Shown piece after piece: positions 1 through 64,000 of a stretch of 64,000 nucleotides of DNA; position 1 is the first letter of the stretch, and the number at the start of each line of letters is the position of its first letter. A program made the position numbers and the translations under genes. This DNA comes from Candidatus Absconditabacteria bacterium (GTDB lineage: Bacteria; Patescibacteriota; Gracilibacteria; Absconditabacterales; Absconditicoccaceae). The notes beneath the pieces were generated by a model. It was not told where the DNA came from, did not search any database, and saw nothing but the letters and a program-made list of their open reading frames with translations. The DNA lies in contig JAQUVI010000002.1 of assembly GCA_028693445.1 (NCBI GenBank), positions 6,971 through 70,970 of the forward strand. The letters run 5' to 3'.

Positions 1-87
1 TGGTTAACGAAAATATATTTTTATGGAATGGGATTCTCTTTTCCTAAAGTATATACATCAGAAATTTTATCTATATTGAAGAAATAA
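1..87 (+). CDS. C-terminal end of an unidentified protein (partial)
   Basis: Only the last 28 codons are inside the window, ending in TAA. The peptide is hydrophobic-aromatic and carries no recognisable motif. Its stop overlaps the ATG of the next gene (TAATG), so it is translationally coupled to the methyltransferase and glycosyltransferase that follow and probably belongs to the same surface-glycan operon. The function cannot be read from this fragment. Confidence 0.55.
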   Translation, partial: WLTKIYFYGMGFSFPKVYTSEILSILKK

Positions 88-863
88 TGCTCTATAAAAT
101 CAAACAAACTTTAAAACTTTTTAAAAAAAAATGATTTATCTGAACAATAAATATTATTTACTATTATTTTAAAATTAGAAAAAATAGGAAACATCTTGCT
201 CACCAATATATTAAATGACAAGGGGTTGAAATATGATGACTTATCAATCCAACACCGGTTAATCAAAAAATCACAAAAGTAAAGTATGTCGATTATCTTG
301 ATGAAGAATCGCTTAAAAAAAACTATAATAATGAATTAGCGAAGACAAATCTCCAAAAAATAGATTATATATGTAAAGCTGATAATTTAGATAAAATAGA
401 TTCAAATTCTCAAGATTTTGTAATAGGAAACCATCTATTTGAACACTTGGATAACCCCATTAAAGCATTGTTAGAGCGACATAGAGTTATTAAAAATTGA
501 GGAATTGTTTTTATGGCTATACCTGACAAAAGGAGAACTTTTGATGAAAAAAGAGAAAGAACTACTTTGAATCATATTATATCAGATTATACAAATCCTT
601 CAGAAGAAAGAGATCGAGAACATTATATTCAATATGCAGGTATAGAATATAAAGATGCTAAAAAAATAAAAGAAGAGGCTAAAAGGTTGAAATCAATTAA
701 TTATAGTATACATTACCATGTTTTTTTGGAAGAAGATGTATTGGAAATTGTTAATCGATGCAATAATAATACTTATGCAAAATTTGATGTTGTTTATGTA
801 AAGCACACAGCAAAAAATTTATGAGATAATGAATTTATTATTATTTTAAAAATTAAAAAATAA
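87..863 (+). CDS. SAM-dependent methyltransferase, surface-glycan type
   Basis: This 258-aa protein is read through in-frame TGA (Gly) codons. After a basic N-terminus it shows the SAM-binding glycine motif GVEIGG (residues about 46-51) followed by INP. The core then has FVIGNHLFEHLDNP (about 111-124) and GGIVFMAIPDKR, a pattern known from methyltransferases found beside glycosyltransferases. Two of the key glycines are encoded by TGA. The ATG at 87 overlaps the preceding stop, and its own TAA overlaps the ATG of the glycosyltransferase at 863, so three genes are tightly coupled. The likely role is methylation of a sugar or glycan; the acceptor is unknown. The family is well supported, the substrate is not. 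Confidence 0.8.
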
Positions 864-1834
864 TGTCACAAATCTCAATCATCACTACAACTTACAATCA
901 TAAAGATTTTATCGCTGATACGATACAGTCTATTTTGGATCAATCTATTTCTGAGCGAGAATTATTGATAGGAGATGATAGTCCTAGTGATGAAACTTGG
1001 GAAGTTATCCAAAAATATGTAAAAAAATATCCAGACAAAATAAAAGCTTGGCATCACAATCCAAACAAATGAATCGTAGAAAATATGAATTTTTTGATAC
1101 AAAAAATTTCAAAAGAAACTAATTATGTTGCATTTTTGGAAGGCGATGATCTACGAGAAAAAGACTGTCTAAAAAATAAATTAGCTATTTTTGATAAATA
1201 TCCCAAAGTGCAGCTTGTTTACAACAGTCTTGATTTTATAGATAGACACAACAATATTATACAAAAAGATATCTTTGGATTTAGAAAAATAAAAAAGTAT
1301 CAGAATACAAAAATTTCTCCAGATATGTATATATCAGCAAATGTTTGACCAATTATATCTTGGAGTACTGCAATGGTTACAAAATCAATGATAGAAAAAT
1401 ATCCTATAATTTCATTGAATCCAAATAATAAAGCATACAGTGTTTCTGATTATGATTTTTATTTTCAAATTGCGACTAATTATCCTGTTTATTATATAGA
1501 TCAAGCTCTTACTTTATATCGTAGACATCAATCAAATCTCTCTGGTTCGAATCCCAAATTGATGGATGAACTATCTGATCTTATTACTCTGTATCACAAA
1601 CAAAAATATATATCAGATTCTGTTTTTTCTCAAAAAATGAGCCATAATAAGCTTATTCAATCAATTATTTATTTAGAAAATAAAAATAGAAAAAAAAGTT
1701 TTGAATATCGAAAAAAATCTCTCAGTTATAATTTTTTTGATCATTTTATTATGAAAATAGCTGTTTTAAAATTAATTTGTTTACCTCTTTTTGTTAGTAA
1801 ATTTGTTTTTTCCAAACTTATTAAGAGAGGATAA
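863..1834 (+). CDS. Family 2 glycosyltransferase
   Basis: This 323-aa protein is a GT-A fold glycosyltransferase. It begins with the nucleotide-sugar motif ISIITTTYNHKDF, then GDDSPSDET, and has the metal-binding acidic motif LEGDD at about residues 92-96. A later YRRHQSNLS resembles the acceptor-side region of the family. The last 80 residues are basic and end in a hydrophobic stretch that could sit on the membrane. TGA codons inside the gene read as glycine. It is coupled to the upstream methyltransferase by TAATG. Its stop lies within the 3' end of the convergent glycosyltransferase (14-nt overlap). It probably adds one sugar to a cell-surface polysaccharide; donor and acceptor cannot be told. 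Confidence 0.88.
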
Positions 1835-2660
1835 ATTTTCTTTTTTCCAAATTATTTTTATCATATCTCTTTACCTTATATCCCTGTAATACAAACGGTA
1901 ATCTCTCAATTTTATCTATCAAGTATCAGATTTTTATCTTGTGTAAAATTGGATAGATACATTTTCTCATAAGTTCAAAAGCTGTGGCAAATGTTGCGTA
2001 CCATATTGGATGTAAGGAGAAAACTGTTTTGAGATTTTGTTGTGTAAACTTATATCGTTTGTAACTATAATTTGTTGCTCCATTTTTGATGCGATGCATA
2101 GTCAGAGTTTCGTCTAGATTGTATATGATTTTTTTCCCTTTACACAAAATCTGTTTTTGAAATAGAGCATCTGCCATATATACGGTTTTTGGATATCTAT
2201 ATTTTTGGTCGTTTCTAAATACTAGGGATGGATGTATTGTATAGTAATTTTCTTCTCATAGATAATATTCAAATCATTTTTGGTCTCATTCGTATCGCAT
2301 AAGTGTTTTGGTCCCACATCAGATATATTTGTGATTGTTCTCCAAAAAATATATTTGTTTTTCTAATTTCTGTGGATGTCGAATATCATCATGATCTTGG
2401 ATTGCTATATATGTTCATGTAGCTTTTTCCAATAAGAAATTGAGCCCCGCATAGGGTCATAAATTTTTTTCTGAGGGGAATAATTGTATTCTTGGGTCTT
2501 TCTGTGTTTGGATGTTTTTCCTTGTGTTATCTTTCGAATTGTTGTCCAAAATAAGCAATTCAAAATTATTGTATGTTTGCGATAATATACTTTTGATTGT
2601 TGGTATAATATATTCTCAAGCATTGTATGCACAGAGAAGTATCGAAACTTTTGGTCACAT
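1821..2660 (-). CDS. Family 2 glycosyltransferase (second copy type)
   Basis: This 279-aa glycosyltransferase starts with VSILLCAYNAGEYI, followed by SILSQTYNNFELLILDNNSKD and the acidic motif QDHDD, the usual order of a GT2 catalytic domain. ATG at 2660 is followed by a TGA glycine. TGA also encodes the glycines of YNAGE and LGPYAG. The end overlaps the convergent GT2 at 863-1834 by 14 nt. Just upstream of its start lies the left 45-nt repeat, a relic of the 3' end of the cytidylyltransferase gene. It may therefore originally have followed that gene directly, before the AbiE pair came between them. Surface polysaccharide synthesis is inferred. Confidence 0.87.
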
Positions 2661-2691
2661 GGATTATCTATAAAATAAAATCAGATTTAAA

Positions 2692-2736
2692 TTTTTGCTC
2701 TATATTCACTACTATTGTGTGTTTTGGCTCATAATC
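2692..2736. repeat. Left 45-nt direct repeat bounding the AbiE pair
   Basis: This 45-nt stretch matches 4030-4074 at 43 of 45 positions. Read on the minus strand it encodes the tail of the cytidylyltransferase (LGAKTHNSSEYRAK, then Ile and a TAA stop), so it is a relic of that gene's 3' end lying between the GT2 start and the abiEii stop. See the right copy. Confidence 0.88.
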
Positions 2737-2742
2737 ATATTT

Positions 2743-3405
2743 CTACTCAAAATCTAATTTCATCTGTATAATTCCAATTAGACTAGATATCAGATTGTTT
2801 TTTACAAATTTCTTTTGTTCTTCGTCCAAGACTTCTCCCAATCAATCCAAAATCTTGTATTCTTTTGGTAAATTTTCTAATTTCTCTTTTATTTTATTCA
2901 AAAGAGTATTCAAATCATTTCAGGTTCTTTCTTTTATTACTTCCTCGTTTATAGGAAACGAATTGTTGAAGAAAAAATTAATATCGTATATATCTCTATT
3001 TGTATGTCTTTGTATCAAAGCCACAAGCTTGTTTGCAAAAATAGTTCATTTGTCTTGTGCTTTTATATCTGTACCATAAAAATTTAATATTTCATATCTG
3101 TTGTTTTCCCAAATTACTCTATTTACATCTATTTTTATGTTTACATCATAATCTCCATAAGACAAGGTTAGTTTATTTCACTTTTTTATTGTTCCATATT
3201 TTTGTGCTATTTTTGCTAACTCTTCATCTATATGTTTTGAATCATCCAACAAATCAAAATCTAAATCAGTAGAAAATCTATCTAATTTGTGAAGAAAATA
3301 AGTAGCAGTTCATCATTTAAATGCCAAATATTTTCCAATATTACTATTAAAAATATCTTTGATAAGATTGAACATAATAGTTCTATGTTGATCTGTGTTG
3401 AGCAT
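2743..3405 (-). CDS. abiEii: AbiEii-type nucleotidyltransferase toxin
   Basis: This 220-aa protein carries the AbiEii/AbiGii signature. KGGTATYFLHKL (about residues 30-41) is followed by RFSTDLDFDLL (43-53), where GG and DxD form the nucleotide and metal site of the DNA polymerase-beta fold. Both catalytic glycines are encoded by TGA TGA, so the gene only works in a UGA=Gly cell. Family members are the toxin of type IV/AbiE systems and act by nucleotidyl transfer, giving abortive phage infection or growth arrest. The gene starts 23 nt inside the antitoxin gene. The pair lies between two 45-nt direct repeats. Length is a little short for the family (often 230-300 aa). Confidence 0.88.
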
Positions 3406-3958
3406 TTTTGATAAGTTTATCTATTTGTAAAATCACTCTTTTGTTGTATATTTGCGCTATTTGTTTGAGTTTTTGAATATTAATTCACTCTAAATTATCA
3501 AAATAATAATCTCAAGATATATATATTCTGTCACATATAGCTCTTTCTGTACTGGCTATTGTGTATTGTTTTTTTTGTTCCAATCATAAAGGATTTTGTA
3601 ATATAGTTTTTTTGATTTTATTATATACAAAATTTAATCAAATTACTTTTTTTTCTCATGTATTATCGCTTGCCAAAAATATTGTATGAGAATAATCTTG
3701 AAATATTATTCACTTAGATTTTAATACTGTCTCAAATGAAATATATGAGTTTTTTTTTATTTTTGAGGCAAATTCATATTTGTCAAAATTGGGTAAAGCA
3801 TATATGCCTTTGGATAAACGCTGCAATGTCCCAGATTTTATTTGTCTTGATAAAAAGCTTTTGATTGTCTCTCTATTTTCTATTCAAAGCAATAATCATA
3901 TATCTTTGTAATTAAAGATTGTTTTTTCTGATTTTAATATTTTATTTATATATTTCAT
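3383..3958 (-). CDS. abiEi: AbiEi-type antitoxin / transcriptional regulator
   Basis: This 191-aa protein lies directly upstream of, and overlaps, the AbiEii toxin. It has an N-terminal winged-helix-like part, SGTLQRLSKGIYALPN being typical of AbiEi (recognition helix then wing). Then come YISFETVLKSKG and ASTERAICDRIY, a pattern shared with this family's C-terminal domain. AbiEi proteins usually repress their own promoter and neutralise the toxin. The ATG at 3958 is the first in frame and no other gene lies between it and 4025. The TGA codons all fall on plausible glycines. Confidence 0.82.
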
Positions 3959-4024
3959 ATTTCATCGTTATGGGTTTAAATACAAACCTATTGTAGTGAA
4001 ATTTGGATAATATGCAAATAAATT

Positions 4025-4465
4025 TTAACTTTTTGCTCTATATTCACTGCTATTGTGGGTTTTGGCTCATAATCCATCTTTTATTTCTATATTGAGTTCT
4101 TTGCAAACTTGTACTTCTGGAATATTGTCTGTGAATCTATCTCATCATTTACCGAAGATAATTTTGGTTTCAGGACCGTATTTGTCTTTGATAAGTTTTG
4201 CTGTATGTTTTATGCTTTGGCAAACTGATCAATCCTGATCTATAGATAAAACTACTTGATCTACGGGTTTGATGGATGAGGCTACTCTCATTCTAAAATT
4301 TTCATCTTGAAAGACTTCTTGTTTGCCTGTTTTGTCTCTGACTTGTTTGTCGTTATTTACAATAACTCGTAGTTCATCTCATAGTTCTTTGCAAAGTTCT
4401 AGACATTCGATATGTCATGGATGGATTGGATTGAAATAACCAGAAGTGATGACGATTGTTTTCAT
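4025..4465 (-). CDS. Cytidylyltransferase-like nucleotidyltransferase (HxGH)
   Basis: This 146-aa protein is of the nucleotidylyltransferase superfamily. SGYFNPIHPGHIE (residues 8-20) has the HxGH motif (His15, His18), and a later KIIFGKGGDR plus a C-terminal HNSSEYR fit the family fold. Relatives charge small phosphates with CMP or AMP (glycerol-3-phosphate, heptose-1-phosphate, phosphopantetheine). The sequence does not decide the substrate. The neighbouring glycosyltransferases suggest a precursor for a surface glycan. The last 45 nt of the gene are duplicated at 2692-2736 on the far side of the AbiE pair. The promoter was not resolved. Confidence 0.82.
4030..4074. repeat. Right 45-nt direct repeat bounding the AbiE pair
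   Basis: This copy forms the intact 3' end of the cytidylyltransferase gene. It differs from 2692-2736 at two positions. Between the two copies lie only abiEi and abiEii (about 1.3 kb). The arrangement resembles elements that enter at the 3' end of a gene and restore it, but no integrase gene is present between the copies. Confidence 0.88.
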
Positions 4466-4490
4466 GTAGTTTATTAATTGATAAATATTA

Positions 4491-4523
4491 GATTCCGACT
4501 CCAACTGGCAAGGTCGGAATGAC
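4491..4523. repeat. Interspersed palindromic element (GATTCCGAC...GTCGGAATGAC)
   Basis: This is a 33-nt hairpin with arms ATTCCGAC and GTCGGAAT around a short loop. The same family recurs at 6426, 21639, 26948, 34035, 47321 and 47370, with covarying arm sequences (CCGAC/GTCGG or CCCGC/GCGGG). Here it lies between the cytidylyltransferase and DJ-1 genes. Confidence 0.85.
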
Positions 4524-4530
4524 ATAAGAA

Positions 4531-5040
4531 TTATCTCAAAGCATTCGCTATTTCATTTCCAAAGGCTGTTGCGGATTGGGGGCTGTTGGCGGTGATGATG
4601 TTTCCGTCTACGACTACGTTTTTCTTGACGAAGATTCATCAGTTGTTTTCTATATATTGCTGCCAAGTTCATTCTTCATCATCTCGTCCAGTAACTTGTT
4701 TTCACTGGAACAATCCGCTGTCGGAGATGAGTGATGGAGCGATGCATATCGCTCCAAGGAGTTTTGATTCTTTGGCGAGGCGGAGGTATTCTGGGTTATT
4801 TTGGTATTGTCTCAATGCTCATCCGCCTCCTACAAATATCACAGCATCGTAATCTGTGCCTTTTGCGTCTTTGAGTGCTATAGTTGCAGATGTTTCGTGA
4901 TCAAAAACTCCAACACATAGTCCTGTATGTTCTGCGCAAACGGTGATTTGATGTCCTTCGTTTTCCAAAATTTCTCTAGGGATACGGTATTCAAAATCTT
5001 GAAATTTTTTGTTGGCGATGACGAAGAGAATTTGTTTCAT
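4531..5040 (-). CDS. DJ-1/PfpI family protein
   Basis: This 169-aa protein has the DJ-1/PfpI fold. FQDFEY supplies the conserved acidic residue (about Glu17). DAVIFVGGGGA precedes the nucleophile-elbow motif LLGAICIAPSLI with the reactive Cys at about residue 99. The C-terminal VVVDGNIITANSP is also typical of the family. Relatives act as glyoxalases, deglycases or chaperones, and which activity applies here cannot be told. Glycines at VGGGG, LFQG and NNGG are partly TGA-encoded. It seems to be a single-gene unit, bounded by a hairpin element downstream and a 78-nt repeat upstream. Confidence 0.9.
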
Positions 5041-5191
5041 AAGATTTTTTTAATTTATTAAAAACTTTTTTGGTTTAAATTTAAATCATTTTTTCGCTTC
5101 AGTTGGAGTTACTTTTGGTCGCTCCGCTGGGATTACTTTTGGCATTGCCCTCCCGCATCAAGTGCGGGACAGGCGCCAGTAATCAAAAACG

Positions 5192-5269
5192 CTAGGCCAA
5201 ACAAGTCCGCCATTTTTGTTTGGCCATAACTTGCTTAGTCAACGTAATCATTCCAGCTATATCAACACG
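5192..5269. repeat. 78-nt interspersed element, copy 1
   Basis: This stretch is nearly identical to 24876-24954. It contains a self-complementary core (GGCCAAACA ... TGTTTGGCC) and then a non-palindromic tail. The rest of the 270-nt gap between DJ-1 and rimO holds further inverted fragments (for example CCCGCATCAAGTGCGGG near 5152-5168) and no gene. Confidence 0.85.
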
Positions 5270-5311
5270 TTAAGTTTGTTTATTTTTTGCTGTTTTATAG
5301 ATTAGTTTTTT

Positions 5312-6784
5312 TTACACAATATAGCTAATTTTATCTCAAATTTCCAGCTCAATTTTGTTGTTTTCTACTCAGGTGATTTGATCAAGGGTAATTTTGTCGT
5401 AAGGGTCGATTTCTGGTCAATGGAGGAGTGGGCGGATTTCTAGGATTGTTTTTTCTTCGTTTGGATTCACGCCGCAATGACTGAGTGTTGATCAATCTGG
5501 ATTGCTTCATTTTCATTCGCAATGACTGTTTACTTTTTTCTGTTTAATTTCCATAATATATCCTGTTTCTTCGATTCCTTTTCTTTGTTTTTCTTTTTTT
5601 GTGAGTAATTTATCTACGATATCATCTGCTTGTATAAATCTTTGTTTGAGTGTATTGTCGTCGATTTTGTCGCGTAATTTGCTTGATGCAGCTAGTGGTT
5701 CGTCGTGATATTCAAACAATGCGATGTTGTCGAAATAATCCTTTTGTAAAAAATCTAAAAGTTGTTGATGATCAGAATTTGTTTCTCATGGAAATCATAT
5801 AATAATATTGGTCCTGACAAATCTTGTAGGAAATTCTTCTTTGATAAAATCTAGAAATTTATAGATAGCTTCTTCATTGTAAAATCTTCCCATTTTTTTG
5901 AGCAGAGGAGCACTAATATGTTGTAGGGGAATGTCGAAATATGGTATAAACTTTTTGAGTTTTGTGAGTTTTTTGAGGTGATCTAAGGTGAGAATATCTG
6001 GATATAAATATAATAATCTGAATTTAAAATTTCCTTTGAGTTTGTCTATTTCTTGTAATAGTTTAAAGAGCATTGATTTTTTATAAAGATCGGTTCCATA
6101 TCTTGTGGTATCTTGCGCGATGAGAATAATTTCTTCGATTCCATTTTTTATCATATTTTTTGCTTCTTCTATAATAGTTTCGATAGGGAGAGATTTTTGC
6201 TTTCCTCTGATTTTTGGAATAATACAAAAACTACAGTTATTGTCACATCATTCTGCTATTTTGAGATATTCGAATTTATGATCTATATTTGTGTAAACTC
6301 TTGGATTATTTGTAAATTCAAAATCCTTGTAATCTGTGCTGTTGTATCATTCGAGTAGTTTTTTGAGTGTTAGGGTATTGAAGTCGTTTCGTGAGAGTGT
6401 GAAAATGTTTTGGGTATTTGGATTAGATTCCGACTCCAAGTTCTTTAGGTCGGAATGACATTCTTTATTCTTAATAAATTGAAAATGGTTGTTAGAATTT
6501 AAATTTTTATAATATTGGACAGCACAGCCCAGAAGATATACTTTTTTGCCTTTTTGGAGAAGCTTTTTTAGAGTATGGGCTGCTTCATCTCTAGCAGAAG
6601 AAATAAATCCACAGGTATTGAGAAAAACAAAATCCACTTCTTTGGCGTAGGGATCTATATGATATTGTGGTAATATATGTGGTTCCTTTTCTGCCAATGT
6701 AAAAACTTTACCAAGAAGATGCTGAGTATCTACTAGATTTTTGGTACATCAAAGATTTATAGAAGAAAAATTGAATACTTTCAT
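5312..6784 (-). CDS. rimO: Ribosomal protein S12 methylthiotransferase RimO
   Basis: This 490-aa radical-SAM enzyme adds a methylthio group to an aspartate of ribosomal protein S12. The N-terminal MTTase domain has INLGCTKNLVDT (Cys13), a second Cys in FLNTCGF and a third in LLGCAVQ, ligating one Fe-S cluster. The radical-SAM triad is EGCDNNCSFC, and GFPGETNSDHQ and a C-terminal TRAM-like domain follow. It is longer than usual (about 430-450 aa) because repeat-derived peptides are inserted in frame. One lies after the LLGCAVQ segment (encoded by 6426-6459) and one before the TRAM end (encoded by 5463-5526). The ATG at 6784 gives the expected N-terminus. Confidence 0.92.
5463..5526. repeat. 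Two palindrome-type repeat fragments inside rimO
   Basis: GGATTCACGCCGCAATGAC (5463-5481) and GGATTGCTTC...CGCAATGAC (5499-5526) are two adjacent elements ending in the same CGCAATGAC tail, a sequence style known for interspersed repeats. Both are read in frame within rimO, contributing peptide around SHCEGKGSNPDG and SHCGVNPNEE close to the C-terminal TRAM region. Confidence 0.7.
6426..6459. repeat. Palindromic element inside rimO
   Basis: This 34-nt copy of the GATTCCGAC family is fully inside the rimO reading frame and encodes, on the minus strand, roughly CHSDLKNLESES. The element has no stop in this frame, so rimO remains open. The same element at 21639-21672 is intergenic and differs at about one position. 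Confidence 0.88.
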
Positions 6785-6828
6785 AGTATTTTTTAAAAGA
6801 TAAGTTTGTTTGATACTATAAAAATACT

Positions 6829-8589
6829 TTAGGAAATCAATTTTTTCTTGGAAATTTGGCTATATTCTATATTCAATATTTCATTTAGTTCTTCTTTTTC
6901 TTTTTTGATAATTTTATATGCTTTTACTTCTTCAATTCTTTTGAGATGTGTTGTTTTGTGACTGAGAAACAAATCTATATTAAATTCATTTTCTTCAATA
7001 ATAGAAGCTATATGTAGTCATCATATAAAATGCGGTAATATTACATATGTTGCACCAGCTTCATACATTTTCATTGCATCTTCAATTGTTGTTCATGTTG
7101 TGATTACAATACAATCTTTATTAAAATGTTTTGCTTTTTTTAGAATTAACATATTAGATTCTATTTCTCTTGTAGAAGATATAACCATTTTGGTATCTGG
7201 TTTGATAACTTCATCCAAAAGTTCAACATTTCCTGCGTCTCCATATATACAATCAATATCTCTTTCTTCCAAATATCTTGTTACTTCTGGATTATAATCA
7301 ACAATCAGATATTTCTTTTTTAATTTTTCTAAGGTATTGATAGTTTCAAAACTTACTTTATCGTATCCAAATAAAACAACATCGTGATTTTTATCGCTTT
7401 TATCTTCAAGTTTTTTGATTCATTTTTTTTCAAATATTGATAGATATGGAGCAAGATATTTGTAAATTTGATCTGAATATAAAATAAAATATGTAGATCA
7501 AGCAATAGTAATAAGTCAAACTATACTAATCAATGATAGAATATTTCCACTTAAATAGCCAACGTTAGCCCCCAAAATAATCAGAATAAATGAAAATTCA
7601 CTAATTTGAGCGACTGTTAAACCTGCTTTAAAAGAATTCTTTTTTGTATATCCTAGTTTTCCCATCAAAAACATAACAATGAGAGGATTTCAGATTAAAA
7701 TAAATGCAGAAAGAATTATAATAGGGAGAATGTAATTACCCACGCTATCCATTGTCATATGAGTTCCAAATAGTACAAAAAATATTACAATAAAAAAGTC
7801 GCGTAAGGATTTCATTTTGGAACTAATTTCAAATCTAAATGGCGACATTGATAAAGTAATTCAAGCAATCAATGCTCATATTTCTATAGAAAATCCAGCC
7901 AAATGAAATACACTAGCTAGCACTAAACATCGTCCCAAAGCAAATAATTCCAAAAATTCTTGTGATTTTGCAATTTTTTTCATTATTTTTGGGAGAATAT
8001 AGACTCAAATTAATATTACTGCACCTACAAGTCCTACTCATTTTGTAAGTATTTGGACGATTATTGTTCCTGCACTTCATTCGGTGGTGGAAAACGACAC
8101 AAACATCAATATCAACATCGCTATTACATCTTGTATGATCAAAAATCCTATAGATATTTTTCCGTAAAGCGTATCCATATCTCATTTGTCTGACAATAGT
8201 TTCATAATTACAATTGTGCTACTGAAAGCTATTGCAACAGAAATAAATGCTGATGTCATCAAATCAAATCCCAATAATCGACAAATTCAAAGTCCTATTG
8301 CTGAAGTAAATACTACCTGTCAAACACCCGTAACAGTTGCTACTTTACCGACTTCTTTAATGATTTTTGGATTCAATCACAAACCTACCATAAACAACAA
8401 AATCACAACTCCTATATTTGATAGAGTTGCCATTTCTGAAGATGGATGTACAACACCCGTTAAACTTACTATTAATCATGTGATAATATATCCAATAATA
8501 AGTGGCTGTTTCAAGAGATTCATAATGTAGGAAACTCCTACAGCTAGTATGGTTACCAAGCTAATGTCGATAAAAATATTTTCTCCCAT
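6829..8589 (-). CDS. KefB-type K+(Na+)/H+ antiporter with TrkA-N domain
   Basis: This 586-aa protein is a CPA2 cation/proton antiporter. The first 400 residues hold about 12 hydrophobic segments, including GYIITWLIVSLTGVVHP near the N-terminus and FIVIFFVLFGTHM in the middle. A cytosolic Rossmann domain then starts at HDVVLFGYDKVS (GxGxxx-type dinucleotide site with one glycine altered) and continues through YLIVDYNPE and GDAGNVELL, the RCK/TrkA-N pattern. It sits in the cell membrane and would exchange K+ or Na+ for H+ under nucleotide control. TGA encodes many of the membrane glycines. The ATG at 8589 is 18 nt from the stop of the hydrogenase-like gene, so the two may be cotranscribed. Confidence 0.9.
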
Positions 8590-8607
8590 TTTTAATTTTT
8601 GTTTATG

Positions 8608-9459
8608 TTAAATAAAAGTATTTTTGTAATCTAATCAATTGGCATATTCTATTTTGCCTTTTTTGGGGCTGTTTTGTTCTTTTTCTTTCATTTTTTGTTG
8701 ATAATCTCTGATTTTTTGTGCTTTAGTTTCTTTGTCTTCTTTGGATATTATTCAGGGTCATCCTACACATCATCCTGGACAAGAAAGCAAATCTAGAAAT
8801 TTGATATTTGGATCTGATTCCATTCTTTTGATTGCTTCATTGGTTTGTGAAATTCAATCGGTGATTATAATTTGATCGTCTGTTAGTATGTCTTTACGAT
8901 TCATTGTTTGGGCAACAGCTCAATCTAGAGGGTATATTTTGGTTGAATTATTGTAGAAATTATTAAATTCTGATTCTTTTTGGGTATCTATTGTTATTCA
9001 TTGGGTTTTTGCATATTCAATCAGTTCTTGTAATTCTTTGAAGGTAATTGCTTCGTCTACCTCTCCTGTCATTTTTGCTTCGATTTTTTTGGCTAAACAT
9101 GGTCATACAAATAGAGTTTTTGTATTATCACCGTATTGTTTTTTTACAAATCTGCTCATAATAATCATTGGTGAGGCAATTGGCATAAGTTTATCTTTGT
9201 GCTCAGGAAATTTGTTTTTGATATATTGGACTATTGTTGGACAATTACTACATATTCGTTGTTGTTCTGGATGGTTTTTGAGATGTTCGTGATATTGTTT
9301 ATTGATAAGTTTTGCTGCATAGGTAAGTTCTACAACCTTTGCACATCATAATCATTTAAGTATAGAAATAATTTCTGGATAATTGAAATCTACAGGAAAA
9401 CTAGGTGCTAGAAGTGCTACAGGTTTATTTATTTGTATAAATTCCAATAATTTTTTCAT
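8608..9459 (-). CDS. [FeFe]-hydrogenase-like large-subunit domain protein
   Basis: This 283-aa protein matches the C-terminal part of [FeFe]-hydrogenase large subunits. It starts VALLAPSFPVDF, followed by ICSNCPTIVQYI (first H-cluster-type Cys motif). FVGPCLAKKIEA matches the L2-type motif PCxxK and LLSCPGGCVGGPG the L3-type motif. It lacks the N-terminal ferredoxin-like clusters. The first motif has a single Cys-Pro rather than the catalytic Cys-Cys-Pro, and looks more like sensory or Fe-S assembly relatives than a hydrogen-producing enzyme. It probably binds an Fe-S cluster in the cytosol. It lies directly upstream of the antiporter. Family is clear; activity is uncertain. Confidence 0.8.
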
Positions 9460-9480
9460 TTTATTTTTGTTTTTAATGTT

Positions 9481-10224
9481 TTAAAATAATTCTGTTTGTC
9501 ATGGTGGATTTCTATCAATATGGTCTTTATATAATTTAAAGAATCTTTTTAAAAATGCTAATAATTCATTATCTATCCTATTTATATTTCAGAATATTTC
9601 ATTTGCTATTTGTTTTATAAAAATTTCTCTTTTTTTACCAGTTTCTTTGTTTTTTAATAGTTTATCAAAGAATTTTTTTAAATAAATAAAATATTTTTCT
9701 TCTCATATGTTTTTGATAACAAATCTTAATCAAAATCGTTTTGTATTTATTTTTTCATTTTTTTCTATTGCTCGTCTGAAAAACTCTTTTTCTTTGTCTG
9801 ATAAATTAATACTTAACAATTCTTTTGTTTTTCTATTTTCTTCTTCTGTTTTTTTTCTTTTTATATCAAGATTTTCTTTTAATTTTTGATTTATTTCTTC
9901 TTTTATTTCCTTTTTTCTAAGATTTCATACGGTTGATGTTATTTCAAATAGATCTTTCTTTATGCCGTTTGGCAATCCTTTTTTTTCAAAGCATTTTTTG
10001 TATGTATTGTAAAAATAATTATTGTTATTTCTTTCTTCTCATGTTTTGTTTTTTATTGTATAAAAAAAATCACAAAAAAAATCATCCAATTTTGATAAAT
10101 AGTTCCCTTTATATTCAGGGGAAAGACTATAATATATATTTTTCCATTGATTTGAAAATTTTTTTTTGATTTCAGTCAATGTGTTTTCACTTAGATATTT
10201 TAATCAATTGCTAGGTGTTTCCAT
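9481..10224 (-). CDS. Hypothetical lysine-rich protein
   Basis: This 247-aa protein is not recognised. It is strongly charged (many Lys, Glu, Asn) with no signal peptide or membrane segment. A central stretch of about 40 residues (KKEIKEEINQKLKEN onward) should form a coiled coil. The C-terminal half (NIGEEKYFIYLKKFFDKLL and EIFGNINRIDNELLAFLKRFF) looks helical. It starts at ATG 10224 and ends at TAA 9481, 21 nt from the hydrogenase-like start, so it may lead that operon. No function is proposed. Confidence 0.7.
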
Positions 10225-10302
10225 TTTTTTTATATTAAAATAAAATCTAGTATTTTAATTATACTAAAAATCATTTTTTTTGCAAATTTTACTATCTTTT
10301 AA

Positions 10303-11826
10303 TTATTCTCCAAAAACTTCTTCTACCGCTTCTTTGAGGGTATATCCATCCAAAAACTCTTCAAGATGGGGTTTCTTTTTGGTAAGTGTTTCTATACTTG
10401 ATTCCAACATGTTATAATCTCCTGATTTCGGATAGACGTAGGTGATAGGATCCAAAAGTCCTGTTGGTCTAATGATTTGTTCTATGATTTGTTCGCTAGT
10501 TATGAGTTCGTATTCTGCTGGAGTCGCAGAAAGAAAAATTGTTTTTGCTGCTTTTTTTGTTGGTAAAAAATCTTTATCATATTTTCCTATATTTTTTTCC
10601 AATCGTTTATATGTTTTGCTGTCAGTTTCTGGTGTATTGTCTATGTCTTTTTTGATTTTTGCTGTGTAACCTGTTCGACCGACTTTGCATTCTAATTCTG
10701 AAAAATTTAATGGTCTGTGATCAAGGGCTGAGGGGAGGCGGAATCCGTATTTTACTAGGTTCGTCTTTCTTGCTTTATCCCCGGCAGGCATTGCTTGTAA
10801 TTGAGGAATAGTCATATGCGATTCATCGATAATCAGTAAGAAATCATCTGGAAAATAATCAAAAATCGTATTTGGAACTTCGCCTGTTTCTCTTTTGTCA
10901 AAATAGAGAGAATAATTTTCTATTCCGTTTACAAATCATGTTTCTTTCATCATTCTAATATCATATTCGACTCTTTTTTTGATTCTTTCTGCTTCTATTG
11001 GCATTTTGGCATCGAGAAACTCTTTAACTCTGACTTCTTTTTCTTGGTCCATTTTTTGGATAATATTTGCTAAGTCTTCTGTGTTTTGTAAAAATTGGGT
11101 AGCTGGCCAAATCCGAATATATTCTTTTTTTCCTTTGTATTCAAATGTTGTAGCATCTCTTACTTCGATAAATTCCAAGACATCTTCGTTGAAATGGAGT
11201 CTGTATAAATCTTTTTCTGTACTAGAAAATATATCGATTCTTTCTCATTGAATTTCAAACATTCCATGTTCTATTTTGCTTTGTATGGGTTTATATTGAA
11301 TTTTGAGAAGTTGTCTTTTGATATCTTCTCTTTGATATGTTTTGCCTGCTTGTAGGTATATAGTGCTTTCTTTGAAATGATCTTTTTGTCCTAATCCGTA
11401 GAGCGATGAAGCAGATGCAACAATAATAACATCTTCTCTACTAAGAAGTGATGACATCGCCCCAAGTCTGTACATCTCAATTTCTTGGTTGATTGTCGCT
11501 TCTTTTTCTATGTATAATCCCTGGGCAGGAAGATAACTTTCTGGTTGGTAATAATCGAAGTAGGATACAAAGTAATGCACAGCGTTGTTGGGGAAAAAAT
11601 GTTTGAATTCGGTAGCGAGTTGGGCAGCGAGTGTCTTGTTATGAGAAATTACTAATGTTGGTTTGCCCACGTGTTGGATAATATTTGCCATGGTAAATGT
11701 TTTTCCAGTTCCTGTTGCTCACAAAAGCGTTACTTTCTTTTTTCATTTGGAAAATGCTTGCTGAATTTCAGCGATTGCTTTTGGTTGGTCTCCGGCTGGA
11801 TTGTATGAAGATTGAAGGTTGAACAT
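10303..11826 (-). CDS. uvrB: UvrB-like excision nuclease subunit, C-terminally truncated
   Basis: This 507-aa protein is UvrB at the N-terminus. FNLQSSYNPAGDQPKAI is followed by the Walker A LLGATGTGKTFT, the damage-binding beta-hairpin segment YFVSYFDYYQPESYLP, the Walker B-like LLIIDESH and IFLSATPAEYEL. The match stops just after IIRPTGLLDP. The second helicase domain (motifs IV-VI) and the C-terminal UvrC-binding UVR motif, normally another 200-250 residues, are absent. About 45 extra residues (VGRTGYTAKIKKD through LPTKKAAKT) are inserted before SATP. The unusual tail ends EAVEEVFGE and TAA. Nothing downstream encodes the missing part. It may still load damage with UvrA or may have lost repair function. 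Confidence 0.88.
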
Positions 11827-11897
11827 ATTTTTTTGAAATATGATATATAAATATTTTTTATTACTTTATTGAGATGTGTTTTAAATATTCTTTCTAT

Positions 11898-11928
11898 GTT
11901 ACTTTTTGCTGCCGGGTCAAAAAGTAAC
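11898..11928. repeat. Inverted repeat GTTACTTTTTG...CAAAAAGTAAC
   Basis: These are perfect 11-nt arms separated by 9 nt, in the gap between uvrB and rlmH. A related but imperfect pair occurs at 24836-24866. No gene was found in the 299-nt gap 11827-12125. Confidence 0.8.
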
Positions 11929-11929
11929 C

Positions 11930-12090
11930 AAAAACCCCTCGTGAGCTGTTGAATTTTCTTAACGGTAGAAAATACAAACAAATTCGACTCCATGTATTTT
12001 CTTTACCTAAAAATTCAAACGCTCACATTTATTATTGATACTATCGACTTATTGATCTTTTCTTTTTTTGTTCTTTTTATTGCTCAGTTT
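11930..12090. repeat. About 150-nt interspersed element, copy 1
   Basis: The stretch holds TTAACGGTAGAAAATAC and GTATTTTCTTTACCTAAAAA as inverted arms and ends at GTTCTTTTTATTGCTC. The same order of blocks occurs at 63150-63315 (TTAACGGTAAAAAATGC, GCATTTTTTACCTAAAA, GTTCTTTTTATTGCTC). The arms differ compensatorily between the copies, which suggests that hairpin structure is kept. Confidence 0.65.
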
Positions 12091-12125
12091 ATTTGGTTTA
12101 AAATAAAAAACAAATAAAATTCGTT

Positions 12126-12572
12126 TTAATAATGATAAGATTTTCCGCTTCTGATTGTTTCACATCTATAAATCTGTTCGATGAGAGTAAGTTTAGCGAG
12201 TCAGTGTGGAAGTGTAATTTTTCAGAGTCATATTTTTTCATTTGTTATAGAATCAAGCTGGTTTTCTTGTAAACCATATGGTCATCAAATAATGAATACT
12301 ACGTGATTCTGCTTGTGAACTGTTTTTTCTAATTCTTCTGTAGTAAGTAGTTTGCCATCTTTTGACATCAGAATTTTATAATGTTGTTGATATTTTTTAT
12401 TTAAAATCTGAATTATATTTTCTGTATCTTGTTTTATAATTTGTTCTTGGCTTCAATTTTTTGCTGGTTTGATATTTTCTATACAGACCATTTTTCCAAG
12501 TCTTTTTTCGTATTCTTGGATTGCTGAATTTCGGTGTTTATCGCTGTCAGATATAGATAATATGGTATACAT
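12126..12572 (-). CDS. rlmH: 23S rRNA pseudouridine-1915 N3-methyltransferase
   Basis: This 148-aa SPOUT methyltransferase is of normal length for RlmH. It has the SAM-binding trefoil-knot signature VVFIIGGPYGL, then ITLPHGLAKLTLIEQIYRC and the C-terminal GKSYHY, close to the family's conserved ending G-x-PYH-x. TGA encodes one of the GG pair. The enzyme methylates N3 of pseudouridine 1915 in helix 69 of 23S rRNA in assembled ribosomes. The gene stands alone between the repeat-filled gap after uvrB and the short repeats near the obg stop. Confidence 0.9.
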
Positions 12573-12589
12573 GGTTGTTATTATATTTT

Positions 12590-12680
12590 AAAGCTTTTAG
12601 TACTTAGCTATTAGTATGCTAAGAGCTAAAGTGAAGCGTTACTAAGAACGAAGTGTTACTAAAGTGAAACGTTACTAATA
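12590..12680. repeat. Short imperfect tandem repeats at the obg 3' end
   Basis: Three degenerate copies of GAAGCGTTACTAA-like blocks (spacing 16-17 nt) lie between rlmH and obg. The last runs into the obg stop codon (TAG at 12675-12677), so part of the final Obg codons is repeat-derived or overlaps it. They are preceded by ATTAG-rich sequence similar to other decayed repeats in the window. Confidence 0.6.
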
Positions 12681-14147
12681 TAAAATGTATCTATCGTCTT
12701 TGTTTGCGTAATAACTTTTGATTTTTAGTATATCTCCTTTTCTAATTCCATGACCATCAAATATTTGAATTATTCCTTTGTGTTCTAAAATTCATCGAAA
12801 TCGTTGTTCAGCTTCTTCATTTCATCGTGGAATCATCCATACTAATTTACATAATTCTGGATCGTATATTTCCCATACTTCTGTATATTTTGATTGGTTT
12901 TCTTCGATATATCATTCTTCAATAAGATGCTCTTTTTCTTGTTCAGAAATATTGGCAATATGAATTTTTTCATCGATTTCTTCTTTTTTGATATGTTCAG
13001 GGATATGATAAACTTCTTCATCTTTGGTGTTTTTAAGCATAGGTATCATATTATTAATTCGTTCTTGAATTCAATGATGAGTTGCTGCAGAAAGAAAATA
13101 TGTATATTTTTCCAATAATTTTTGAGTTATTTTTTTTCAGAGTTTATGCTTTTTGAAATATTCTAACATTTTTTGATGAAGTAAATTCATTTCTTCGTTC
13201 ATTATATCTTCATCATTGATAAGATCGTATTTGTTGATTGCAAAAATAATTCTTTTTTCCAAAATAATTTCTTCATCTTGTTTTGCAAAAAGAGTAATCA
13301 TTCAATTGCTTTCTTCGATGGTTATTTTTGGATTATCAAATTTTTCATCTATATAGGTAATTATTTCATCAAAAATATCTACGATTTCTTGTATTCCTGA
13401 TTCATATCTTGAACAATCACTTATTAAACAAAATATTTTTGCTTTGAGTACATGTCTTAAGAAAGCATTACCTAGTCATTTTCCATCAGCGGCTCATTTA
13501 ATAAGACCTGGAATATCTATTACATTAAAAGTAAGATCTTCTGCTTGTACACACCCAAGATTTGGAATTAAGGTTGTAAAAGGATATTCTGCAACTTTCG
13601 CTTTTGAATGAGATATTGTATTGATTAATGAAGATTTTCATACGCTAGGACTTCCAATCAAAGCTACATCAGCAAGAAGTTGTAATTCTAAAATAATTTC
13701 TTTTTCTTGTCATGGTTCTCACATTAGAAAAAAATCAGGATATTGATGAACAGAATCTTTGAAATGTATATTACCTATTCATCATTCTCATCATTTAATA
13801 GCTGTTCGTTCTTCTTGATCCTTTGAAAAAACATAAAGAATTTCTCAATTAGAATCTTTTATTAGTGTTCCAATTGGTACAGAAAGAATAATATTTTCTG
13901 CATTAGCCCCATATTGATCTTTTGATCTTCCAGGAAAACCTGGTTTAGCCTTGAATATTTTTTTAAATCTATATGGAAGAAGTGTGTTTTCGTCTTTTGA
14001 TGCTTTAAAAATTATAGATCATCATTTTCCACCATCTCCACCAGCTGGTCATCCATAAGGAACACCTGCTTCTCTTCTTCCAGTTGCTATTCCATCTCAT
14101 CATTTTCCGGATTGTATGGTTATTTTTACTTCATCATAAAATTGCAT
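12675..14147 (-). CDS. obg: Obg family GTPase
   Basis: This 490-aa protein has the glycine-rich Obg fold at the N-terminus ([22 protein letters not shown]). The G domain follows, with G1 GSPSVGKSSLIN, G3 VIDIPG and G4 NKYD, and then a C-terminal extension. Several of the Obg-fold glycines are TGA codons. Obg binds the 50S subunit and couples its late assembly to GTP and stress state. It lies 79 nt upstream of the ZIP transporter stop on the same strand. Length is somewhat above the usual 430 aa, mainly because of insertions between G3 and G4 and at the C-terminus. Confidence 0.92.
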
Positions 14148-14226
14148 GTAATTTTTGTGATTATAAAAAATTGTTTTTAATTTATAGTTATTTGTTGCAA
14201 AAAGGAAAGAGAAAAGGAAGAATTAA

Positions 14227-14979
14227 TTAATGACTATGAGATAAAAGAAATGTTGCCATAATTCAAATACCAATTAAGAAAAATAATATTTGTAGTGATG
14301 CTTGTCAGAATTTATTTTCTTTGTGAAGTTCGGGAATAAGATCAGCTCCAGCAATATAAATAAACGATCCTGCAGCAAATGGAATCAAGAAAGATGTTAA
14401 ATTTTCTACATAACTGCTTATCAAAAGAGCCACAATAACTCAAACAATAGCGCTTAATCATGTGAGCAAATTTATTGTTAATGCTTTCTTTTTGCTAAAT
14501 CATCCATGGATTAAAACTCCGAAATCTCATATTTCTTGGGGAATTTCATGAAATAATATAGCAGCAGTTGTAGCGATTCCTACTGGTATACTAACTAAAT
14601 AACTTGCTCAAATAATAAGTCCATCAATAATGTTGTGTACAAAATCTCCTATGAGATTCATAATTGCAAAATGATGGATATGTGTTTTGGTTATCGGCAT
14701 ATGACAATGATTTCGATGAATAACTTTTTCAGTTACTAATCCAAAAAGTATTCCGCCAAGCATAAATATTGAAGTTTTTAATGTAAATCACGTTTCTACC
14801 ATTTCTGGTAAAAGGTGTAAAAAAACATCTCCAAGTAATGCTCAAGCAGAAAAACTTACTAAATAAATTACAATTTTTTTTAGTTTTTCTTGATGAAATC
14901 CCAAAAATATAATTCATATAAGTGCTATAAGGCTAATTATTAATGTACTTCATATTGCATAAAATCGAATTTGTCACAT
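14227..14979 (-). CDS. ZIP-family metal transporter
   Basis: This 250-aa membrane protein has about eight hydrophobic segments. The two metal-binding helices carry HNIIDGLIIGAS and FHEIPQEIGDFGVL, the ZIP hallmark His, Asn, Asp and Glu residues. A His-rich loop (HRNHCHMPITKTHIHH) lies between helices 3 and 4, as in zinc transporters, and the protein ends SHSH. It would import Zn2+ or another divalent metal across the cell membrane. The ATG at 14979 lies 5 nt from the stop of the upstream GT4, so the two are probably cotranscribed. Confidence 0.92.
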
Positions 14980-14984
14980 ATTTT

Positions 14985-16127
14985 TTATTTTTGGATAAAA
15001 GTTTTTCTTGCATTGTTTGCTATTTCTTTTCTATTTCGATTTGTTTTTATAAATTTGGAGAATCCGTCTATGATATCTTTTTCTGTTTTATTTGCAATAA
15101 GTACTCCAGAATCTTTGTTTACTAATTCTGTTGTTGCTCATTGGTTATATCACAATACTGGTATTCATAAACATAGGGATTCAGCTGTAGAAAGACCAAA
15201 ACTTTCTTTTGTTAAATTTATTGTTCATCTCGCATTTTTTATTATTTCTATCATATTTGGTGGATTTCGTCATGTGAAAGATATGTTTTTCTTGGCCAAT
15301 TTTTTGAGTTCTTCTTCATCAGGTCCACTTCCTATGATAATTAATGGATAATTGATTTTGTTGAAAGTTTTTATGATAAGATCAATTTCTCTTACAAATT
15401 TTACAATTCTTCAAGTGCAAACTATATATTCTTTTGGTATTTCTATAATTTTTTCATTAAAATAAATCTGATTTAATTTGGGATATTTTACATTGCTTTC
15501 TATATTGTATATTTCTTTTGCTAATTTTTGTGTGTATTTACTATTTGTATATATTTTATTGTATTTTGTATATTTTAGGTCTCGTCTTTGTAATTTAGGT
15601 GTTATTTTTTTAAAAATTCGTCATTTTCGTCATTTTAGTTTTTGTTTATATTCTTTTGCATGACTTCGAATATATTGCATAGGAGAGTGAAGGTATAGAG
15701 TAATTTTTGGAGAGACGCGATTAATCGCGTCTGTACATGTGCAATATTTTGATTGTTCGATATTTTTTGCTATTGCAAATGAAGAAATCAAAATATGGTT
15801 TGGATTGTATTTTTTTATTTTCCAAGAGAGTGTTTTCATGATTGTTGGATAAAAAAATATCAAATTGCGATAATCAAAGATTTGTTTCAATATTGGTAAA
15901 TTTCTGTGTGAATTTCGTTGGAAAAATGTGTTTAATCGTTTTGGTAGAGCAGTAATAATCTTGATTTTTTTGTTATTTATAGAAAATGATTTTACTTCAC
16001 TATAACTTGTAAATATTTTTATATCATCAAAATCTGAAGATATTATTTCTTCTTTGATAAGGTCTTTAAATACTTCCAATGCTCATCCTGGAGCGATTCG
16101 ACAATGAACTCCTGCTAGTTTTTTCAT
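14985..16127 (-). CDS. Family 4 glycosyltransferase
   Basis: This 380-aa GT-B glycosyltransferase starts VHCRIAPGGALEVFKDL. It carries the C-terminal nucleotide-sugar site ESFGLSTAESLCLGIPVLGYNQGATTELV, with the EX7E-type pattern of GT4. IVCTGRIVKF and LIIIGSGPDEEELKKLAK mark the second Rossmann domain. Near residue 135 the peptide TDAINRVSPK is encoded by a perfect 20-nt palindrome that also occurs in the U32 gene at 25880. The protein stays in frame, so it is an insertion tolerated in a loop between the two lobes or in the first lobe. The role is probably surface glycan assembly. Confidence 0.9.
15713..15732. repeat. Perfect 20-nt palindrome inside the GT4 gene
   Basis: AGACGCGATTAATCGCGTCT is its own reverse complement. 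The identical 20-mer is at 25880-25899 inside the U32 gene. In both it is read in the same frame on the minus strand and gives DAINRVS. Confidence 0.93.
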
Positions 16128-16197
16128 GATTTTTAATTAGTTGTAATTAATAGTAATTAGTAGTAATTAGTTTCTAATTATCAACGCTAAATTAGTA

Positions 16198-16225
16198 TTG
16201 AAATAAGATAGGGAAAATTTATAAG
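16198..16225 (+). promoter_or_regulatory. Putative promoter of the 136-aa membrane protein
   Basis: TTGAAA (16198-16203) and TATAAG (16220-16225) are spaced by 16 nt, 38 nt before the ATG at 16264. The sequence just upstream (16140-16190) is a run of TAGTAATTAG-like repeats. Confidence 0.45.
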
Positions 16226-16263
16226 ATCAGTAGTATTAGAATTTTATTATCTGATTTTTTGTT

Positions 16264-16674
16264 ATGGATAAAGAAATGAAACAGATTTTTAAAAATAATG
16301 TTATTAAATTTATTATATGAATTATATTGTTGTTTTTCTGTTTTTTATATACTCAAAAATATCCTGCAGAAAAAATAGCAATATTTTCAGGTTTTGAAGT
16401 AATGGTTCAAAGAGTTGAAATTATATTCAACAAATTTATGAATGATAATTCAGATTCTTTAAAAAATAAATTTGATTATGAAAAAGCATATGAAGAATTA
16501 ATTAGAATTGCAGAAGCAAATAGTTGTGAGGATCCACAACTTATACAGGAATTAAAAGATACTCTTACTTCGTTGCAAAATGAACCAATCAAAACAATTC
16601 AAGATGTAATGCCTTGATATATCCGCAAAGCAAATGAGCTTAAAAATAGAGTTTCTAAAGAGTGTAAAAATTAA
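16264..16674 (+). CDS. Hypothetical membrane-anchored protein
   Basis: This 136-aa protein is not recognised. A short cytoplasmic start (MDKEMKQIFKNN) is followed by one hydrophobic segment (about residues 13-32), in which a TGA glycine lies. The acidic, helical remainder contains an isolated Cys-Glu-Asp and ends in Cys-Lys-Asn. It could be an exported protein with an uncleaved signal anchor. It is the only plus-strand gene in this stretch and has its own promoter-like sequence. Its stop lies 12 nt from that of the convergent methyltransferase. Confidence 0.72.
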
Positions 16675-16685
16675 AAAACATTAAA

Positions 16686-17306
16686 TTATTTTCTTAAAGA
16701 AATTATATATCATATTGTTGTGTTTTTTTCTGTTATAGGAAAACTATCTACTATGAAATTATTGTTTTTTGCTATTTTTTCTATATCTTGAAGTCTGTGA
16801 TTATAGAGTCTTATTTTAAATATTTCTTTGTCTTTTTTTCGTAAAAATTCGCGTCTTTGTAAGAAGTGTCATATAATTCGTTGTCATCATGATTTCAATA
16901 TTTTATAAACCTCTTGAAACAATAATTCTAAGTTTTCTACATGTTCCAAAACAAAAAAACTTAACACTACGTCATAAATTTCTTTTTCAAAAGGAAGTTT
17001 CTTTTCTAAATCACAAATGACTTTTTCGACTTTATTTGTTCATGGATGTCTTTTTAATAGTTTTTCTGAAATATCACAAGCTGTGTATTTTTTAATAGGT
17101 TTATCTTTGAAAAATTTCCAGATTCTTCAATCTCATGCTCATAAATCTATAATATTTATGTTATCCAAATTTCTAGGTAAAAATCTAAGAAAAAATCATC
17201 TATCAAATGAATCAAGATGATTGTGATGTTTTCCATATTCATCGGCTATAAAATTATAACCTTCTTTTGGAGTTTTTATTTCTACATGTTTACTATCGTA
17301 TCACAT
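16686..17306 (-). CDS. Class I SAM-dependent methyltransferase
   Basis: This 206-aa protein has motif I NIIDLGAGDGRIW and an acidic residue after the second strand (KYTACDIS). YDVVLSFFVLEHVENLE is the motif IV region, and LKSGGQRIIGHF motif VI-like. This is the Methyltransf_11/25 type, with unknown small-molecule, lipid or protein substrate. Glycines in motif I are partly TGA. The start chosen is ATG 17306 (MGYDSKHVE), the first ATG in frame close to the upstream gene stop at 17320. Confidence 0.85.
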
Positions 17307-17319
17307 CTTTTTTATGTTT

Positions 17320-17715
17320 TTAAAAGAATTTTTTTTCTTCATATTCATTATCTTTTGTTTTGTTTAATTTATCTATTTTTTCTAACATTTCTTTGTCAGG
17401 TTCTTGTAAGAATTTATTTAATTCTGTTGTTTTTTCTGCGGCTTTTTTGATATGTACATAATATTTACTTAATTCTGTTACAACGTCAGTTAGATCATCA
17501 TTTTTTTCCAATAATTTAGTTATTTCTTCTCTTAATATTGTGTTCTGCTCCGTAAATTCATCTAATTCAGATTGTACAAATTGTAATTCTTTATTTGCTT
17601 CTTTTAAACTACTTCTAAGATGATTTACAGTATCTTTGTGTTGATATCTAAAATAAAAAATAGCATATCATATTGCTCATCAAAGGATTAATGCTAGAAA
17701 TGTGTATCAGTTCAT
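17320..17715 (-). CDS. Membrane-anchored coiled-coil protein
   Basis: This 131-aa protein has one N-terminal membrane segment (about residues 3-22, with the small-residue motif GGAIGYAIF). A long charged helix then runs from about residue 27 to 120 with heptad-like Leu/Ile spacing (KELQFVQSELDEFTEQN, EITKLLEKNDDL), predicted coiled coil. No catalytic motif is seen. It lies 14 nt upstream of the methyltransferase on the same strand. It may be a small scaffold or division-type accessory protein, but that is speculation. Confidence 0.72.
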
Positions 17716-17811
17716 TTAATTTGGTTTTAAATGTTAAATGTTTAATTTTAAATATATCGTTATATGTAACTTTTTTCTTGTTGTATGCAAATAAAAATAA
17801 TTAAACAAAAA

Positions 17812-17833
17812 AACTTTCCCCTGAGAGAAAGTT
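17812..17833 (-). terminator. Rho-independent terminator of the HU gene
   Basis: Stem AACTTTC / GAAAGTT with a short loop. On the minus strand it is followed by a T run, 26 nt after the HU stop. Confidence 0.8.
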
Positions 17834-17858
17834 CTTTTGAAGTGTGTGAAGAAAGAAA

Positions 17859-18134
17859 TTATTTCACAGCAGCTTTGAAATCAGCACCAGCTTTGAAAGT
17901 AACAACTTTCATTGCAGGAATTTTGATTTTTTGAGAAGGATTTTGTGGATTAACACCTTCTCTAGCTTTTCTTTTAGAAGCTTTAAAAGTTCCGAAACCT
18001 TGAATTCTAACTTCTCCTGTTTTTTTAACACCAGCAATAACTGTGTCGATGAAAGCATTAACCAATTCAGCAGAAAGTTTCTTAGAAACTCCAAGTTCTT
18101 CAGCTAAGCTAGCAATAAGAGCTGTTTTTGTCAT
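17859..18134 (-). CDS. hup: DNA-binding protein HU
   Basis: This 91-aa protein of the HU/IHF family has the N-terminal helices TKTALIASLAEELGVSK. The beta-arm region VRIQGFGTFKASKRKAREGVNPQ is followed by the conserved NPSQKIKIPAMKVVTFKAG with the intercalating Pro. Length is standard. I chose ATG at 18134 (MTKTALI) rather than the earlier TTG at 18143. The protein wraps and bends DNA in the nucleoid. A 206-nt upstream gap (18135-18340) may hold its promoter, and a strong terminator follows. Confidence 0.95.
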   Translation of the reverse strand: MTKTALIASLAEELGVSKKLSAELVNAFIDTVIAGVKKTGEVRIQGFGTFKASKRKAREGVNPQNPSQKIKIPAMKVVTFKAGADFKAAVK

Positions 18135-18340
18135 TGTGTACAATTGTTATAAAATAAAATTGTTTTGTACCCCTAGATATTAGTATACGCGACAGTTATT
18201 TCAAGAGATTTTTTATATAAAGATGAAAATGGGCTCTGTTTGTTAAAATTTGCTTCTTAACTGGTTTTTTTAATTTTTTTTGTCACACACCTTAATTAAC
18301 ATCTGTTGACTTTTTGTAATATGATTTTATAGATAGTGTT

Positions 18341-18904
18341 TTATAAGGGGTTTTCTAGGCGAGACTTAAGTTGTTTTATTGCTCTAGATAATCTTTGTCT
18401 TACATTATCATTTGATATTCATAATAGAATTTCAATTTCTTCATTTGATTTTTCTTCTATAAATTTCCAATAAATAATATCTTTGCTTCAATCATCTATT
18501 TCTTTCATTGCTTTTTGTATTTTTGAAAATTCGAAGTCTCTTTGTAAAATATCTCAAATATCTTCTTCTTCAATTAGAGTTTCTTCAAATTTTGTGTCTT
18601 GTTCTTCTGTTCCTATATTAGTAAATGGAATATCTTGATTTTTTTTGAAATAATCCTTGAGTAAATTTTTGAAAATTGTCCAAAAATAACCGGAAAATGA
18701 TTGCTTTTCGTCGTATTTTTTCGCTCATTCTCGGAATTTTACATAAAAATCTGATATTATATCTTGGGCATCTTGATGTGTTATAAAATAATTTGCTTCT
18801 ATGTAACGAGAAAACATATCAACAGTTTTTAAATAAAACGTGTTGAATGCAGAGTGGTCTTGTTGTTTGAGCTTTCTAATTAATTCTTGATCGAATTGAA
18901 ACAT
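18341..18904 (-). CDS. ECF-like RNA polymerase sigma factor
   Basis: This 187-aa protein has a sigma region 2 (AFNTFYLKTVDMFSRYI, HQDAQDIISDFYVKF, SGYFWTIFKNLLKDYF) and region 4. The latter has the helix-turn-helix KSNEEIEILLGISNDNVRQRLSRAIKQLK. That is the normal ECF layout without regions 1 and 3. No anti-sigma gene is next to it. The start chosen is ATG 18904 (MFQFDQE); an in-frame TTG lies 21 nt further up. The ferredoxin gene stop is 25 nt upstream. It would direct RNA polymerase to a small regulon, which cannot be named. Confidence 0.85.
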
Positions 18905-18928
18905 ATTTTGGTTATAAATAGTCAAATA

Positions 18929-19258
18929 TTAGATATTTTTTTGTAGTATTACTTCAAAATTTTCGTTACTTTTTATTTTTTCTGTTTGTATGCCTCATAC
19001 ACAGGTAAATATTTCTTTAAAATTTTTATTTTCATCTTGGGCAGGGAGTATGGCAGGTGGCATCAGTTTATCTATCTGTACGTGTTCAGCCCCTTTTTTT
19101 ATTTGGCACGCGCAAACATAACAAGCTCCCATGCGACAAGAAATCGGTATATTAATATTGTGATCTTGCGCCATTTGACTCAGACTTTTGTTGTAATCAG
19201 CATTAAATGATCATATTGTTTCTCAATTTGTGTTTTGTATTGTTACAGTTACGGTCAT
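18929..19258 (-). CDS. [2Fe-2S] ferredoxin (plant/xylene-monooxygenase type)
   Basis: This 109-aa protein has a CRMGACYVC loop with Cys41, Cys46 and Cys49 and a fourth ligand in FTCVGG near residue 87, the C-x4-C-x2-C...C pattern of [2Fe-2S] ferredoxins. An extra Cys51 follows the third ligand. TGA glycines occur near the N-terminus and in CVGG. It is a soluble electron carrier; the partner cannot be seen, though the hydrogenase-like protein at 8608-9459 is another Fe-S protein in the window. It lies between the S41 protease and the sigma factor with short gaps. Confidence 0.87.
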
Positions 19259-19285
19259 GTATTATACGTTTTAAATAAATTTTTG

Positions 19286-20467
19286 TTACATCTTTAGTAC
19301 TATTTCTTTTGCTTTTTCTAGTTGATTGTCTATTTTTTGTTCTTTGTATTTGTCTAGATCAAATTCTATTAATATATCAGGCGTTATGCCAACTTCATCG
19401 ATGTTTTTGCCGCTAGGGCTATATCGTTTTCAAATTGTGTATTTTAGTGATGCTCAATCATCAAAATCTTCCATTGTTTGTATAGATCCCTTTCCAAAGC
19501 TTTGGGTTCATACTATTTTTGCATCTATTTGTTCTTGTAAAGCAAGTGCTATAATCTCTCAAGCTGACGCTGTATATCAATCAATTAATACAACAATCGG
19601 TTTTTGGAAAACATCATATCATCTAGAGTAATATTCTTCTTCTCATAATTGCTTATATTTTGATGAAACTATAAGCTTATTTATAGGTACGAAGTGTGAT
19701 GCTATTTCTACTGCAATTGGAAGAAGTCATCATCAGTTTCATCTAAGATCAATTATTATTGCTTCTATACTATTATTCTTGAACTTTAAAAGTTCTTTTT
19801 TGAGTAAATTTTCGGTTTCTGTTCATATGACTGATATTTCCAAGTATCATATGTTTTTTGTTCATGTTATTATTTCACTTGAAACTGATGGTACAGAAAT
19901 AGTATCTCTAATAACATTTTTTTCTAAAACTTCTTTGGTTTCATCTTTATTTATTCTTTCTATTCGCAAAGAAACTGTACTTCATTTTGGTCATCTTATT
20001 TGTTTTACAGCTTCGTTTATTGAGAGTTCTTTTGTTGGATTTTCGTTTATTATTACGATTCTATCCAATGGTAGTAATCATCATTTGAAAGCTGGAGAAT
20101 CTTTTATAACTTCCTCAATTAATACGTAATAATTTTTTTTGCTTATAACTGCTCAAATTCATTCAAAGTTTGCTTCTCACTTGAGATCTTCTTGAAAACC
20201 AGAGTTTGTTTCTGAATCCAAATATGATGTGTATGGGTCTTCCAATGCATCTACATAGGCTTTTAGAGCATTTTCTATCATTTTTCATGTATTTATTTTT
20301 TCTTGTTCGTAATATAATGTTTGAAGTGTATCCAAAACTTCTTCGAAGCGTTGATATGTTTGTGTTTGATATTGTTCTATATCTTGTTTTGGTCAGAATT
20401 CTTGATATCAAAAAAATCATATAAGAATTCCTATTGCCATAAGTATTAAAGCCAAATGTTTTTTCAT
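19286..20467 (-). CDS. S41 C-terminal processing peptidase
   Basis: This 393-aa protease has an N-terminal membrane anchor (LALILMAIGILIGFFG). A PDZ domain follows (FEGIGAVISKKN ... SPAFKGGLLPLDRIVIIN ... VKQIRGPKGSTVSL). The serine-lysine catalytic domain has LIDGYTASAGE (nucleophile Ser) and GTQSFGKGSIQ (catalytic Lys), in family order. It acts outside the cell membrane, trimming exported proteins at their C-termini. The ATG at 20467 lies 6 nt from the YraN gene stop. A second, divergent S41 protein is at 38395-39888. Confidence 0.93.
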
Positions 20468-20473
20468 AAATAG

Positions 20474-20812
20474 TTAGTTATTGCTAATATTTTCGTAGTG
20501 ATGAATTATAAGATTTTGTTTTACGAAAACAAGATCAATACGAAGTTGTTTGTTTGTTGGATATTCTTGATTGAAAAATTGTATTGTTTTATATATTGTT
20601 TGTAATTTTTTTGTGGAAATATAGTTGTGAAGGTCTTTTGTTTGCTCTACTTCTTTGACTTCTATAAATACACGATTATTATCTTTTTCTGAAATAATAT
20701 CTAATTCTCATCAACGAATAGTATAATTCTGATGTAATATTTTGTATCAATTGTCAATCAAGTATTGTTTTACTATATTTTCAGCTTGATATCAACGTTT
20801 TCTTTTATTCAT
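20474..20812 (-). CDS. YraN/UPF0102 endonuclease-like protein
   Basis: This 112-aa protein matches UPF0102. The N-terminal GYQAENIVKQYLIDNGYKILHQNYTI is followed by RGGELDIISEK and VFIEVKEVE, the ELD...EVK pattern of the restriction-endonuclease-like fold. The family is linked to DNA processing, but its substrate is not settled. It seems to be in an operon with the S41 protease downstream (6-nt gap). Confidence 0.87.
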
Positions 20813-20818
20813 ATTTTT

Positions 20819-20877
20819 TAGAACTTAGAATTTAGAACTTAGAATTTAGAACTTAGAGCTTAGAGCTTAGAACTTAG
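20819..20877. repeat. Heptamer array (RRCTTAG/AATTTAG)
   Basis: About eight copies of a 7-nt unit, AACTTAG with variants AATTTAG and AGCTTAG, lie upstream of yraN and next to the 99-nt element. It is the same family as 39889-40035, 43822-44024 and 45940-45979. Confidence 0.85.
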
Positions 20878-20976
20878 CTATTCTATTTGTCGATCTGAGT
20901 GAAACGAAGAGCATAATAGAAGATATGATTTAGCTATCCTCTTCGACAAGCTCAGAGGGACAAAGCTAAATTATAG
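20878..20976. repeat. 99-nt interspersed element, copy 1
   Basis: This copy matches 44025-44123 across all 99 nt with only a few substitutions. It includes inverted segments (TAGCTATCCTCTTCGAC and its partner). Its end supplies the TAA stop of the Sod gene. Both copies directly follow a heptamer array, so the two repeat types travel or persist together. Confidence 0.9.
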
Positions 20977-21585
20977 ATTAAAATTCTCTTCTGCGAAAGA
21001 TCGATTAATTAATGACCAAATGTTTGTAAGATATTCTGGTCTGCGATTTTGATAATCTAGGTAATATGCATGTTCTCGTACATCTATAGTAAATAGAGGA
21101 GTATAATTTATGTTTTCTTTGTTTCCGATAACTGTTTCTGGTCTCATTGGAGTTCCTGCATTTGACGTATTGATAATTTCTAATTCGTTGTTTGTAGTTT
21201 TTACAAGCCAAGTTCGTCCTGATCAGAAATTATTTGTTCATTTTGCGATAAATTCTTGTTTGAAATTATCAAAAGATCATCGTTTTTGCTCGATAGCTTG
21301 TGAAAGATTTGGATTAGGAAGATTATTATCTTGTATTGGGCGAAGAGAATTTCGATAAAAAGTGTGGTTTCGGATTTGGGCGGCATTGTTGAATATTGGT
21401 CCAGCTTCGGCTGTGCTGATTATTGTTTCCAAATCTGAGTTTTCAAAAGATGTCCCTGTGATAAGTTCGTTGAGTTTGTTAACGTATCATTGATGGTGTT
21501 TCCCATAATGAAGATCTATTGTTTTTTCGTCTATTACAGGCATTAATCCTGTTTTATCGAAAGGAAGTTGTGGAAGTATTATCAT
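20971..21585 (-). CDS. sodB: Fe/Mn superoxide dismutase
   Basis: This 204-aa protein has the metal ligands in family order. His is in [13 protein letters not shown] (first ligand near residue 26), then NHTFY (second), and the Asp and His are in [13 protein letters not shown]. The usual Trp in DVWEHAYY is Arg here, and FGSGRTWLV has Arg where many relatives have Trp. It would detoxify superoxide in the cytosol. Fe or Mn use is not decided by the sequence. The stop codon lies within the 99-nt repeat. Confidence 0.92.
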
Positions 21586-21638
21586 GATTATTTATTTAAG
21601 AATAAAATTTTATAAATTGACTAGCTAGATTTCCGTTA

Positions 21639-21672
21639 GATTCCGACTCCAAATTCTTTAGGTCGGAATGAC
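21639..21672. repeat. Interspersed palindromic element
   Basis: GATTCCGACTCC...GGTCGGAATGAC, 34 nt, intergenic between sod and the exported protein at 21855. It is almost identical to the copy inside rimO at 6426-6459. The rest of the 269-nt gap is AT-rich and holds the promoter of the next gene. Confidence 0.88.
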
Positions 21673-21793
21673 AGGCGAAAATAACAAATAAGTCTTTTCA
21701 TTGGAATTTTAGTATTTTGAAATTCAGATTCAATATTATTTTGTAATTTTATTTTGATTTGTCAATCCTAATGTATTAATAATGTCAGATTTT

Positions 21794-21822
21794 TTTTGAT
21801 TTTTTGCTGTTGTAACTATAAT
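21794..21822 (+). promoter_or_regulatory. Putative promoter of the exported protein
   Basis: The -10 sequence is a perfect TATAAT (21817-21822). At 17-nt spacing the -35 is a weak TTTTGA. It lies 33 nt before the ATG at 21855. Confidence 0.5.
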
Positions 21823-21854
21823 TAATTTAGAGTTTTATTTGTTATATATTTACC

Positions 21855-22340
21855 ATGTTTGTTCGTAAAAATTTAATTCAACAATCAGATATGCTTAGAA
21901 GAAATAGCGTTTTAAAAGCCTTGGCTTTGTTTCTTTTGTGAGCTTCAGCTGTACTTTTGTTTTCATCAGCAGATTTGGTTTTAACTCCAAATGTTTCAAA
22001 TTCTTTTGTATATTTACAAAAAATGTTTTTGTCTCCAAGTGGAACATTAAGTACACAGGCAACGATATCTTTTGATTGAGCTTCTGGAAGTGTAGTAGCT
22101 ACTTCACTTTCTTGAACCAATATATCAGCAATTAATATGAATACCGCAGTTTTTACCGCTGCTGTAGCTTCAATATCTAATGGAGTGAATACATCTCAAA
22201 TATGTTCTTCTACCTGAGCAAATTGTTTCAATTCAGCTTTGGTTAATAACTTATCGGGTGATGTAATATCACTAAACCAACGTTTAACAAATCTTGAAGC
22301 GTTGGTAGAACAACTTTCATGAGTTGTAAATGCTCAATAA
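21855..22340 (+). CDS. Exported pilin-like or secreted hypothetical protein
   Basis: This 161-aa protein has a charged N-terminus (FVRKNLIQQSDMLRRNS). A 20-residue hydrophobic stretch follows (LKALALFLLGASAVLLF), which may be a cleaved signal or a pilin-like helix. The mature part is Ser/Thr/Asn/Ala-rich (SVVATSLSGTNISAINMNT, NNLSGDVISLNQR). It has Cys in ICSSTGANC, possibly a disulfide. TGA encodes most of its glycines. It has a promoter and a strong terminator of its own and probably is highly expressed. The function is unknown. Confidence 0.75.
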
Positions 22341-22391
22341 TTATTCATTAAAAAAATGAGGAGTATAAAAACTCTTTATTGTACAAAAAGT

Positions 22392-22411
22392 CCTCTGAGA
22401 TTTCTCAGAGG
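22392..22411 (+). terminator. Strong Rho-independent terminator
   Basis: Stem CCTCTGAGA/TCTCAGAGG followed by TTTTTTT, 52 nt after the 21855-22340 gene. Confidence 0.9.
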
Positions 22412-22433
22412 TTTTTTTATTTTTAAATATAAA

Positions 22434-22453
22434 CCCCGCATTTATTTGCGGGG
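22434..22453 (+). terminator. Second hairpin, possible terminator
   Basis: Stem CCCCGCA/TGCGGGG, followed by AAAGTTTTTTG. It lies just beyond the first terminator and near the convergent DUF1846 stop, so it may stop transcription from either side. Confidence 0.6.
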
Positions 22454-22470
22454 AAAGTTTTTTGTTTAAT

Positions 22471-23445
22471 TTAATCTATTTTTTGTTCTAAGTCATATCA
22501 CTTTTTTTGTACGTATTCTTGAAATATATTTATATATTTATCATAATTTTCTAAATCTGGATTTCGATCTTTTCTTCTTTGAATTTCTTGATAAGATGCG
22601 ATAGATATAATTTCATCGTTTGTTATACAAGAATATGTTTCATTTATTTCATTGGCTTTTGATCCTCATAATTTTTCTAATAAATTTTCTGTGTTTTTTG
22701 TATTTTCATTGTTGTTTTCCAAGATATTTTGATCACCAATAGCTATTTGATAAGCTAAATTTATTGGATGACTATCTTCTAATTTTGTTATTGGAAATGT
22801 AGAAAGTTTAGCATATCAAGATTCTAATCAGATTTGTTTGTCGTTGTAAATTTGTGCCAAACATGTTGATGTTTTGTTTTTGTTTTCCTTGTCTTGACCT
22901 ATTACCAATATAAGATTATTGCTTAAAGGAATATGGTCGTCTCATCAAAATCAATTATCACTTAATATGTTTTTTGTATTGTGAGGGTATCATATGATTT
23001 TGTATTTTTCTCGTACTTTATAATTCCTACGTTGAAATTCTTGTTCAAATTCCAAAACTTTATCAAAATCTTGCTGTATATCTATATTATTTATTACTAT
23101 TTGTGGTTTGATTCAAAGTTCTATTTCTACTCTTTTTATAATACTGTTTGTAGAATTTATACTATGTTCTTTCTCTGTTAATATATCATTTGCATCTAAA
23201 CAAAAAAGAATTTCTATTTGTTCTTTGAGTGGAGCAAAAATATGTTTTTGACTATCGATTATATATCATGGTAATGTTCTAGCCGCATGAGGATCTTGTA
23301 AAAATTTTCCATCAATTTCTAGATATAGTTTTCAATTTTTGAAAATAGAGAGCTTATTTATAATAGCTTCTCTTTGTCTTTTGATATATTCTTGTCAATC
23401 AAATCATTTTTTTTTGTATAAAATTACATCTGAAGGAGTAATCAT
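22471..23445 (-). CDS. DUF1846 family protein, short form
   Basis: This 324-aa protein matches the DUF1846 core. It starts KKKWFDGQEYIKRQ. FKNGKLYLEIDGKFLQDPHAARTLPGYI, KEQIEILFCLDAND and IIGYPHNTKNILSDNGFGGDDHIPL follow. LESGYAKLSTFPITKLEDSHPINLAYQ and CITNDEIISI complete the match. Known members are about 500 aa and cytosolic; this one stops after the central domain and lacks the C-terminal third. The enzymatic role of the family is not established. Glycines are largely TGA. Confidence 0.8.
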
Positions 23446-23518
23446 TTTTTGTTTTTGTATAATAAAGGCATTTGCTTTACCTTTAAATTATATTTAAAAA
23501 AGTACTTTTTGTCAAATT

Positions 23519-24733
23519 TTATAGTACTTTTAATTCTTGGAGAATGGTTTCGTATTCTCAGTATTCTCATTGATATTTTTGTAAAATATAATCTTTGAGT
23601 AGTTGTTTTCGATCTGCAAAACTTTGATTATCTTGAGAAGAAAGTTGTAATTTTTCTAATAATTCATTGGTATTTATTGATTGTTTTTTGAGTTTTATTT
23701 GTCCTATTTGATTTAGTAATGTTTCATTTACGTGTTCTTGTATATGGTCATAGTCCAAACTATCTCAAACTATAGTGATGTTTATATATTGTAAAGGAAT
23801 AGAATCAGAATTATTTATTTCTATTTTTTGTGTTCAAAGAAAATAATTTTTGCTATTTGTGATTTGTCATTGAATAGCTTCCTTTATGATTTCTTCAGTG
23901 ATTTTTGTTCCTTGTTGAAATTCTAGGTAAGGATTTATACGAATTGGTTTGGTTTTATATGTATTATTGTTTGTATCGTATTGAAAAAGAAATTTTTCTT
24001 GGTTGATTTCCAAAGGACTTGTAGACCGGATACTTCATGTACAAAGATAATTTTTGTAAGAACATGCTTGATGAAGATGGCCTGATATAAATTGAGTATT
24101 TGTAAAATCAAGTAATTCTTGGCTAAGTGCAATATCTTTGTAAGAAAATTGAGATTTTTGTCCTGGAAGTTTTGTTTTGTTGAAATAATAATGATGAATA
24201 ACTAAAGATTCTGGATATTTTTCGAGGAGGGTTGCTAAACAATTGTTTATTTTCCATGATATTTGTTCGTTTTTGTTGGATGATGTTTCTAAATATTGTA
24301 CGTTTTTTAACCAATCTGGTTGTTGTGTTGGTTGATTTTCTGGTATTTGTAGCATAAATGGAAAAAGAATTATGCTTTGATTTTCTATAGTTATTTGTGT
24401 TGGTTGTGTAATAAAATGGAGATTTCATTTGTGTTTGGTATCGTATTTTTGAATAATCTGAAATGCTTTTTGTGCTTCTTCAAAGACAAAAGAGTTTCCA
24501 AGTCGATCGTGATTTCAAGCAAGAATATAAACGTTTTTGCCTTGTTCGAAAAGTTCTACAAAAAAATGATATAATGATAATAAAGCAGTTCTATCATATG
24601 AAAAATGGTATACATAATCGCCAAGAAAAATAATATTTTGTTCATCAGAATTTGATTCTATATATTTTTTAAGTTCTTGGATGATTCTGTCTTTATGTTT
24701 GGAGGTGATATGAATATCTCAGATGAGTAGCAT
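23519..24733 (-). CDS. Calcineurin-like metallophosphoesterase
   Basis: This 404-aa protein has the five metallophosphoesterase motifs in order: GDIHI at the N-terminus, LGDYVYH, AGNHDRLGN, HHYYFNK, and SGHLHQACS. The layout is SbcD/Mre11-like, with an N-terminal catalytic domain and a C-terminal extension of about 170 residues, but no SbcC-type partner is next to it. The extension contains a helical LKKQSINTNELLEKLQLSS segment. It may be a DNA-end nuclease or another phosphoesterase; the context does not decide. Confidence 0.88.
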
Positions 24734-24834
24734 TGTTGATTTCTGAATGTTAAATGTATTTGTATGGTAGTGAAATGATTGGTGCTTTGCAAGGATAAGT
24801 GAATAGCATAAGATTTATCTAAACGCTCCGCTTG

Positions 24835-24867
24835 GGTTACTTTTTACCATTGCCGCAAAAAGTAACC
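24835..24867. repeat. Imperfect inverted repeat GGTTACTTTTT...AAAAAGTAACC
   Basis: A hairpin of the same kind as 11898-11928. It lies immediately upstream of the second 78-nt element copy. Confidence 0.75.
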
Positions 24868-24875
24868 AAAAAGGT

Positions 24876-24954
24876 CTAGGCCAAACAAGTCCGCCATGTT
24901 TGTTTGGCCATAACTTGCTTAGTCAACGTATTGCTTTCCAGCTATATCAATACG
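24876..24954. repeat. 78-nt interspersed element, copy 2
   Basis: This copy matches 5192-5269 with a few changes and contains the same GGCCAAACA/TGTTTGGCC palindrome core. The 363-nt gap 24734-25096 otherwise holds only this, the inverted repeat and the terminator below. Confidence 0.85.
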
Positions 24955-25053
24955 AAAGAATTGTTTATTTTTATTAGATGTTGGAATACTTCGATATTCT
25001 ATCAAGTTTGAATATTTACTTATTTAATAATAATTTATTTTTATTTATAAAAA

Positions 25054-25071
25054 AGACGCTTTAGTGCGTCT
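25054..25071 (-). terminator. Rho-independent terminator of the 133-aa gene
   Basis: Stem AGACGC/GCGTCT followed by a T run on the minus strand, 26 nt after the stop at 25097. Confidence 0.75.
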
Positions 25072-25096
25072 CTTTATTTATTTTGAAAATTGAATA

Positions 25097-25498
25097 TTAT
25101 GCGTGATTTTCTTTTCTAAATTTTGGGTAATGAGTAAAGAAAAGTATCATAAATAAGATTGCTCGAATTCATCAACCAAGGATTGATTCTTTTGTGTGAA
25201 TATTTCTTCACAATAAAATTTGTTCTTCTCTTTCAATTTCACATTCTTTTATTTGTTCTTCTGAAGGCCTTCGATTTTCATCTTTTGGCGCTGTTTTTCC
25301 ATAATAATGAGCTTCTTTACATTGTTGCATTTCATAATATCTTTGTCAATTTACATATTCGTTGTTTGTTATAACTAATCTTTGTCAAAGAGCTGTTAGA
25401 GCAATTCATAAAGATATCAAACTTCAAATAAGCCCTACTAGACTTGCAATAAGAAGATAAACTTTGTAGATGCTCCATGTTTTTTTTGTGTCTTCCAT
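25097..25498 (-). CDS. Hypothetical two-helix membrane protein
   Basis: This 133-aa protein is not recognised. A first membrane segment lies at about residues 11-32 (VYLLIASLVGLIGSLISLG). A soluble charged loop with two Cys (MQQCKEAHYYG, IKECEIEREEQ) follows. A second segment lies near the end (GGGIRAILFMILFFTHYPKF). The loop Cys pair could form a disulfide if it is outside. Comparable small DUF5671-like proteins are known, but I do not assign a family. Confidence 0.7.
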
Positions 25499-25565
25499 TT
25501 TTAAAATTAATAATTAAAAATTAATGATTAAAAATTAGTGATTTCTGTTTTATATACAATAGATT

Positions 25566-26870
25566 TTATTCGTACAATAATTCTCGTCCTTGTAAATCTT
25601 TATCAGTTAAAATATAAATATCAAGCTTGTTGCAATCTCATTTTTCTATATTTTTTCCTTTGTTATCTAAAATATCCAAAATTTCTAAAGTTCCAATTTC
25701 GTTTTTTGAAATATATTTGATTTTCATACCTCTGGTAATAACCTCTTTAGGGTCAATCTGAAAATATTTTTTACTGTTGTGTTCTATATATTTATCGGTG
25801 AAAACTCCGAAGTTGTTGCGATTGAAAAGTGGACCTCAAGTGGTGAGGGTGGTCGAGGTTTCGGTGGTTTCATTCGCAGAGACGCGATTAATCGCGTCTT
25901 TATCAATATTATCACCACCCTCATTTTTTACTTCTCATTCTGGGTAATCAGCGAGTTTGTTGAATACAAAACCTGATCGGTATTGTCTATGAGGTACTAC
26001 GTTTACTAAATTTTTGATATTTTCATCAATTGGTGTGTTAGCAATGATAGCATCACGGACGTGTTTGTATGCTTTTACAATACTACCAACATATAATTCT
26101 GATTTAGATCTTCATTCTATTTTTATTGCATCTACGTGAGGCATCAGTTCAGCGAGTCTGTCGATTACACAGAGATCTTTGGATGATAAAATATGAACGC
26201 CATTTTCATCGTTTTCTAGTTGGAATAGCTTTCCTGGTCTGCGTTCTTCTTCTAACCAGACTTTGTATTTAAATCTACAATTATGTGAACATTCTCATTT
26301 ATTAGCTTGTCTTCAATTCATATAATCACCGAGTAAACATCTTCATGAATAACTCATACACATTGCTCAGTGTGCGAAAATTTCGAGCTCCATATCTGGT
26401 ACATCTTTTTTGATTTGAGAGATTTCATCGATATGCAATTCTCTTGCAAGTACAACTCTTTTTACTCCTAAATCTCTTCGAAAAGCTACTGATGCTGAGT
26501 TAAGAGTACTTGTTTGTGTACTTAGGTGAAGTGGCATATTTGGAACATATTTTCTAATAGTTTTAAATGTTCATGGATCAGAAAAAATAATGGCATCGGC
26601 TCCAACATCTGATATACGTTCAACTGTTTGTTCAAAAATAGAAATATCTGTATTTCTAGGAAAAATATTCATAGTTAAAAGAGCTTTAGTACCGCGTGAG
26701 TGTAAAGCATCTACAGTTCTTTTGAGTTCATCAAATCCAGTAATTTTGTTTTGTCTCATTCTTAGTGAAGTGAATGGTACTCATACATAAACTTCATCAG
26801 CTCAATAAGTACTAGCTACGATAGCTTTTTGGTAGGATCCTCCTGGGGCAACTATACTAGGTTTGTTCAT
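25566..26870 (-). CDS. U32 family peptidase / tRNA-rRNA hydroxylation protein
   Basis: This 434-aa protein has the U32 core. IVAPGGSYQKAIVASTYGADEVYVGV at the N-terminus is followed by MELEIFAHGAMCMSYSGRCLLGDYMNGRQANKGECSHNCRFKY, the Cys-rich signature. VDAIKIEGRSKSELYVG follows. Related proteins (TrhP, RlhA, UbiU/V) carry an Fe-S cluster on these Cys residues and hydroxylate RNA bases or ubiquinone precursors; which of these applies is open. Near residue 325 a 20-nt palindrome (25880-25899) is inserted in frame, encoding DAINRVS. Many glycines are TGA. Confidence 0.9.
25880..25899. repeat. Perfect 20-nt palindrome inside the U32 gene
   Basis: Identical to 15713-15732 in the GT4 gene, and in the same reading frame. 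Confidence 0.93.
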
Positions 26871-26899
26871 ATATAAAATTTAGATGTAAATGGCTTTTT

Positions 26900-26981
26900 G
26901 TCATTTCCGCTTTGTCAGTTGCAGCGGAAATCTAGATTGTTTAATTAGATTACCGCCCCAAATTCTTTAAGCGGGAATGAC
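26900..26981. repeat. Two adjacent palindromic elements
   Basis: The first (26900-26933) has arms TTTCCGC/GCGGAAA. The second (26948-26981) is a GATTACCGCCCC...GCGGGAATGAC copy, a variant of the 34-nt family. They are in opposite orientations. The 26871-27055 gap holds these and the terminator below. Confidence 0.8.
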
Positions 26982-27036
26982 TGAAAAATATGTGTTTGAG
27001 TATGTTATGGTTTTGAGTTGAAAATACAATAAAAAA

Positions 27037-27055
27037 ACTCCTTTGTACAAGGAGT
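27037..27055 (-). terminator. Rho-independent terminator of the phosphatase gene
   Basis: Stem ACTCCTT/AAGGAGT, followed on the minus strand by TTTTTTT. It directly abuts the gene end at 27056. Confidence 0.85.
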
Positions 27056-27520
27056 CTATTTTTTTATTATATTTTCAGCCAAGAAAGGTATTGCTTCGTA
27101 AAGATAATCGATAACTTTGATAATATAATCGGATTTTTGTTGCTCTGTAAATCCTGGAGCTAAGAATTCTTCTATATCTGGAACATCAGTATCTTTATTA
27201 TATGCAATTTCATTGAATAATTTACAATTAAATCATAAATTTTCAGTTATCTTTTTGTGATTATTTCACATGCAGATTATAATATCTTGTTGCTCTAAAA
27301 TTTCTTTAGAAATTTTTCTTTGAATATGTTTACTAGGGTCGCAGTTATAATGATGTAAACGGTCTATGGTTGTTGGATTTGCGTCTTCTGGATTTGCTTC
27401 TGTACCAGCAGAACTAACATTAATAGATTGTATATTATATTCTTGAAGATAGGTTTTCATTAGATATTCAGCGGACATACTACGAAAAATATTTCCTTTA
27501 CAGACAAATAAGATATTCAT
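27056..27520 (-). CDS. Low-molecular-weight protein tyrosine phosphatase
   Basis: This 154-aa protein starts ILFVCKGNIFRSMSAEYL, the C-x5-R-S/T P-loop with Cys7 as nucleophile, and continues IINVSSAGT-like, here INVSSAGTEANPED. The late acidic VPDIEEF corresponds to the general-acid DP loop. The canonical Cys after GN (GNxCRS) is Phe, so the usual two-Cys redox switch is missing. It would act on phosphotyrosine or a phosphohistidine/arsenate-type substrate in the cytosol. Confidence 0.9.
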
Positions 27521-27553
27521 AAAAAATATAATAATAAAATAAAAAATCAGATT

Positions 27554-27997
27554 CTAATTGTATATTTCTTTGATTGTTTGTGTTATAGTTATATATGTTT
27601 GGTCATCAAGAAATTCACGACTTGATCAGCTACGTTCTTCTGCGCCTATAGGGCAGTCGGGAATAAGATGAAAATGAAGATGATTAATTGATTTTTGAGA
27701 TTTCTTCTCAGCTAAACCATCTCTAAGTAATAGATTTACTGCTTCATGTTTAGTATGTAATTTATTTGTCCAAGTATCTACTAATTCATGTAGAGCTATA
27801 AGTTCTGAATGATTTAGCTCTTGAAGTAATATTACGTGTCTTTTTGGTATAATCAATAAATGATCATCTACGTAAGGAGCTCTAGCAGGAATAATATACA
27901 TATGTTTGTTTTCGTGAATCATATGTGGATGAGTTTCCTGACAAAAAGGACAAATATGATCTTTGTTTAAATGTGCTAAAATTTCTCAGTATTGCAT
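27554..27997 (-). CDS. HIT family nucleotide-binding protein
   Basis: This 147-aa protein has the histidine triad at NHLHFHLIPD (HxHxH) with the usual preceding VNLLLRDG and SQKSINHL. ICPFCQETH near the N-terminus is a zinc-type pair of Cys, and IPKRHVILLQEL is the family's central motif. HIT enzymes hydrolyse nucleotide conjugates such as AppppA or AMP-lysine; the substrate is not decided. A 34-nt gap separates it from the phosphatase on the same strand. Confidence 0.9.
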
Positions 27998-28100
27998 ACG
28001 TCTATATTTCAAAATTAAAGATAGTCTTATTGTATTTTTTTTTGTTTTTTTGTCAAAAAATTAAATATATATAGAAAATAAAAAATTTTTGTTTTTGATA

Positions 28101-28128
28101 TTGACTTTTCTTGTTGTTTTTATATAAA
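28101..28128 (+). promoter_or_regulatory. Promoter of the 758-aa exported coiled-coil protein
   Basis: TTGACT (28101-28106), 16-nt spacer and TATAAA (28123-28128), 38 nt before the ATG at 28166. This is the best promoter match seen in the window. Confidence 0.65.
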
Positions 28129-28165
28129 AAGATGTAGATGGTATTTATATTATATATTATTAGTT

Positions 28166-30442
28166 ATGAAATTACGTTCATCATTGGGTAATGTACCTGT
28201 ATCAAACAACTTTACTAGATTATTGGTAACAGCTTCTTTATTTTTGGTTTTATCTTGATTTCCTCAAAAATTAAAGGCACAAGATAAGGAAAAACCACAA
28301 ATAGAAAATGTAAAAGATAAATATTTTACAAAACTTCTTACAGAGACCCAAAGAGAAATGAATTTAGAAGAAGAAAAAAATAATTTGGAAATAAATAAAA
28401 ATTCTACAAATTCTATTTTAAAAGATTTCCGTTATGAAACTGCTTTTATAAAAGAAAAAAAAGAAGAAACACTTGATTTATATCTAGATAAATTGTTGGC
28501 TGAAATTTCTTGAATAGAATCTCAATCTAAACTATTGTCTTTTTTGGATAAAAATATTAATTTTCTTACTTCATTAAAACAAAGAACTGTTGTTATAGAT
28601 CAAGAAAAAGTTTCTGCTGGTGAAAAAGAGATACGCTTTGATCTTGTAGATACATATATTGCTACATTGACTTCTTTAAAAACATCTTTATCTAAAAATC
28701 AGGATCAGGACAAATTATTGGATCTTTTGTCTAAACCTTCAATAGCACTACTTTTGGAAAAAGCTAAAAAAATTATAACACAGAAAGAATCCGAATATAA
28801 TAATCAAATTAGTTTAAATGATTCGTTGAAACAAGATTATACCCAACTTATTCAATCTGTTTATGATTTAGAGAAAGAAATAACAGATATTTCTATTCAA
28901 CTTCAAGAAAAAAATACTCAATTGAATTTTAGTCAACAAAAATTAGCTACTTTTGAATCTTTGTGAACAAATATAAATGAAAAGGATTTTGTTGAAAAAG
29001 TTGATTTGGTAAATGTTATTTCTTGACTGAAAAAAGATATAGAGGACTTAAAAAAGAAGCTTGAAACTGTAAACGCTGATTTGGTTGTAAAAAGCAATCA
29101 GATTCCTGTAAAAGAAGTTGATATTGATCAAAATATTAGAAAACTTAGTACTGCTCAAAAAGCATTGTTGGATGAGAAAGATAAACAATATGCACAAATT
29201 TCAGAAAATTTCAAACAAGAGTCTATGTCTATGATAAATACTCAAGATAAAAAAATAGAAAATCAGATGATTGTTTTGAAAAAATCTATAGATAAATATA
29301 ATTCTGGAATTGATAGTTTGACTAATGTTTTGCAAAAAATAAATGAAGAAATAGATAATCAAAAAACAGATGAAGAAATAGATAATTTATTTTGATCTTG
29401 AGAAGGTGTTATTAAACAAAGAGAAATCAGAATTCAATGATTGTTGAGAGAACATGTAAAATATTCTCAAGAATTGGAAAACCTCTATTCTATATATAAA
29501 ACAGTTTTATTGCAAAATAAAGAAGCTATTATAAAATTAGAAGAGAATAACCCATTTATAAAGACAGATATTTCGATATTGGAATCAGAAAAACAAGAAA
29601 TGGAACACCTTATTGAATCATTACGTGTAACTATTGATGCTAAAGACAAAGAAAAATCAGAAACTAAAGATGAAACTAGAGTTATAACGCTGATTAATGA
29701 ACTTACCATTTTGTATTCAAATTTACAAAGAGCTGAAACTTCTCTTAAACAAACAGAATCTTTGTTGGAACAAAGAAAGTCTTTTGATGAAAATTATTTT
29801 AAAAGAAAAGATCAAGAGGTAGAACAGATTGATAAAGTTATTGTTTATATTGATAATAATATTTTAGCGTCAAGACATGCTATATGATCTTTTGTATATT
29901 GATATTATATGCAACTAAAAAAAATGGAAATAGAAAATTTACAAACAAAAATATCTGGCGTAGAAAAATCTATTGTATCAAGAAAATCTTCTATAGAATC
30001 AAAAACTGATGAAAGAGAAAATATCGCAGAATCAATAGAATTAAACAGAAAAAGTAATGCGAGACCAGTTGAAATATTGACAAAAGAAAAACAGTTATTT
30101 GCCAAAAGAAATTCATTGGCCTCTGAAATAGAGGGTTTGAAATTGGGATTGGAAAAAGATATTAAATCTTTGGAAGAGTATAAATTAGCTTTGATCGAGC
30201 TTCAGAAATTATTTAAAGAGTTTGCTTTGCTTGCAAAAGAAGATTTGGATGCTTATTTGGATTTTTCTTTTAATGGTTTGGCTTTGAAAGAGTGATTGAA
30301 AAACAATAATTATCCAGTTCCAAAAAAACTACCTATGGATATTTCAGATTTTGCTAGTATAGAAAAATTAATGAACTTTATCAAAGAAACTTGATTGGAG
30401 CCAGCGTTTTCTATGGATGATATAAAAAGTTTATATAAGTAA
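28166..30442 (+). CDS. Large exported coiled-coil protein
   Basis: This 758-aa protein begins with a charged stretch and a signal-like hydrophobic segment (about residues 17-38, LLVTASLFLVLSGFPQKLKA). It then consists almost wholly of charged helices with Leu/Ile heptads in several blocks (KLLTETQREMNLEEEKN, SDIQLQEKN-type, KKDIEDLKKKLET, EEIDNQKTDEEI). Glycine is rare except at block breaks, where most are TGA. The C-terminal 60 residues are a short globular part. It resembles exported filament or division-type coiled coils of the same cells, but no known family is recognised. The last 12 nt overlap the convergent elp3 end. Confidence 0.85.
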
Positions 30443-32266
30443 TTTAACTACATAGGTTCATTCTTTGATATATCATATTTTTTGATAATATTGTTTCACT
30501 CATACACCAGAGATTACTGACAATCTGGTGTATTTTTTTGATTGGGAAATTTGTTCAGCGATTTGCATAAGTTGTTTACCGAATCAAGTGTGTTGTACAC
30601 CTTGTTCTTGAGCTGCTTTTTTGAGCGATTGTAAATTTCCATAGACGTGGAGTTCTCTGATTAATGCGGTATTTGCGCCTAGTCATTCTCGATCTATTGT
30701 CGCATCTTCTTTTGGAAGGAGTAATCTGGCAAATCCATAGAGATATCCTAAGGAGTCTTCGAAACTGATAAAGTACTCAGCGCCTGCGCTGCTGAGATAT
30801 CTTCTAATTACTATATTGGCTGTTTCTTCGTGTGGATTTGGATTGTGTCTGATCTCTCTGCTTCTGGTGTCTAAGGAGATATACTCTCTAGAGGATTTGA
30901 GATCAGGAGAAATTCCTATAATACTTGTCTGTATATCAGAGTCCCCGAGCATCTTTTCATCTTTGGATGCTTGAATATATTCGTCGAATGTAGAGTATTG
31001 CGTGAAGTTTCAGTATAGACGTTTGAAGAAAGGAAATCGTGACTCAATATTCTGATTTTGATTTTTTTGTAATTTTTCGTGGACGAGTTGGTTGAGATTG
31101 GTAACATTGGATCCTGCTGCGATTTCAGTTGCAGGAATATCGCGGATCAATCTCTTGATTCTCGTATAGGGAGGAATAATTGTCGTCAATGTTGTCTCGA
31201 TAATATGTGCGATTTCTTCGGTTTCCAATGGTTTGTATTCACCTGATTTGTAGAGATTGAAGAGTTCGGTGTTGGGAATCACTGATGTCGGATAGAATTT
31301 GATTTCGTCCGGTTTGATGTAGGGATTGTCATATATTTGCTGGAAGGTTCCGATATCTTTTTCCAGGCTAGACTTGTAAAGTCCTGGCATAATATGTACG
31401 CAAAACTTGAATCCATACTGTCTGAGTTTGTGGCAGGCAGCTTCGATTTGGGCAACGGTATGACCTCTCTTATTGGCTGCCAAAACGTCATCGTACATAG
31501 ATTGAATCCCTATTTCCAATCTCGTCACTCCGAGTTTTCTTCGGAGCTGGCAATTGGTATCAGTTACATATTCTGGTCTGGTTTCAATGGTCAATCCGAT
31601 GATTCTATGGGGAGCGGTTTCATTTATTTCGATAGCTTCTTCGATATTTTTGGAGTATTTGATGGTTTCTTGGTTGGTGATGGTATATTTATATCTTTTA
31701 TTTTCTTCTGATTCGTCGAGTCCTTGGTGGTCGATTTCCAATTGATCGAAGGTATTGCAGGCATCATAAAGTCCTTTGATAAATTCGATTTTGTAGTCTT
31801 CTGGATACACATCCCAAGTCCCTCAGAGGACGATCATTTCTATTTTATCGGTATCATGTCCTGATAAATCCAAAGATTTGAGTCTATTATATGCTTGTTT
31901 AATCGGGTCAAAATCATTGAGCAAAGCTCTCGCCGCACCTGGTTCTGTCTTGATGTAACTTTTGGGCATTTCTGGATCGTTGGGACAGAAAATACAGTTT
32001 CCTGGGCACCAGAAAGGCTTGGTAAGTACCTGCACGGCAACAATTCCTGACTCAGACCTAATAGATCTTTTTTTGAGTAATTGCTCGACTTCTTTGTTGG
32101 CAGTAATCTTGCCTGCAGCAAGCATTTCACGGTATATTTGAATCAACGCGACATTACTTACTAAGTCTTTGAGTTTATTGATTTGCGAAAAATTCTTCTT
32201 GAGTTCTTTGAGCTTTTCAAGACTAGGGGACTGATATAATTCGTATATGATGTCTTCTTTGAGCAT
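30431..32266 (-). CDS. elp3: Elp3-family radical-SAM tRNA U34 acetyltransferase
   Basis: This 611-aa protein is a radical-SAM enzyme fused to a GNAT domain. The Cys triad FWCPGNCIFCP is at about residues 86-95. VTRLEIGIQSMYDDVLAANKRGHT is also seen. HIMPGLYKSSLEKDIGTFQQIY and KFYPTSVIPNTELFNLY are typical of Elp3. The GNAT acetyl-CoA site is IRELHVYG ... QHTGFGKQLMQIAEQ ... VISGVGVKQYYQKIGY near the C-terminus. Elp3 starts the carboxymethyl or acetyl modification of tRNA wobble uridine. It stands alone, as in some bacteria and archaea. The stop overlaps the coiled-coil gene end by 12 nt. Confidence 0.93.
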
Positions 32267-32329
32267 AAGGAAAATTAACCGTAAATTGTGGTATTGAGTT
32301 TAGGGAAATATGAGATAAAATCAATAAAA

Positions 32330-32857
32330 CTATTGCTTATCTATCTCTTTTTTCATTTCTTCTGCTATATTTTCTGGGGTATCTGTAGAATAAATCTTTA
32401 TATCGCCAAACCTTTTGTAAATATCAAAACGTTTTCTAAATTTTTGTCTTTCTCTTTCTTCGTTGAGACCAAAACCCCTAGATAATTGTCTTTTTATTAC
32501 GATGTCTGTGCTTTCTTCTTTGGATTCAGAGGGGAGTAGTAATATTGATAATCATTTTTCTTGGATAGTTTTTTTGTGGTTATCTGTCAACTTATCCATA
32601 TTTTCATGGACTAAAAACCCTGATGAAAGTACAAATACACAATTTTCAGAATTTTCTTCTAATAATTTATAAAATAATTTGGAGTTTTCTAGGCAGTATT
32701 TTTCGTATCATTGTTCTGGTATGTAATTGCTTATATTCCCTATTTCTTTGCAAAATTCTTTATCTAAATCGATAAATTTGTATTGAAGTAATTCAGCTAA
32801 AATTCTGCCACTTGTTGATTTGCCTACTCATCAAGGGCCGATGATAAAAATGTTCAT
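32330..32857 (-). CDS. Shikimate kinase-like P-loop kinase
   Basis: This 175-aa protein has the P-loop IIGPGGVGKSTSGRILA at residues 5-21 and FIDLDKEFC, the DxD-like segment of shikimate kinase. VFVLSSGFLV is in the lid region, and an Arg-rich LSRGFGLNEERERQKFRKR corresponds to the later Arg motif. The fold is AroK-like. No other aromatic pathway gene is in the window, so the substrate may not be shikimate. It is followed by the HD gene upstream at a 28-nt gap. Confidence 0.78.
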
Positions 32858-32884
32858 TGTTGTTGGATAAAGTAAAATCAGAAT

Positions 32885-33370
32885 CTAATCTGAATAGTTT
32901 TCTAGTAATCTGAAAGCGTTTTCACTCATACCTTTTAAAAAAGCAAGATCCTTATCATTGATAGGAAATGTTCAATATTCTAAAACTATTTCTATGATAT
33001 CTGAATCAATGATACTAAGTTTATCAGCTAATTGAAATATTTTTCATTCTTTTGTGGTTGGTATTTTCTTATTTCAATGATTTAGAATACAATCCTTTAA
33101 AATATCGTTTATTTCGTATCATAATTCTTCTAATATTGATAAGCTGAAATCAGAATGATTATCCATGTCTTTGGCATATCATATGTCATGTACTCGTCCA
33201 GCAATTTCAAAAACTTCAGTATCTATTCAGATTTTTTTAGCAATCATTTTTGCTACTTTAGCAACTTTTTCGGAGTGTATCAAAAAGAATTCTCTATGAT
33301 CAACAGGGTTGATTTGTTTGGCTATATCTAGTGCAATTTGTTTTGCTTCAGGTATAGTTAATGTTTTCAT
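32885..33370 (-). CDS. HD-domain phosphohydrolase
   Basis: This 161-aa protein has the HD metal motif. HSEKVAKVAKMIAKKIG gives the first His. GRVHDIGYAKD carries the central His-Asp pair, DNHSDFS the next His and ILNHGNKK another. The small size and the order suggest a YqeK- or YfbR-like hydrolase of nucleotides or nucleotide derivatives; the substrate is not decided. It is in line with the kinase-like gene downstream. Confidence 0.85.
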
Positions 33371-33440
33371 AGTGGTTGGAGAAATAAAATCAGAATCTAA
33401 TTGTTTATATGTATTGAAATAGGATTTTCAATTATAAAAA

Positions 33441-33461
33441 AAGCCCGGATATACAAGGCTT
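33441..33461 (-). terminator. Terminator of the 157-aa gene
   Basis: Stem AAGCC/GGCTT with a T run on the minus strand, 7 nt beyond the stop at 33468. Confidence 0.65.
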
Positions 33462-33467
33462 AAAATT

Positions 33468-33941
33468 TTATTCGTAAGGGTAAAGAGGAATTATGAATTC
33501 TTCTTCTCCTTCTTTGTAAGCACATATTCCAAACAACCTCCAATCATTAGCTCTTTTTTCACCAAAGAAACTCATAGGAAATGCATCTTTAATAATAATT
33601 TGTCTAAAAAATACATTTATTTTTTTGTTTCCTTTTACTAATGTTAGGTTGCATGGGTATTTACGTTCTCCTAATATATTATTCCATTCGTCCCAATTTG
33701 GAAATCCTTCGGGGATAAATCCAATAAACGAATCTAATAACTGATACTCTTTATCTTGATTACCAAGACGATGCTTTTTTTTATTCATCTTTACCTCCTG
33801 TATTGGATTAGAAATAGATACTTCAAGAACTACTTGAGAACCAAAAGCAGAATTTATATTCTCTTTGATTCTTTTTTCTAGTTTTTTTCTTCTGAAGATA
33901 AGGGAATAATAAAGCACGATATTGTTGATTAGATTTTTCAT
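33468..33941 (-). CDS. Hypothetical protein
   Basis: This 157-aa protein is not recognised. It begins with an amphipathic segment (LINNIVLYYSLIF) and a basic helix (RRKKLEKRIKEN). A beta-rich domain with aromatic residues follows, FIPEGFPNWDEWNN and NDWRLFGICAYKEGEEE. Unlike its neighbours it contains no in-frame TGA and is open under either code. That is unusual here and may mark recent acquisition or chance. The mutually open reading under both codes makes its origin worth checking. Confidence 0.65.
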   Translation of the reverse strand: MKNLINNIVLYYSLIFRRKKLEKRIKENINSAFGSQVVLEVSISNPIQEVKMNKKKHRLGNQDKEYQLLDSFIGFIPEGFPNWDEWNNILGERKYPCNLTLVKGNKKINVFFRQIIIKDAFPMSFFGEKRANDWRLFGICAYKEGEEEFIIPLYPYE

Positions 33942-34034
33942 AATATTTTGTTTTATGTTTATTTTTTATAATATATACATTTTATAATAAAAGTCAAGTA
34001 TAAGTTGATTATGAGAAAATTGGATTATCGTTTG

Positions 34035-34067
34035 GATTCCCGCTCCAACAGACAAGGCGGGAATGAC
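34035..34067. repeat. Interspersed palindromic element
   Basis: GATTCCCGCTCC...GGCGGGAATGAC, 33 nt, between the 157-aa gene and murI. It is the CCCGC/GCGGG arm variant. Confidence 0.85.
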
Positions 34068-34122
34068 AAAAGAGTAATAGTGAAGATTCTGTTAAAAATA
34101 GAAATTTCAATGATTGGGAGTA

Positions 34123-34908
34123 TTATTTTATTTCAACTTGTTTCGCCTTTATTTCTTCTCATTTGATTCTGTTTCCTATAATAGAAAATTGCTCTGCAGA
34201 GCCTGTTGTATAATACGTAATTTGTCCACCTGTTGTCAGTTGATCCTTGATTTCAGGGTGTCTTTCTAAATAATTTCCAAATTTAACTGCAGCTTCTTTG
34301 GAAGGATCTATGATTTCTCATATAAAAAATTTTTCTATATGTCTTGTAAGTATAGGAAAGTGAGTACATCACAAAATAAGTGTGTCTATATTGTCAAATT
34401 TATTGATATGTTCTTGAACAACGAAATCTATTTCTTCTTGGTTGGCTTCACCTGATTCTATTAATTCAACAAGTTTTGGAGCCATAATAAATTGAAAATC
34501 AGGATTGTTTTTTCCTCCAAATTTATGAAAAAGATCAGTATAAATGTTTGATAAAATAGTTGCCTGAGTAGCTAGAATTCATATTTTTTTTTTATTATCG
34601 TCTTTGAGTATTTTTTCTACTCCGGGAATAGTTATAGAAAGAACTTTTTTGTCTGGATATTGTTCTTGTCGACTTCTTACTGCATAGGCTGCGGCTGTAT
34701 TACAAGCTAGAATAACCATTTTTGCTCAGTGGTCGAAAAGTCGTTGGATTCCGTTGAAAGTTAATTGTTTAATTGTATCTCATTGTTTGTTTCCAAAGGG
34801 GCAGTTTTTGCTATCTGCTAGAAATATATAATTGTATTGTGGATATAGTTTTTGGAAGTCTTTCATGGTTTGTAATCCTCCAAATCCACTATCAAAAAAT
34901 CATATCAT
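34123..34908 (-). CDS. murI: Glutamate racemase
   Basis: This 261-aa protein has FFDSGFGGLQTM (residues 4-15) with the racemase Ser/Gly motif, VILACNTAAAYA with the first catalytic Cys and LILGCTHFPIL with the second. Length is standard. It makes D-glutamate for peptidoglycan, which murD (35012-36256) adds to UDP-MurNAc-alanine. The two are divergent and probably share the 103-nt region between their starts for regulation. TGA encodes the second residue group (MIGFF) and others. Confidence 0.93.
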
Positions 34909-35011
34909 TGTTCTGATTTGTATTTAAAAATTTATATTGTTATTTTTAAAGGAATATGTACATATTCAATAAGGTATTTCAAGGAAACATTTTATTCTTC
35001 TTGTTTTGTGT

Positions 35012-36256
35012 ATGATTGTAGTATTTGGAAAAGGGAAAGTTGGAAGTGGAGTGACTCATTTGTTGTCTCTATTGGATATTGAACATGTAATTATGGATGA
35101 TCAGGATCTTGATGATGAAATTTTATCTCAGGCTGATGTGATTTTGGTATCACCCGGAATTAAGCAATCTCATTATGTACATCAAAATTACGCAAAAAGC
35201 ATACAATCAGAACTACAATTTCTTGCTGGGTTATTACCAAAGATTAATTTACCAAAGACTACATGGATAGGAATTACAGCAACTAATGGAAAATCTACGA
35301 CAACTTGGGTAACATATAAAGTATTGAAAGATATGTTTCCCCAAAAAAATGTTTGGATAACTGGAAATTTTGATGCACCTGTTTCAGAAAGTTTAGCACA
35401 AATTATAGAACAAAATAAACAATCTGAAGAACATATTTTTGTAGTGGAATGTTCGTCTTTTATGCTTTATGGACTTCGTGATTTTAATTTTGATTATAGT
35501 ATTCTATTGAATGTTGCTAGGGATCATCTGGACTGGCACAAAGATTTTGATGAATATCAAGAGAGTAAGTTGACGCTCTTGCGTCGTACAAAAGGCGCCT
35601 TTTTTGTGCCAGCGAGCAGTCGGGAAGTTCTCGATGACTCTCTCAAAAACCGCGGAACCAAAGTAGAGGAGTCATTTGATCTTAGTGAAACAAAATTTAT
35701 AGGTAGACATAATCAAATAAATCTATCCGTCATTAGGGATTTGATATTTGAATATAGTCAGAATTGTTGATTATCTTTGGAAAATATTAAAAATAGTTTT
35801 TTTGAAATAATAAAAAAAGTTGAGCCATTACCTCATCGTTTGTGATTGATCCGTGAAATAAATTGAATTAAAATTTATGATGATGGAATTTGTACGTCTT
35901 CTCATTCTTTGGCTGCAGCATTATCGTCGTTTGAAGAAAAAGTTGTGTTGATTGCATGATGATATGATAAATGAGATGATTATAATTGTTTGTCAGAATT
36001 ATTTCTTTCTAAGGTTTGATATGCAATATTAATTTGACAGACTACATTGAAATTTGTTGAAGTTTGTAAAATAACATGAGTTCCTTATTTGATTGTTTCG
36101 TCTTTACAAGAAGCTTTGGAAACTGCATTAGAACAAGCAAAAAAACTTGCATTGACTCAGGTGGTGTTTAGTCCATGATCAGCAAGTTTTGATATGTTTA
36201 AAAATGTATATGATAGGGTAGAACAGTTTGAAAAAGTTGTTGCTAATCTCCAATAG
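35012..36256 (+). CDS. murD: UDP-N-acetylmuramoylalanine--D-glutamate ligase
   Basis: This 414-aa Mur ligase has an N-terminal Rossmann part (VVFGKGKVGSGV). The ATP P-loop is ITATNGKSTTT (about residues 89-99), and VVECSSFML and NVARDHLDWH follow as in MurD. GRHNQINL starts the central-to-C-terminal part. The C-terminal FSPGSASFDMFKNVYDRVEQF is the typical MurD ending. It acts on the step after murC and uses D-Glu made by murI next door. The ATG at 35012 was preferred to an in-frame TTG at 35006. The 3' end overlaps the convergent gene by 14 nt. Confidence 0.93.
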
Positions 36257-37799
36257 CTTGATCAGTTCGTTCGTTTGCCTTTGTCTTTCTTGCTTTTGCT
36301 CATTGAGGGTATATACTTAGATTTTTTTCTTCTTTGTGAAAATAGTTTCGATTACTGAGTGATGTATAATAATTTAGATTATTGTTTGCTCCTGGGATAT
36401 TTATTTTAACGATATCTTGTTCTTTGTTTAGAAGGTAGTTGAAAATTTTATTTTCAGCATTTTTTTTGTGTTCGTCTGTGATTTTTTTCATAGATCAATT
36501 ATATCATCAAAGACTAACTAATTCTGCGTTTCCTCAATATTTTTCTGCTTCTAATATACTTTTATCTATTGCTTCTCTAATATATCTATGGATTATTGAA
36601 TAAGGAATATATCATTGTAATCTCGAAAGGGCTCTAATTTTCTTTTTGCAATCAAAAATAAGATGATGAGCATATCCAGTTTCATTTTTATTATCAACTA
36701 AATTAATCTGAATTTCACACGAATGTCATCCTAAATTTCCACGAATTTTTACATCTTTATAGTCTTTATTGTTTTTTCATTTTGTGATATCTTCATTTAA
36801 TGATTTATAAATTTCAGCATAAAAATCAGGATCGAGTTTGCTAGCATTTTCCCTAACAAAGTTTTGACTTTCTTCTAGTCATTCTCCAAAAATATTTTTA
36901 TAAGAAATTTCGCCTGATTTATTGAGTACATGTATTCGTATATATTCCAAAAGTAATAAAGCTTCTTCTTTTGTCTTTACTTCATTTCTTATTCCGTATA
37001 TATCTTTGATAACTTCTACACTATCATATTTTGGGTCAGATAATTCTTTTACAAGTATTTGTTCTTTTCTTTTTACTCTTCCAGCACAATTAAAAAGTAT
37101 ATTTCATTTTAATGATTTTTCACATCTTGTTTGAAGCTTTATATAACGAAAATCATTTTCTTCGTTATTTATGTTTTCTGAAGCATTATTTCCTTTATAA
37201 TCAAGAAAATGGGAAAAAAACATATTTTGTTTAATTTCTCAAAATTCTTTTTCGGCTTTGTCTATTTTCTCTTCATTGGTTTTGATATCATTGATAGCAT
37301 ACGCTATTTTAAGTAATGAACAATGAATTTGTCTTGTGGCTGATGGATTTTTTTGACTACCTGAATGGCTAAAAAAATCTCGTACTTCTTTGGTATTTGT
37401 TAGTTCTATCTTGTCACTATTTTTATTTTTGTTCCATTTTTTTACAAAACTTGAGCCAACATTGCGAAGAAGATAATTATTATAATATTCTAAAGCTTCG
37501 TTTATTATTGTGTTAATATATTGTATTCCTTCTTTTGTACATTCAGCTTTATTACGATCAAATAATATAATTCATGTTTGTTTTTCTAATTTACTAAACA
37601 TGTTGCTCAAAAGAAAAGAAAAATTATGTTTTGATAATCATTTAGTATTAAAAATATCGAGAAGAGATCAAACTTTATCTCATCATTCACCAGATGTTAT
37701 TGCAGAAAAAATTATTTCACTATATGTTTCGTTTTTTTCGTATTTTTGATTTAGAAATACATCTATTTTTCCATGTCATTCTTGCCTTGTGTTTTTCAT
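36243..37799 (-). CDS. Large hypothetical protein, possibly RelA/SpoT-like
   Basis: This 518-aa protein is not securely recognised. It is helical and charged in its N-terminal two thirds. In the C-terminal half it has DYKDVKIRGNLGGHSCEIQINL followed by GYAHHLIFDCKKKI. The CEIQI and HH...DCK pattern resembles the product-binding strand of RelA/SpoT-like and related nucleotidyl/phospho-transfer folds. I see no clear catalytic acidic strand to prove it. No signal peptide. It stands as a single gene, ends in a 14-nt overlap with murD and starts 136 nt from the next plus-strand gene. Confidence 0.7.
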
Positions 37800-37934
37800 A
37801 TAATCTTTGTATAAACTAAAAAAACTACTTATTATATAATATTTTATTAAAAAAGCAAGTTTTTTTGGAAAAAAGCTTGATATTAGGCTATAGTTGTTTA
37901 TAATAGTTGATGTATTAAAACAAAATCCAAAAAT

Positions 37935-38300
37935 ATGAATGAATTTATTCCTGAAACCAAATCTCTTGTTGTTGAAGAGAGCTCTCGATTTTATGATGAG
38001 AAACAGCTTTTGTCTATTTTGGAGTATTTGTATTCCAATAGAAAAGCGAAAGCTATTGATGTTTTAAAATTTGAAAGTTTTTTTGAGGTTTTTAAAATCT
38101 CTATGCAACCTATAAAGTTGGAGATAAAAGGTTGTTGTGTTAGTTATTTAGGAAGTGTTTTGTTTATCTTAGGGCCAACAAAAGCTGCTGAACATAATGC
38201 TTCTTGTGTTATTCGTGATTTAATCAACATTTTTTACAAAGGAGGTAAGATTCTTTATAAAAGAGATGTTGATGATATGATTGTTTTTCAATCTTTATAA
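37935..38300 (+). CDS. Hypothetical small soluble protein
   Basis: This 121-aa protein has no match I recognise. It starts MNEFIPETKSLVVEES. KGCCVSYLGSVLFILGPTKAAE in the middle is the only hydrophobic part. A basic FYKGGKILYKRDVDD is near the end. It contains no in-frame TGA. A strong terminator follows within 1 nt of its stop, so it seems expressed. No function is proposed. Confidence 0.7.
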   Translation: MNEFIPETKSLVVEESSRFYDEKQLLSILEYLYSNRKAKAIDVLKFESFFEVFKISMQPIKLEIKGCCVSYLGSVLFILGPTKAAEHNASCVIRDLINIFYKGGKILYKRDVDDMIVFQSL

Positions 38301-38314
38301 GGGGCTATTGCCCC
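38301..38314 (+). terminator. Rho-independent terminator
   Basis: Stem GGGGC/GCCCC with loop TATT and a run of eight T, directly after the stop of 37935-38300. Confidence 0.92.
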
Positions 38315-38335
38315 TTTTTTTTATTATAAAAGTTG

Positions 38336-38365
38336 TTGAAAGTAACCGGATAATAGATATATAAA
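38336..38365 (+). promoter_or_regulatory. Putative promoter of the second S41 protease
   Basis: TTGAAA (38336-38341) and TATAAA (38360-38365) are spaced by 18 nt, 29 nt before the ATG. Confidence 0.5.
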
Positions 38366-38394
38366 GTTATTACTTTATTTATATTTTTATAGTG

Positions 38395-39888
38395 ATGAGA
38401 AAAATCTGATTGTTATTATTGATAATTCTAAGTATTATAAGTCCAGTTTTTGCCGAATATTGATTGACTTTGGAACAATTTTTGAATACTTATGTTAATG
38501 TTGTTGTGCAAGATCAAATAATTCCTGATACTTATCGTTATATAGAACTTAAATATCCAAATATTTCACCATCAACAAAATTATATGAAACTTTACAAAA
38601 AGCTGTATATTTGGATTTGTTTCCAAACGCAGATATAGAACTACCGCTGGATAAACAAATTACTCAAGAACAAGTTATGAAAATAGTTTCTTCATCGTTT
38701 GAAATTGATGTTTTTGTAAATAAAAAATCATTGGTAACTGTTGATTGGTTAAAAGATGTTTTATTGGAAATTCAATATATAAAATCAAATAATTTGTCTG
38801 TTGATAATCTTCCTTTTAATCAAAAAAATGAGATTATTGATAATCCTTTGTTTTTGGATATATATAAAAAACTTCAAGATAATTATATATCAGATAGTTG
38901 ACTTGATCAAAAATCTTTGTTGTATTGAGCAATTAAATGATTTGTAGAATGATTAAACGATCCTTATACTTCATTTTTTCCACCTACAGAAACTAATCTT
39001 GTTTTGGATGAGTTACGTGGTGAATATTATGGTATTGGTGCTTATGTGGAAATGAATAAACCATGAGAGCTTATTGTTGTTTCTCCTATAAAAGGTTCTC
39101 CAGCAGAAAAAATTTGACTTCTTGGATGAGATAGAATTGTTCAGATAAATGACAAATTTGTTGATAAAGATATGTCTTTGACTTTGGCAACTTCGATAAT
39201 TAAATGACCAAAATGAACTTCTGTTAAATTAAAAGTTTTAAGAGATGGTAAATTATTGGATTTTGATGTAATAAGAGATAAAATTGTTATTAATAATGTT
39301 GAATCCAAAATTTATACTGAAAATAATTTAAATACATGTTTGGTTGCTATTTCTATGTTTGATTTTGGTGTAGCTAGGGATTTTCAAAAAATTATGACAG
39401 ATTTGTCTGATAAAAAATGTGTAAAATATATATTTGATGTCAGAAATAATCCAGGTTGATGATTGGATGAAGTTGTTCGTATGCTCAATTATTTTGTGCC
39501 AAATTGAGAGACTTCTGTGATTATTAAATCTAGATTTATTACAGAAGAAATAATTGCTTGGGATGTGCCTTCTGTAAAGATTCAAAATATTCCTGTGCGT
39601 GTGTTAATTAATCAATGATCAGCTTCAGCTTCAGAAATTTTTGCATGAGTTATCAGAGATTATGTACCAGGTGTTTTACTCGTTTGAGAAAAAACTTTTG
39701 GTAAATGATCAGTGCAAGAACTTTTTAATTATGAAGATGGAAGTATGTTGAAATATACAATTGCAAAACGATATATGGGTAAATCTCAAATAAATATTGA
39801 TAAAATATGAATTTCTCCGGATAAAATTCTTGTTAATAAAAAAGATACTCCAGAGGATGAAGTATTGGAATGGGCTATTCTTAATTAG
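38395..39888 (+). CDS. S41 PDZ-containing peptidase with S-layer-like N-terminal part
   Basis: This 497-aa exported protease has a signal peptide (KIGLLLLIILSIISPVFAEYG). An N-terminal helical part with repeats like an S-layer or peptidoglycan-binding domain follows. YGIGAYVEMNKPGE and SPAEKIGLLGGDRIVQIN form a PDZ domain. The catalytic Ser is in VLINQGSASASEIFAG and the Lys in GEKTFGKGSVQ. It acts outside the membrane. Most glycines, for example in GGGLDE (NNPGGGLDE) and GGDR, are TGA. The TAG stop is immediately followed by 21 heptamers. Confidence 0.9.
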
Positions 39889-40035
39889 AACTTAGAGCTT
39901 AGAACTTAGAACTTAGAGCTTAGAACTTAGAACTTAGAGCTTAGAACTTAGAGCTTAGAACTTAGAGCTTAGAGCTTAGAACTTAGAGCTTAGAACTTAG
40001 AGCTTAGAACTTAGAGTTTAGAAATTAGAACTTAG
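39889..40035. repeat. Heptamer array, 21 units
   Basis: These are exactly 21 consecutive 7-nt units (147 nt), mostly AACTTAG and AGCTTAG. The last copies degrade to AGTTTAG and AAATTAG. It starts one base after the stop codon of the S41 protease, and the nrdR gene lies beyond. Confidence 0.95.
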
Positions 40036-40058
40036 TTTTTTGATTAGAGTGAATTTTC

Positions 40059-40493
40059 CTAATCTATAAATTTTTTGAAATCTTCGAGGTTGTTGAATGA
40101 TCTATATACAGAAGCAAATCTTACGTAAGCTACGGCATCTATATTTTTTAAAGCTTTAACTACATCGTCTCAAATTTGAGTTGAACTTACTTCGTTTCCT
40201 TCGCTAGATCGTTGAGTTTCTAAACTATTTAACAATCATTCTAATTCTTCTTGATTAATATCTCTTTTTGCGAAAGAAAGAAGTAATGCTTTTTTGAGTT
40301 TTTGTCTATCATACATTTCTTTTGTTCAATCTTTTTTGATAACAATTAATTCTGTTGTTCATTTTCTTTCGAAAGTTGTAAATCTATTGTTGCAAAATTC
40401 ACACTCTCTTCTACGTTTGATAGTTTGTCAGCCTTCTATACTTCTCGAATCTATAACTTTTGTATCCATATTATTGCATTTTGGGCACTTCAT
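40059..40493 (-). CDS. nrdR: Transcriptional repressor NrdR
   Basis: This 144-aa protein has the zinc ribbon CPKCNN (with CEFCNNRF as the second pair) and an ATP cone beginning ELIVIKKDGTKEMYDRQKL with ALLLSFAKRDIN. It follows the standard NrdR layout and length. It senses ATP/dATP and represses ribonucleotide reductase genes; none is in the window. It sits 5 nt downstream of the 725-aa gene, so it is likely the last gene of that operon. Confidence 0.93.
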
Positions 40494-40498
40494 AATTA

Positions 40499-42676
40499 TT
40501 ATTTAGGAATAAAAAAACGTTTGTTGTAATAAGTCATGTTTTTGAGGTATCATTTGAATCGAAGATAATCTTCACCAGTAATTTGTTTTTGAATAGCCGG
40601 TATAGAGATCTTTTTTGTGAATTGGTCTCGGTTTTCTTCTCATATTCTCAAAAAATCTGGGTTATCATCTATATTTATTATCACTTGTAATATATCTTGA
40701 TATTTTTCGTAAATATTATTTATTATTGTGTTTCGGTTTTTTATTCATTTATTTGAAATATGAACAATATTTGTATTATATAAATTTATAAAAAAATCTT
40801 TGCTATTTGGCTGCTTTTTTGTTATTTTTGTGAGATATAACAAGAATCATAATAAAGTTTCTTTATGTTGTGCATAAATTTCTATCAATGTATTTCAATC
40901 AAAAAGTGTTTGTTTTTGATAGTTGTTTTTACATTCTTGATAGTAAGTTCTACTTATTCGAAAATCAATATTATAAAGATTCTCTTTGATATGATAGAAA
41001 TCAGTTTCATTTAAATTATCTAAAAGAATATTAATCAGATTTTTATTGTTGAAAAGATAGTCTAAATCTTGATAAATTGCTTTTATAAAGTTTGGGTTGT
41101 CTAATTGGACAAGATTGGATATTTCTTTTCAAAAACGTTCTTTGAAAAATTCTATTAAAAGTTTGTTTTTATTATATATTTTGATGTCTTTTGGATTTAT
41201 GTCTTGAAGTATTATAGCTAAAGCACTTTCGTCCAATAAACGTAAAATATGAAAGTTGGAATACGTATTTTTGGATGTGCTTTTGGTAGGTAAATAAAAT
41301 TTTTGTCTTCCAAGTCTCACGTTCTCTGATATATATTTATAATAAAAAATATTTTTTCCATAACTATAAAGCAATCATCAATAAGTGTGAAGTGCTGTTT
41401 CTTTGAGATTATCATAATTGTTTGATATCAATTCTTTGATTAAGTTTGGTTTGTATAATTTCAAAAATAAACTTTCTCATCTTGCTATCCAAAATCATCA
41501 GAGAAGAGTTATAAAAAAATTTAGAATTTTTTCCATAATTTTGGATTCTTTTTTGATTTTTTCTGGTATTTTAAGATTTTCTATACTTTCTCCATCATCA
41601 CCAATCCATGATCCAGAATCTTCTATATCATCTTCAAATGGATCTAATCATTCTTTTTTGAGGACTGTAATTATATATTTTTGTATACCAGAAAAGAAGT
41701 TTTTTTTGTAATGTTTATAGTCTGTAATATATAAAATACATTCGTTCCATTGACTATCATCTTTTAAAAAGCTTTTCATAAAGTTGTCTAATATTTCTTT
41801 ATTAAATAGCTTTGTTACTACAGATTCTATAATAAGAGTCATATTTGTATCCAAAAATAGATACCTTATAAGAATATCTGCGGGGAGAATGTACTGAAGT
41901 AGTTTGTTTTCTATTTGAGAAAAAGTGGTTTTACTACTATATGTTTGTATGTTTTGTGAAAAATTTTCTATTATACTTTGTTGATCGTTTTTGATTTCAT
42001 CAGCAAATAATCGTTTGTAAAATTCATTATCAGGAAATTGTTCACTTGTAAAAACTTTATTGTATTTTTGATAAGAATAAAATAAAAAGAAAAAAACCTC
42101 CACTTTGTTTAGTAATTTCTTTTTGATTCTATTAAAGGTTGTTTTATCTAGTTTTTTGCCAGTTTGTTGAAAAATAAATTCATAAAAATTGAAAAATAAT
42201 TCTATAAACCAATTATAATTATCTTCCTTGGTTTTGTATGGAAAATTTTTTATTTTTGCACTAAACACAAAAAATAGTAAATAAGTTGCATATAAAAAAT
42301 TTAAGAAAAAATCTTGTTCTTCATTTTCGAAGCAATCTCTAGTATATATACTAGCTATCAATGTTATGTTATTTCATACATTTGTAGGATTAAAGAACCT
42401 ATAACCATTTATGTTTGCGCTAGCGCAGTATCAATAATAAATATCTATATCTTTTTGTTTTACTTGATTGTTTTCTCAAAAGCCTATTTTGAATTCGAAA
42501 GGATCTATAGCAATATCAAAAAGATTTAATTTATAGTTTTCTACTATTTTTCTATTTATTACTGAGAAAAATTCTTTGGTTGAAATAAAAGATATAAACA
42601 TACTTGCGGGGTTTATTCATTGGTTTCATGTTTGTTCTGGAAAAAGCGAAAGTAATAATCTTTTGAAAAGTTGCAT
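40499..42676 (-). CDS. Very large unknown protein with a central membrane segment
   Basis: This 725-aa protein is not recognised. The N-terminal half is helical and aromatic-rich (many Phe, Tyr, Asn, Lys), with an early NPASMFISFISTKEFFS and SANINGYRFFNP. Around residue 385 lies a clear hydrophobic segment (ILNFFITLLWWFWIARG). The second half resembles the first in composition. No signal peptide is obvious. It is the largest unknown apart from the giant surface protein. It lies between the FKBP lipoprotein (25-nt gap) and nrdR (5-nt gap) in a four-gene minus-strand cluster. Confidence 0.8.
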
Positions 42677-42701
42677 GATTTTTAAGTGTAGTAATTAGCA
42701 A

Positions 42702-43220
42702 TTAAAGCACATATCATTCTCATGCTTGTTGCGGTTTTTCTATATTATCTATATGTATTTCGTATTTTGTTTTTTGTCGAGTTTGTGGAGGATTTATATC
42801 AAATACTATAAATGTATTTCATTTTTCATCAGTTTCGTGATCAATTATTTTACCTGTTGTTTTATCTAAAGTAACGATTGATCCTGTTTCTATAGGAAGT
42901 CATAGTTTTTCAAATACAAAAGCAGAAATGCGTTGTTGATTATAAATAGAATATTTATTTCAGTATCATTTTTCCGGATCTACATTTAATTTAAAACTCT
43001 GATTTATTTTTTTGTTTACTAAAGCTTCTTCTATTGCTTTTATTGTTTCAAGAGATCAGATAGTTATAGTTTTATTTCAATTTTCAAAAATTTCTCAATT
43101 TTCCAAAGTTCCCGTGTAAGAAAAAGTAACAATATCTCAAATCTGAATTTTTGATGATTTACTACATCACAATAGTCATAAAATACTTACTGATAATATA
43201 ATAATTATAATTTTTTTCAT
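42702..43220 (-). CDS. FKBP-type peptidyl-prolyl isomerase lipoprotein
   Basis: This 172-aa lipoprotein has a signal peptide with lipobox ILGLLGC (Cys19). An FKBP/SlyD-like domain follows: GDIVTFSYTGTLENGEIFENGN, LNVDPEKGYGNK, and a later TKYEIHIDNIE. Lipidation would anchor it outside the membrane to help fold exported proteins. Two glycines just before the Cys are TGA. The partner S41 proteases and ClpC in the window form the same general quality-control group. Confidence 0.87.
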
Positions 43221-43286
43221 ATTTATTTTTATAATAAAAAAATTTAATTAAGATTATCTATTTTGATCGGTCTTTCAATGTTTTTT

Positions 43287-43697
43287 TTATGGTTTCTTGA
43301 TAAAAAGTTTTTCGTAAAAAAATTGTCTTCGTGATTGCTGAGGTGATTCTATAAATGAATTTTTATTTTCTATTTCTTTTACTTCACCTGTATTATTTGT
43401 TGAGTCTATTGTTTGAAATTTGATTATAAATTCTTTTGATAAAAGTATATTGTTTTCGTGTTTTAAAAAATATTGTGCATATTCTGATCTTTCGTAGGGA
43501 AGTTGAAAATTTTCTGTAAAAGCTAATTCTAGCTTTTTTTGTTCTGATTGTAATGCTGTTTCTTCGATAGCTAATTTAATACTGTTGTAATTTACAAACA
43601 TTTTGGTAGCTACAAGTATAAGAAAAATATCTATTACTAACAATAGGTACTTTGAACGAGTAGGATGACGGAGTAATAATTCTTTGAGCTGGTTCAT
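43287..43697 (-). CDS. Hypothetical single-membrane-segment protein
   Basis: This 136-aa protein has a cytosolic N-terminus (MNQLKELLLRHPTRSKY). One membrane helix lies at about residues 18-36 (LLLVIDIFLILVATKMFV), and a charged extracytosolic helix (LAIEETALQSEQKKLELAF) follows. The rest is acidic and basic with no motif recognised. It contains no in-frame TGA. It is the first gene of the cluster down to nrdR. Confidence 0.7.
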   Translation of the reverse strand: MNQLKELLLRHPTRSKYLLLVIDIFLILVATKMFVNYNSIKLAIEETALQSEQKKLELAFTENFQLPYERSEYAQYFLKHENNILLSKEFIIKFQTIDSTNNTGEVKEIENKNSFIESPQQSRRQFFYEKLFIKKP

Positions 43698-43821
43698 ATT
43701 TTAGAATGTTAGAATTTGGATATTAGAACGTTAGTTTGATCTAAATACTAAAGTAAAGTATTGTTAATATACATAGAATTCGATTGAAAAAGCAAGAGAT
43801 TTAGTTAGTTTATAATTATAG

Positions 43822-44024
43822 AACTTAGAACTTAGAACTTAGAACTTAGAGCTTAGTGATTAGAACTTAGAATTTAGAATTTAGAACTTAGAGCTTAGTG
43901 ATTAGAACTTAGAATTTAGAATTTAGAACTTAGAGCTTAGTGATTAGAACTTAGAATTTAGAATTTAGAACTTAGAGCTTAGTGATTAGAACTTAGAATT
44001 TAGAACTTAGATCTTAGAACTTAT
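43822..44024. repeat. Heptamer array with 42-nt higher-order period
   Basis: Twenty-nine heptamers (203 nt). Within it, TGATTAG at 43857, 43899, 43941 and 43983 marks four turns of a 42-nt unit: AACTTAG, AATTTAG, AATTTAG, AACTTAG, AGCTTAG, TGATTAG. Such structure arises by repeated slippage or unequal exchange. The array runs straight into the second 99-nt element. The 470-nt gap 43698-44167 holds no gene. Confidence 0.93.
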
Positions 44025-44123
44025 CTATTCTATTTGTCGCTCTGAGTGAAACGAAGAGCATAATAGAAGATATAATTTAGCTATCCTCTTCGACAAGCTC
44101 AGAGGGACAAAGCTAAATTATAG
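44025..44123. repeat. 99-nt interspersed element, copy 2
   Basis: This copy matches 20878-20976 end to end, again directly after a heptamer array. A mutL promoter may lie within or after it (44124-44167). Confidence 0.9.
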
Positions 44124-44167
44124 GGCTTAGGGCTAAATTATAAAATTTAAACTATAAATTTGAAATA

Positions 44168-45934
44168 ATGGCAATACATAAATTACCTGAATATATGATA
44201 AATAGATTGAAAGCAGGAGAAGTGGTTGAAAGACCTGCTTCTGTTATCAAAGAACTTGTAGAAAATAGTCTTGATGCTTGAGCAACTCATGTTAAAATCA
44301 CTGTTAATGATTGATGAAAATCTTTGATTAGTGTAGAAGATAATTGAACTTGAATAGAACTTTCTGATATGGATTTATTGTTGGAGAGATATGCAACCTC
44401 AAAAATTAATTGAGAGCAGGATTTATATAATTTACAGAGTTATTGATTTCGTGGTGAAGCTTTGGCAAGTATTGCGGAAGTTAGTAAAACAAGTATTATT
44501 TCAAAAACTGCTTATGCAGAAATAGCTACTAAATTAACCAAAATACAAGAAAGTTTGGTAATGAAACATGTCCCAGTTTGATTTAAACATTGAACTATAG
44601 TTTCTATTCAAGATTTATTTTATAATGTACCTGCTAGGTTAAAATTTCTCAAATCTACACAGACAGAATATTTTTATTGTTATAATTACTTTGTAGAAGT
44701 GGCTTTGTTCCATTATGAAAAACATTTTACGTTGTTGAAAAATGATAAAGTAGCCTTTGATCTTCCTCCTGTTGATTGATTGATGGAAAGGATTTTACAG
44801 ATATGGAGAAAGGATCGATCCAAATATCTAAACCCTTTGGAGGCTGAAAATGAAAATATTCGTATTCAATGAGTTATATCTGACGCTGGATTGACATTTG
44901 GATCTGCTGAAACTGTAAAAATTTATGTTAATGGAAGACCAGTTATTGACAAAATAATTAAAAAATCTCTTTTGGATGCGTATGTAAGACAAATTACACC
45001 CGGTGAATATCCGTTTGCTATTTTAATGTTGACTGTAAAACCTTCATTTGTAGATGTAAACGTACATCCAAAGAAATTAGAAGTGAAATTTTTGGATCCA
45101 AATCAGGTGTTTTCATTGGTAAACGAATCTGTTAAAAGAACGTTGTGAATTCATAAAATAGTTGAAGTAGAACATAAAATTTCACAACGTTGATTTGATA
45201 AAAGTGGTTTTGTTAATTGGAATGATAGAAACGAAGGGGGAGAGGCGAAGGCGGAATCTCTATTTTCTTCTGATTCTGTTCCCCCTTCTACCGGTCAATC
45301 TGGATTTTCCCATATACAATCGTCTACGATTGGATTTTCTGGACAAGACTTTCAAGAAGAATTTTTTCATGAACAGTTGTGAACATATCAAGTGGTTGGC
45401 CAGGTTTGGAATAGTTATATTGTGCTTTCTACTAATGAATCTTTGTTTTATGTTGATCAGCATGCATTAGCAGAGAGAATTGCTTTTGAAAAAATGAAAA
45501 AAGCTGTATGATATGCAAAATCAGAATTATTGTTGCAGCCTTTGACTGTAGATATTCCCAAAAGAGGAGATATAGAACAAAAAATAGATCAGATTAATAA
45601 ATTATGATTTGATTGTTCTCTATTGTCAGAAAATAAGATTATTGTTTATGCTGTCCCTCAAATTTTTAGTGTGTATAAAATTGATATAGACAATCTTTTT
45701 ACCTATATTTTAGCTTTGGAAAAAATAACATTTGATCATGTTTTGGATGCTATTTTTGCTACAAAAGCTTGTAAAACTTCTATAAAAGCTGGAGATACTT
45801 TGTCATACGAACAAATGACTCGTCTTTTAAAAGATGGATTTGAATATATTGAGTGAATGTTTGTTTGTCAGCATGGAAGACCATTTTTTGTCAAAATCGA
45901 GAAGAAAACTATAGATAAATTTTTTGATAGATAG
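44168..45934 (+). CDS. mutL: DNA mismatch repair protein MutL
   Basis: This 588-aa protein has the GHKL ATPase start [27 protein letters not shown], where the glycine after DA is TGA. The ATP lid GG and the VEDNGTGI motif glycines are also TGA. The C-terminal dimerisation domain retains the nicking-endonuclease signature [22 protein letters not shown] and CQHGRPFFV. This MutL should therefore nick DNA on its own, as in bacteria without MutH. The gene lies between heptamer arrays on both sides. No mutS is in the window. Confidence 0.95.
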
Positions 45935-45939
45935 GTTTT

Positions 45940-45979
45940 TAGAATTTAGATCTTAGAATTTAGAACTTAGTATTTAGTA
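45940..45979. repeat. Short heptamer array after mutL
   Basis: A handful of AATTTAG, ATCTTAG, AACTTAG and ATTTAG units just after the mutL stop, the third array near mutL. Confidence 0.75.
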
Positions 45980-46059
45980 TACGATTAAAAATTTTAACTT
46001 GTTTTTCTTATTAGGATTGTTATTTATTATAGGATTTTACTCGTTAAATAATTTTTGTG

Positions 46060-47304
46060 ATGCAAAAAAAAGTAACAAAAGGGACTGGTGCGTTTTATGA
46101 TATAGAACTCACATTGACAGCTGATGATTATGCAAAATGAAAAGAAAAAGCATTGAAAGAATTTCAAAAAGATCTTACTTTGCCTGGATTTAGAAAAGGA
46201 TTTGTACCTATGCATTTGGTAGAGGAACAAGTTCAACCAGAATATGTTTCTTTGAGTATTTATGAGCATCTTATCAATAAATGATTGCAAGAAGTTGTTG
46301 CTGAAAACGCTACAATAAGATTTGTTGGTGAACCTTATGATATGAAACAAGATAAAAAAGATGATGATACAATTGTTTCTTTGAAATTGGATATTTTTCC
46401 AGAAGTTGAGGTAAAAAACAATGATTGGACATCTCTTAGTATGAAAAAAATTTCTCCAAAAGCGACAAAAGAAGAAATTGACGAAGCTATGATTCGTCTC
46501 AAAAAAAACTATGCTGACTATAAAGATGCTGATGTTATGGCTCGTCATAGCATTTCAAAAGTATCTATGTCTTTTGTGGATAAAGATTGAAATGAGGTTG
46601 ATAAAGGTACTTTGTATGTAGGAGAACAAGAGTTTGATGAATTTCCGTTTTTTGTAGATACTTTTGTTGGAAAGAAAAAATCAGAAGAATTTTCTATAGA
46701 ATATAAAAAAGATTTACCTCCAACAGTTCAAACCAAAAAACCTGAAGCCAAACCTACAAAAATATTGTTTACTTTGACTGATATCAAAGATGTTGTTTTG
46801 CCAGAAATCAATGAGGAAACATTGACAAGACTTTTTGGAAAAGAATCTGAAGTAAAAAATGAATCAGATTTGTTGAAATATATAGATGATAGTATTTCTG
46901 CTCAAAAATTTGATACAGAACTTATAAAAGAAGTAGAAGATTTTTTGAAAATAATAAGAGATAAATATATGGAAGTTAATATTCCTCAAACATTACTTAA
47001 TCAAGAAGTACATGTAAGATTGGAGAATTTGGAAAAAAGATTTTGAGGAAAAGAAAAAATGGAAGCATATTTTAAACAAATGGGAGATGAAAAAGCAAAA
47101 ACTTTTGTAGATGATATTTCTTTGGCAGCAAAAGAGAGTTTGGAAAAATTCTTTATTTTGCAAAAAGTTGCTGATGAATTAAAATTGGATATTAACTGGG
47201 AAAAACCAGTTGATTTAGAAATAGAAAGAAAATTATATGATAAACTTACTGGTGGTGACACAAAAGGAGGGGATAAGAAAGTTAAGAAAACTACTAAGAA
47301 ATAA
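46060..47304 (+). CDS. tig: Trigger factor
   Basis: This 414-aa ribosome-bound chaperone has the N-terminal ribosome signature LPGFRKGFVP. A central PPIase-like region follows, with the conserved ordering LFTLTDIKDVVLPEINEE. The C-terminal substrate-binding arm is helical and ends in a basic tail of Lys/Thr. It binds nascent chains near L23. TGA glycines lie in the N-terminal domain and before GKEKMEAY. A nearby repeat cluster (47321-47427) follows. Confidence 0.92.
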
Positions 47305-47320
47305 TTTTTTGGTCAGGTAT

Positions 47321-47427
47321 GTCATTCCCGCTTTAAGAATTTGGAGCGGGAATCTAACTAATTATCAAAGATTCTGACTCTATCCCTGCTCCAACTGGCA
47401 ATGCTGGGATGACAATGTCGGAATGAC
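47321..47427. repeat. Cluster of palindromic elements, one nested
   Basis: A complete inverted-orientation copy lies at 47321-47354 (GTCATTCCCGC...GCGGGAATC). At 47370-47427 an outer GATTCTGACTC ... GTCGGAATGAC pair encloses a second, ATCCCTGCTCC...GCTGGGATGAC, unit, so one copy seems to have landed in another. Intergenic between tig and the 64-aa gene. Confidence 0.8.
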
Positions 47428-47475
47428 AAGATTGGTATAAAAATTAAAACTAATTTTATAAAGTAAAATTAATAA

Positions 47476-47670
47476 ATGTTTCGTTTTCTTTGGGATTTTA
47501 TTAGATATCCGTTTGATTCCAACAAACAAAACAACAAGTTTTCATCTTTTTTGAAAATGTTATTTAAACAATATCCAGCAATATTTTGGATACGCCCTAA
47601 TTTTAAAAAAATATTGGCGTTGCCAATGTTGATTATTTATTTTATTTTTGGGAAAATAAGACAAAAATAA
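47476..47670 (+). CDS. Small basic membrane-associated protein
   Basis: This 64-aa protein (FRFLWDFIRYPF, then LPMLIIYFIFGKIRQK at the end) is basic with one hydrophobic C-terminal helix. It has no in-frame TGA and a terminator right behind. It is of unknown function, with the look of a small inner-membrane protein. Confidence 0.6.
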   Translation: MFRFLWDFIRYPFDSNKQNNKFSSFLKMLFKQYPAIFWIRPNFKKILALPMLIIYFIFGKIRQK

Positions 47671-47674
47671 AAAA

Positions 47675-47701
47675 AGCCAGCCTCTTTTTTGGGAGCTGGC
47701 T
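47675..47701 (+). terminator. Rho-independent terminator
   Basis: Stem AGCCAGC/GCTGGCT with a long T-rich loop, followed by ATATTTTTT. Confidence 0.8.
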
Positions 47702-47708
47702 ATATTTT

Positions 47709-48566
47709 TTAATCTTCATCTACATTTATATCTTCGTAATTTTCTTTATAATAATTTTTGATTTTTTTAAGTATTGTTGCTAGTTTTTCTGAATCAGCTA
47801 AATCTGATTTATTTATGGTTACTTTGCTACTGAAATAACGATTAAATCATGCTCTTTTGATCTTTTTTAGAAAGCTTTCTAGTTTTAAAGTTCATTCTCA
47901 TGGTAATAAATGTCAATCTCCGACTCTATTTTTATCTGAGAAATAAAGTACTGATACATATGGTAAAAATGATGATAATTTTCTAATAAAATCATTTTCC
48001 AATACATCTGCATCAAAATTTGCTATATCTAATCACAAATAACAACCATATTTTTTAATTATTTCTACTACATTAGTAAAACGATATTTTGGTATAGGTA
48101 ATGCAAATAAACTAGAATCTTCTGGATTGATAATACTGAAATGTATATGTTTGTTGTCTTTTTTGTATGCTTCTAGATTGTCAGCCAAAAAGTTAAATGA
48201 TTTCATATTAAAAAATTTTGGAGCGTTTATTGTAATGGTATCAGCTCATGTTGCTTCACAAAGATCCAAAGCTTTGTTTAGTTCTTTTTGGTTTACATTT
48301 TCTGATACTTGAATAATTTTTATAGGTAAGTCATGTTTTTTTGATAATTTTTTTACATAACTGACATTTCGAGCATCAAAATTTTTCCATATAGCCAAAT
48401 CTATTCCGTCAAAACCAGCTTCTTTGGTTAATTCGAAAATTAGATCAAGTCCACAATTAGAAAAAGAATCACTACTCATCAAAAAACTTGGATTTCATTC
48501 ACTTTTGTTTTTTTCTGGAGCTTTTTTTCCATCTGATTCTTCTATATCGAAGAAGATATCTGCCAT
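47709..48566 (-). CDS. Xylose isomerase-like TIM-barrel protein
   Basis: This 285-aa protein has AGFDGIDLAIWKNFDARN and KKHDLPIKIIQVSENV near the N-terminus. A metal-site arrangement follows: CYLGLDIANFDAD, and VSVLYFSDKNRVGDGHLLPGEGTL. This is the AP-endonuclease-2/xylose isomerase-like barrel pattern, in which His/Asp/Glu side chains bind divalent metal. The N-terminal 25 residues are acidic and Lys-rich. The substrate (sugar phosphate, DNA or other) cannot be decided. A long extended DVDED tail ends it. Confidence 0.82.
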
Positions 48567-48647
48567 AGGTTATGTTTTAAGTGCTAAATTATTTAAAGTA
48601 TAATTCTTTTTTTTAAAAAAGCAAATTTTTGATCTTTTTTTGTTTTA

Positions 48648-51600
48648 TTAATTATATAAAGTAAAAATTAATGTTCAATTGTATGTATCGGCTTTTTGCA
48701 TTGCTGGTATTGTTACTTTAAGTGATGGGTTGTTTCAGTATTTACCTATTATACATGAAGAACATTCTGGTGTTGGTTCTTTTGTGATGTAAGTATAAGA
48801 TCCTGTCATTGGTTTATATTCAGTTATTCATGAAGCAAGTCATATTCAAGAAGATGGTGATCAATCTATTGTTATTATATCATTGTTTGCTTTGAACTGT
48901 ATATTTTCTTGTCATATAGATAATGTTCAATTTGGATTTGTAAGATCTCCAGAAAGTCTAATAGTTGTATACCATCAAGTATATCATTTGGTGTCATAGA
49001 TTCGGAATGTGTTTTCTTCTCATGTAAAATGATATTCTCATGATTGTGTTGTTGTGCTTGAGGTGAATCAGGTTATATTTAATCAATATAGAGGTGTTCA
49101 AGCTGTTAGTTCTGGTAATTCAATACTAAAATTTCTACCTGTAGTTGCGGTATTATTGTTTTTGTCTGTTGCTGTTATATAATAAGAATAATTTCAATCT
49201 GGTAGGCATTGTTGATTGTTTGTCAATTGTCGTTTGTTTGTATCTATTTTGGCTAGATTTGATCTGTATAAATCTTCTATCTCTCATGAAGATAGAGCGC
49301 GTTTGTAAATACGGACTTCATCTATTTGTCATGAAAAATAATATTCAGGTGTCATACTTGATAAATTTAAAGCTCAAATTCTTATTTTATTAGGAGGATA
49401 TGTTCATAGATTTGATGGATTATTTGTAGAATACTGTATGTTATCTATGTATGCTATAGGATTACTAGATCATGAATATGTAGCACATATATGATGTCGT
49501 TTTCAATCATTGAGCGATCAAACACTGTTGGTTATATAATATTCATTAGAATTTCAATTAAATACAAATATACGAATAGTATTATTATTGTATACATAAA
49601 CATCTCTTCTTCATCAATTTTCATCTGTAAATCAAACAAATCCTGGTGTTTGTTGTGGGTTAGTATAATTTAATCGTCAACAAATAGTATAATCTAATCA
49701 AGAATATATTCGATTAATGTTTTCAATATAATTATTTCAATTGAATTTATAAGCTCATCAATATATTCAATTTCAAGTCCAAGTTAATCATCCAAATCAA
49801 GTTCCATCGTTTCCATATATAGAAAAATCTTTTATAATTTCTCAGGTAGTTTCACCTAAAGTAGCAACATTATCAAAATTCATCATCAAAACTAGTCAGC
49901 TATCGTAGAGTGATGTTTGTTGTCAATTTCGATTTTGTGTGAGTGATGACAGGTTTTCTTCCGTGATTTCTGTATCTATGATTATGGTGTTTCATGTAGT
50001 AGTTGAATTGTCTTCTAGGGTTTCTCATGTGAAGATTATGATTGGATCGTGTATGTCTTCTGAATATTCAAAAGTTCTTGTATTACTCCAATCTCATATA
50101 TTTCATAATAAATCTATAGATATTACTTTCCAATAGTAAGTTCATGGTTGTAAGTTTACTGTTGTTCATGTGTTTTGCGTGAATCAAGATGTATATATTG
50201 TAGAAAAATCAGAATTTGTTGAAAGTATATAATTGTAACTATCTGTACCAATTCCTGCATCTATACCAGTACTCCAAACTAATTGGATGTTTCATGTATC
50301 GAATAAAAATCATTCGCTTGGATTGATAAGATTTGGGGCTGATGGTCATAAAGTATCTAATGTTATGTTTTCCACAATATTGCTTGTTGTATTATCGAAA
50401 CTATCTTTGAAGCGTAGATAAATGATTTTGGTTTCATTTATTGATGATACTGATTGTGTTTTTGGTGTTGTACAAGATTGTCGATTATCTGGATCGATTC
50501 ATGTTCAGTAAGCCATTTGTATTCCTCAAATTCAACTATCTGTAGGACAGGTTATTTGTAATTCTAGAGTTGTGTCTGAAGTATAAGTGTTTCAATTATT
50601 TATACTAAAATTTCCTCAAGTTGGAGCTGTATTGTCATAGAGGTATGTTTGTATAGGTCATGTTCCTAAATTTCAAACTGTATCTTTTACTCTAAATTGT
50701 ATATTTATGTCTTGGTTTGGAGAGATGTTTTGTATTTGACAATAGATGTCTGTACCAGAGGCTGGGTATCGTGTTCATGTCAGATTATATTCACAAGATC
50801 ATGAATCTATTGCTACATTATCTGAAACATCTGCTTTGATAGATATGGTTCATTTATAATATAAATTAGATCAATTTTCTCCTGTTGTTCCTACTGTGAT
50901 ATATCAAGTTGAAACAGTTGGTGGTTCTGTTTCTTGTGTTAATAATATTTCGTCACTTACATATCATGTATCTATTCCATCTGTAAACATTGCATATACT
51001 GTTTTTGTTCATAATCATTCTGTTAGTTCTCGTTGGTGTGTTCAACTATAAGTAATCCAAGAAGCTGATTCTACATCGCCTGTAGAGTGTCAAAATTTCA
51101 TTTGAGTTGCTCATTCTACATTCATATTTAGTGTTACGTTTCTTGATTGAGTAGACTCATCATCATTGTTGATGACAAAATTTCCTGTTGTTGTACCTAT
51201 TGTAAAGTATGTGAAATGATTTGTTTCAAAAATTGTATATTTATCTCCGCTTCGTAAAGAAACTAATCCTGTGCCAAAATATTCTCGTTGTTTTCAATTT
51301 TGTGATGAATATATCTCCATAATTGTTCCTATCTCTTTTAATGGAGTTGGTATACGAACTTTTACATTTAGAGGACTCTCTGTGTTGTCTACAAAGAATA
51401 TTTGTTCTCATGATGTTCATACAGATACAATATTATCTTTTGTATTATTTATCAAACTGAAAGCAGTTATTTCTGTTTCTATTTTTGGTGTTTCAACGAT
51501 TCATGAAAAATTTCAGTCTAATGTCTGTACATAAAAACATCAAGGAAATTCTACATTAACTTTGTTTCCTTCTATATATCAAGTTGATTGAAAAAATATT

Positions 51601-54600
51601 GGTATTTGTGGGCACACATTGTTGGTGTTTCTGAAATTTAATGGTTTATCTCAAAAAAGTCAATCTATAGTTTGGATATATTCTTTATTTGTAAATGCAT
51701 CAATAATTATTCCTGTGTCTGCCGTATTTGGAATTATTACAAACTGGGATGATTCTATTATAAAAGATCAACTTTCTGATTCAGATTGATTGTTTAATAA
51801 ATCATAAGAAAATATTTTTCGTGTATATATATCTTCTATTAATCAAGATATTGTAATTCATGTGTTTATTGTTATTCCGCTTATTAATAATAGATCGCTT
51901 GAATTGTATATTTCATATCTATATCAAGATATTCAGATTCCTAGTCAATCATTTCCAGATCGGCTCAATATAATATTTTCTCATTCATCAAAAACTGATT
52001 GATTCTCTGGTCAAATTAGATTTATGTTTGGTCATTGTTTATCTATATTTATAACCACAGAAGTTTTTATTGTTTCATCGGTATTGAGATTGTCTGTAGA
52101 ATAATATCTGATTTGTTTGCTTGTTACTTCATTAATATTTCCTGTTACGAGAATAGATGCACCTAATATATTAGGAGTACATGTTCATCCAGAAGTAGTG
52201 ATACAATAATAAGTATTTGCTACACCTGCTCATGCATCAGTAGGTGATAATGTAACTGTTTGATCGCTATTTGTTCGTGTACTACTTGCGTTATTTGTAG
52301 TAACTGGAGCAGTAGCATCATAAGTATATGTTTTGAGAGATGATGTACCTGTGGTTCATAAATTATCCTTTGCTCTCATAAGTATCTGAAGATTGGTTGC
52401 TGGGGAAATATTTGTTATTTGACAATATCATCCTGCATATGTTGATGCAGTCCAAGAAGAACCATTGTTTAATGAATATTCACATGTGCTATTGTTTATA
52501 TCAGATCATGCATCGGTAGCTGTAGATTGGATACTGATGGTTCCTTTATAGTATGTTGTATATGTTGTACCTGCATAGATGGCTGGTAGTCCTATACTAG
52601 GAGCAGTGTTGTCGTATGTGAAATTACTTTGAAGACTTGTTCATGTATTGTTTGCTTGATCTTTGACTAATAATTTGATATTGAAACTAGCTGCTGGATT
52701 GTAGCTGTTGTACATACAATACGAAGCATCTTGAGTAACTCATGCATTTGTAAATGCAGCAGAATTGATACTTCTCATACAACTTGAAGCTAATATACCT
52801 GCTCATATATCTGATATAGATGATCTAAGATTGATAGCTCATTTGAAATAGACACCAAAATTTATTCCACCGTAAATTGCTGGAGCAGTGATAGAAGGAT
52901 CGGACATATCTATCTTATATAGTTGTTTATTTATAGTTTCTGTGTTTCAAAGTGAGTCGGTACTATAGAAACAAATAGTTCTTTCTATTGCTTGTGATGC
53001 TGTTCCATTTACAGAAATTGCTGTGGGATATGTATAACTAGTAAATCATCAAGCACTACAAGCTACATCACCAGCTAGTGATTTATAAAATAATGATACT
53101 CATTTTACTCATGCATCAGTACCAGTTAGTGTAAATGTGAGATTAGTATTTCTTCGATTACTATTTGTATCTGAGATAGTTGAAGTTGGAGCTAATGTAT
53201 CTTTGGTATAAATTTCTGTTTCTACTGCAGCAACATTACAATTATTTAATGCATCACATGAAATGGCTTTGAGAGTAGTAGTAGCTGAGAATGATTGATT
53301 AGACCAAATTGTGCCAGTAGAACTAGGATCAACTCAACCAGTACTAAATCTAATTTGAGTTCAACCAGCTCATACAGTACAAGTAACTGCTATAGTTCAT
53401 GAAAAATATTGGCTAGCTGTACATGTGGGAGCTTCAGTAGGAGAGGTAGTATCAATTCCTCATCGATATACCGTTATATTTACTGTAGAGTTTTCATTAT
53501 CTTTTAATTGTACAATACAAGAATCATTACCTAATTGAGAAGTGTTTGGAGTATAAGTAATATTATCTCAAACGACTGAACATACTCATTTGGTTCATTG
53601 AGTTATGATTGTATTATAAGTTATGCTTGTATTTCCACATGATCATTCGCTTGCCGATGAAAGGGTTTTCCAATTAACTGTTCTAGTTGTGTTTCCTACA
53701 GAATTATGTCCTGTAAAATTAGAAGCAGTAGGAGTAGTATTATTAAATGTATATGTAGCGGTTTTGTAAGAAGAAGTACCAAGACTATCTCTTACATAAC
53801 CAGTTCTAACTTGAGCTCAAGGTTGTTGAGCGGTTATACTTGTACTGGTAGTGGTATTCCAAGTAGATCAATTGAAACTATAAGGAGTAGCGTGCAATCA
53901 AACTCAAGCTCAATCACTAGCAGCTGTAATAGATAAGGTGCCAGCAGTACATTCGGGTCACGAAGCGTTTGCAAAGGTGAATGTAGGAGCAACGGTATCA
54001 ATTTTTGATGTATATGTACTAGTATTACTAGATTGTCATCAATTATTATCTTTGGCATATGCATACCATGTTGTCCCATTAAGATCACTTGTATGTGTAT
54101 AACAACTATTACTATTGCTTGCTACTGTCGATCATGTATACGTTGTTCATCATATAACAAAATAAGCTGTTACATTACCTCATCAAGTATCACTAACGGT
54201 AGCACAAAATTGACGATCAGTTGTTCGTGTATTATTTGCTGGCTTAATTAATGTAGGAATTGCAGGAGCAATATTGTTCCAGGTAGCAGTAGCTATAGCA
54301 CAATTAGATCCTGATCATTGAGGATCAAAAGCTTTATAAGAGTAAACGATAGAATTAGGTTCAGATTGAGCAGGAGCAGTATAAGTAGAAGAAGTAGCTC
54401 AAAAAATAATACCAGGAATATGACAAGTATCTCCAATATATCGTTCATAAGTTAAATCGATTATAGCTCAAGGATCACTAGCATTAGAAGTGAGTAATAT
54501 ATTAGAACCTTCATTAGCAGAATTACTTACATTGCTAGCAGTAGGAGCAACATTATTTCGTGTGTATGTAGCAGATTTTGATAATTCGTTTCAAGCATTG

Positions 54601-57600
54601 TCTCTTACTTTTGCTCGTATTGTTGTAGAAGTTGGTTCGGATTGAACTGTTAAACTATATGTTGCGCTAGATATCCAAGATCATCGTGTAGATCAGTTTG
54701 TGCTAAATGAGTAAGGTGTAGATGGTAGTCCAGATGTTCAACCATTTGCACTAGTTATTGTAAGAGATCATGCAGATCATTCATTACCTGCTGCATTGTT
54801 AAATGTAAATGTAGGAGCAGTAGTATCATAAATAATAGTATCACTGATAGTAGCAGTAGATCGGTTACCAGGAGTATCTTTATATTTTACGTAAACTGTT
54901 TTAGTACCATTAGTTGTTGTACAACCGGCATTGGCTTGATTTGTGATGTTGAAAGATTTGGTGGTAGAATAAGTTTCTGCAGTACTTCGGGTACTATTGT
55001 TACAAGAAAATTGCATCTGTGTGACGCCATTGGTATCAGAAGCAGAGAGTGTAAGTGTTGTGGAAGCATTGTTGGTAGCAGCAGCTCATCAGTTGATAGA
55101 AATGGTACCAGTAGGAGCGGTAGTATCTTTTTTGATATAGTAAGCAGCAGAAGTAGCACCAGTTCATCAGGTATCAAAAACTCTCATCCTAAAATCAGTA
55201 GTTCACTGAGCAGGGGTAAATGCTGGTGTAGTTAATGATACAGAAACAGTGTCAGACCAAGTACCTCATCAGTTAGTAGAATATTGGACTTTGGTTTTGA
55301 TAGAAGGAGTAGCGGTATTGGTAGCAGTACATGTTATGGTGCCGGCATAATTACCAGTCACATTACTTGTGAAATTGGTACAAGTAACAGTAGGAGCAGC
55401 TGGAGCAGTTGTATCTTTTTTTATAATAAATGTATTTGAATTAGTAGGTCCTCATCAGGTATCGCTAATTCTCATTATAACATTTGTTGTGGTATTTGCT
55501 GTTGGAGTAAAAGAAAATGATAAATTATTTGAGTTGTTTGTTCGAGTACTTCAACCGTTTGTAGAATAAGCGACAGCAGTTCTTGTTGAAGGAGTAGCGG
55601 TATCGTTGATACTACAGGTGGTGCTTCAAGCATAATTACTTCGTACATTACTGGTGAAATTTGTACAAGATAACGTAGGAGCAGGAGGAGCAGTAGTATC
55701 TTTTTTTATAATAAATGTGTTTGAATTAGTAGGTCCTCATCAGGTATCACTAATTCTCATTATAACATTTGTTGTGGTATTTGTTGTTGGAGTAAAAGAA
55801 AATGACAAACTATTTGCATTGTCTGTTCGAGTGCTTCAACCGTTTGTAGAATAAGCGACAGCAGTTCTTGTTGAAGGAGTAGCGGTATCATTGATACTAC
55901 AGGTGGTGCTTCAAGCATAATTACTTCGTACATTACTGGTGAAATTTGTACAAGATAACGTAGGAGTAGGAGGAGCTGCATTATCTTGAGTAGAGAAAGT
56001 ACTAGAACTCCAAGCAGAGGTATTACCAAAAGAATCTTGGGATCTTACGAAATAATAATAGATCTGTCAGTTAGATAACGAAGAGAAAGTTGTAGAGTTA
56101 GAACTCCAAGTTGATTCTGTACAAGAAGTGGTTGTATTGGTAGTATTTCTACAAAATTTGTATTGAACACCACCGACTCAAGCATCAGTAACGGTAGTAG
56201 AAGAAACAGTATTAGAAGTTCAAGCTGTATAGGTAGGTTCAGCAACCATAGCAGGTACAGGAGGAGCAGTAAGATCTTTGGTATAAGTTCTAGTAGTTGC
56301 GGTAGCGTAACAATTGTTAACGGCATCACAAGAGATAGCTTTGAGAGTGGTAGTAGCGGAGAATGATTGGTTGGATCGGATTGGTGAAGAAGTAGTAGGA
56401 GTCGTACCGTTGGTAGTATATCTTACGACGGTTCCTCAAGCTCAAGCAGTACAAGTAACAGCTAATGAACTAGAAAAATAAGCATTAGCAGTACAAGTAG
56501 GAGCAGCAGTAGGAGCAACGGTATCATAAATAGTAGAGATAGTATTGGAAGCAGTATTATTATTACCAGCAGCATCAGTAGCTTTTCAAGCAGCTACATT
56601 GGTAGAGACAGTACCTTGTCAAGAAGGGGTGATAGTCCATCTATAAACAGTAGAACTAACAGCGGTAAAATTTGAAATAGTTCAATTAGTTACAGAAACA
56701 TCACTACTAATAAAATTAGAAGTAGCCTCACTAAAAGTACCAGTTACGATAAAACTAGCTCAATTGAAATATGATCATACTGTACTTGTTAGAGATAATG
56801 TAGGACCAACAGTATCTATTGAAAAAGATCTGCTTTGTGTTGTTGATATATTACCAACATTGTCTATGCTATATGATTCTACTGTACATTTATTTGTTCA
56901 TTGTGTTGTGCAATAATTTGATATATCTATTGTAATTGATCAACTACAAGTTCTATCTGTTCGTCACAGTGATTGAGTTCAATTGTTTAATATTCTATAT
57001 TTACATGCTCATAATCAACTCCTTGTATCTGTATCAGAAAATGAAATATTAAAATCTGTTCTATATAAACTTCATGCTGAAGGTTCTGTTATTGATGTAG
57101 TAGGATTTGTTCAATCTATTTTTATTCGAAGCCATAGATTTGAATATCAAACTCAATTTACAGCAGTATCATATCAATATACATTTAATCTATAATCATA
57201 ATCTGGTATAGTAGATTTTATTGATGATTTTCGTCTTCTTTTAATATCGTCGTCTATACAACTTCAATCTAAATCAACACAATCTGAACTATAAATATCT
57301 ATATAATCATCATAGATCATCCAATCTGTTTGAATACCACCTCTATTATATGATTTTATTTCATTTGGTGCTCATCAACAACCATTTGGGGTACATCATC
57401 ATTTGTTGAATCAAAAATACTGGCTATGCATTTCAAAATTGTCAGAGTGTGTTATATCTATCCATAATTCTGATCATGCCTTAAACCAATAATCAGTTCA
57501 ATTTATATATGAATGTCATGAAATACTTCAAAATCAAACATATGTAGGATTGACAGTATCAACTGTGAAGCTTGTACATGTTCAAATTGATATATTTGAT

Positions 57601-60278
57601 AATGCATCTTTTGATTGTATTTTCCAAGAATATGATGAACCATTTGTTAGTGTTGTAACAGTGGTGCCTGTTGTATATACTAGTTTTGAAGTCATAAAAT
57701 TACTACAAGTTGTTCATGCATATAATAATACGGTATATCAACTTAATGTACTACATCATTGTTCTGTACTTGGATTCCAACTAAATGTGGGATTTGTTGT
57801 GTTTACATATCAATAATTTGATGGACTAATTTTTACTGCTGTAGTAGGTCAAGCTTTGTCTATATTGTAATTACTACTTGTTTTTATTGTTTCAGTATTT
57901 CATAAGTTATCTATTGACCTATAACAAACTTTTCTTTGAGTATATGCTCAGGCTGTACCATTGATAGAGAAAGTAGAAGAATATGTGGATAAATAATCTG
58001 TATTACAACTAGTTGATGTTGTTACGATTTTATATTGTCTAGTACTACATCAAGCACCAGAATCTGAACATGTTAGAGCAATAGAAGGGTTTATTGCTGT
58101 ACAGATAGCTCAGTTTGGAGAAATTGATGTAGTAGGTGCAGTGGCATCATAATAATAATTATCAGTTGTTCAATATCTGTAAAGAGTTGAAACTAATGCT
58201 ATATCATTTTTGAATTTTGTTATTAGTTCTTCTTCTATTGGAATTATTCATCCATTATCTACAAGCAAACGAAATCTTATAGAAAAATTATTTCTAGTAG
58301 AATAAATTGTGGAACAAGTTGTTGGATTACTTAAAAAACTCATGATAGTTGTATTTCGTATTCATCAATTTATTTGATAATAACAATCAACTGGTAGTTC
58401 ATCACTTCTCAGAATAAAATTTTCGTTTAATGTAATACTTCATTTGAAATAATTATTGTAATATGTACCAGCGGATATATATGAAAAATGATTTGTAGGT
58501 ACGATAACTATATTTGTTCCTGATTTTTCTTGTACCTCAAATATTCATAAATTTCCCCATATTCTTCAATCTTTTGATGAATACATTTTGATATTATCTC
58601 AGGATTTATATCCATCTACTGGTATTTCTACTGTTGCATATACAGAATCTCCACTTGTGTTTTCTAGTTGTAGTCATTTTTCCAATGATCATATTTTGAT
58701 AGTATTTGCACTTCTTATTCTTCCTCAAGACATTGAAAATCAATGTTGTGTATCTTTTTGTGGTGCTATAATTATTCAACTATATAATTTACCATCATCT
58801 GTTTTGAATATTGTACCTTCAGGGATGTCTACTTTGATTCTTTCGTCTAAAGATTCTAATGTGACTGCAACAGGTAATTTTCAATTGCTTTCTCATAAGT
58901 CCAAAGACGTTTTTCATTTATACTTATTTTCTTGTTTATTGAAGCCTTTCCAAATAAATTCTGATTCTGCTATGTCTTTTTGAGGTTTGACTTTTGCTGG
59001 ATGATTGGTTGCAGAAAATTCTTTTTTGAGTCTTATTTTTTGGTTTATTTCAGATTCATCTTTGGTTTTTTCTGATTTTTTTTGTAATAATGATAAAATT
59101 TCTCATCGTTCTTCATCTATAGATGGTTCTTGTATGTTTTCTCAAGTTTGTTGTATTTCTGATTCTAAAATTTCTTCGATACTTCAAGTTTCTGATATTG
59201 TTTGTTCTGTTGATTCTAAATTTTTTATATCTCAAGTCTGATTTGATATTTTTTCTTCTATATCTGTTTTGTAAAAATTCGAATTGATTACTAAATTATC
59301 AAAATCATCCATATAGATTGCAAATCTTCTTTGATCGTAACTCTTGATGTTGTTTATTATATTTTTGTTGGTATTTATATATATTCAATAATTATTTCCT
59401 GTATGCGTTCATCAATTTCAATCTATTGCTCATTCCAATATAAGATTTTCTATAATGTTGTTTTGTCAGGAAGTAATTTTGATTGTGGCTCATAAATGAT
59501 CTGTGGTATACAATGCTGTTGTTCATGATAATCATATGATTACTGTACAATTTTCGTTTATTTTGATCATGTAATCAAAAATATATGTTCCAGAGTTTAA
59601 TACATAGATAGTATTTCATCAAGGATATTCTGGTAATATGTTTTTTCATCAATTTAGATATATTATGTCTGATTCTCAATGTGAACAAATATTTTCATCT
59701 AGATAAGTATCTCATGAATAATACTGTTCAATTATATATGATAATGTATTTTCCAAAATCTGATTAGTTTGTTCGTCGTATCATGTATTATTTCAAGTTA
59801 ATTGATTATCTCCGCTTCATTGATTGTCTCAAGTTCATTGATTTTTTCAGGTTCACTGATTGTTCCCGGTTCACTGGTTATTTCAAGTTCATTGATTATT
59901 ATGTCAAGTTGTATGAGTGTGTCATTGATTATTTTTATCGTCTTTTTGGGTTTTTCATTTATCTTTTTTTTCTAAATTTTCTTGTATCTTTTTGAAAAAA
60001 TCAAAAAAAGAACTACTAGTTTCTTGTATTTTCTGTGGTTGTGTTGTTTCGGTTTGTGTTGTTTCTGATGTATTTGTGTTTTGTAAAAGAGGAACCATTC
60101 ATCGGTTTTGTAATTCTTGACTTAGATTTTGTGGTATGTTTTCTTCTTGAGCTTTGATTTTTTCTATAAAATTTCCTTTAAAAAATATAATTAACAAAAA
60201 AATTGGTAATGAATAGAAAAATATTCATAACGCTCAGCGTAATACCTTATTGTGTTTTAACCGGTTTTCATGGCTCAT
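48648..60278 (-). CDS. Giant Ig-like/LamG multidomain surface protein (3,876 aa)
   Basis: One open frame of 3,877 codons runs from ATG 60278 to TAA 48648 when TGA is read as glycine; segments I translated at both ends and in the middle have no TAA or TAG. After a short charged start and a membrane segment (about residues 16-34) come: a N-N-Q-G-T-G-type hexapeptide run; a beta-helix-like stretch (NNYGIYINTNKNIINNI); a CHB_HEX_C-like module (VRYTTNGTTPTTSSP); and many Ig/FN3-like modules separated by linkers such as DTTAPTFTF and DNTAPS. A LamG/concanavalin domain (HHICATYSGS, FSGQIDEVRIYKRALSSGEI) lies near the C-terminus. The final domain ends KADTYNGTLIFTLYN, resembling WxL-type wall-binding domains. 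It is probably a surface adhesin used in host attachment (inferred). Confidence 0.93.
55369..55938. repeat. Tandem 285-nt duplication inside the giant gene
   Basis: Two copies of a 95-aa module, 285 nt apart, are almost identical over nearly the whole length, far closer than any other module pair in the protein. Both start near ALSC(A/T)NFTSNV and end at GPTNSNTFIIKKDTT. This points to a recent internal duplication or gene conversion. Confidence 0.85.
59791..59906. repeat. Codon-level repeat encoding (N)NQGTG hexapeptides
   Basis: About six copies of an 18-nt unit encode Asn-Asn-Gln-Gly-Thr-Gly (with Ser or Lys variants), mostly with TGA glycines. It sits between the N-terminal membrane segment and the first folded domain, as a flexible stalk-like linker. 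Confidence 0.8.
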
Positions 60279-60360
60279 AAACAGATTCCAAGTTACGCTA
60301 AAAATTGATAACATTTATATATCAAAATTACCCTTAAAAACAACATTTTAATATCAAAAA

Positions 60361-60380
60361 AACCCCACTTTTGTGAGGTT
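60361..60380 (-). terminator. Rho-independent terminator of clpC
   Basis: Stem AACCTCAC/GTGGGGTT on the minus strand with a T run, 57 nt beyond the clpC stop. It separates clpC from the giant gene. Confidence 0.75.
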
Positions 60381-60436
60381 TGTTATATAATCATTTTAGA
60401 CATATTATCGCTTTTTGTCAAAAACTGTCAAGTTGT

Positions 60437-63016
60437 TTACTTTTTTTGTAAAAGATGTTTGATAATTTCTGGTTCGATTACATCTTGGATATATCTTTCG
60501 ATAGGTCTTGCTCAGTATTGAGGATCATAGATTTTATCTACCATTTCTTGTATTTTTTTATCGTTATATTTTGGAATTTTTACATCTTGTTGATCTTTCC
60601 ATGCTGCAAGGAATTCATTAAGTCTGATTTTCATAATATCTTTGAGCATTGATTTGTTGAGATGTCTAAACACTATTTTATAATCAATTCTATTTATAAG
60701 TTCTGGTGAAAGGTAGTTTTTGAGTTCTTCTAATACTCTAGTTTTGATGTCTTGGAAATGTTGTTCGTCGATTTCAGTAGCTGTACCTCAAGCAGAGAAT
60801 CAGATTTTTGTTTGTTTTTTGCTAAATTCATCAGATCCGATATTTGAAGTCATAATTATAATTGTACTTTTGAAGTCAACAATTCTTCATTTACTATCTT
60901 TTAGAAGTCCTTCGTCAAGAATTTGAAGTAATATATTTAACACATCAGGAGAAGCTTTTTCTATTTCATCGAAGAGAATAACTGAATATGGTTTTCTTCT
61001 GATTGCTTCCGTAAGATTTCCTCCTTCATCATAACCTACGTATCAAGCAGGGGATCAAATAAGTTTGGAAACAGAATATTTTTCCATAAATTCAGACATA
61101 TCAAATCTAATCAATGCTTGTTCATCGCCAAAATATTCTTTTGCTATAAGTTTTGCCAAAAATGTTTTACCTACACCGCTTGGTCCTAGGAATAAAAATG
61201 ATCCCATAGGTTTTGTTTTTTGAACGACAGAAAGTCTGCTTCTTGTAAGTGTTTTTACAATAGATTCAACTGCTTCATTTTGTCCTACAATATGTGTTTT
61301 CAAAATAAAATCCAATCTTCTTAATTTATCTATTTCTGATTCGTTTACGATATTTGATGGGATTCCTAGTTTTTCTGCTAACACAACTCATATATCTTCT
61401 CTTTTGATACTTGGTCTAAGATGAGTTGGTATATTTTTTTGAGTTCTCATCAAAAGCATTTCTTTTTTGATATTTTCTTCTTGTTCTTTGAGTGCAGCAG
61501 CACCGAAGTAATCTTGTTTTTCTATAGCTACTTCAATTTTTTTCTGAATATTTTGTATAGCTTCTTCTTGTTTTTTATAATCTTCATCGTTTTCCAATTT
61601 ACCAGTCATTGTAGATTTTTTTGCACAAGCTTCATCTATAAGATCCAATGCTTTATCTGGTAAATGTTTATTGAGAATATATCTTTTACTAAGATTGATC
61701 GCATAATCAAAACATCATTCTTCTATATGTACTCCATGAAAATCTTCGTAAGTTTGTTGAAGACCCAAAAGAATTTGTTTGGTATCTTGATTATTTGGTT
61801 CGTTTACTATAACCTCTTGAAATCTTCTTTTGAGAGCAGCATCTTTTTCTATATGTTTTTGAAATTCATTGAATGTTGTAGCTCAAATAAGTTTGATTTT
61901 ACCTCTAGAAAGAAGCGGTTTAATCATTTGGGCAGCATCATTGTTTTCTTGTCAACCAGCTCAAATAATAGTATGAATTTCATCTATAAATAATATAATA
62001 TTGTTTAGTGGATCTGTTGCCTCTTCCAAAATTGCTTTCATTCTAGATTCAAATTCTCATCTATATTTTGTACCTGCAACGATAGTTCACATATCTATCA
62101 TAAAGATTTTTTTATTTTTGAGTTTTTCAGGGACATCGCCTGCAACAATTTTTTGTGCAAGTCATTCTACGACAGCTGTTTTACCAACTCAAGCTTCTCA
62201 TATCAAAAGTGGATTATTTTTATTTTTTCTCAAAAGAGTATAAATAATCTGATTTATTTCATTGTTTCTTCATATAATTGGATCAATTAAATGATCTTTT
62301 ACTTCTTTGGTAAGATCAGTTCCAAAGTATTCTATTGTCATTTTCTTTTCTTCTTTTTTTGTCGTTTTGGTTGTGCTGTCACCTATACTTGATTCGTTTT
62401 TATCCATAATTTCTTTATCTACTTCATCAAGTAGCATATTAATTTGTCATAATTCGTCAAATGTTTTGATATCCATAATTTCGATATTTTTTGGAGATAA
62501 ATGTAATTTCTTGAAAAGTTTATCCAAAATATCCAAAAAAGCAAATAGTCATTGTTTGATTACGATAGGATTATTAGCTATGTTTTCACAGTTATTGATT
62601 AGATTATCTATACTTATGTTGTTGCTGATAAGCTGTTTTTTAAATCTACTAGACAAATTGATCAATGAAATGCTTAATAAGTCTATAATGGATATTTTGG
62701 TATCATTAGTATTTACATATTCTTTAATTTGTGTGTAAATTTTTTTTGTGAAACTTAAATATACGTCATTACTTTTTGTTGTTGTTGATACATTTTGTAT
62801 GTTGTTTTTTGATGTTATTTCTTGAATTGAATTTTCTTTTATACCTGTAATTGCCAAAAATATATCATTATAATTTGATGTTTTGATATAATGATGTATT
62901 CATAAAAATAGGTCATCACCGTTGATATATTTGTGTTTCTGATTCTGAGCAAAATTGTTTGCATAAAATAAACTTGTAACAGATTCTTTGCTGAGTATTT
63001 TTTGTTGATTTATCAT
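60437..63016 (-). CDS. clpC: ClpC-type AAA+ ATPase unfoldase
   Basis: This 859-aa class I Clp ATPase has an N-terminal Clp-R domain (weakly conserved). The first AAA module has Walker [16 protein letters not shown] and [13 protein letters not shown]. The middle part is a UVR-type coiled segment ([30 protein letters not shown]). The second AAA has Walker [26 protein letters not shown] and an NRIDYKIVF sensor region. It unfolds proteins for ClpP or acts as disaggregase. The UVR segment argues for ClpC rather than ClpB. No ClpP is in the window. Confidence 0.94.
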
Positions 63017-63134
63017 ATTTTTATGCTGATTTTGAATAAATAATTATCGTGAATTTTTATTCTATATTTTTGTATTGTAATTTCAATATTTTTGTTTAAT
63101 TTTTAGTTGTTTAAGTTGTTGAATCGATAATTTT

Positions 63135-63315
63135 AATAAAAACAAAAACATCAATGTTCTCAGTTAAATTTATTAACGGTAAAAAATGCTAAAATCTACA
63201 GCCAAATCGGCTACAATGTATCTTTTACCTTCGGTCGCATTTTTTACCTAAAATTTAAGGCTTCACTTGTGATGTTTTTGTTTTATTACTTTATTTGTTC
63301 TTTTTATTGCTCGAA
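63135..63315. repeat. About 150-nt interspersed element, copy 2
   Basis: Outer inverted ends AAAACAAAAACATCA and TGATGTTTTTGTTTT (about 63137-63284). Internal arms are GGTAAAAAATGC/GCATTTTTTACC. The block order is shared with 11930-12090. The 555-nt gap 63017-63571 holds no gene. Confidence 0.8.
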
Positions 63316-63330
63316 TTATTAAGTTATTAA

Positions 63331-63378
63331 TCTTTAGAACTTTGTCTCTCTGAGTCTTTAGAACTTTGTTTCTCTGAG
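63331..63378. repeat. 24-nt tandem repeat
   Basis: Two back-to-back copies of TCTTTAGAACTTTG(T)-type units, 24 nt each, with one difference. Confidence 0.75.
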
Positions 63379-63452
63379 AGTAGTCGAAGAGAATAAGTTC
63401 TCTTATTCATTTCGAGATTTCCTTCATTTTATTCAGGACTTTGGCTCAATGA

Positions 63453-63535
63453 GACAAAGAGAATAAGTTGTATTTCTCCTAAGAATGACAAAGAGAATAA
63501 GTTGTATTTCTCCTAAGAATGACAAAGAGAATATC
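63453..63535. repeat. 34-nt tandem repeat
   Basis: GACAAAGAGAATAAGTTGTA-type units start at 63453, 63487 and 63521 (period 34). The third is cut after GACAAAGAGAATAT. It lies 37 nt before the alr start. Confidence 0.85.
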
Positions 63536-63571
63536 TAAACTATCTAATTATTTAATTTATAAAAATCTCTA

Positions 63572-64000
63572 ATGTTTGCTTGGATTAAAAAATTATTTTC
63601 ACCACGTTTGTATCCGATGAATATTGTATATGTTCATAGAAAAAATATTTTGCGTAATATACAATATTTACAGTCTTTGCAACCAAATTCTAATTTGTTT
63701 CCTGTATTGAAATCAAATGCGTATGGTCATGGAATCAAGCAGATGATAAAAATTTTGTCAAAAGTGGATGTCCCTTATGTAGTAGTTGATAGTTATCCAG
63801 AATATCAGATTGTAAGAAAAAATTCTGATAAGCAGATTTTGATTATATGAGAAACATTGCCTGATAATTATAAGAAATTTGACCTCAAAAGAACAGCTTT
63901 TGCTGTTTATAATGTTGAAGCGTTGGAAGCTTTGGGTAGCATTGGTAAAAATGTACGTATTCATGTTTTTTTAAATACTGGTATGAATAGAGAATGAGTT
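63572..64000 (+). CDS. alr: Alanine racemase (partial, N-terminal part)
   Basis: The first 143 codons are in the window and it runs off the end. It has VYVHRKNILRNIQYLQ and LFPVLKSNAYGHG, where the Lys (about residue 48) is the PLP-binding lysine. HVFLNTGMNREGV is close to the DTGMNR-type motif of the racemase. It supplies D-alanine for peptidoglycan, complementing murI and murD. The TGA codon at 63848 reads as glycine (LIIGET). Confidence 0.9.

What the first reader, a model, noticed from the sequence alone, without database searches (positions are those of the whole stretch)
2692..4074. AbiE pair between 45-nt direct repeats made from a gene's own 3' end
Seen: the last 45 nt of the cytidylyltransferase are duplicated on the other side of the abiEi/abiEii pair (2692-2736 and 4030-4074, 43/45 identical), and the GT2 starts 32 nt beyond the left copy. 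Known: some mobile elements insert at 3' ends of genes and restore the gene with an incoming copy. Inference: the ~1.3-kb toxin-antitoxin unit may be a minimal element that restores its target gene, or a recombination product. No integrase is present.
Basis: partly seen in the sequence, partly recalled or inferred. Interest (0 to 1): 0.7.

Follow-up and report, generated by a model that had tools for sequence, protein, structure and literature searches.

The report
Toxin–antitoxin insertion with long target duplication
A two-gene toxin–antitoxin unit was inserted just past the end of a sugar-nucleotide gene and left that gene's last ~50 letters duplicated on its far side; related units in about two dozen other bacteria carry similar scars at unrelated genes, suggesting that these small units move between genome sites without a transposase or integrase of their own.

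Summary
In this code-25 (TGA=Gly) Gracilibacteria-type genome the last ~50 nt of a cytidylyltransferase gene recur beyond an abiEi/abiEii pair (4030-4074 and 2692-2736, 43/45 identical), nowhere else in the genome. A congeneric genome (G002) has the same gene order without AbiE: an empty site. A second filled/empty pair (G102/G105) shows the same anatomy. Of 171 distinct AbiEii places surveyed, 25 lie between direct repeats 1-2 kb apart, against 3.6 +/- 1.6 (maximum 8 of 500) for random placement in the same DNA. In the junctions inspected the repeats are 26-239 nt, unrelated between sites, mostly gene 3' ends, sometimes a gene start, a tRNA or intergenic; AbiE lies in either orientation; in the closest units the insert runs from about its own promoter to about the toxin stop codon; no terminal inverted repeats were found. 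This matches 'insertion with long, variable target duplication', described for restriction-modification systems; I found no report of it for AbiE. How insertion happens is unproven (template switching or one-sided recombination during DNA uptake).

The parts
4025..4465 (-). cytidylyltransferase-like gene (target), intact, ends ...GLGAKTHNSSEYRAKS*
   Evidence: PF01467, E 1.9e-11; 12 homologues at 55-90% identity among the relatives searched
4030..4074 (-). right (gene-side) copy of the 45-nt direct repeat, inside the intact gene
2737..4029 (-). inserted unit, 1293 nt between the two strict repeat copies
   Evidence: absent from the syntenic G002 locus
3990..4018 (-). promoter-like site (TTTGCA - 17 - TACAAT) at the very start of the unit
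   Evidence: consensus match only; such sites are common in this AT-rich region (17 found, 13.8 expected)
3383..3958 (-). abiEi antitoxin/regulator, 191 aa
   Evidence: PF13338 AbiEi_4, E 1.3e-6
2743..3405 (-). abiEii nucleotidyltransferase toxin, 220 aa, with the residues that are invariant in its relatives (FKGGT, RFS.DLDFD, K126, RD..D)
   Evidence: PF08843, E 7.5e-19; alignment A1
2692..2736 (-). left copy of the repeat: 3'-end fragment of the cytidylyltransferase; in-frame stop just beyond it (2687-2689). Starts 6 nt after the abiEii stop
   Evidence: collinear with the empty site of G002 on the GT2 side
1821..2660 (-). GT2 glycosyltransferase, next gene at the empty site
   Evidence: PF00535, E 5.1e-29; 83% identical and directly after the cytidylyltransferase in G002

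Best explanation
The AbiE pair is a ~1.29-kb insertion that entered the cytidylyltransferase-GT2 junction after this lineage split from its congener G002, with a target duplication of 45-51 nt. The copy joined to the gene body leaves the gene whole; the other copy remains as a fragment in front of GT2. This is one case of a recurrent mode of movement of AbiE type-IV toxin-antitoxin units. A piece running from about the -35 box to about the toxin stop codon is inserted in either orientation, with long, variable target duplications (26-239 nt) and without integrase, transposase or terminal inverted repeats. Shown: the insertion, the empty site, the recurrence and the enrichment. Inferred: that all flanked loci share one mechanism; that the insertion is made by replication template switching or one-sided recombination during DNA uptake; and that addiction to the toxin then keeps the insert although RecA could delete it between the repeats.
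For: Empty site in G002, collinear on both sides; no AbiEii in G002. Second filled/empty pair: G102 UDP-sugar dehydrogenase - AbiE - 118-nt 3' fragment - next gene, versus G105 with the two genes adjacent. 25 of 171 distinct AbiEii places are spanned by direct repeats 1-2 kb apart versus 3.63 +/- 1.57 (max 8) for random placement; for gaps of 1.2-1.5 kb, 15 versus 1.07 (max 4). Flanked units occur in Gracilibacteria and in MAGs labelled Deltaproteobacteria, Anaerolineales, Gammaproteobacteria, Roizmanbacteria and others. In 11 selected junctions a promoter-like -35 lies -3 to +48 nt from the repeat end, and the other repeat starts -8 to +20 nt from the abiEii stop. No terminal inverted repeats in 21 units (lowest p 0.115). 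Some copies are identical (26/26 in L292, 40/40 in L142), as in recent duplications. No Ku in 49 family genomes, ComEC in 41.
Against: 85% of AbiEii places show no such repeat at this sensitivity, including the two other AbiEii genes of this genome. Some of the 25 are weak or may be terminator or dispersed repeats (L283, L260, L304; L129 looked like a shared terminator and is not among the 25). The 11 junctions were chosen by me, and other flanked units have longer margins (for example L135, L160, L114, L281). In the window, the three sites where copies differ all have the resident (G002-like) state in the fragment and a different state in the gene, which would also fit an imported 3' end. No read-level evidence of movement or of a circle exists.
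Confidence: 0.72

Rival explanations
1. Import by recombination: a donor in which AbiE already lay behind its own cytidylyltransferase recombined through the gene body on one side and joined illegitimately 45 nt inside the resident gene end on the other (homology-facilitated illegitimate recombination, HFIR). The intact gene then ends in the donor's 3' end and the fragment is the resident end.
For: Left fragment agrees with G002 at the three sites where the copies differ; copy differences are purely synonymous in the window (2/2) and in G102 (3 nt in 2 codons), and 6 of 7 in G306 def, as between two functional alleles; ComEC present in most family genomes; HFIR is described in competent bacteria (PMC3240628).
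Against: Needs AbiE beside the same gene in a donor: none of the other 12 cytidylyltransferase loci examined has AbiE beside it. Does not explain many different targets without earlier insertions. Identical copies elsewhere (L292, L142) fit plain duplication. Over all coding cases synonymous changes are about 40%, near my own rough expectation for one constrained plus one drifting copy.
Confidence: 0.17
2. A transposase acting in trans moved AbiE as a MITE-like unit, as IS1634/IS1549 do, leaving long variable repeats.
For: IS1549 and IS1634 leave direct repeats of 8-514 bp (PMC2266710), the same range.
Against: No terminal inverted repeats in 21 units; right end falls at or within ~20 nt of the abiEii stop in the closest units.
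Confidence: 0.05
3. Site-specific integration: the repeats are attL/attR of an integrase acting in trans, with the gene end restored by attP.
For: Gene 3' ends and two tRNA-end cases (L279, L194) resemble att sites.
Against: Repeats unrelated in sequence and 26-239 nt long; targets include a gene start and intergenic DNA.
Confidence: 0.03
4. Assembly or binning artefact, or chance repeat.
For: All related loci come from draft genomes or MAGs.
Against: Window repeat is unique and lies inside a 210-kb contig; copies are diverged; the pattern recurs in independent assemblies and phyla at about 7 times the random rate.
Confidence: 0.03

Closest known systems
Insertion with long, variable target duplication of restriction-modification systems (Nobusato et al. 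2000, pmid 11163967; Furuta et al. 2010, pmid 20071371; as summarised in PMC3874152 and PMC3031569)
   Same: An addictive gene unit inserted without a recognised mobile element, flanked by target duplications of the order of 100 bp, inferred from comparison of related genomes
   Different: Cargo is a type-IV toxin-antitoxin pair, not a restriction-modification system; units ~1.3-1.8 kb, many in CPR bacteria; original papers not readable here, only papers citing them
AbiE type-IV toxin-antitoxin systems
   Same: AbiEi_4 and AbiEii Pfam matches, overlapping operon, conserved nucleotidyltransferase residues
   Different: Nothing unusual seen in the proteins; the mode of insertion is the new point
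IS1549 / IS1634 long variable direct repeats (PMC2266710)
   Same: Long, variable-length target repeats
   Different: Those are insertion sequences with a transposase; here no transposase and no terminal repeats
Homology-facilitated illegitimate recombination (PMC3240628)
   Same: Could yield one homologous and one illegitimate junction with duplication
   Different: Needs prior linkage of AbiE to the same gene, not seen
Integrative elements at gene 3' ends
   Same: Gene end present on both sides
   Different: No integrase, no shared att, varied targets

Membership tests
AbiE type-IV toxin-antitoxin system | AbiEi_4 antitoxin gene overlapping an AbiEii nucleotidyltransferase gene | tested here: met
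   PF13338 E 1.3e-6 and PF08843 E 7.5e-19; invariant residues kept; ORFs overlap at 3383-3405
AbiE type-IV toxin-antitoxin system | toxicity and neutralisation without direct contact | not testable with these tools
   needs an expression assay
Insertion with long target duplication | empty site with one copy of the repeat in a relative | tested here: met
   G002 versus window; G105 versus G102
Insertion with long target duplication | repeat long and variable, derived from the target, unrelated between sites | tested here: met
   26-239 nt, different genes
Insertion with long target duplication | insert not carried by a recognised mobile element | tested here: met
   only abiEi/abiEii lie between the repeats in the window; no terminal inverted repeats
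Insertion with long target duplication | cargo is a restriction-modification system (as in the published cases) | tested here: not met
   cargo is AbiE; so it works like the published cases with a new cargo type
Integrase-dependent element at a gene 3' end | integrase in the element and a fixed att core | tested here: not met
   no integrase between the repeats; repeats unrelated between sites
IS1634/IS1549-type transposition | terminal inverted repeats and a transposase | tested here: not met
   no terminal inverted repeats, no transposase in the unit; a transposase elsewhere in the genome was not searched for

The most novel reading that the evidence does not exclude
AbiE units, and perhaps other toxin-antitoxin pairs (RelBE case L194), are self-sufficient mobile units in many phyla. 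They spread as promoter-to-stop minimal cassettes by an undescribed insertion process that leaves long, variable target duplications, with addiction replacing transposition genes as the means of persistence.
Probability: 0.4. Interest if true: 0.8.

Novelty: new variant of a known kind. Interest (0 to 1): 0.6.

Why it matters
How solitary chromosomal toxin-antitoxin pairs reach their sites is unclear when no transposon or phage surrounds them. Here the scars, empty sites and unit boundaries are readable in many genomes, and they resemble what was proposed for restriction-modification systems. That makes it testable whether addiction modules in general move by one shared insertion process and are kept by killing cells that lose them. 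The wide set of sites also gives material for working out that process.

Tried and rejected
Rejected: repeat as a dispersed element (two copies only). Terminal inverted repeats (none). NHEJ of a staggered break in this family (no Ku in 49 genomes). Related AbiEii on phages or plasmids (no tblastn match at 1e-5). Empty site for G030: its ATPase gene was found in no relative searched; htpG in relatives has no AbiE beside it, but the downstream gene is not syntenic. Syn/nonsyn counts between copies do not separate drift from imported alleles overall. L129 left out (likely shared terminator). L202 repeats proved to be terminators; the L136 repeat next to AbiE is a tRNA-like sequence.

Full report
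WHAT IS THERE. The window comes from a 1.17-Mb genome of 11 contigs that reads TGA as glycine: under table 25 the broken ORFs become whole genes. On the minus strand lie DJ-1 (5040..4531), a cytidylyltransferase-like gene (4465..4025), abiEi (3958..3383), abiEii (3405..2743) and a GT2 glycosyltransferase (2660..1821). The direct repeat 4030-4074 / 2692-2736 is real, 43/45 identical, and is found nowhere else in the genome with up to 3 mismatches. With one more mismatch it includes the gene's stop codon.

EMPTY SITE. Twelve relatives carry a clear homologue of the cytidylyltransferase. In the closest, G002 of the same genus, the order DJ-1, cytidylyltransferase, GT2, convergent GT2b is the same, but the cytidylyltransferase runs straight into GT2. 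Aligned to it, the right copy in the window continues the upstream gene and the left copy continues into GT2. G002 has no AbiEii match at all. So AbiE is an insertion with duplication of ~50 nt of target, or G002 lost it precisely; its absence from both congeners searched favours gain here.

RECURRENCE. Among 49 family genomes 14 have a relative of this AbiEii. The closest at that level (G030, 61%) sits between 239-nt repeats that copy the 3' end of an 896-aa ATPase-like gene, in opposite orientation to that gene; G007 has 27-nt repeats. I then took AbiEii loci from the class and from 80 best genome contigs across phyla and scanned them for direct repeats. After removing duplicates, 25 of 171 AbiEii places are spanned by repeats with a gap of 1-2 kb (>=44 bits), against 3.63 +/- 1.57, maximum 8, in 500 random placements elsewhere in the same loci; with gap 1.2-1.5 kb, 15 against 1.07. 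Targets include the 3' ends of htpG (G117), a UDP-sugar dehydrogenase gene (G102), an oxidoreductase subunit gene (G094), rfbD (G091) and pheT (G049), the start of a gene (G103), a tRNA (L279), an acyl-CoA dehydrogenase 3' end (L292, MAG labelled Anaerolineales) and intergenic DNA (L261, L310). Gene names of these targets are my reading of the translated sequences, not separate family searches. A second empty site, G105, was found for G102.

ANATOMY OF THE UNIT. In eleven selected junctions the inserted DNA begins close to a promoter-like -35 (offset -3 to +48 nt from the repeat end) and ends -8 to +20 nt from the abiEii stop. The promoter calls are consensus matches only. Other flanked loci have longer margins. 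No terminal inverted repeat exceeds shuffled expectation in 21 units. Repeats of 26/26 and 40/40 identity (L292, L142) suggest that copies start identical; others have diverged by up to about 20%.

HOW IT MAY WORK. The pattern needs a process that inserts a short unit and duplicates a variable stretch of target. Survivors keep one full copy of the gene, which explains the bias to gene ends without any site preference. Candidates are template switching during replication (leave the template, copy AbiE, return upstream of the exit point) or one-sided recombination with incoming DNA. Ku is absent from the family and ComEC is common, which disfavours end-joining and allows DNA uptake. Which one acts is inference. 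In the window the fragment has the G002-like state at the three differing sites, hinting at an imported gene end; the counts of synonymous changes over all cases do not decide.

KNOWN OR NEW. A review states that some restriction-modification systems insert without any mobile element, with long and variable (order of 100 bp) target duplications (PMC3874152; also PMC3031569; both cite pmid 11163967 and 20071371). IS1549/IS1634 also leave long variable repeats (PMC2266710). A paper on mycoplasma toxin-antitoxin systems mentions flanking direct repeats at one other module (PMC8562856). My searches found no report for AbiE; the library lacks most subscription papers, so priority is not certain. 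A check of RelE/ParE loci gave a 65-nt, 98% repeat around a RelBE-like pair at a tRNA end (L194) and a weaker case (L188) among 30, so the mode may not be limited to AbiE.

LIMITS. Most related loci come from draft MAGs; taxon labels are those of the records. Repeats that have decayed are missed, so 25/171 is neither a rate of insertion nor an upper bound. The random control uses neighbouring DNA, not matched gene pairs.

Noticed in passing
L171 (G306) 1132-4089: A def (deformylase) gene followed by AbiE, a RelB/RelE-like pair, a remnant resembling AbiE sequence, then an 81-nt def 3' fragment (91%): several toxin-antitoxin units appear stacked at one target.
   Followed up: partly
L131 (G094) 2680-5365: Three copies of an oxidoreductase 3' end: one before AbiE, one after it, and a third 1.1 kb further at the contig end; L135 (G091) carries a similar fragment after its AbiE although it sits at rfbD.
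   Followed up: partly
L202 (G097 C1 around 9589-9849): Array of small genes separated by near-identical terminator and promoter segments (about 60 nt, six copies in 3 kb).
   Followed up: partly
L061 (G017) 2373-3333: 103-nt direct repeat (91%) around a 755-bp segment with a 106-aa protein gene, directly upstream of another AbiE pair.
   Followed up: partly
G000 C11 305312-306601 and 415422-416000: Two further AbiEii genes in the same genome, without flanking repeats of this kind.
   Followed up: partly
window 4485-4525: Intergenic REP-like sequence (ATTCCGACTCCAACTGGCAAGGTCGGAATGAC) between DJ-1 and the cytidylyltransferase; G002 also has a repeated segment in this gap.
   Followed up: no

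Follow-up and report, generated by a model that had tools for sequence, protein, structure and literature searches.

Two genes on the minus strand of the 64-kb window, by which we mean the whole stretch of DNA analysed here, contain one and the same perfect 20-nt palindrome. ORFs were translated with table 25 (TGA=Gly), and the features concerned are the following:

14985–16127, minus strand: GT4-type glycosyltransferase ORF, 380 aa (table 25), Pfam Glycos_transf_1; DAINRVS forms residues 133–139, in a variable loop
15713–15732, no strand assigned: 20-mer palindrome in the GT4 gene; with its feet 15709–15736, reading GTAC-AGACGCGATTAATCGCGTCT-CTCC on the gene strand
25566–26870, minus strand: U32-family (TrhP-like) ORF, 434 aa (table 25), Pfam Peptidase_U32; DAINRVS forms residues 325–331
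25880–25899, no strand assigned: 20-mer palindrome in the U32/TrhP-like gene, both feet degenerate (plus strand GCAG..TTAT)

The best NCBIfam match of the U32 ORF is TrhP (E 3.4e-89), below the curated cut-off, and its Pfam U32 match (residues 79–305) ends 20 residues before DAINRVS. That the palindrome lies in frame in both genes and encodes DAINRVS in each had been pointed out in the initial annotation, and was confirmed with table 25 on the minus strand. When the window was scanned, exact copies were found at these two positions and no further match appeared with up to three mismatches allowed; 100 dinucleotide shuffles of the window gave zero matches.

The whole genome (1,166,583 bases in 11 contigs) was searched for the 20-mer. 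It holds 8 exact copies, or 11 with up to three mismatches, while the reversed control gave none. As two pairs of copies on contig 11 belong to one 6845-bp spaced repeat, these correspond to 7 distinct exact sites and 9 distinct sites in total. Three of the nine, all of them exact, are intragenic and share the DAINRVS frame, the third host being an RsmB/F-type (methyltransferase) gene; the other six, of which four are exact, lie between ORFs. The element had been described as gene-tolerated. This holds for the three in-frame sites, but ORFs cover about 91% of the window and yet six of the nine sites fall between them (intragenic 3/9 against 0.907; binomial P 4e-5). Two genomes of the same genus contain no exact copy of the 20-mer.

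The palindrome sits in flexible loops of three proteins or more in this recoded genome, with the reading frame intact. Comparison with homologues had been expected to show the peptide as a clean gap. Neither DAINRV nor TRLIAS, the second open reading of the palindrome, occurs in any of the 29 homologues fetched for each of the three host proteins, but no empty site was found among relatives at 69–88% identity: the inserts occupy loops of variable length, too variable for a clean gap. A hairpin scan of the relatives' loops returned few strong hairpins beyond the genome's own copies, and decides nothing because the anchors dropped many rows (15/21 for U32, 1/30 for GT4 and 4/18 for the methyltransferase). 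Loop inserts of two relatives have dispersed copies elsewhere (G323, in both U32 and GT4, and G312, in U32); none were found in the samples taken for G329, G332, G292 and G327. Single short matches of 14–17 bases also occur in this search, controls included.

An in-frame palindromic family had been proposed for this recoded lineage. The element is indeed dispersed and present in genes, but it is not lineage-specific: it occurs in at least 114 stretches elsewhere, 83 from Cyanobacteriota and 19 from Bacteroidota. Among 131 outside copies from named genomes, the majority of them Cyanobacteriota and Bacteroidota, the commonest form (38) is the 28-mer GTAG-AGACGCGATTAATCGCGTCT-CTAC, which folds into a 12-bp hairpin (z -7.0). 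A second foot pair, GGAG..GTAC or its reverse complement GTAC..CTCC, is found in 24 and is the form of the GT4 copy. With strict GT[AG]G/C[TC]AC feet, 40 outside copies have both, 40 have one and 51 have neither; at the nine sites of this genome one complete foot is present in four and both are intact in none, the U32 copy lacking either. Rickettsia palindromic elements (RPE) are in-frame palindromes in coding genes that add a peptide, and they had been put forward as the parallel. This comparison was not sustained, the closest kin being GTAG-tagged double-foot REPs: the commonest ends in the flank tables are of GTAG type, not the unpaired CGTC end tag that characterizes RPE/CGTC repeats. We regard it as highly likely that the 20-mer represents the hairpin part of a double-foot REP with GTAG tags, of the subclass 2.4 type, in its 28-nt form. 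Literature searches for the 20-mer, for DAINRVS and for REPs in the candidate phyla radiation returned nothing, and those on RAYT with Patescibacteria or on Gracilibacteria palindromes returned none evidently about REPs.

We looked for RAYT genes in association with the element. This genome has no match to PF01797 or NF047646 at E 1e-3, and RAYT was also undetected in two other carriers (G620 and G627); overall, the NF047646 profile has matches in 34 of 39 genomes searched, 18 of them above the cut-off. At loci L061, L091, L127, L141, L142 and L143 the element lies inside a Y1/RAYT-like gene, in a loop ahead of the motif GG[IF]xxxxNPM, and at L042 and L056 directly upstream of one. At L061, L091, L127, L141 and L142 the internal copies are in frame, and at L143 the gene is decayed; L061 uses the TRLIAS frame, and the carrier of L141 belongs to the same family as the window genome. 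Four element-carrying RAYT-like proteins score 46–61 bits against NF047646 (cut-off 80), and the Pfam Y1_Tnp cut-off is reached in L141 and L142 and missed in L091, with no match in L127; the assignment of these genes to subclass 2.4 is by motif and position only.

Recurrent in-frame REPs at a single loop of Mg-chelatase H in Nostocaceae are new here. The loop contains them in 23 of 126 orthologues; a quick tree calls for no fewer than 14 changes, which suggests repeated in-frame hits on a single linker. Many different palindrome cores are found there between near-identical feet, and the peptide changes freely. It is conceivable, though we hold it tentatively, that certain protein linkers serve as reusable slots, with REPs and further repeat families moving in and out and replacing one another in frame, and that REPs may be shaped for two translatable frames on both strands. 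This reading is best supported at the Nostocaceae loop; the U32 and GT4 loops in the window's family hint at it as well. Recurrent linker hits make it possible to test REP site choice, frame survival and the share of loop length variation that stems from genome repeats.

Double-foot REPs are thought to be non-autonomous, with RAYT/TnpA_REP HUH transposases of subclass 2.4 mobilizing them in the form of single-stranded hairpins. The element would have entered the lineage horizontally and spread with a RAYT later lost or acting transiently, and intragenic copies would persist only in a tolerant linker and in an open frame. That no RAYT was detected here counts against this reading. We consider the element to be a known kind of mobile hairpin, probably moved by a RAYT since lost from the genome. 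The published account of subclass 2.4 double-foot REPs allows for loss of the RAYT gene. RAYT-type REPs are now placed in a small recoded genome with no detected RAYT, where one could date both the arrival of the element and the disappearance of its mobilizer.

A less probable origin involves no transposase: palindromes would have recombined, or templates switched from one to another, in loops pre-filled by other repeats that were then swapped. Such a process would suit the missing RAYT, the many cores between near-identical feet in one Nostocaceae loop, and the 5 of 148 copies that border on the dyad of a second palindrome across 8 bases or more; against it, feet and flanks of the copies in this genome differ, with little in common outside the hairpin, and RAYT-like genes accompany the element in other carriers. 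That the hairpin is selected for intrinsic termination or RNA regulation, with in-gene copies as side effects, appears unlikely. The contig 7 copy, between convergent ORFs and with an A-tract, hairpin and T-tract, looks the part, and intergenic REPs are mostly near gene 3′ ends in the REP survey of Di Nocera et al. (2013; PMC3733652). Nevertheless, three of the nine sites are intragenic, other copies lie in gaps without T-tracts, and termination leaves a cross-phylum 28-mer with the same feet unexplained.

We give very little credence to a function of DAINRVS kept by selection. All three insertions in this genome read DAINRVS; however, since the palindrome is identical on both strands and has two open frames of three (DAINRV and TRLIAS), any two insertions in an open frame have an even chance of agreeing, and the shared frame carries little information. 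Recoding plays no part, as neither open frame uses TGA. Of the 45 copies located in long open frames, 29 have DAINRV and 16 TRLIAS as their longest frame, a preference not taken as proof because the tally includes linked copies and chance ORFs. The host proteins are unrelated, TRLIAS is also read in real genes (DnaG-type primase, CysS, NRPS), and the peptide varies at the Mg-chelatase loop. The inserted peptide itself probably does nothing.

In the part of Di Nocera et al. (2013) that deals with RPEs, these resemble the present element as palindromes in genes adding an in-frame peptide; RPE-4/6 are filed there with CGTC-tagged repeats and RPE-1 is called longer, whereas ours, in its commonest form, has GTAG-type feet and 28 nt. 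The running text of that paper, figures apart, does not contain AGACGC; the GTAG repeats it surveys come from Proteobacteria, Cyanobacteria, Chloroflexi and PVC, and its GTAG/CGTC intragenic REPs likewise lie in ORFs of unrelated proteins, where according to the survey linkers or loops tolerate them. The subclass 2.4 REPs, as characterized by Corneloup et al. (2018; PMC6006769), have feet 5′ GT[AG]G and C[TC]AC 3′ and in-frame copies within tnpA_REP between HuH and Y. Unlike them, the element here resides in a recoded (TGA=Gly) Patescibacteria genome with no detected RAYT, its feet are partly decayed and its copies sit in three other genes. It shares with them a perfect hairpin, set between GTAG..CTAC feet in its commonest outside form, main carriers that include Cyanobacteria and Bacteroidetes, and copies placed in frame between the HUH and Tyr motifs of RAYT genes.

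The palindrome AGACGCGATTAATCGCGTCT is most probably a GTAG double-foot REP (a small mobile DNA hairpin), an element of an already known kind. It occurs exactly at two places in the window, its sole matches there when up to three mismatches are allowed; 100 shuffles of the window gave none. Upon translation with table 25 (TGA = Gly), both copies were confirmed to lie in frame within a GT4 and a U32 gene, as the initial annotation had claimed, and a third intragenic copy was found elsewhere in the genome:

15713-15732, gene on the minus strand: GT4 copy, 380-aa ORF with DAINRVS in frame (Pfam Glycos_transf_1)
25880-25899, gene on the minus strand: U32 copy, 434-aa ORF with DAINRVS in frame (Pfam Peptidase_U32; top NCBIfam match TrhP, below the model cut-off)
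Contig 11, 28776: RsmB/F-type methyltransferase copy, directly beyond the Pfam domain, DAINRVS in frame

G000, the genome to which the window belongs (contig 1, 6971-70970), has 1,166,583 bases on 11 contigs, with a completeness of 99.83 and a contamination of 6.15. It is probably a Patescibacteria genome, given its use of TGA for Gly and given that G020, of the same phylum, shares the contig position and flanks of the element with L045, a Torokbacteria record. G000 contains eight exact copies of the element and three near copies, two of the form AGGCGC..GCGCCT and a third that is imperfect. Two sites of contig 11 are each present twice, 6845 bp apart, which leaves nine distinct sites, seven of them exact. 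This spaced repeat (about 5.6-17.7 kb; loci L005, L006, L009, L010) is either a tandem duplication or an assembly duplicate, and CCGTAA tandem repeats adjoin one of its REP copies. Three of the nine distinct sites are intragenic, all three in frame. Of the exact copies between ORFs, one follows a 333-aa ORF, one is flanked by convergent ORFs and accompanied by A- and T-tracts, one adjoins the CCGTAA tandem and one occupies a divergent gap; two near copies also fall between ORFs, and the ORF downstream of one near copy is presumably acetate kinase. Simple ORF calling covers 0.907 of the window, far above the in-gene share (3/9, binomial P 4e-5; 3/7, P 0.002), and the plain reading of this deficit is selection against insertion into genes.

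The window holds other repeats as well. AGACGCtttagtGCGTCT, at 25054-25071 between A- and T-rich tracts and 0.8 kb from the U32 copy, is a terminator-like hairpin with arm ends as in the element. A 14-bp unit (TTAGAACTTAGAGC and variants) forms tandem arrays at 20811-20877, 39809-40115, 43763-44097 and 45925-45977, and a second dispersed palindromic repeat, ATTCCGAC..GTCGGAAT, lies at 6416-6460, 21629-21673 and 26938-26982, this third copy being diverged (71%).

The element is identical on both strands. One frame contains TAA (and also TAG if the left foot is GTAG); the remaining two are open, as DAINRV and TRLIAS. The frame shared by the GT4 and U32 copies is real but weak evidence, because with only two frames open two surviving insertions agree half the time. 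As TGA is absent from both open frames, recoding is of no consequence for the element. Nor is the element confined to the recoded lineage: a contig scan found it in at least 114 stretches elsewhere, among the matches listed chiefly from Cyanobacteriota (83) and Bacteroidota (19), with Pseudomonadota (3), Moraniibacteriota (2), four phyla with one each and three unplaced. By exact match, and counting G000, it is present in 2 of 286 sampled genomes of the phylum and 15 of 353 of the class (G290 and G299 belonging to the family of G000), and was found in neither same-genus genome. Among 131 aligned copies, conservation ends sharply at the feet and falls off further out; 38 have GTAG..CTAC, and 24 have GTAC..CTCC, exactly the form of the GT4 copy, or its reverse complement.

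Homologues were expected to lack the peptide at a clean gap. The first part held, since DAINRV and TRLIAS are both absent from the homologues fetched, 29 per protein for U32, GT4 and methyltransferase (30 loci each, from searches that matched more genomes), but no clean gap was seen: the loops vary in length and sequence, also in genome G329 (identity 88% for U32, 69% for GT4, 75% for the methyltransferase). Relatives carry other inserts in these same loops. Parts of them recur elsewhere in G323 (U32 and GT4; 120 kb sampled) and G312 (U32; 28 kb sampled), and not in the samples taken from G329, G332, G292 and G327. Two U32 homologues, L169 (G331) and L170 (G311), have a GxxExxY/PDDEXK_3-like domain in frame in the loop that carries the REP in G000, the family call coming from a scan of the L169 domain only.

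We pooled 152 distinct exact copies from G000, the contig scan and the class search (one locus per genome). An open frame of at least 130 aa, with at least 15 aa on each side, includes 45 of them (longest frame DAINRV in 29, TRLIAS in 16), chance frames and linked copies being counted. A Pfam family was matched at E 0.001 in 31 of 40 frames scanned (51 listed), hosts including RecG, CysS, MutL, a DnaG-type primase, NRPS, tRNA_Me_trans (MnmA-type), a penicillin-binding protein, a P-type ATPase and CobN/Mg-chelatase; L127, one of the nine without a family, is RAYT-like by other evidence. At scan locus L106, a gene that matches DUF3656 (Collagenase in the Pfam description) has four tandem units with CTDAINRVS in frame. 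Perfect inverted-repeat flanks of at least 8 bases directly from the foot are found in 5 of 148 copies (shuffled mean 0.58, maximum 4 in 2000), and of at least 6 bases in 6 (1.35 when shuffled, some shuffles attaining 6). At L038, L069, L099, L113 and L142, the flanks are perfectly complementary over 8-16 bp, so that the REP marks the exact dyad of a second palindrome. Insertion at an existing dyad would be in keeping with an enzyme that works on hairpin tips, but the numbers are small.

More surprising than what the window itself adds is the Mg-chelatase H loop of Nostocaceae. The gene of L086 (CobN-Mg_chel) was chosen as query in a search for an empty site; 144 of 145 genomes matched, and of 142 loci fetched (L274-L415), 128 were readable by anchors and 126 entered the tree. 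The loop contains GTAG-type REPs (peptides RDAINRVST, RDVACNVST, RDVVYNVST, RDAPWRVST, DAIYRVST, RDVTCNVST and others), other repeat-like peptides, or just a short stretch, roughly 12 residues long. Under a strict label, a REP is present in 23 of the 126 loops; 21 use the DAINRVS-type frame and two (L325, L376) the other one. These REPs fall under 14 core labels, some of which differ by a single base. Presence requires at least 14 changes, 10 of them forced by well-supported branches (21.5 with shuffled labels; 0/500 as low as 14), and 16 changes of core are needed among the 23 carriers, on a quick tree built from 500 columns in which support is poor for 48 of 123 inner branches. Some presence changes are decay alone, because the strict label overlooks decayed copies such as L291. 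Repeated arrival or exchange of REPs at this single loop is nevertheless hard to avoid. Each core is a candidate dispersed family; other cores are scarce among the loci examined, which had been selected for one core.

The element is also linked to genes of the RAYT type, HUH transposases thought to move REPs. It precedes the GG[IF]xxxxNPM stretch of RAYT-like genes at L061 (TRLIAS frame), L091, L127, L141 (from G299, of the same family as G000) and L142, and of a decayed one at L143; at L042 and L056 it lies immediately upstream of such a gene. The RAYT-type model NF047646 matches four element-carrying proteins at E 3.5e-12 to 1.2e-16, below its cut-off, and has matches in 34 of 39 genomes searched (above cut-off in 18), with none in G000, G329, G330, G620 and G627; a profile search with PF01797 gave no match in G000 either. 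The element may have entered the lineage of G000 from outside, would have spread with a RAYT, and may have persisted after RAYT loss. What the window adds is a recoded REP host with no RAYT detected. The presence of the element within RAYT-like genes elsewhere resembles what PMC6006769 describes for REPs of subclass 2.4, which lie in frame in tnpA_REP between HuH and Y. GTAG-tagged REPs are also described in PMC3733652, where copies inside genes are considered tolerable in linkers or loops.
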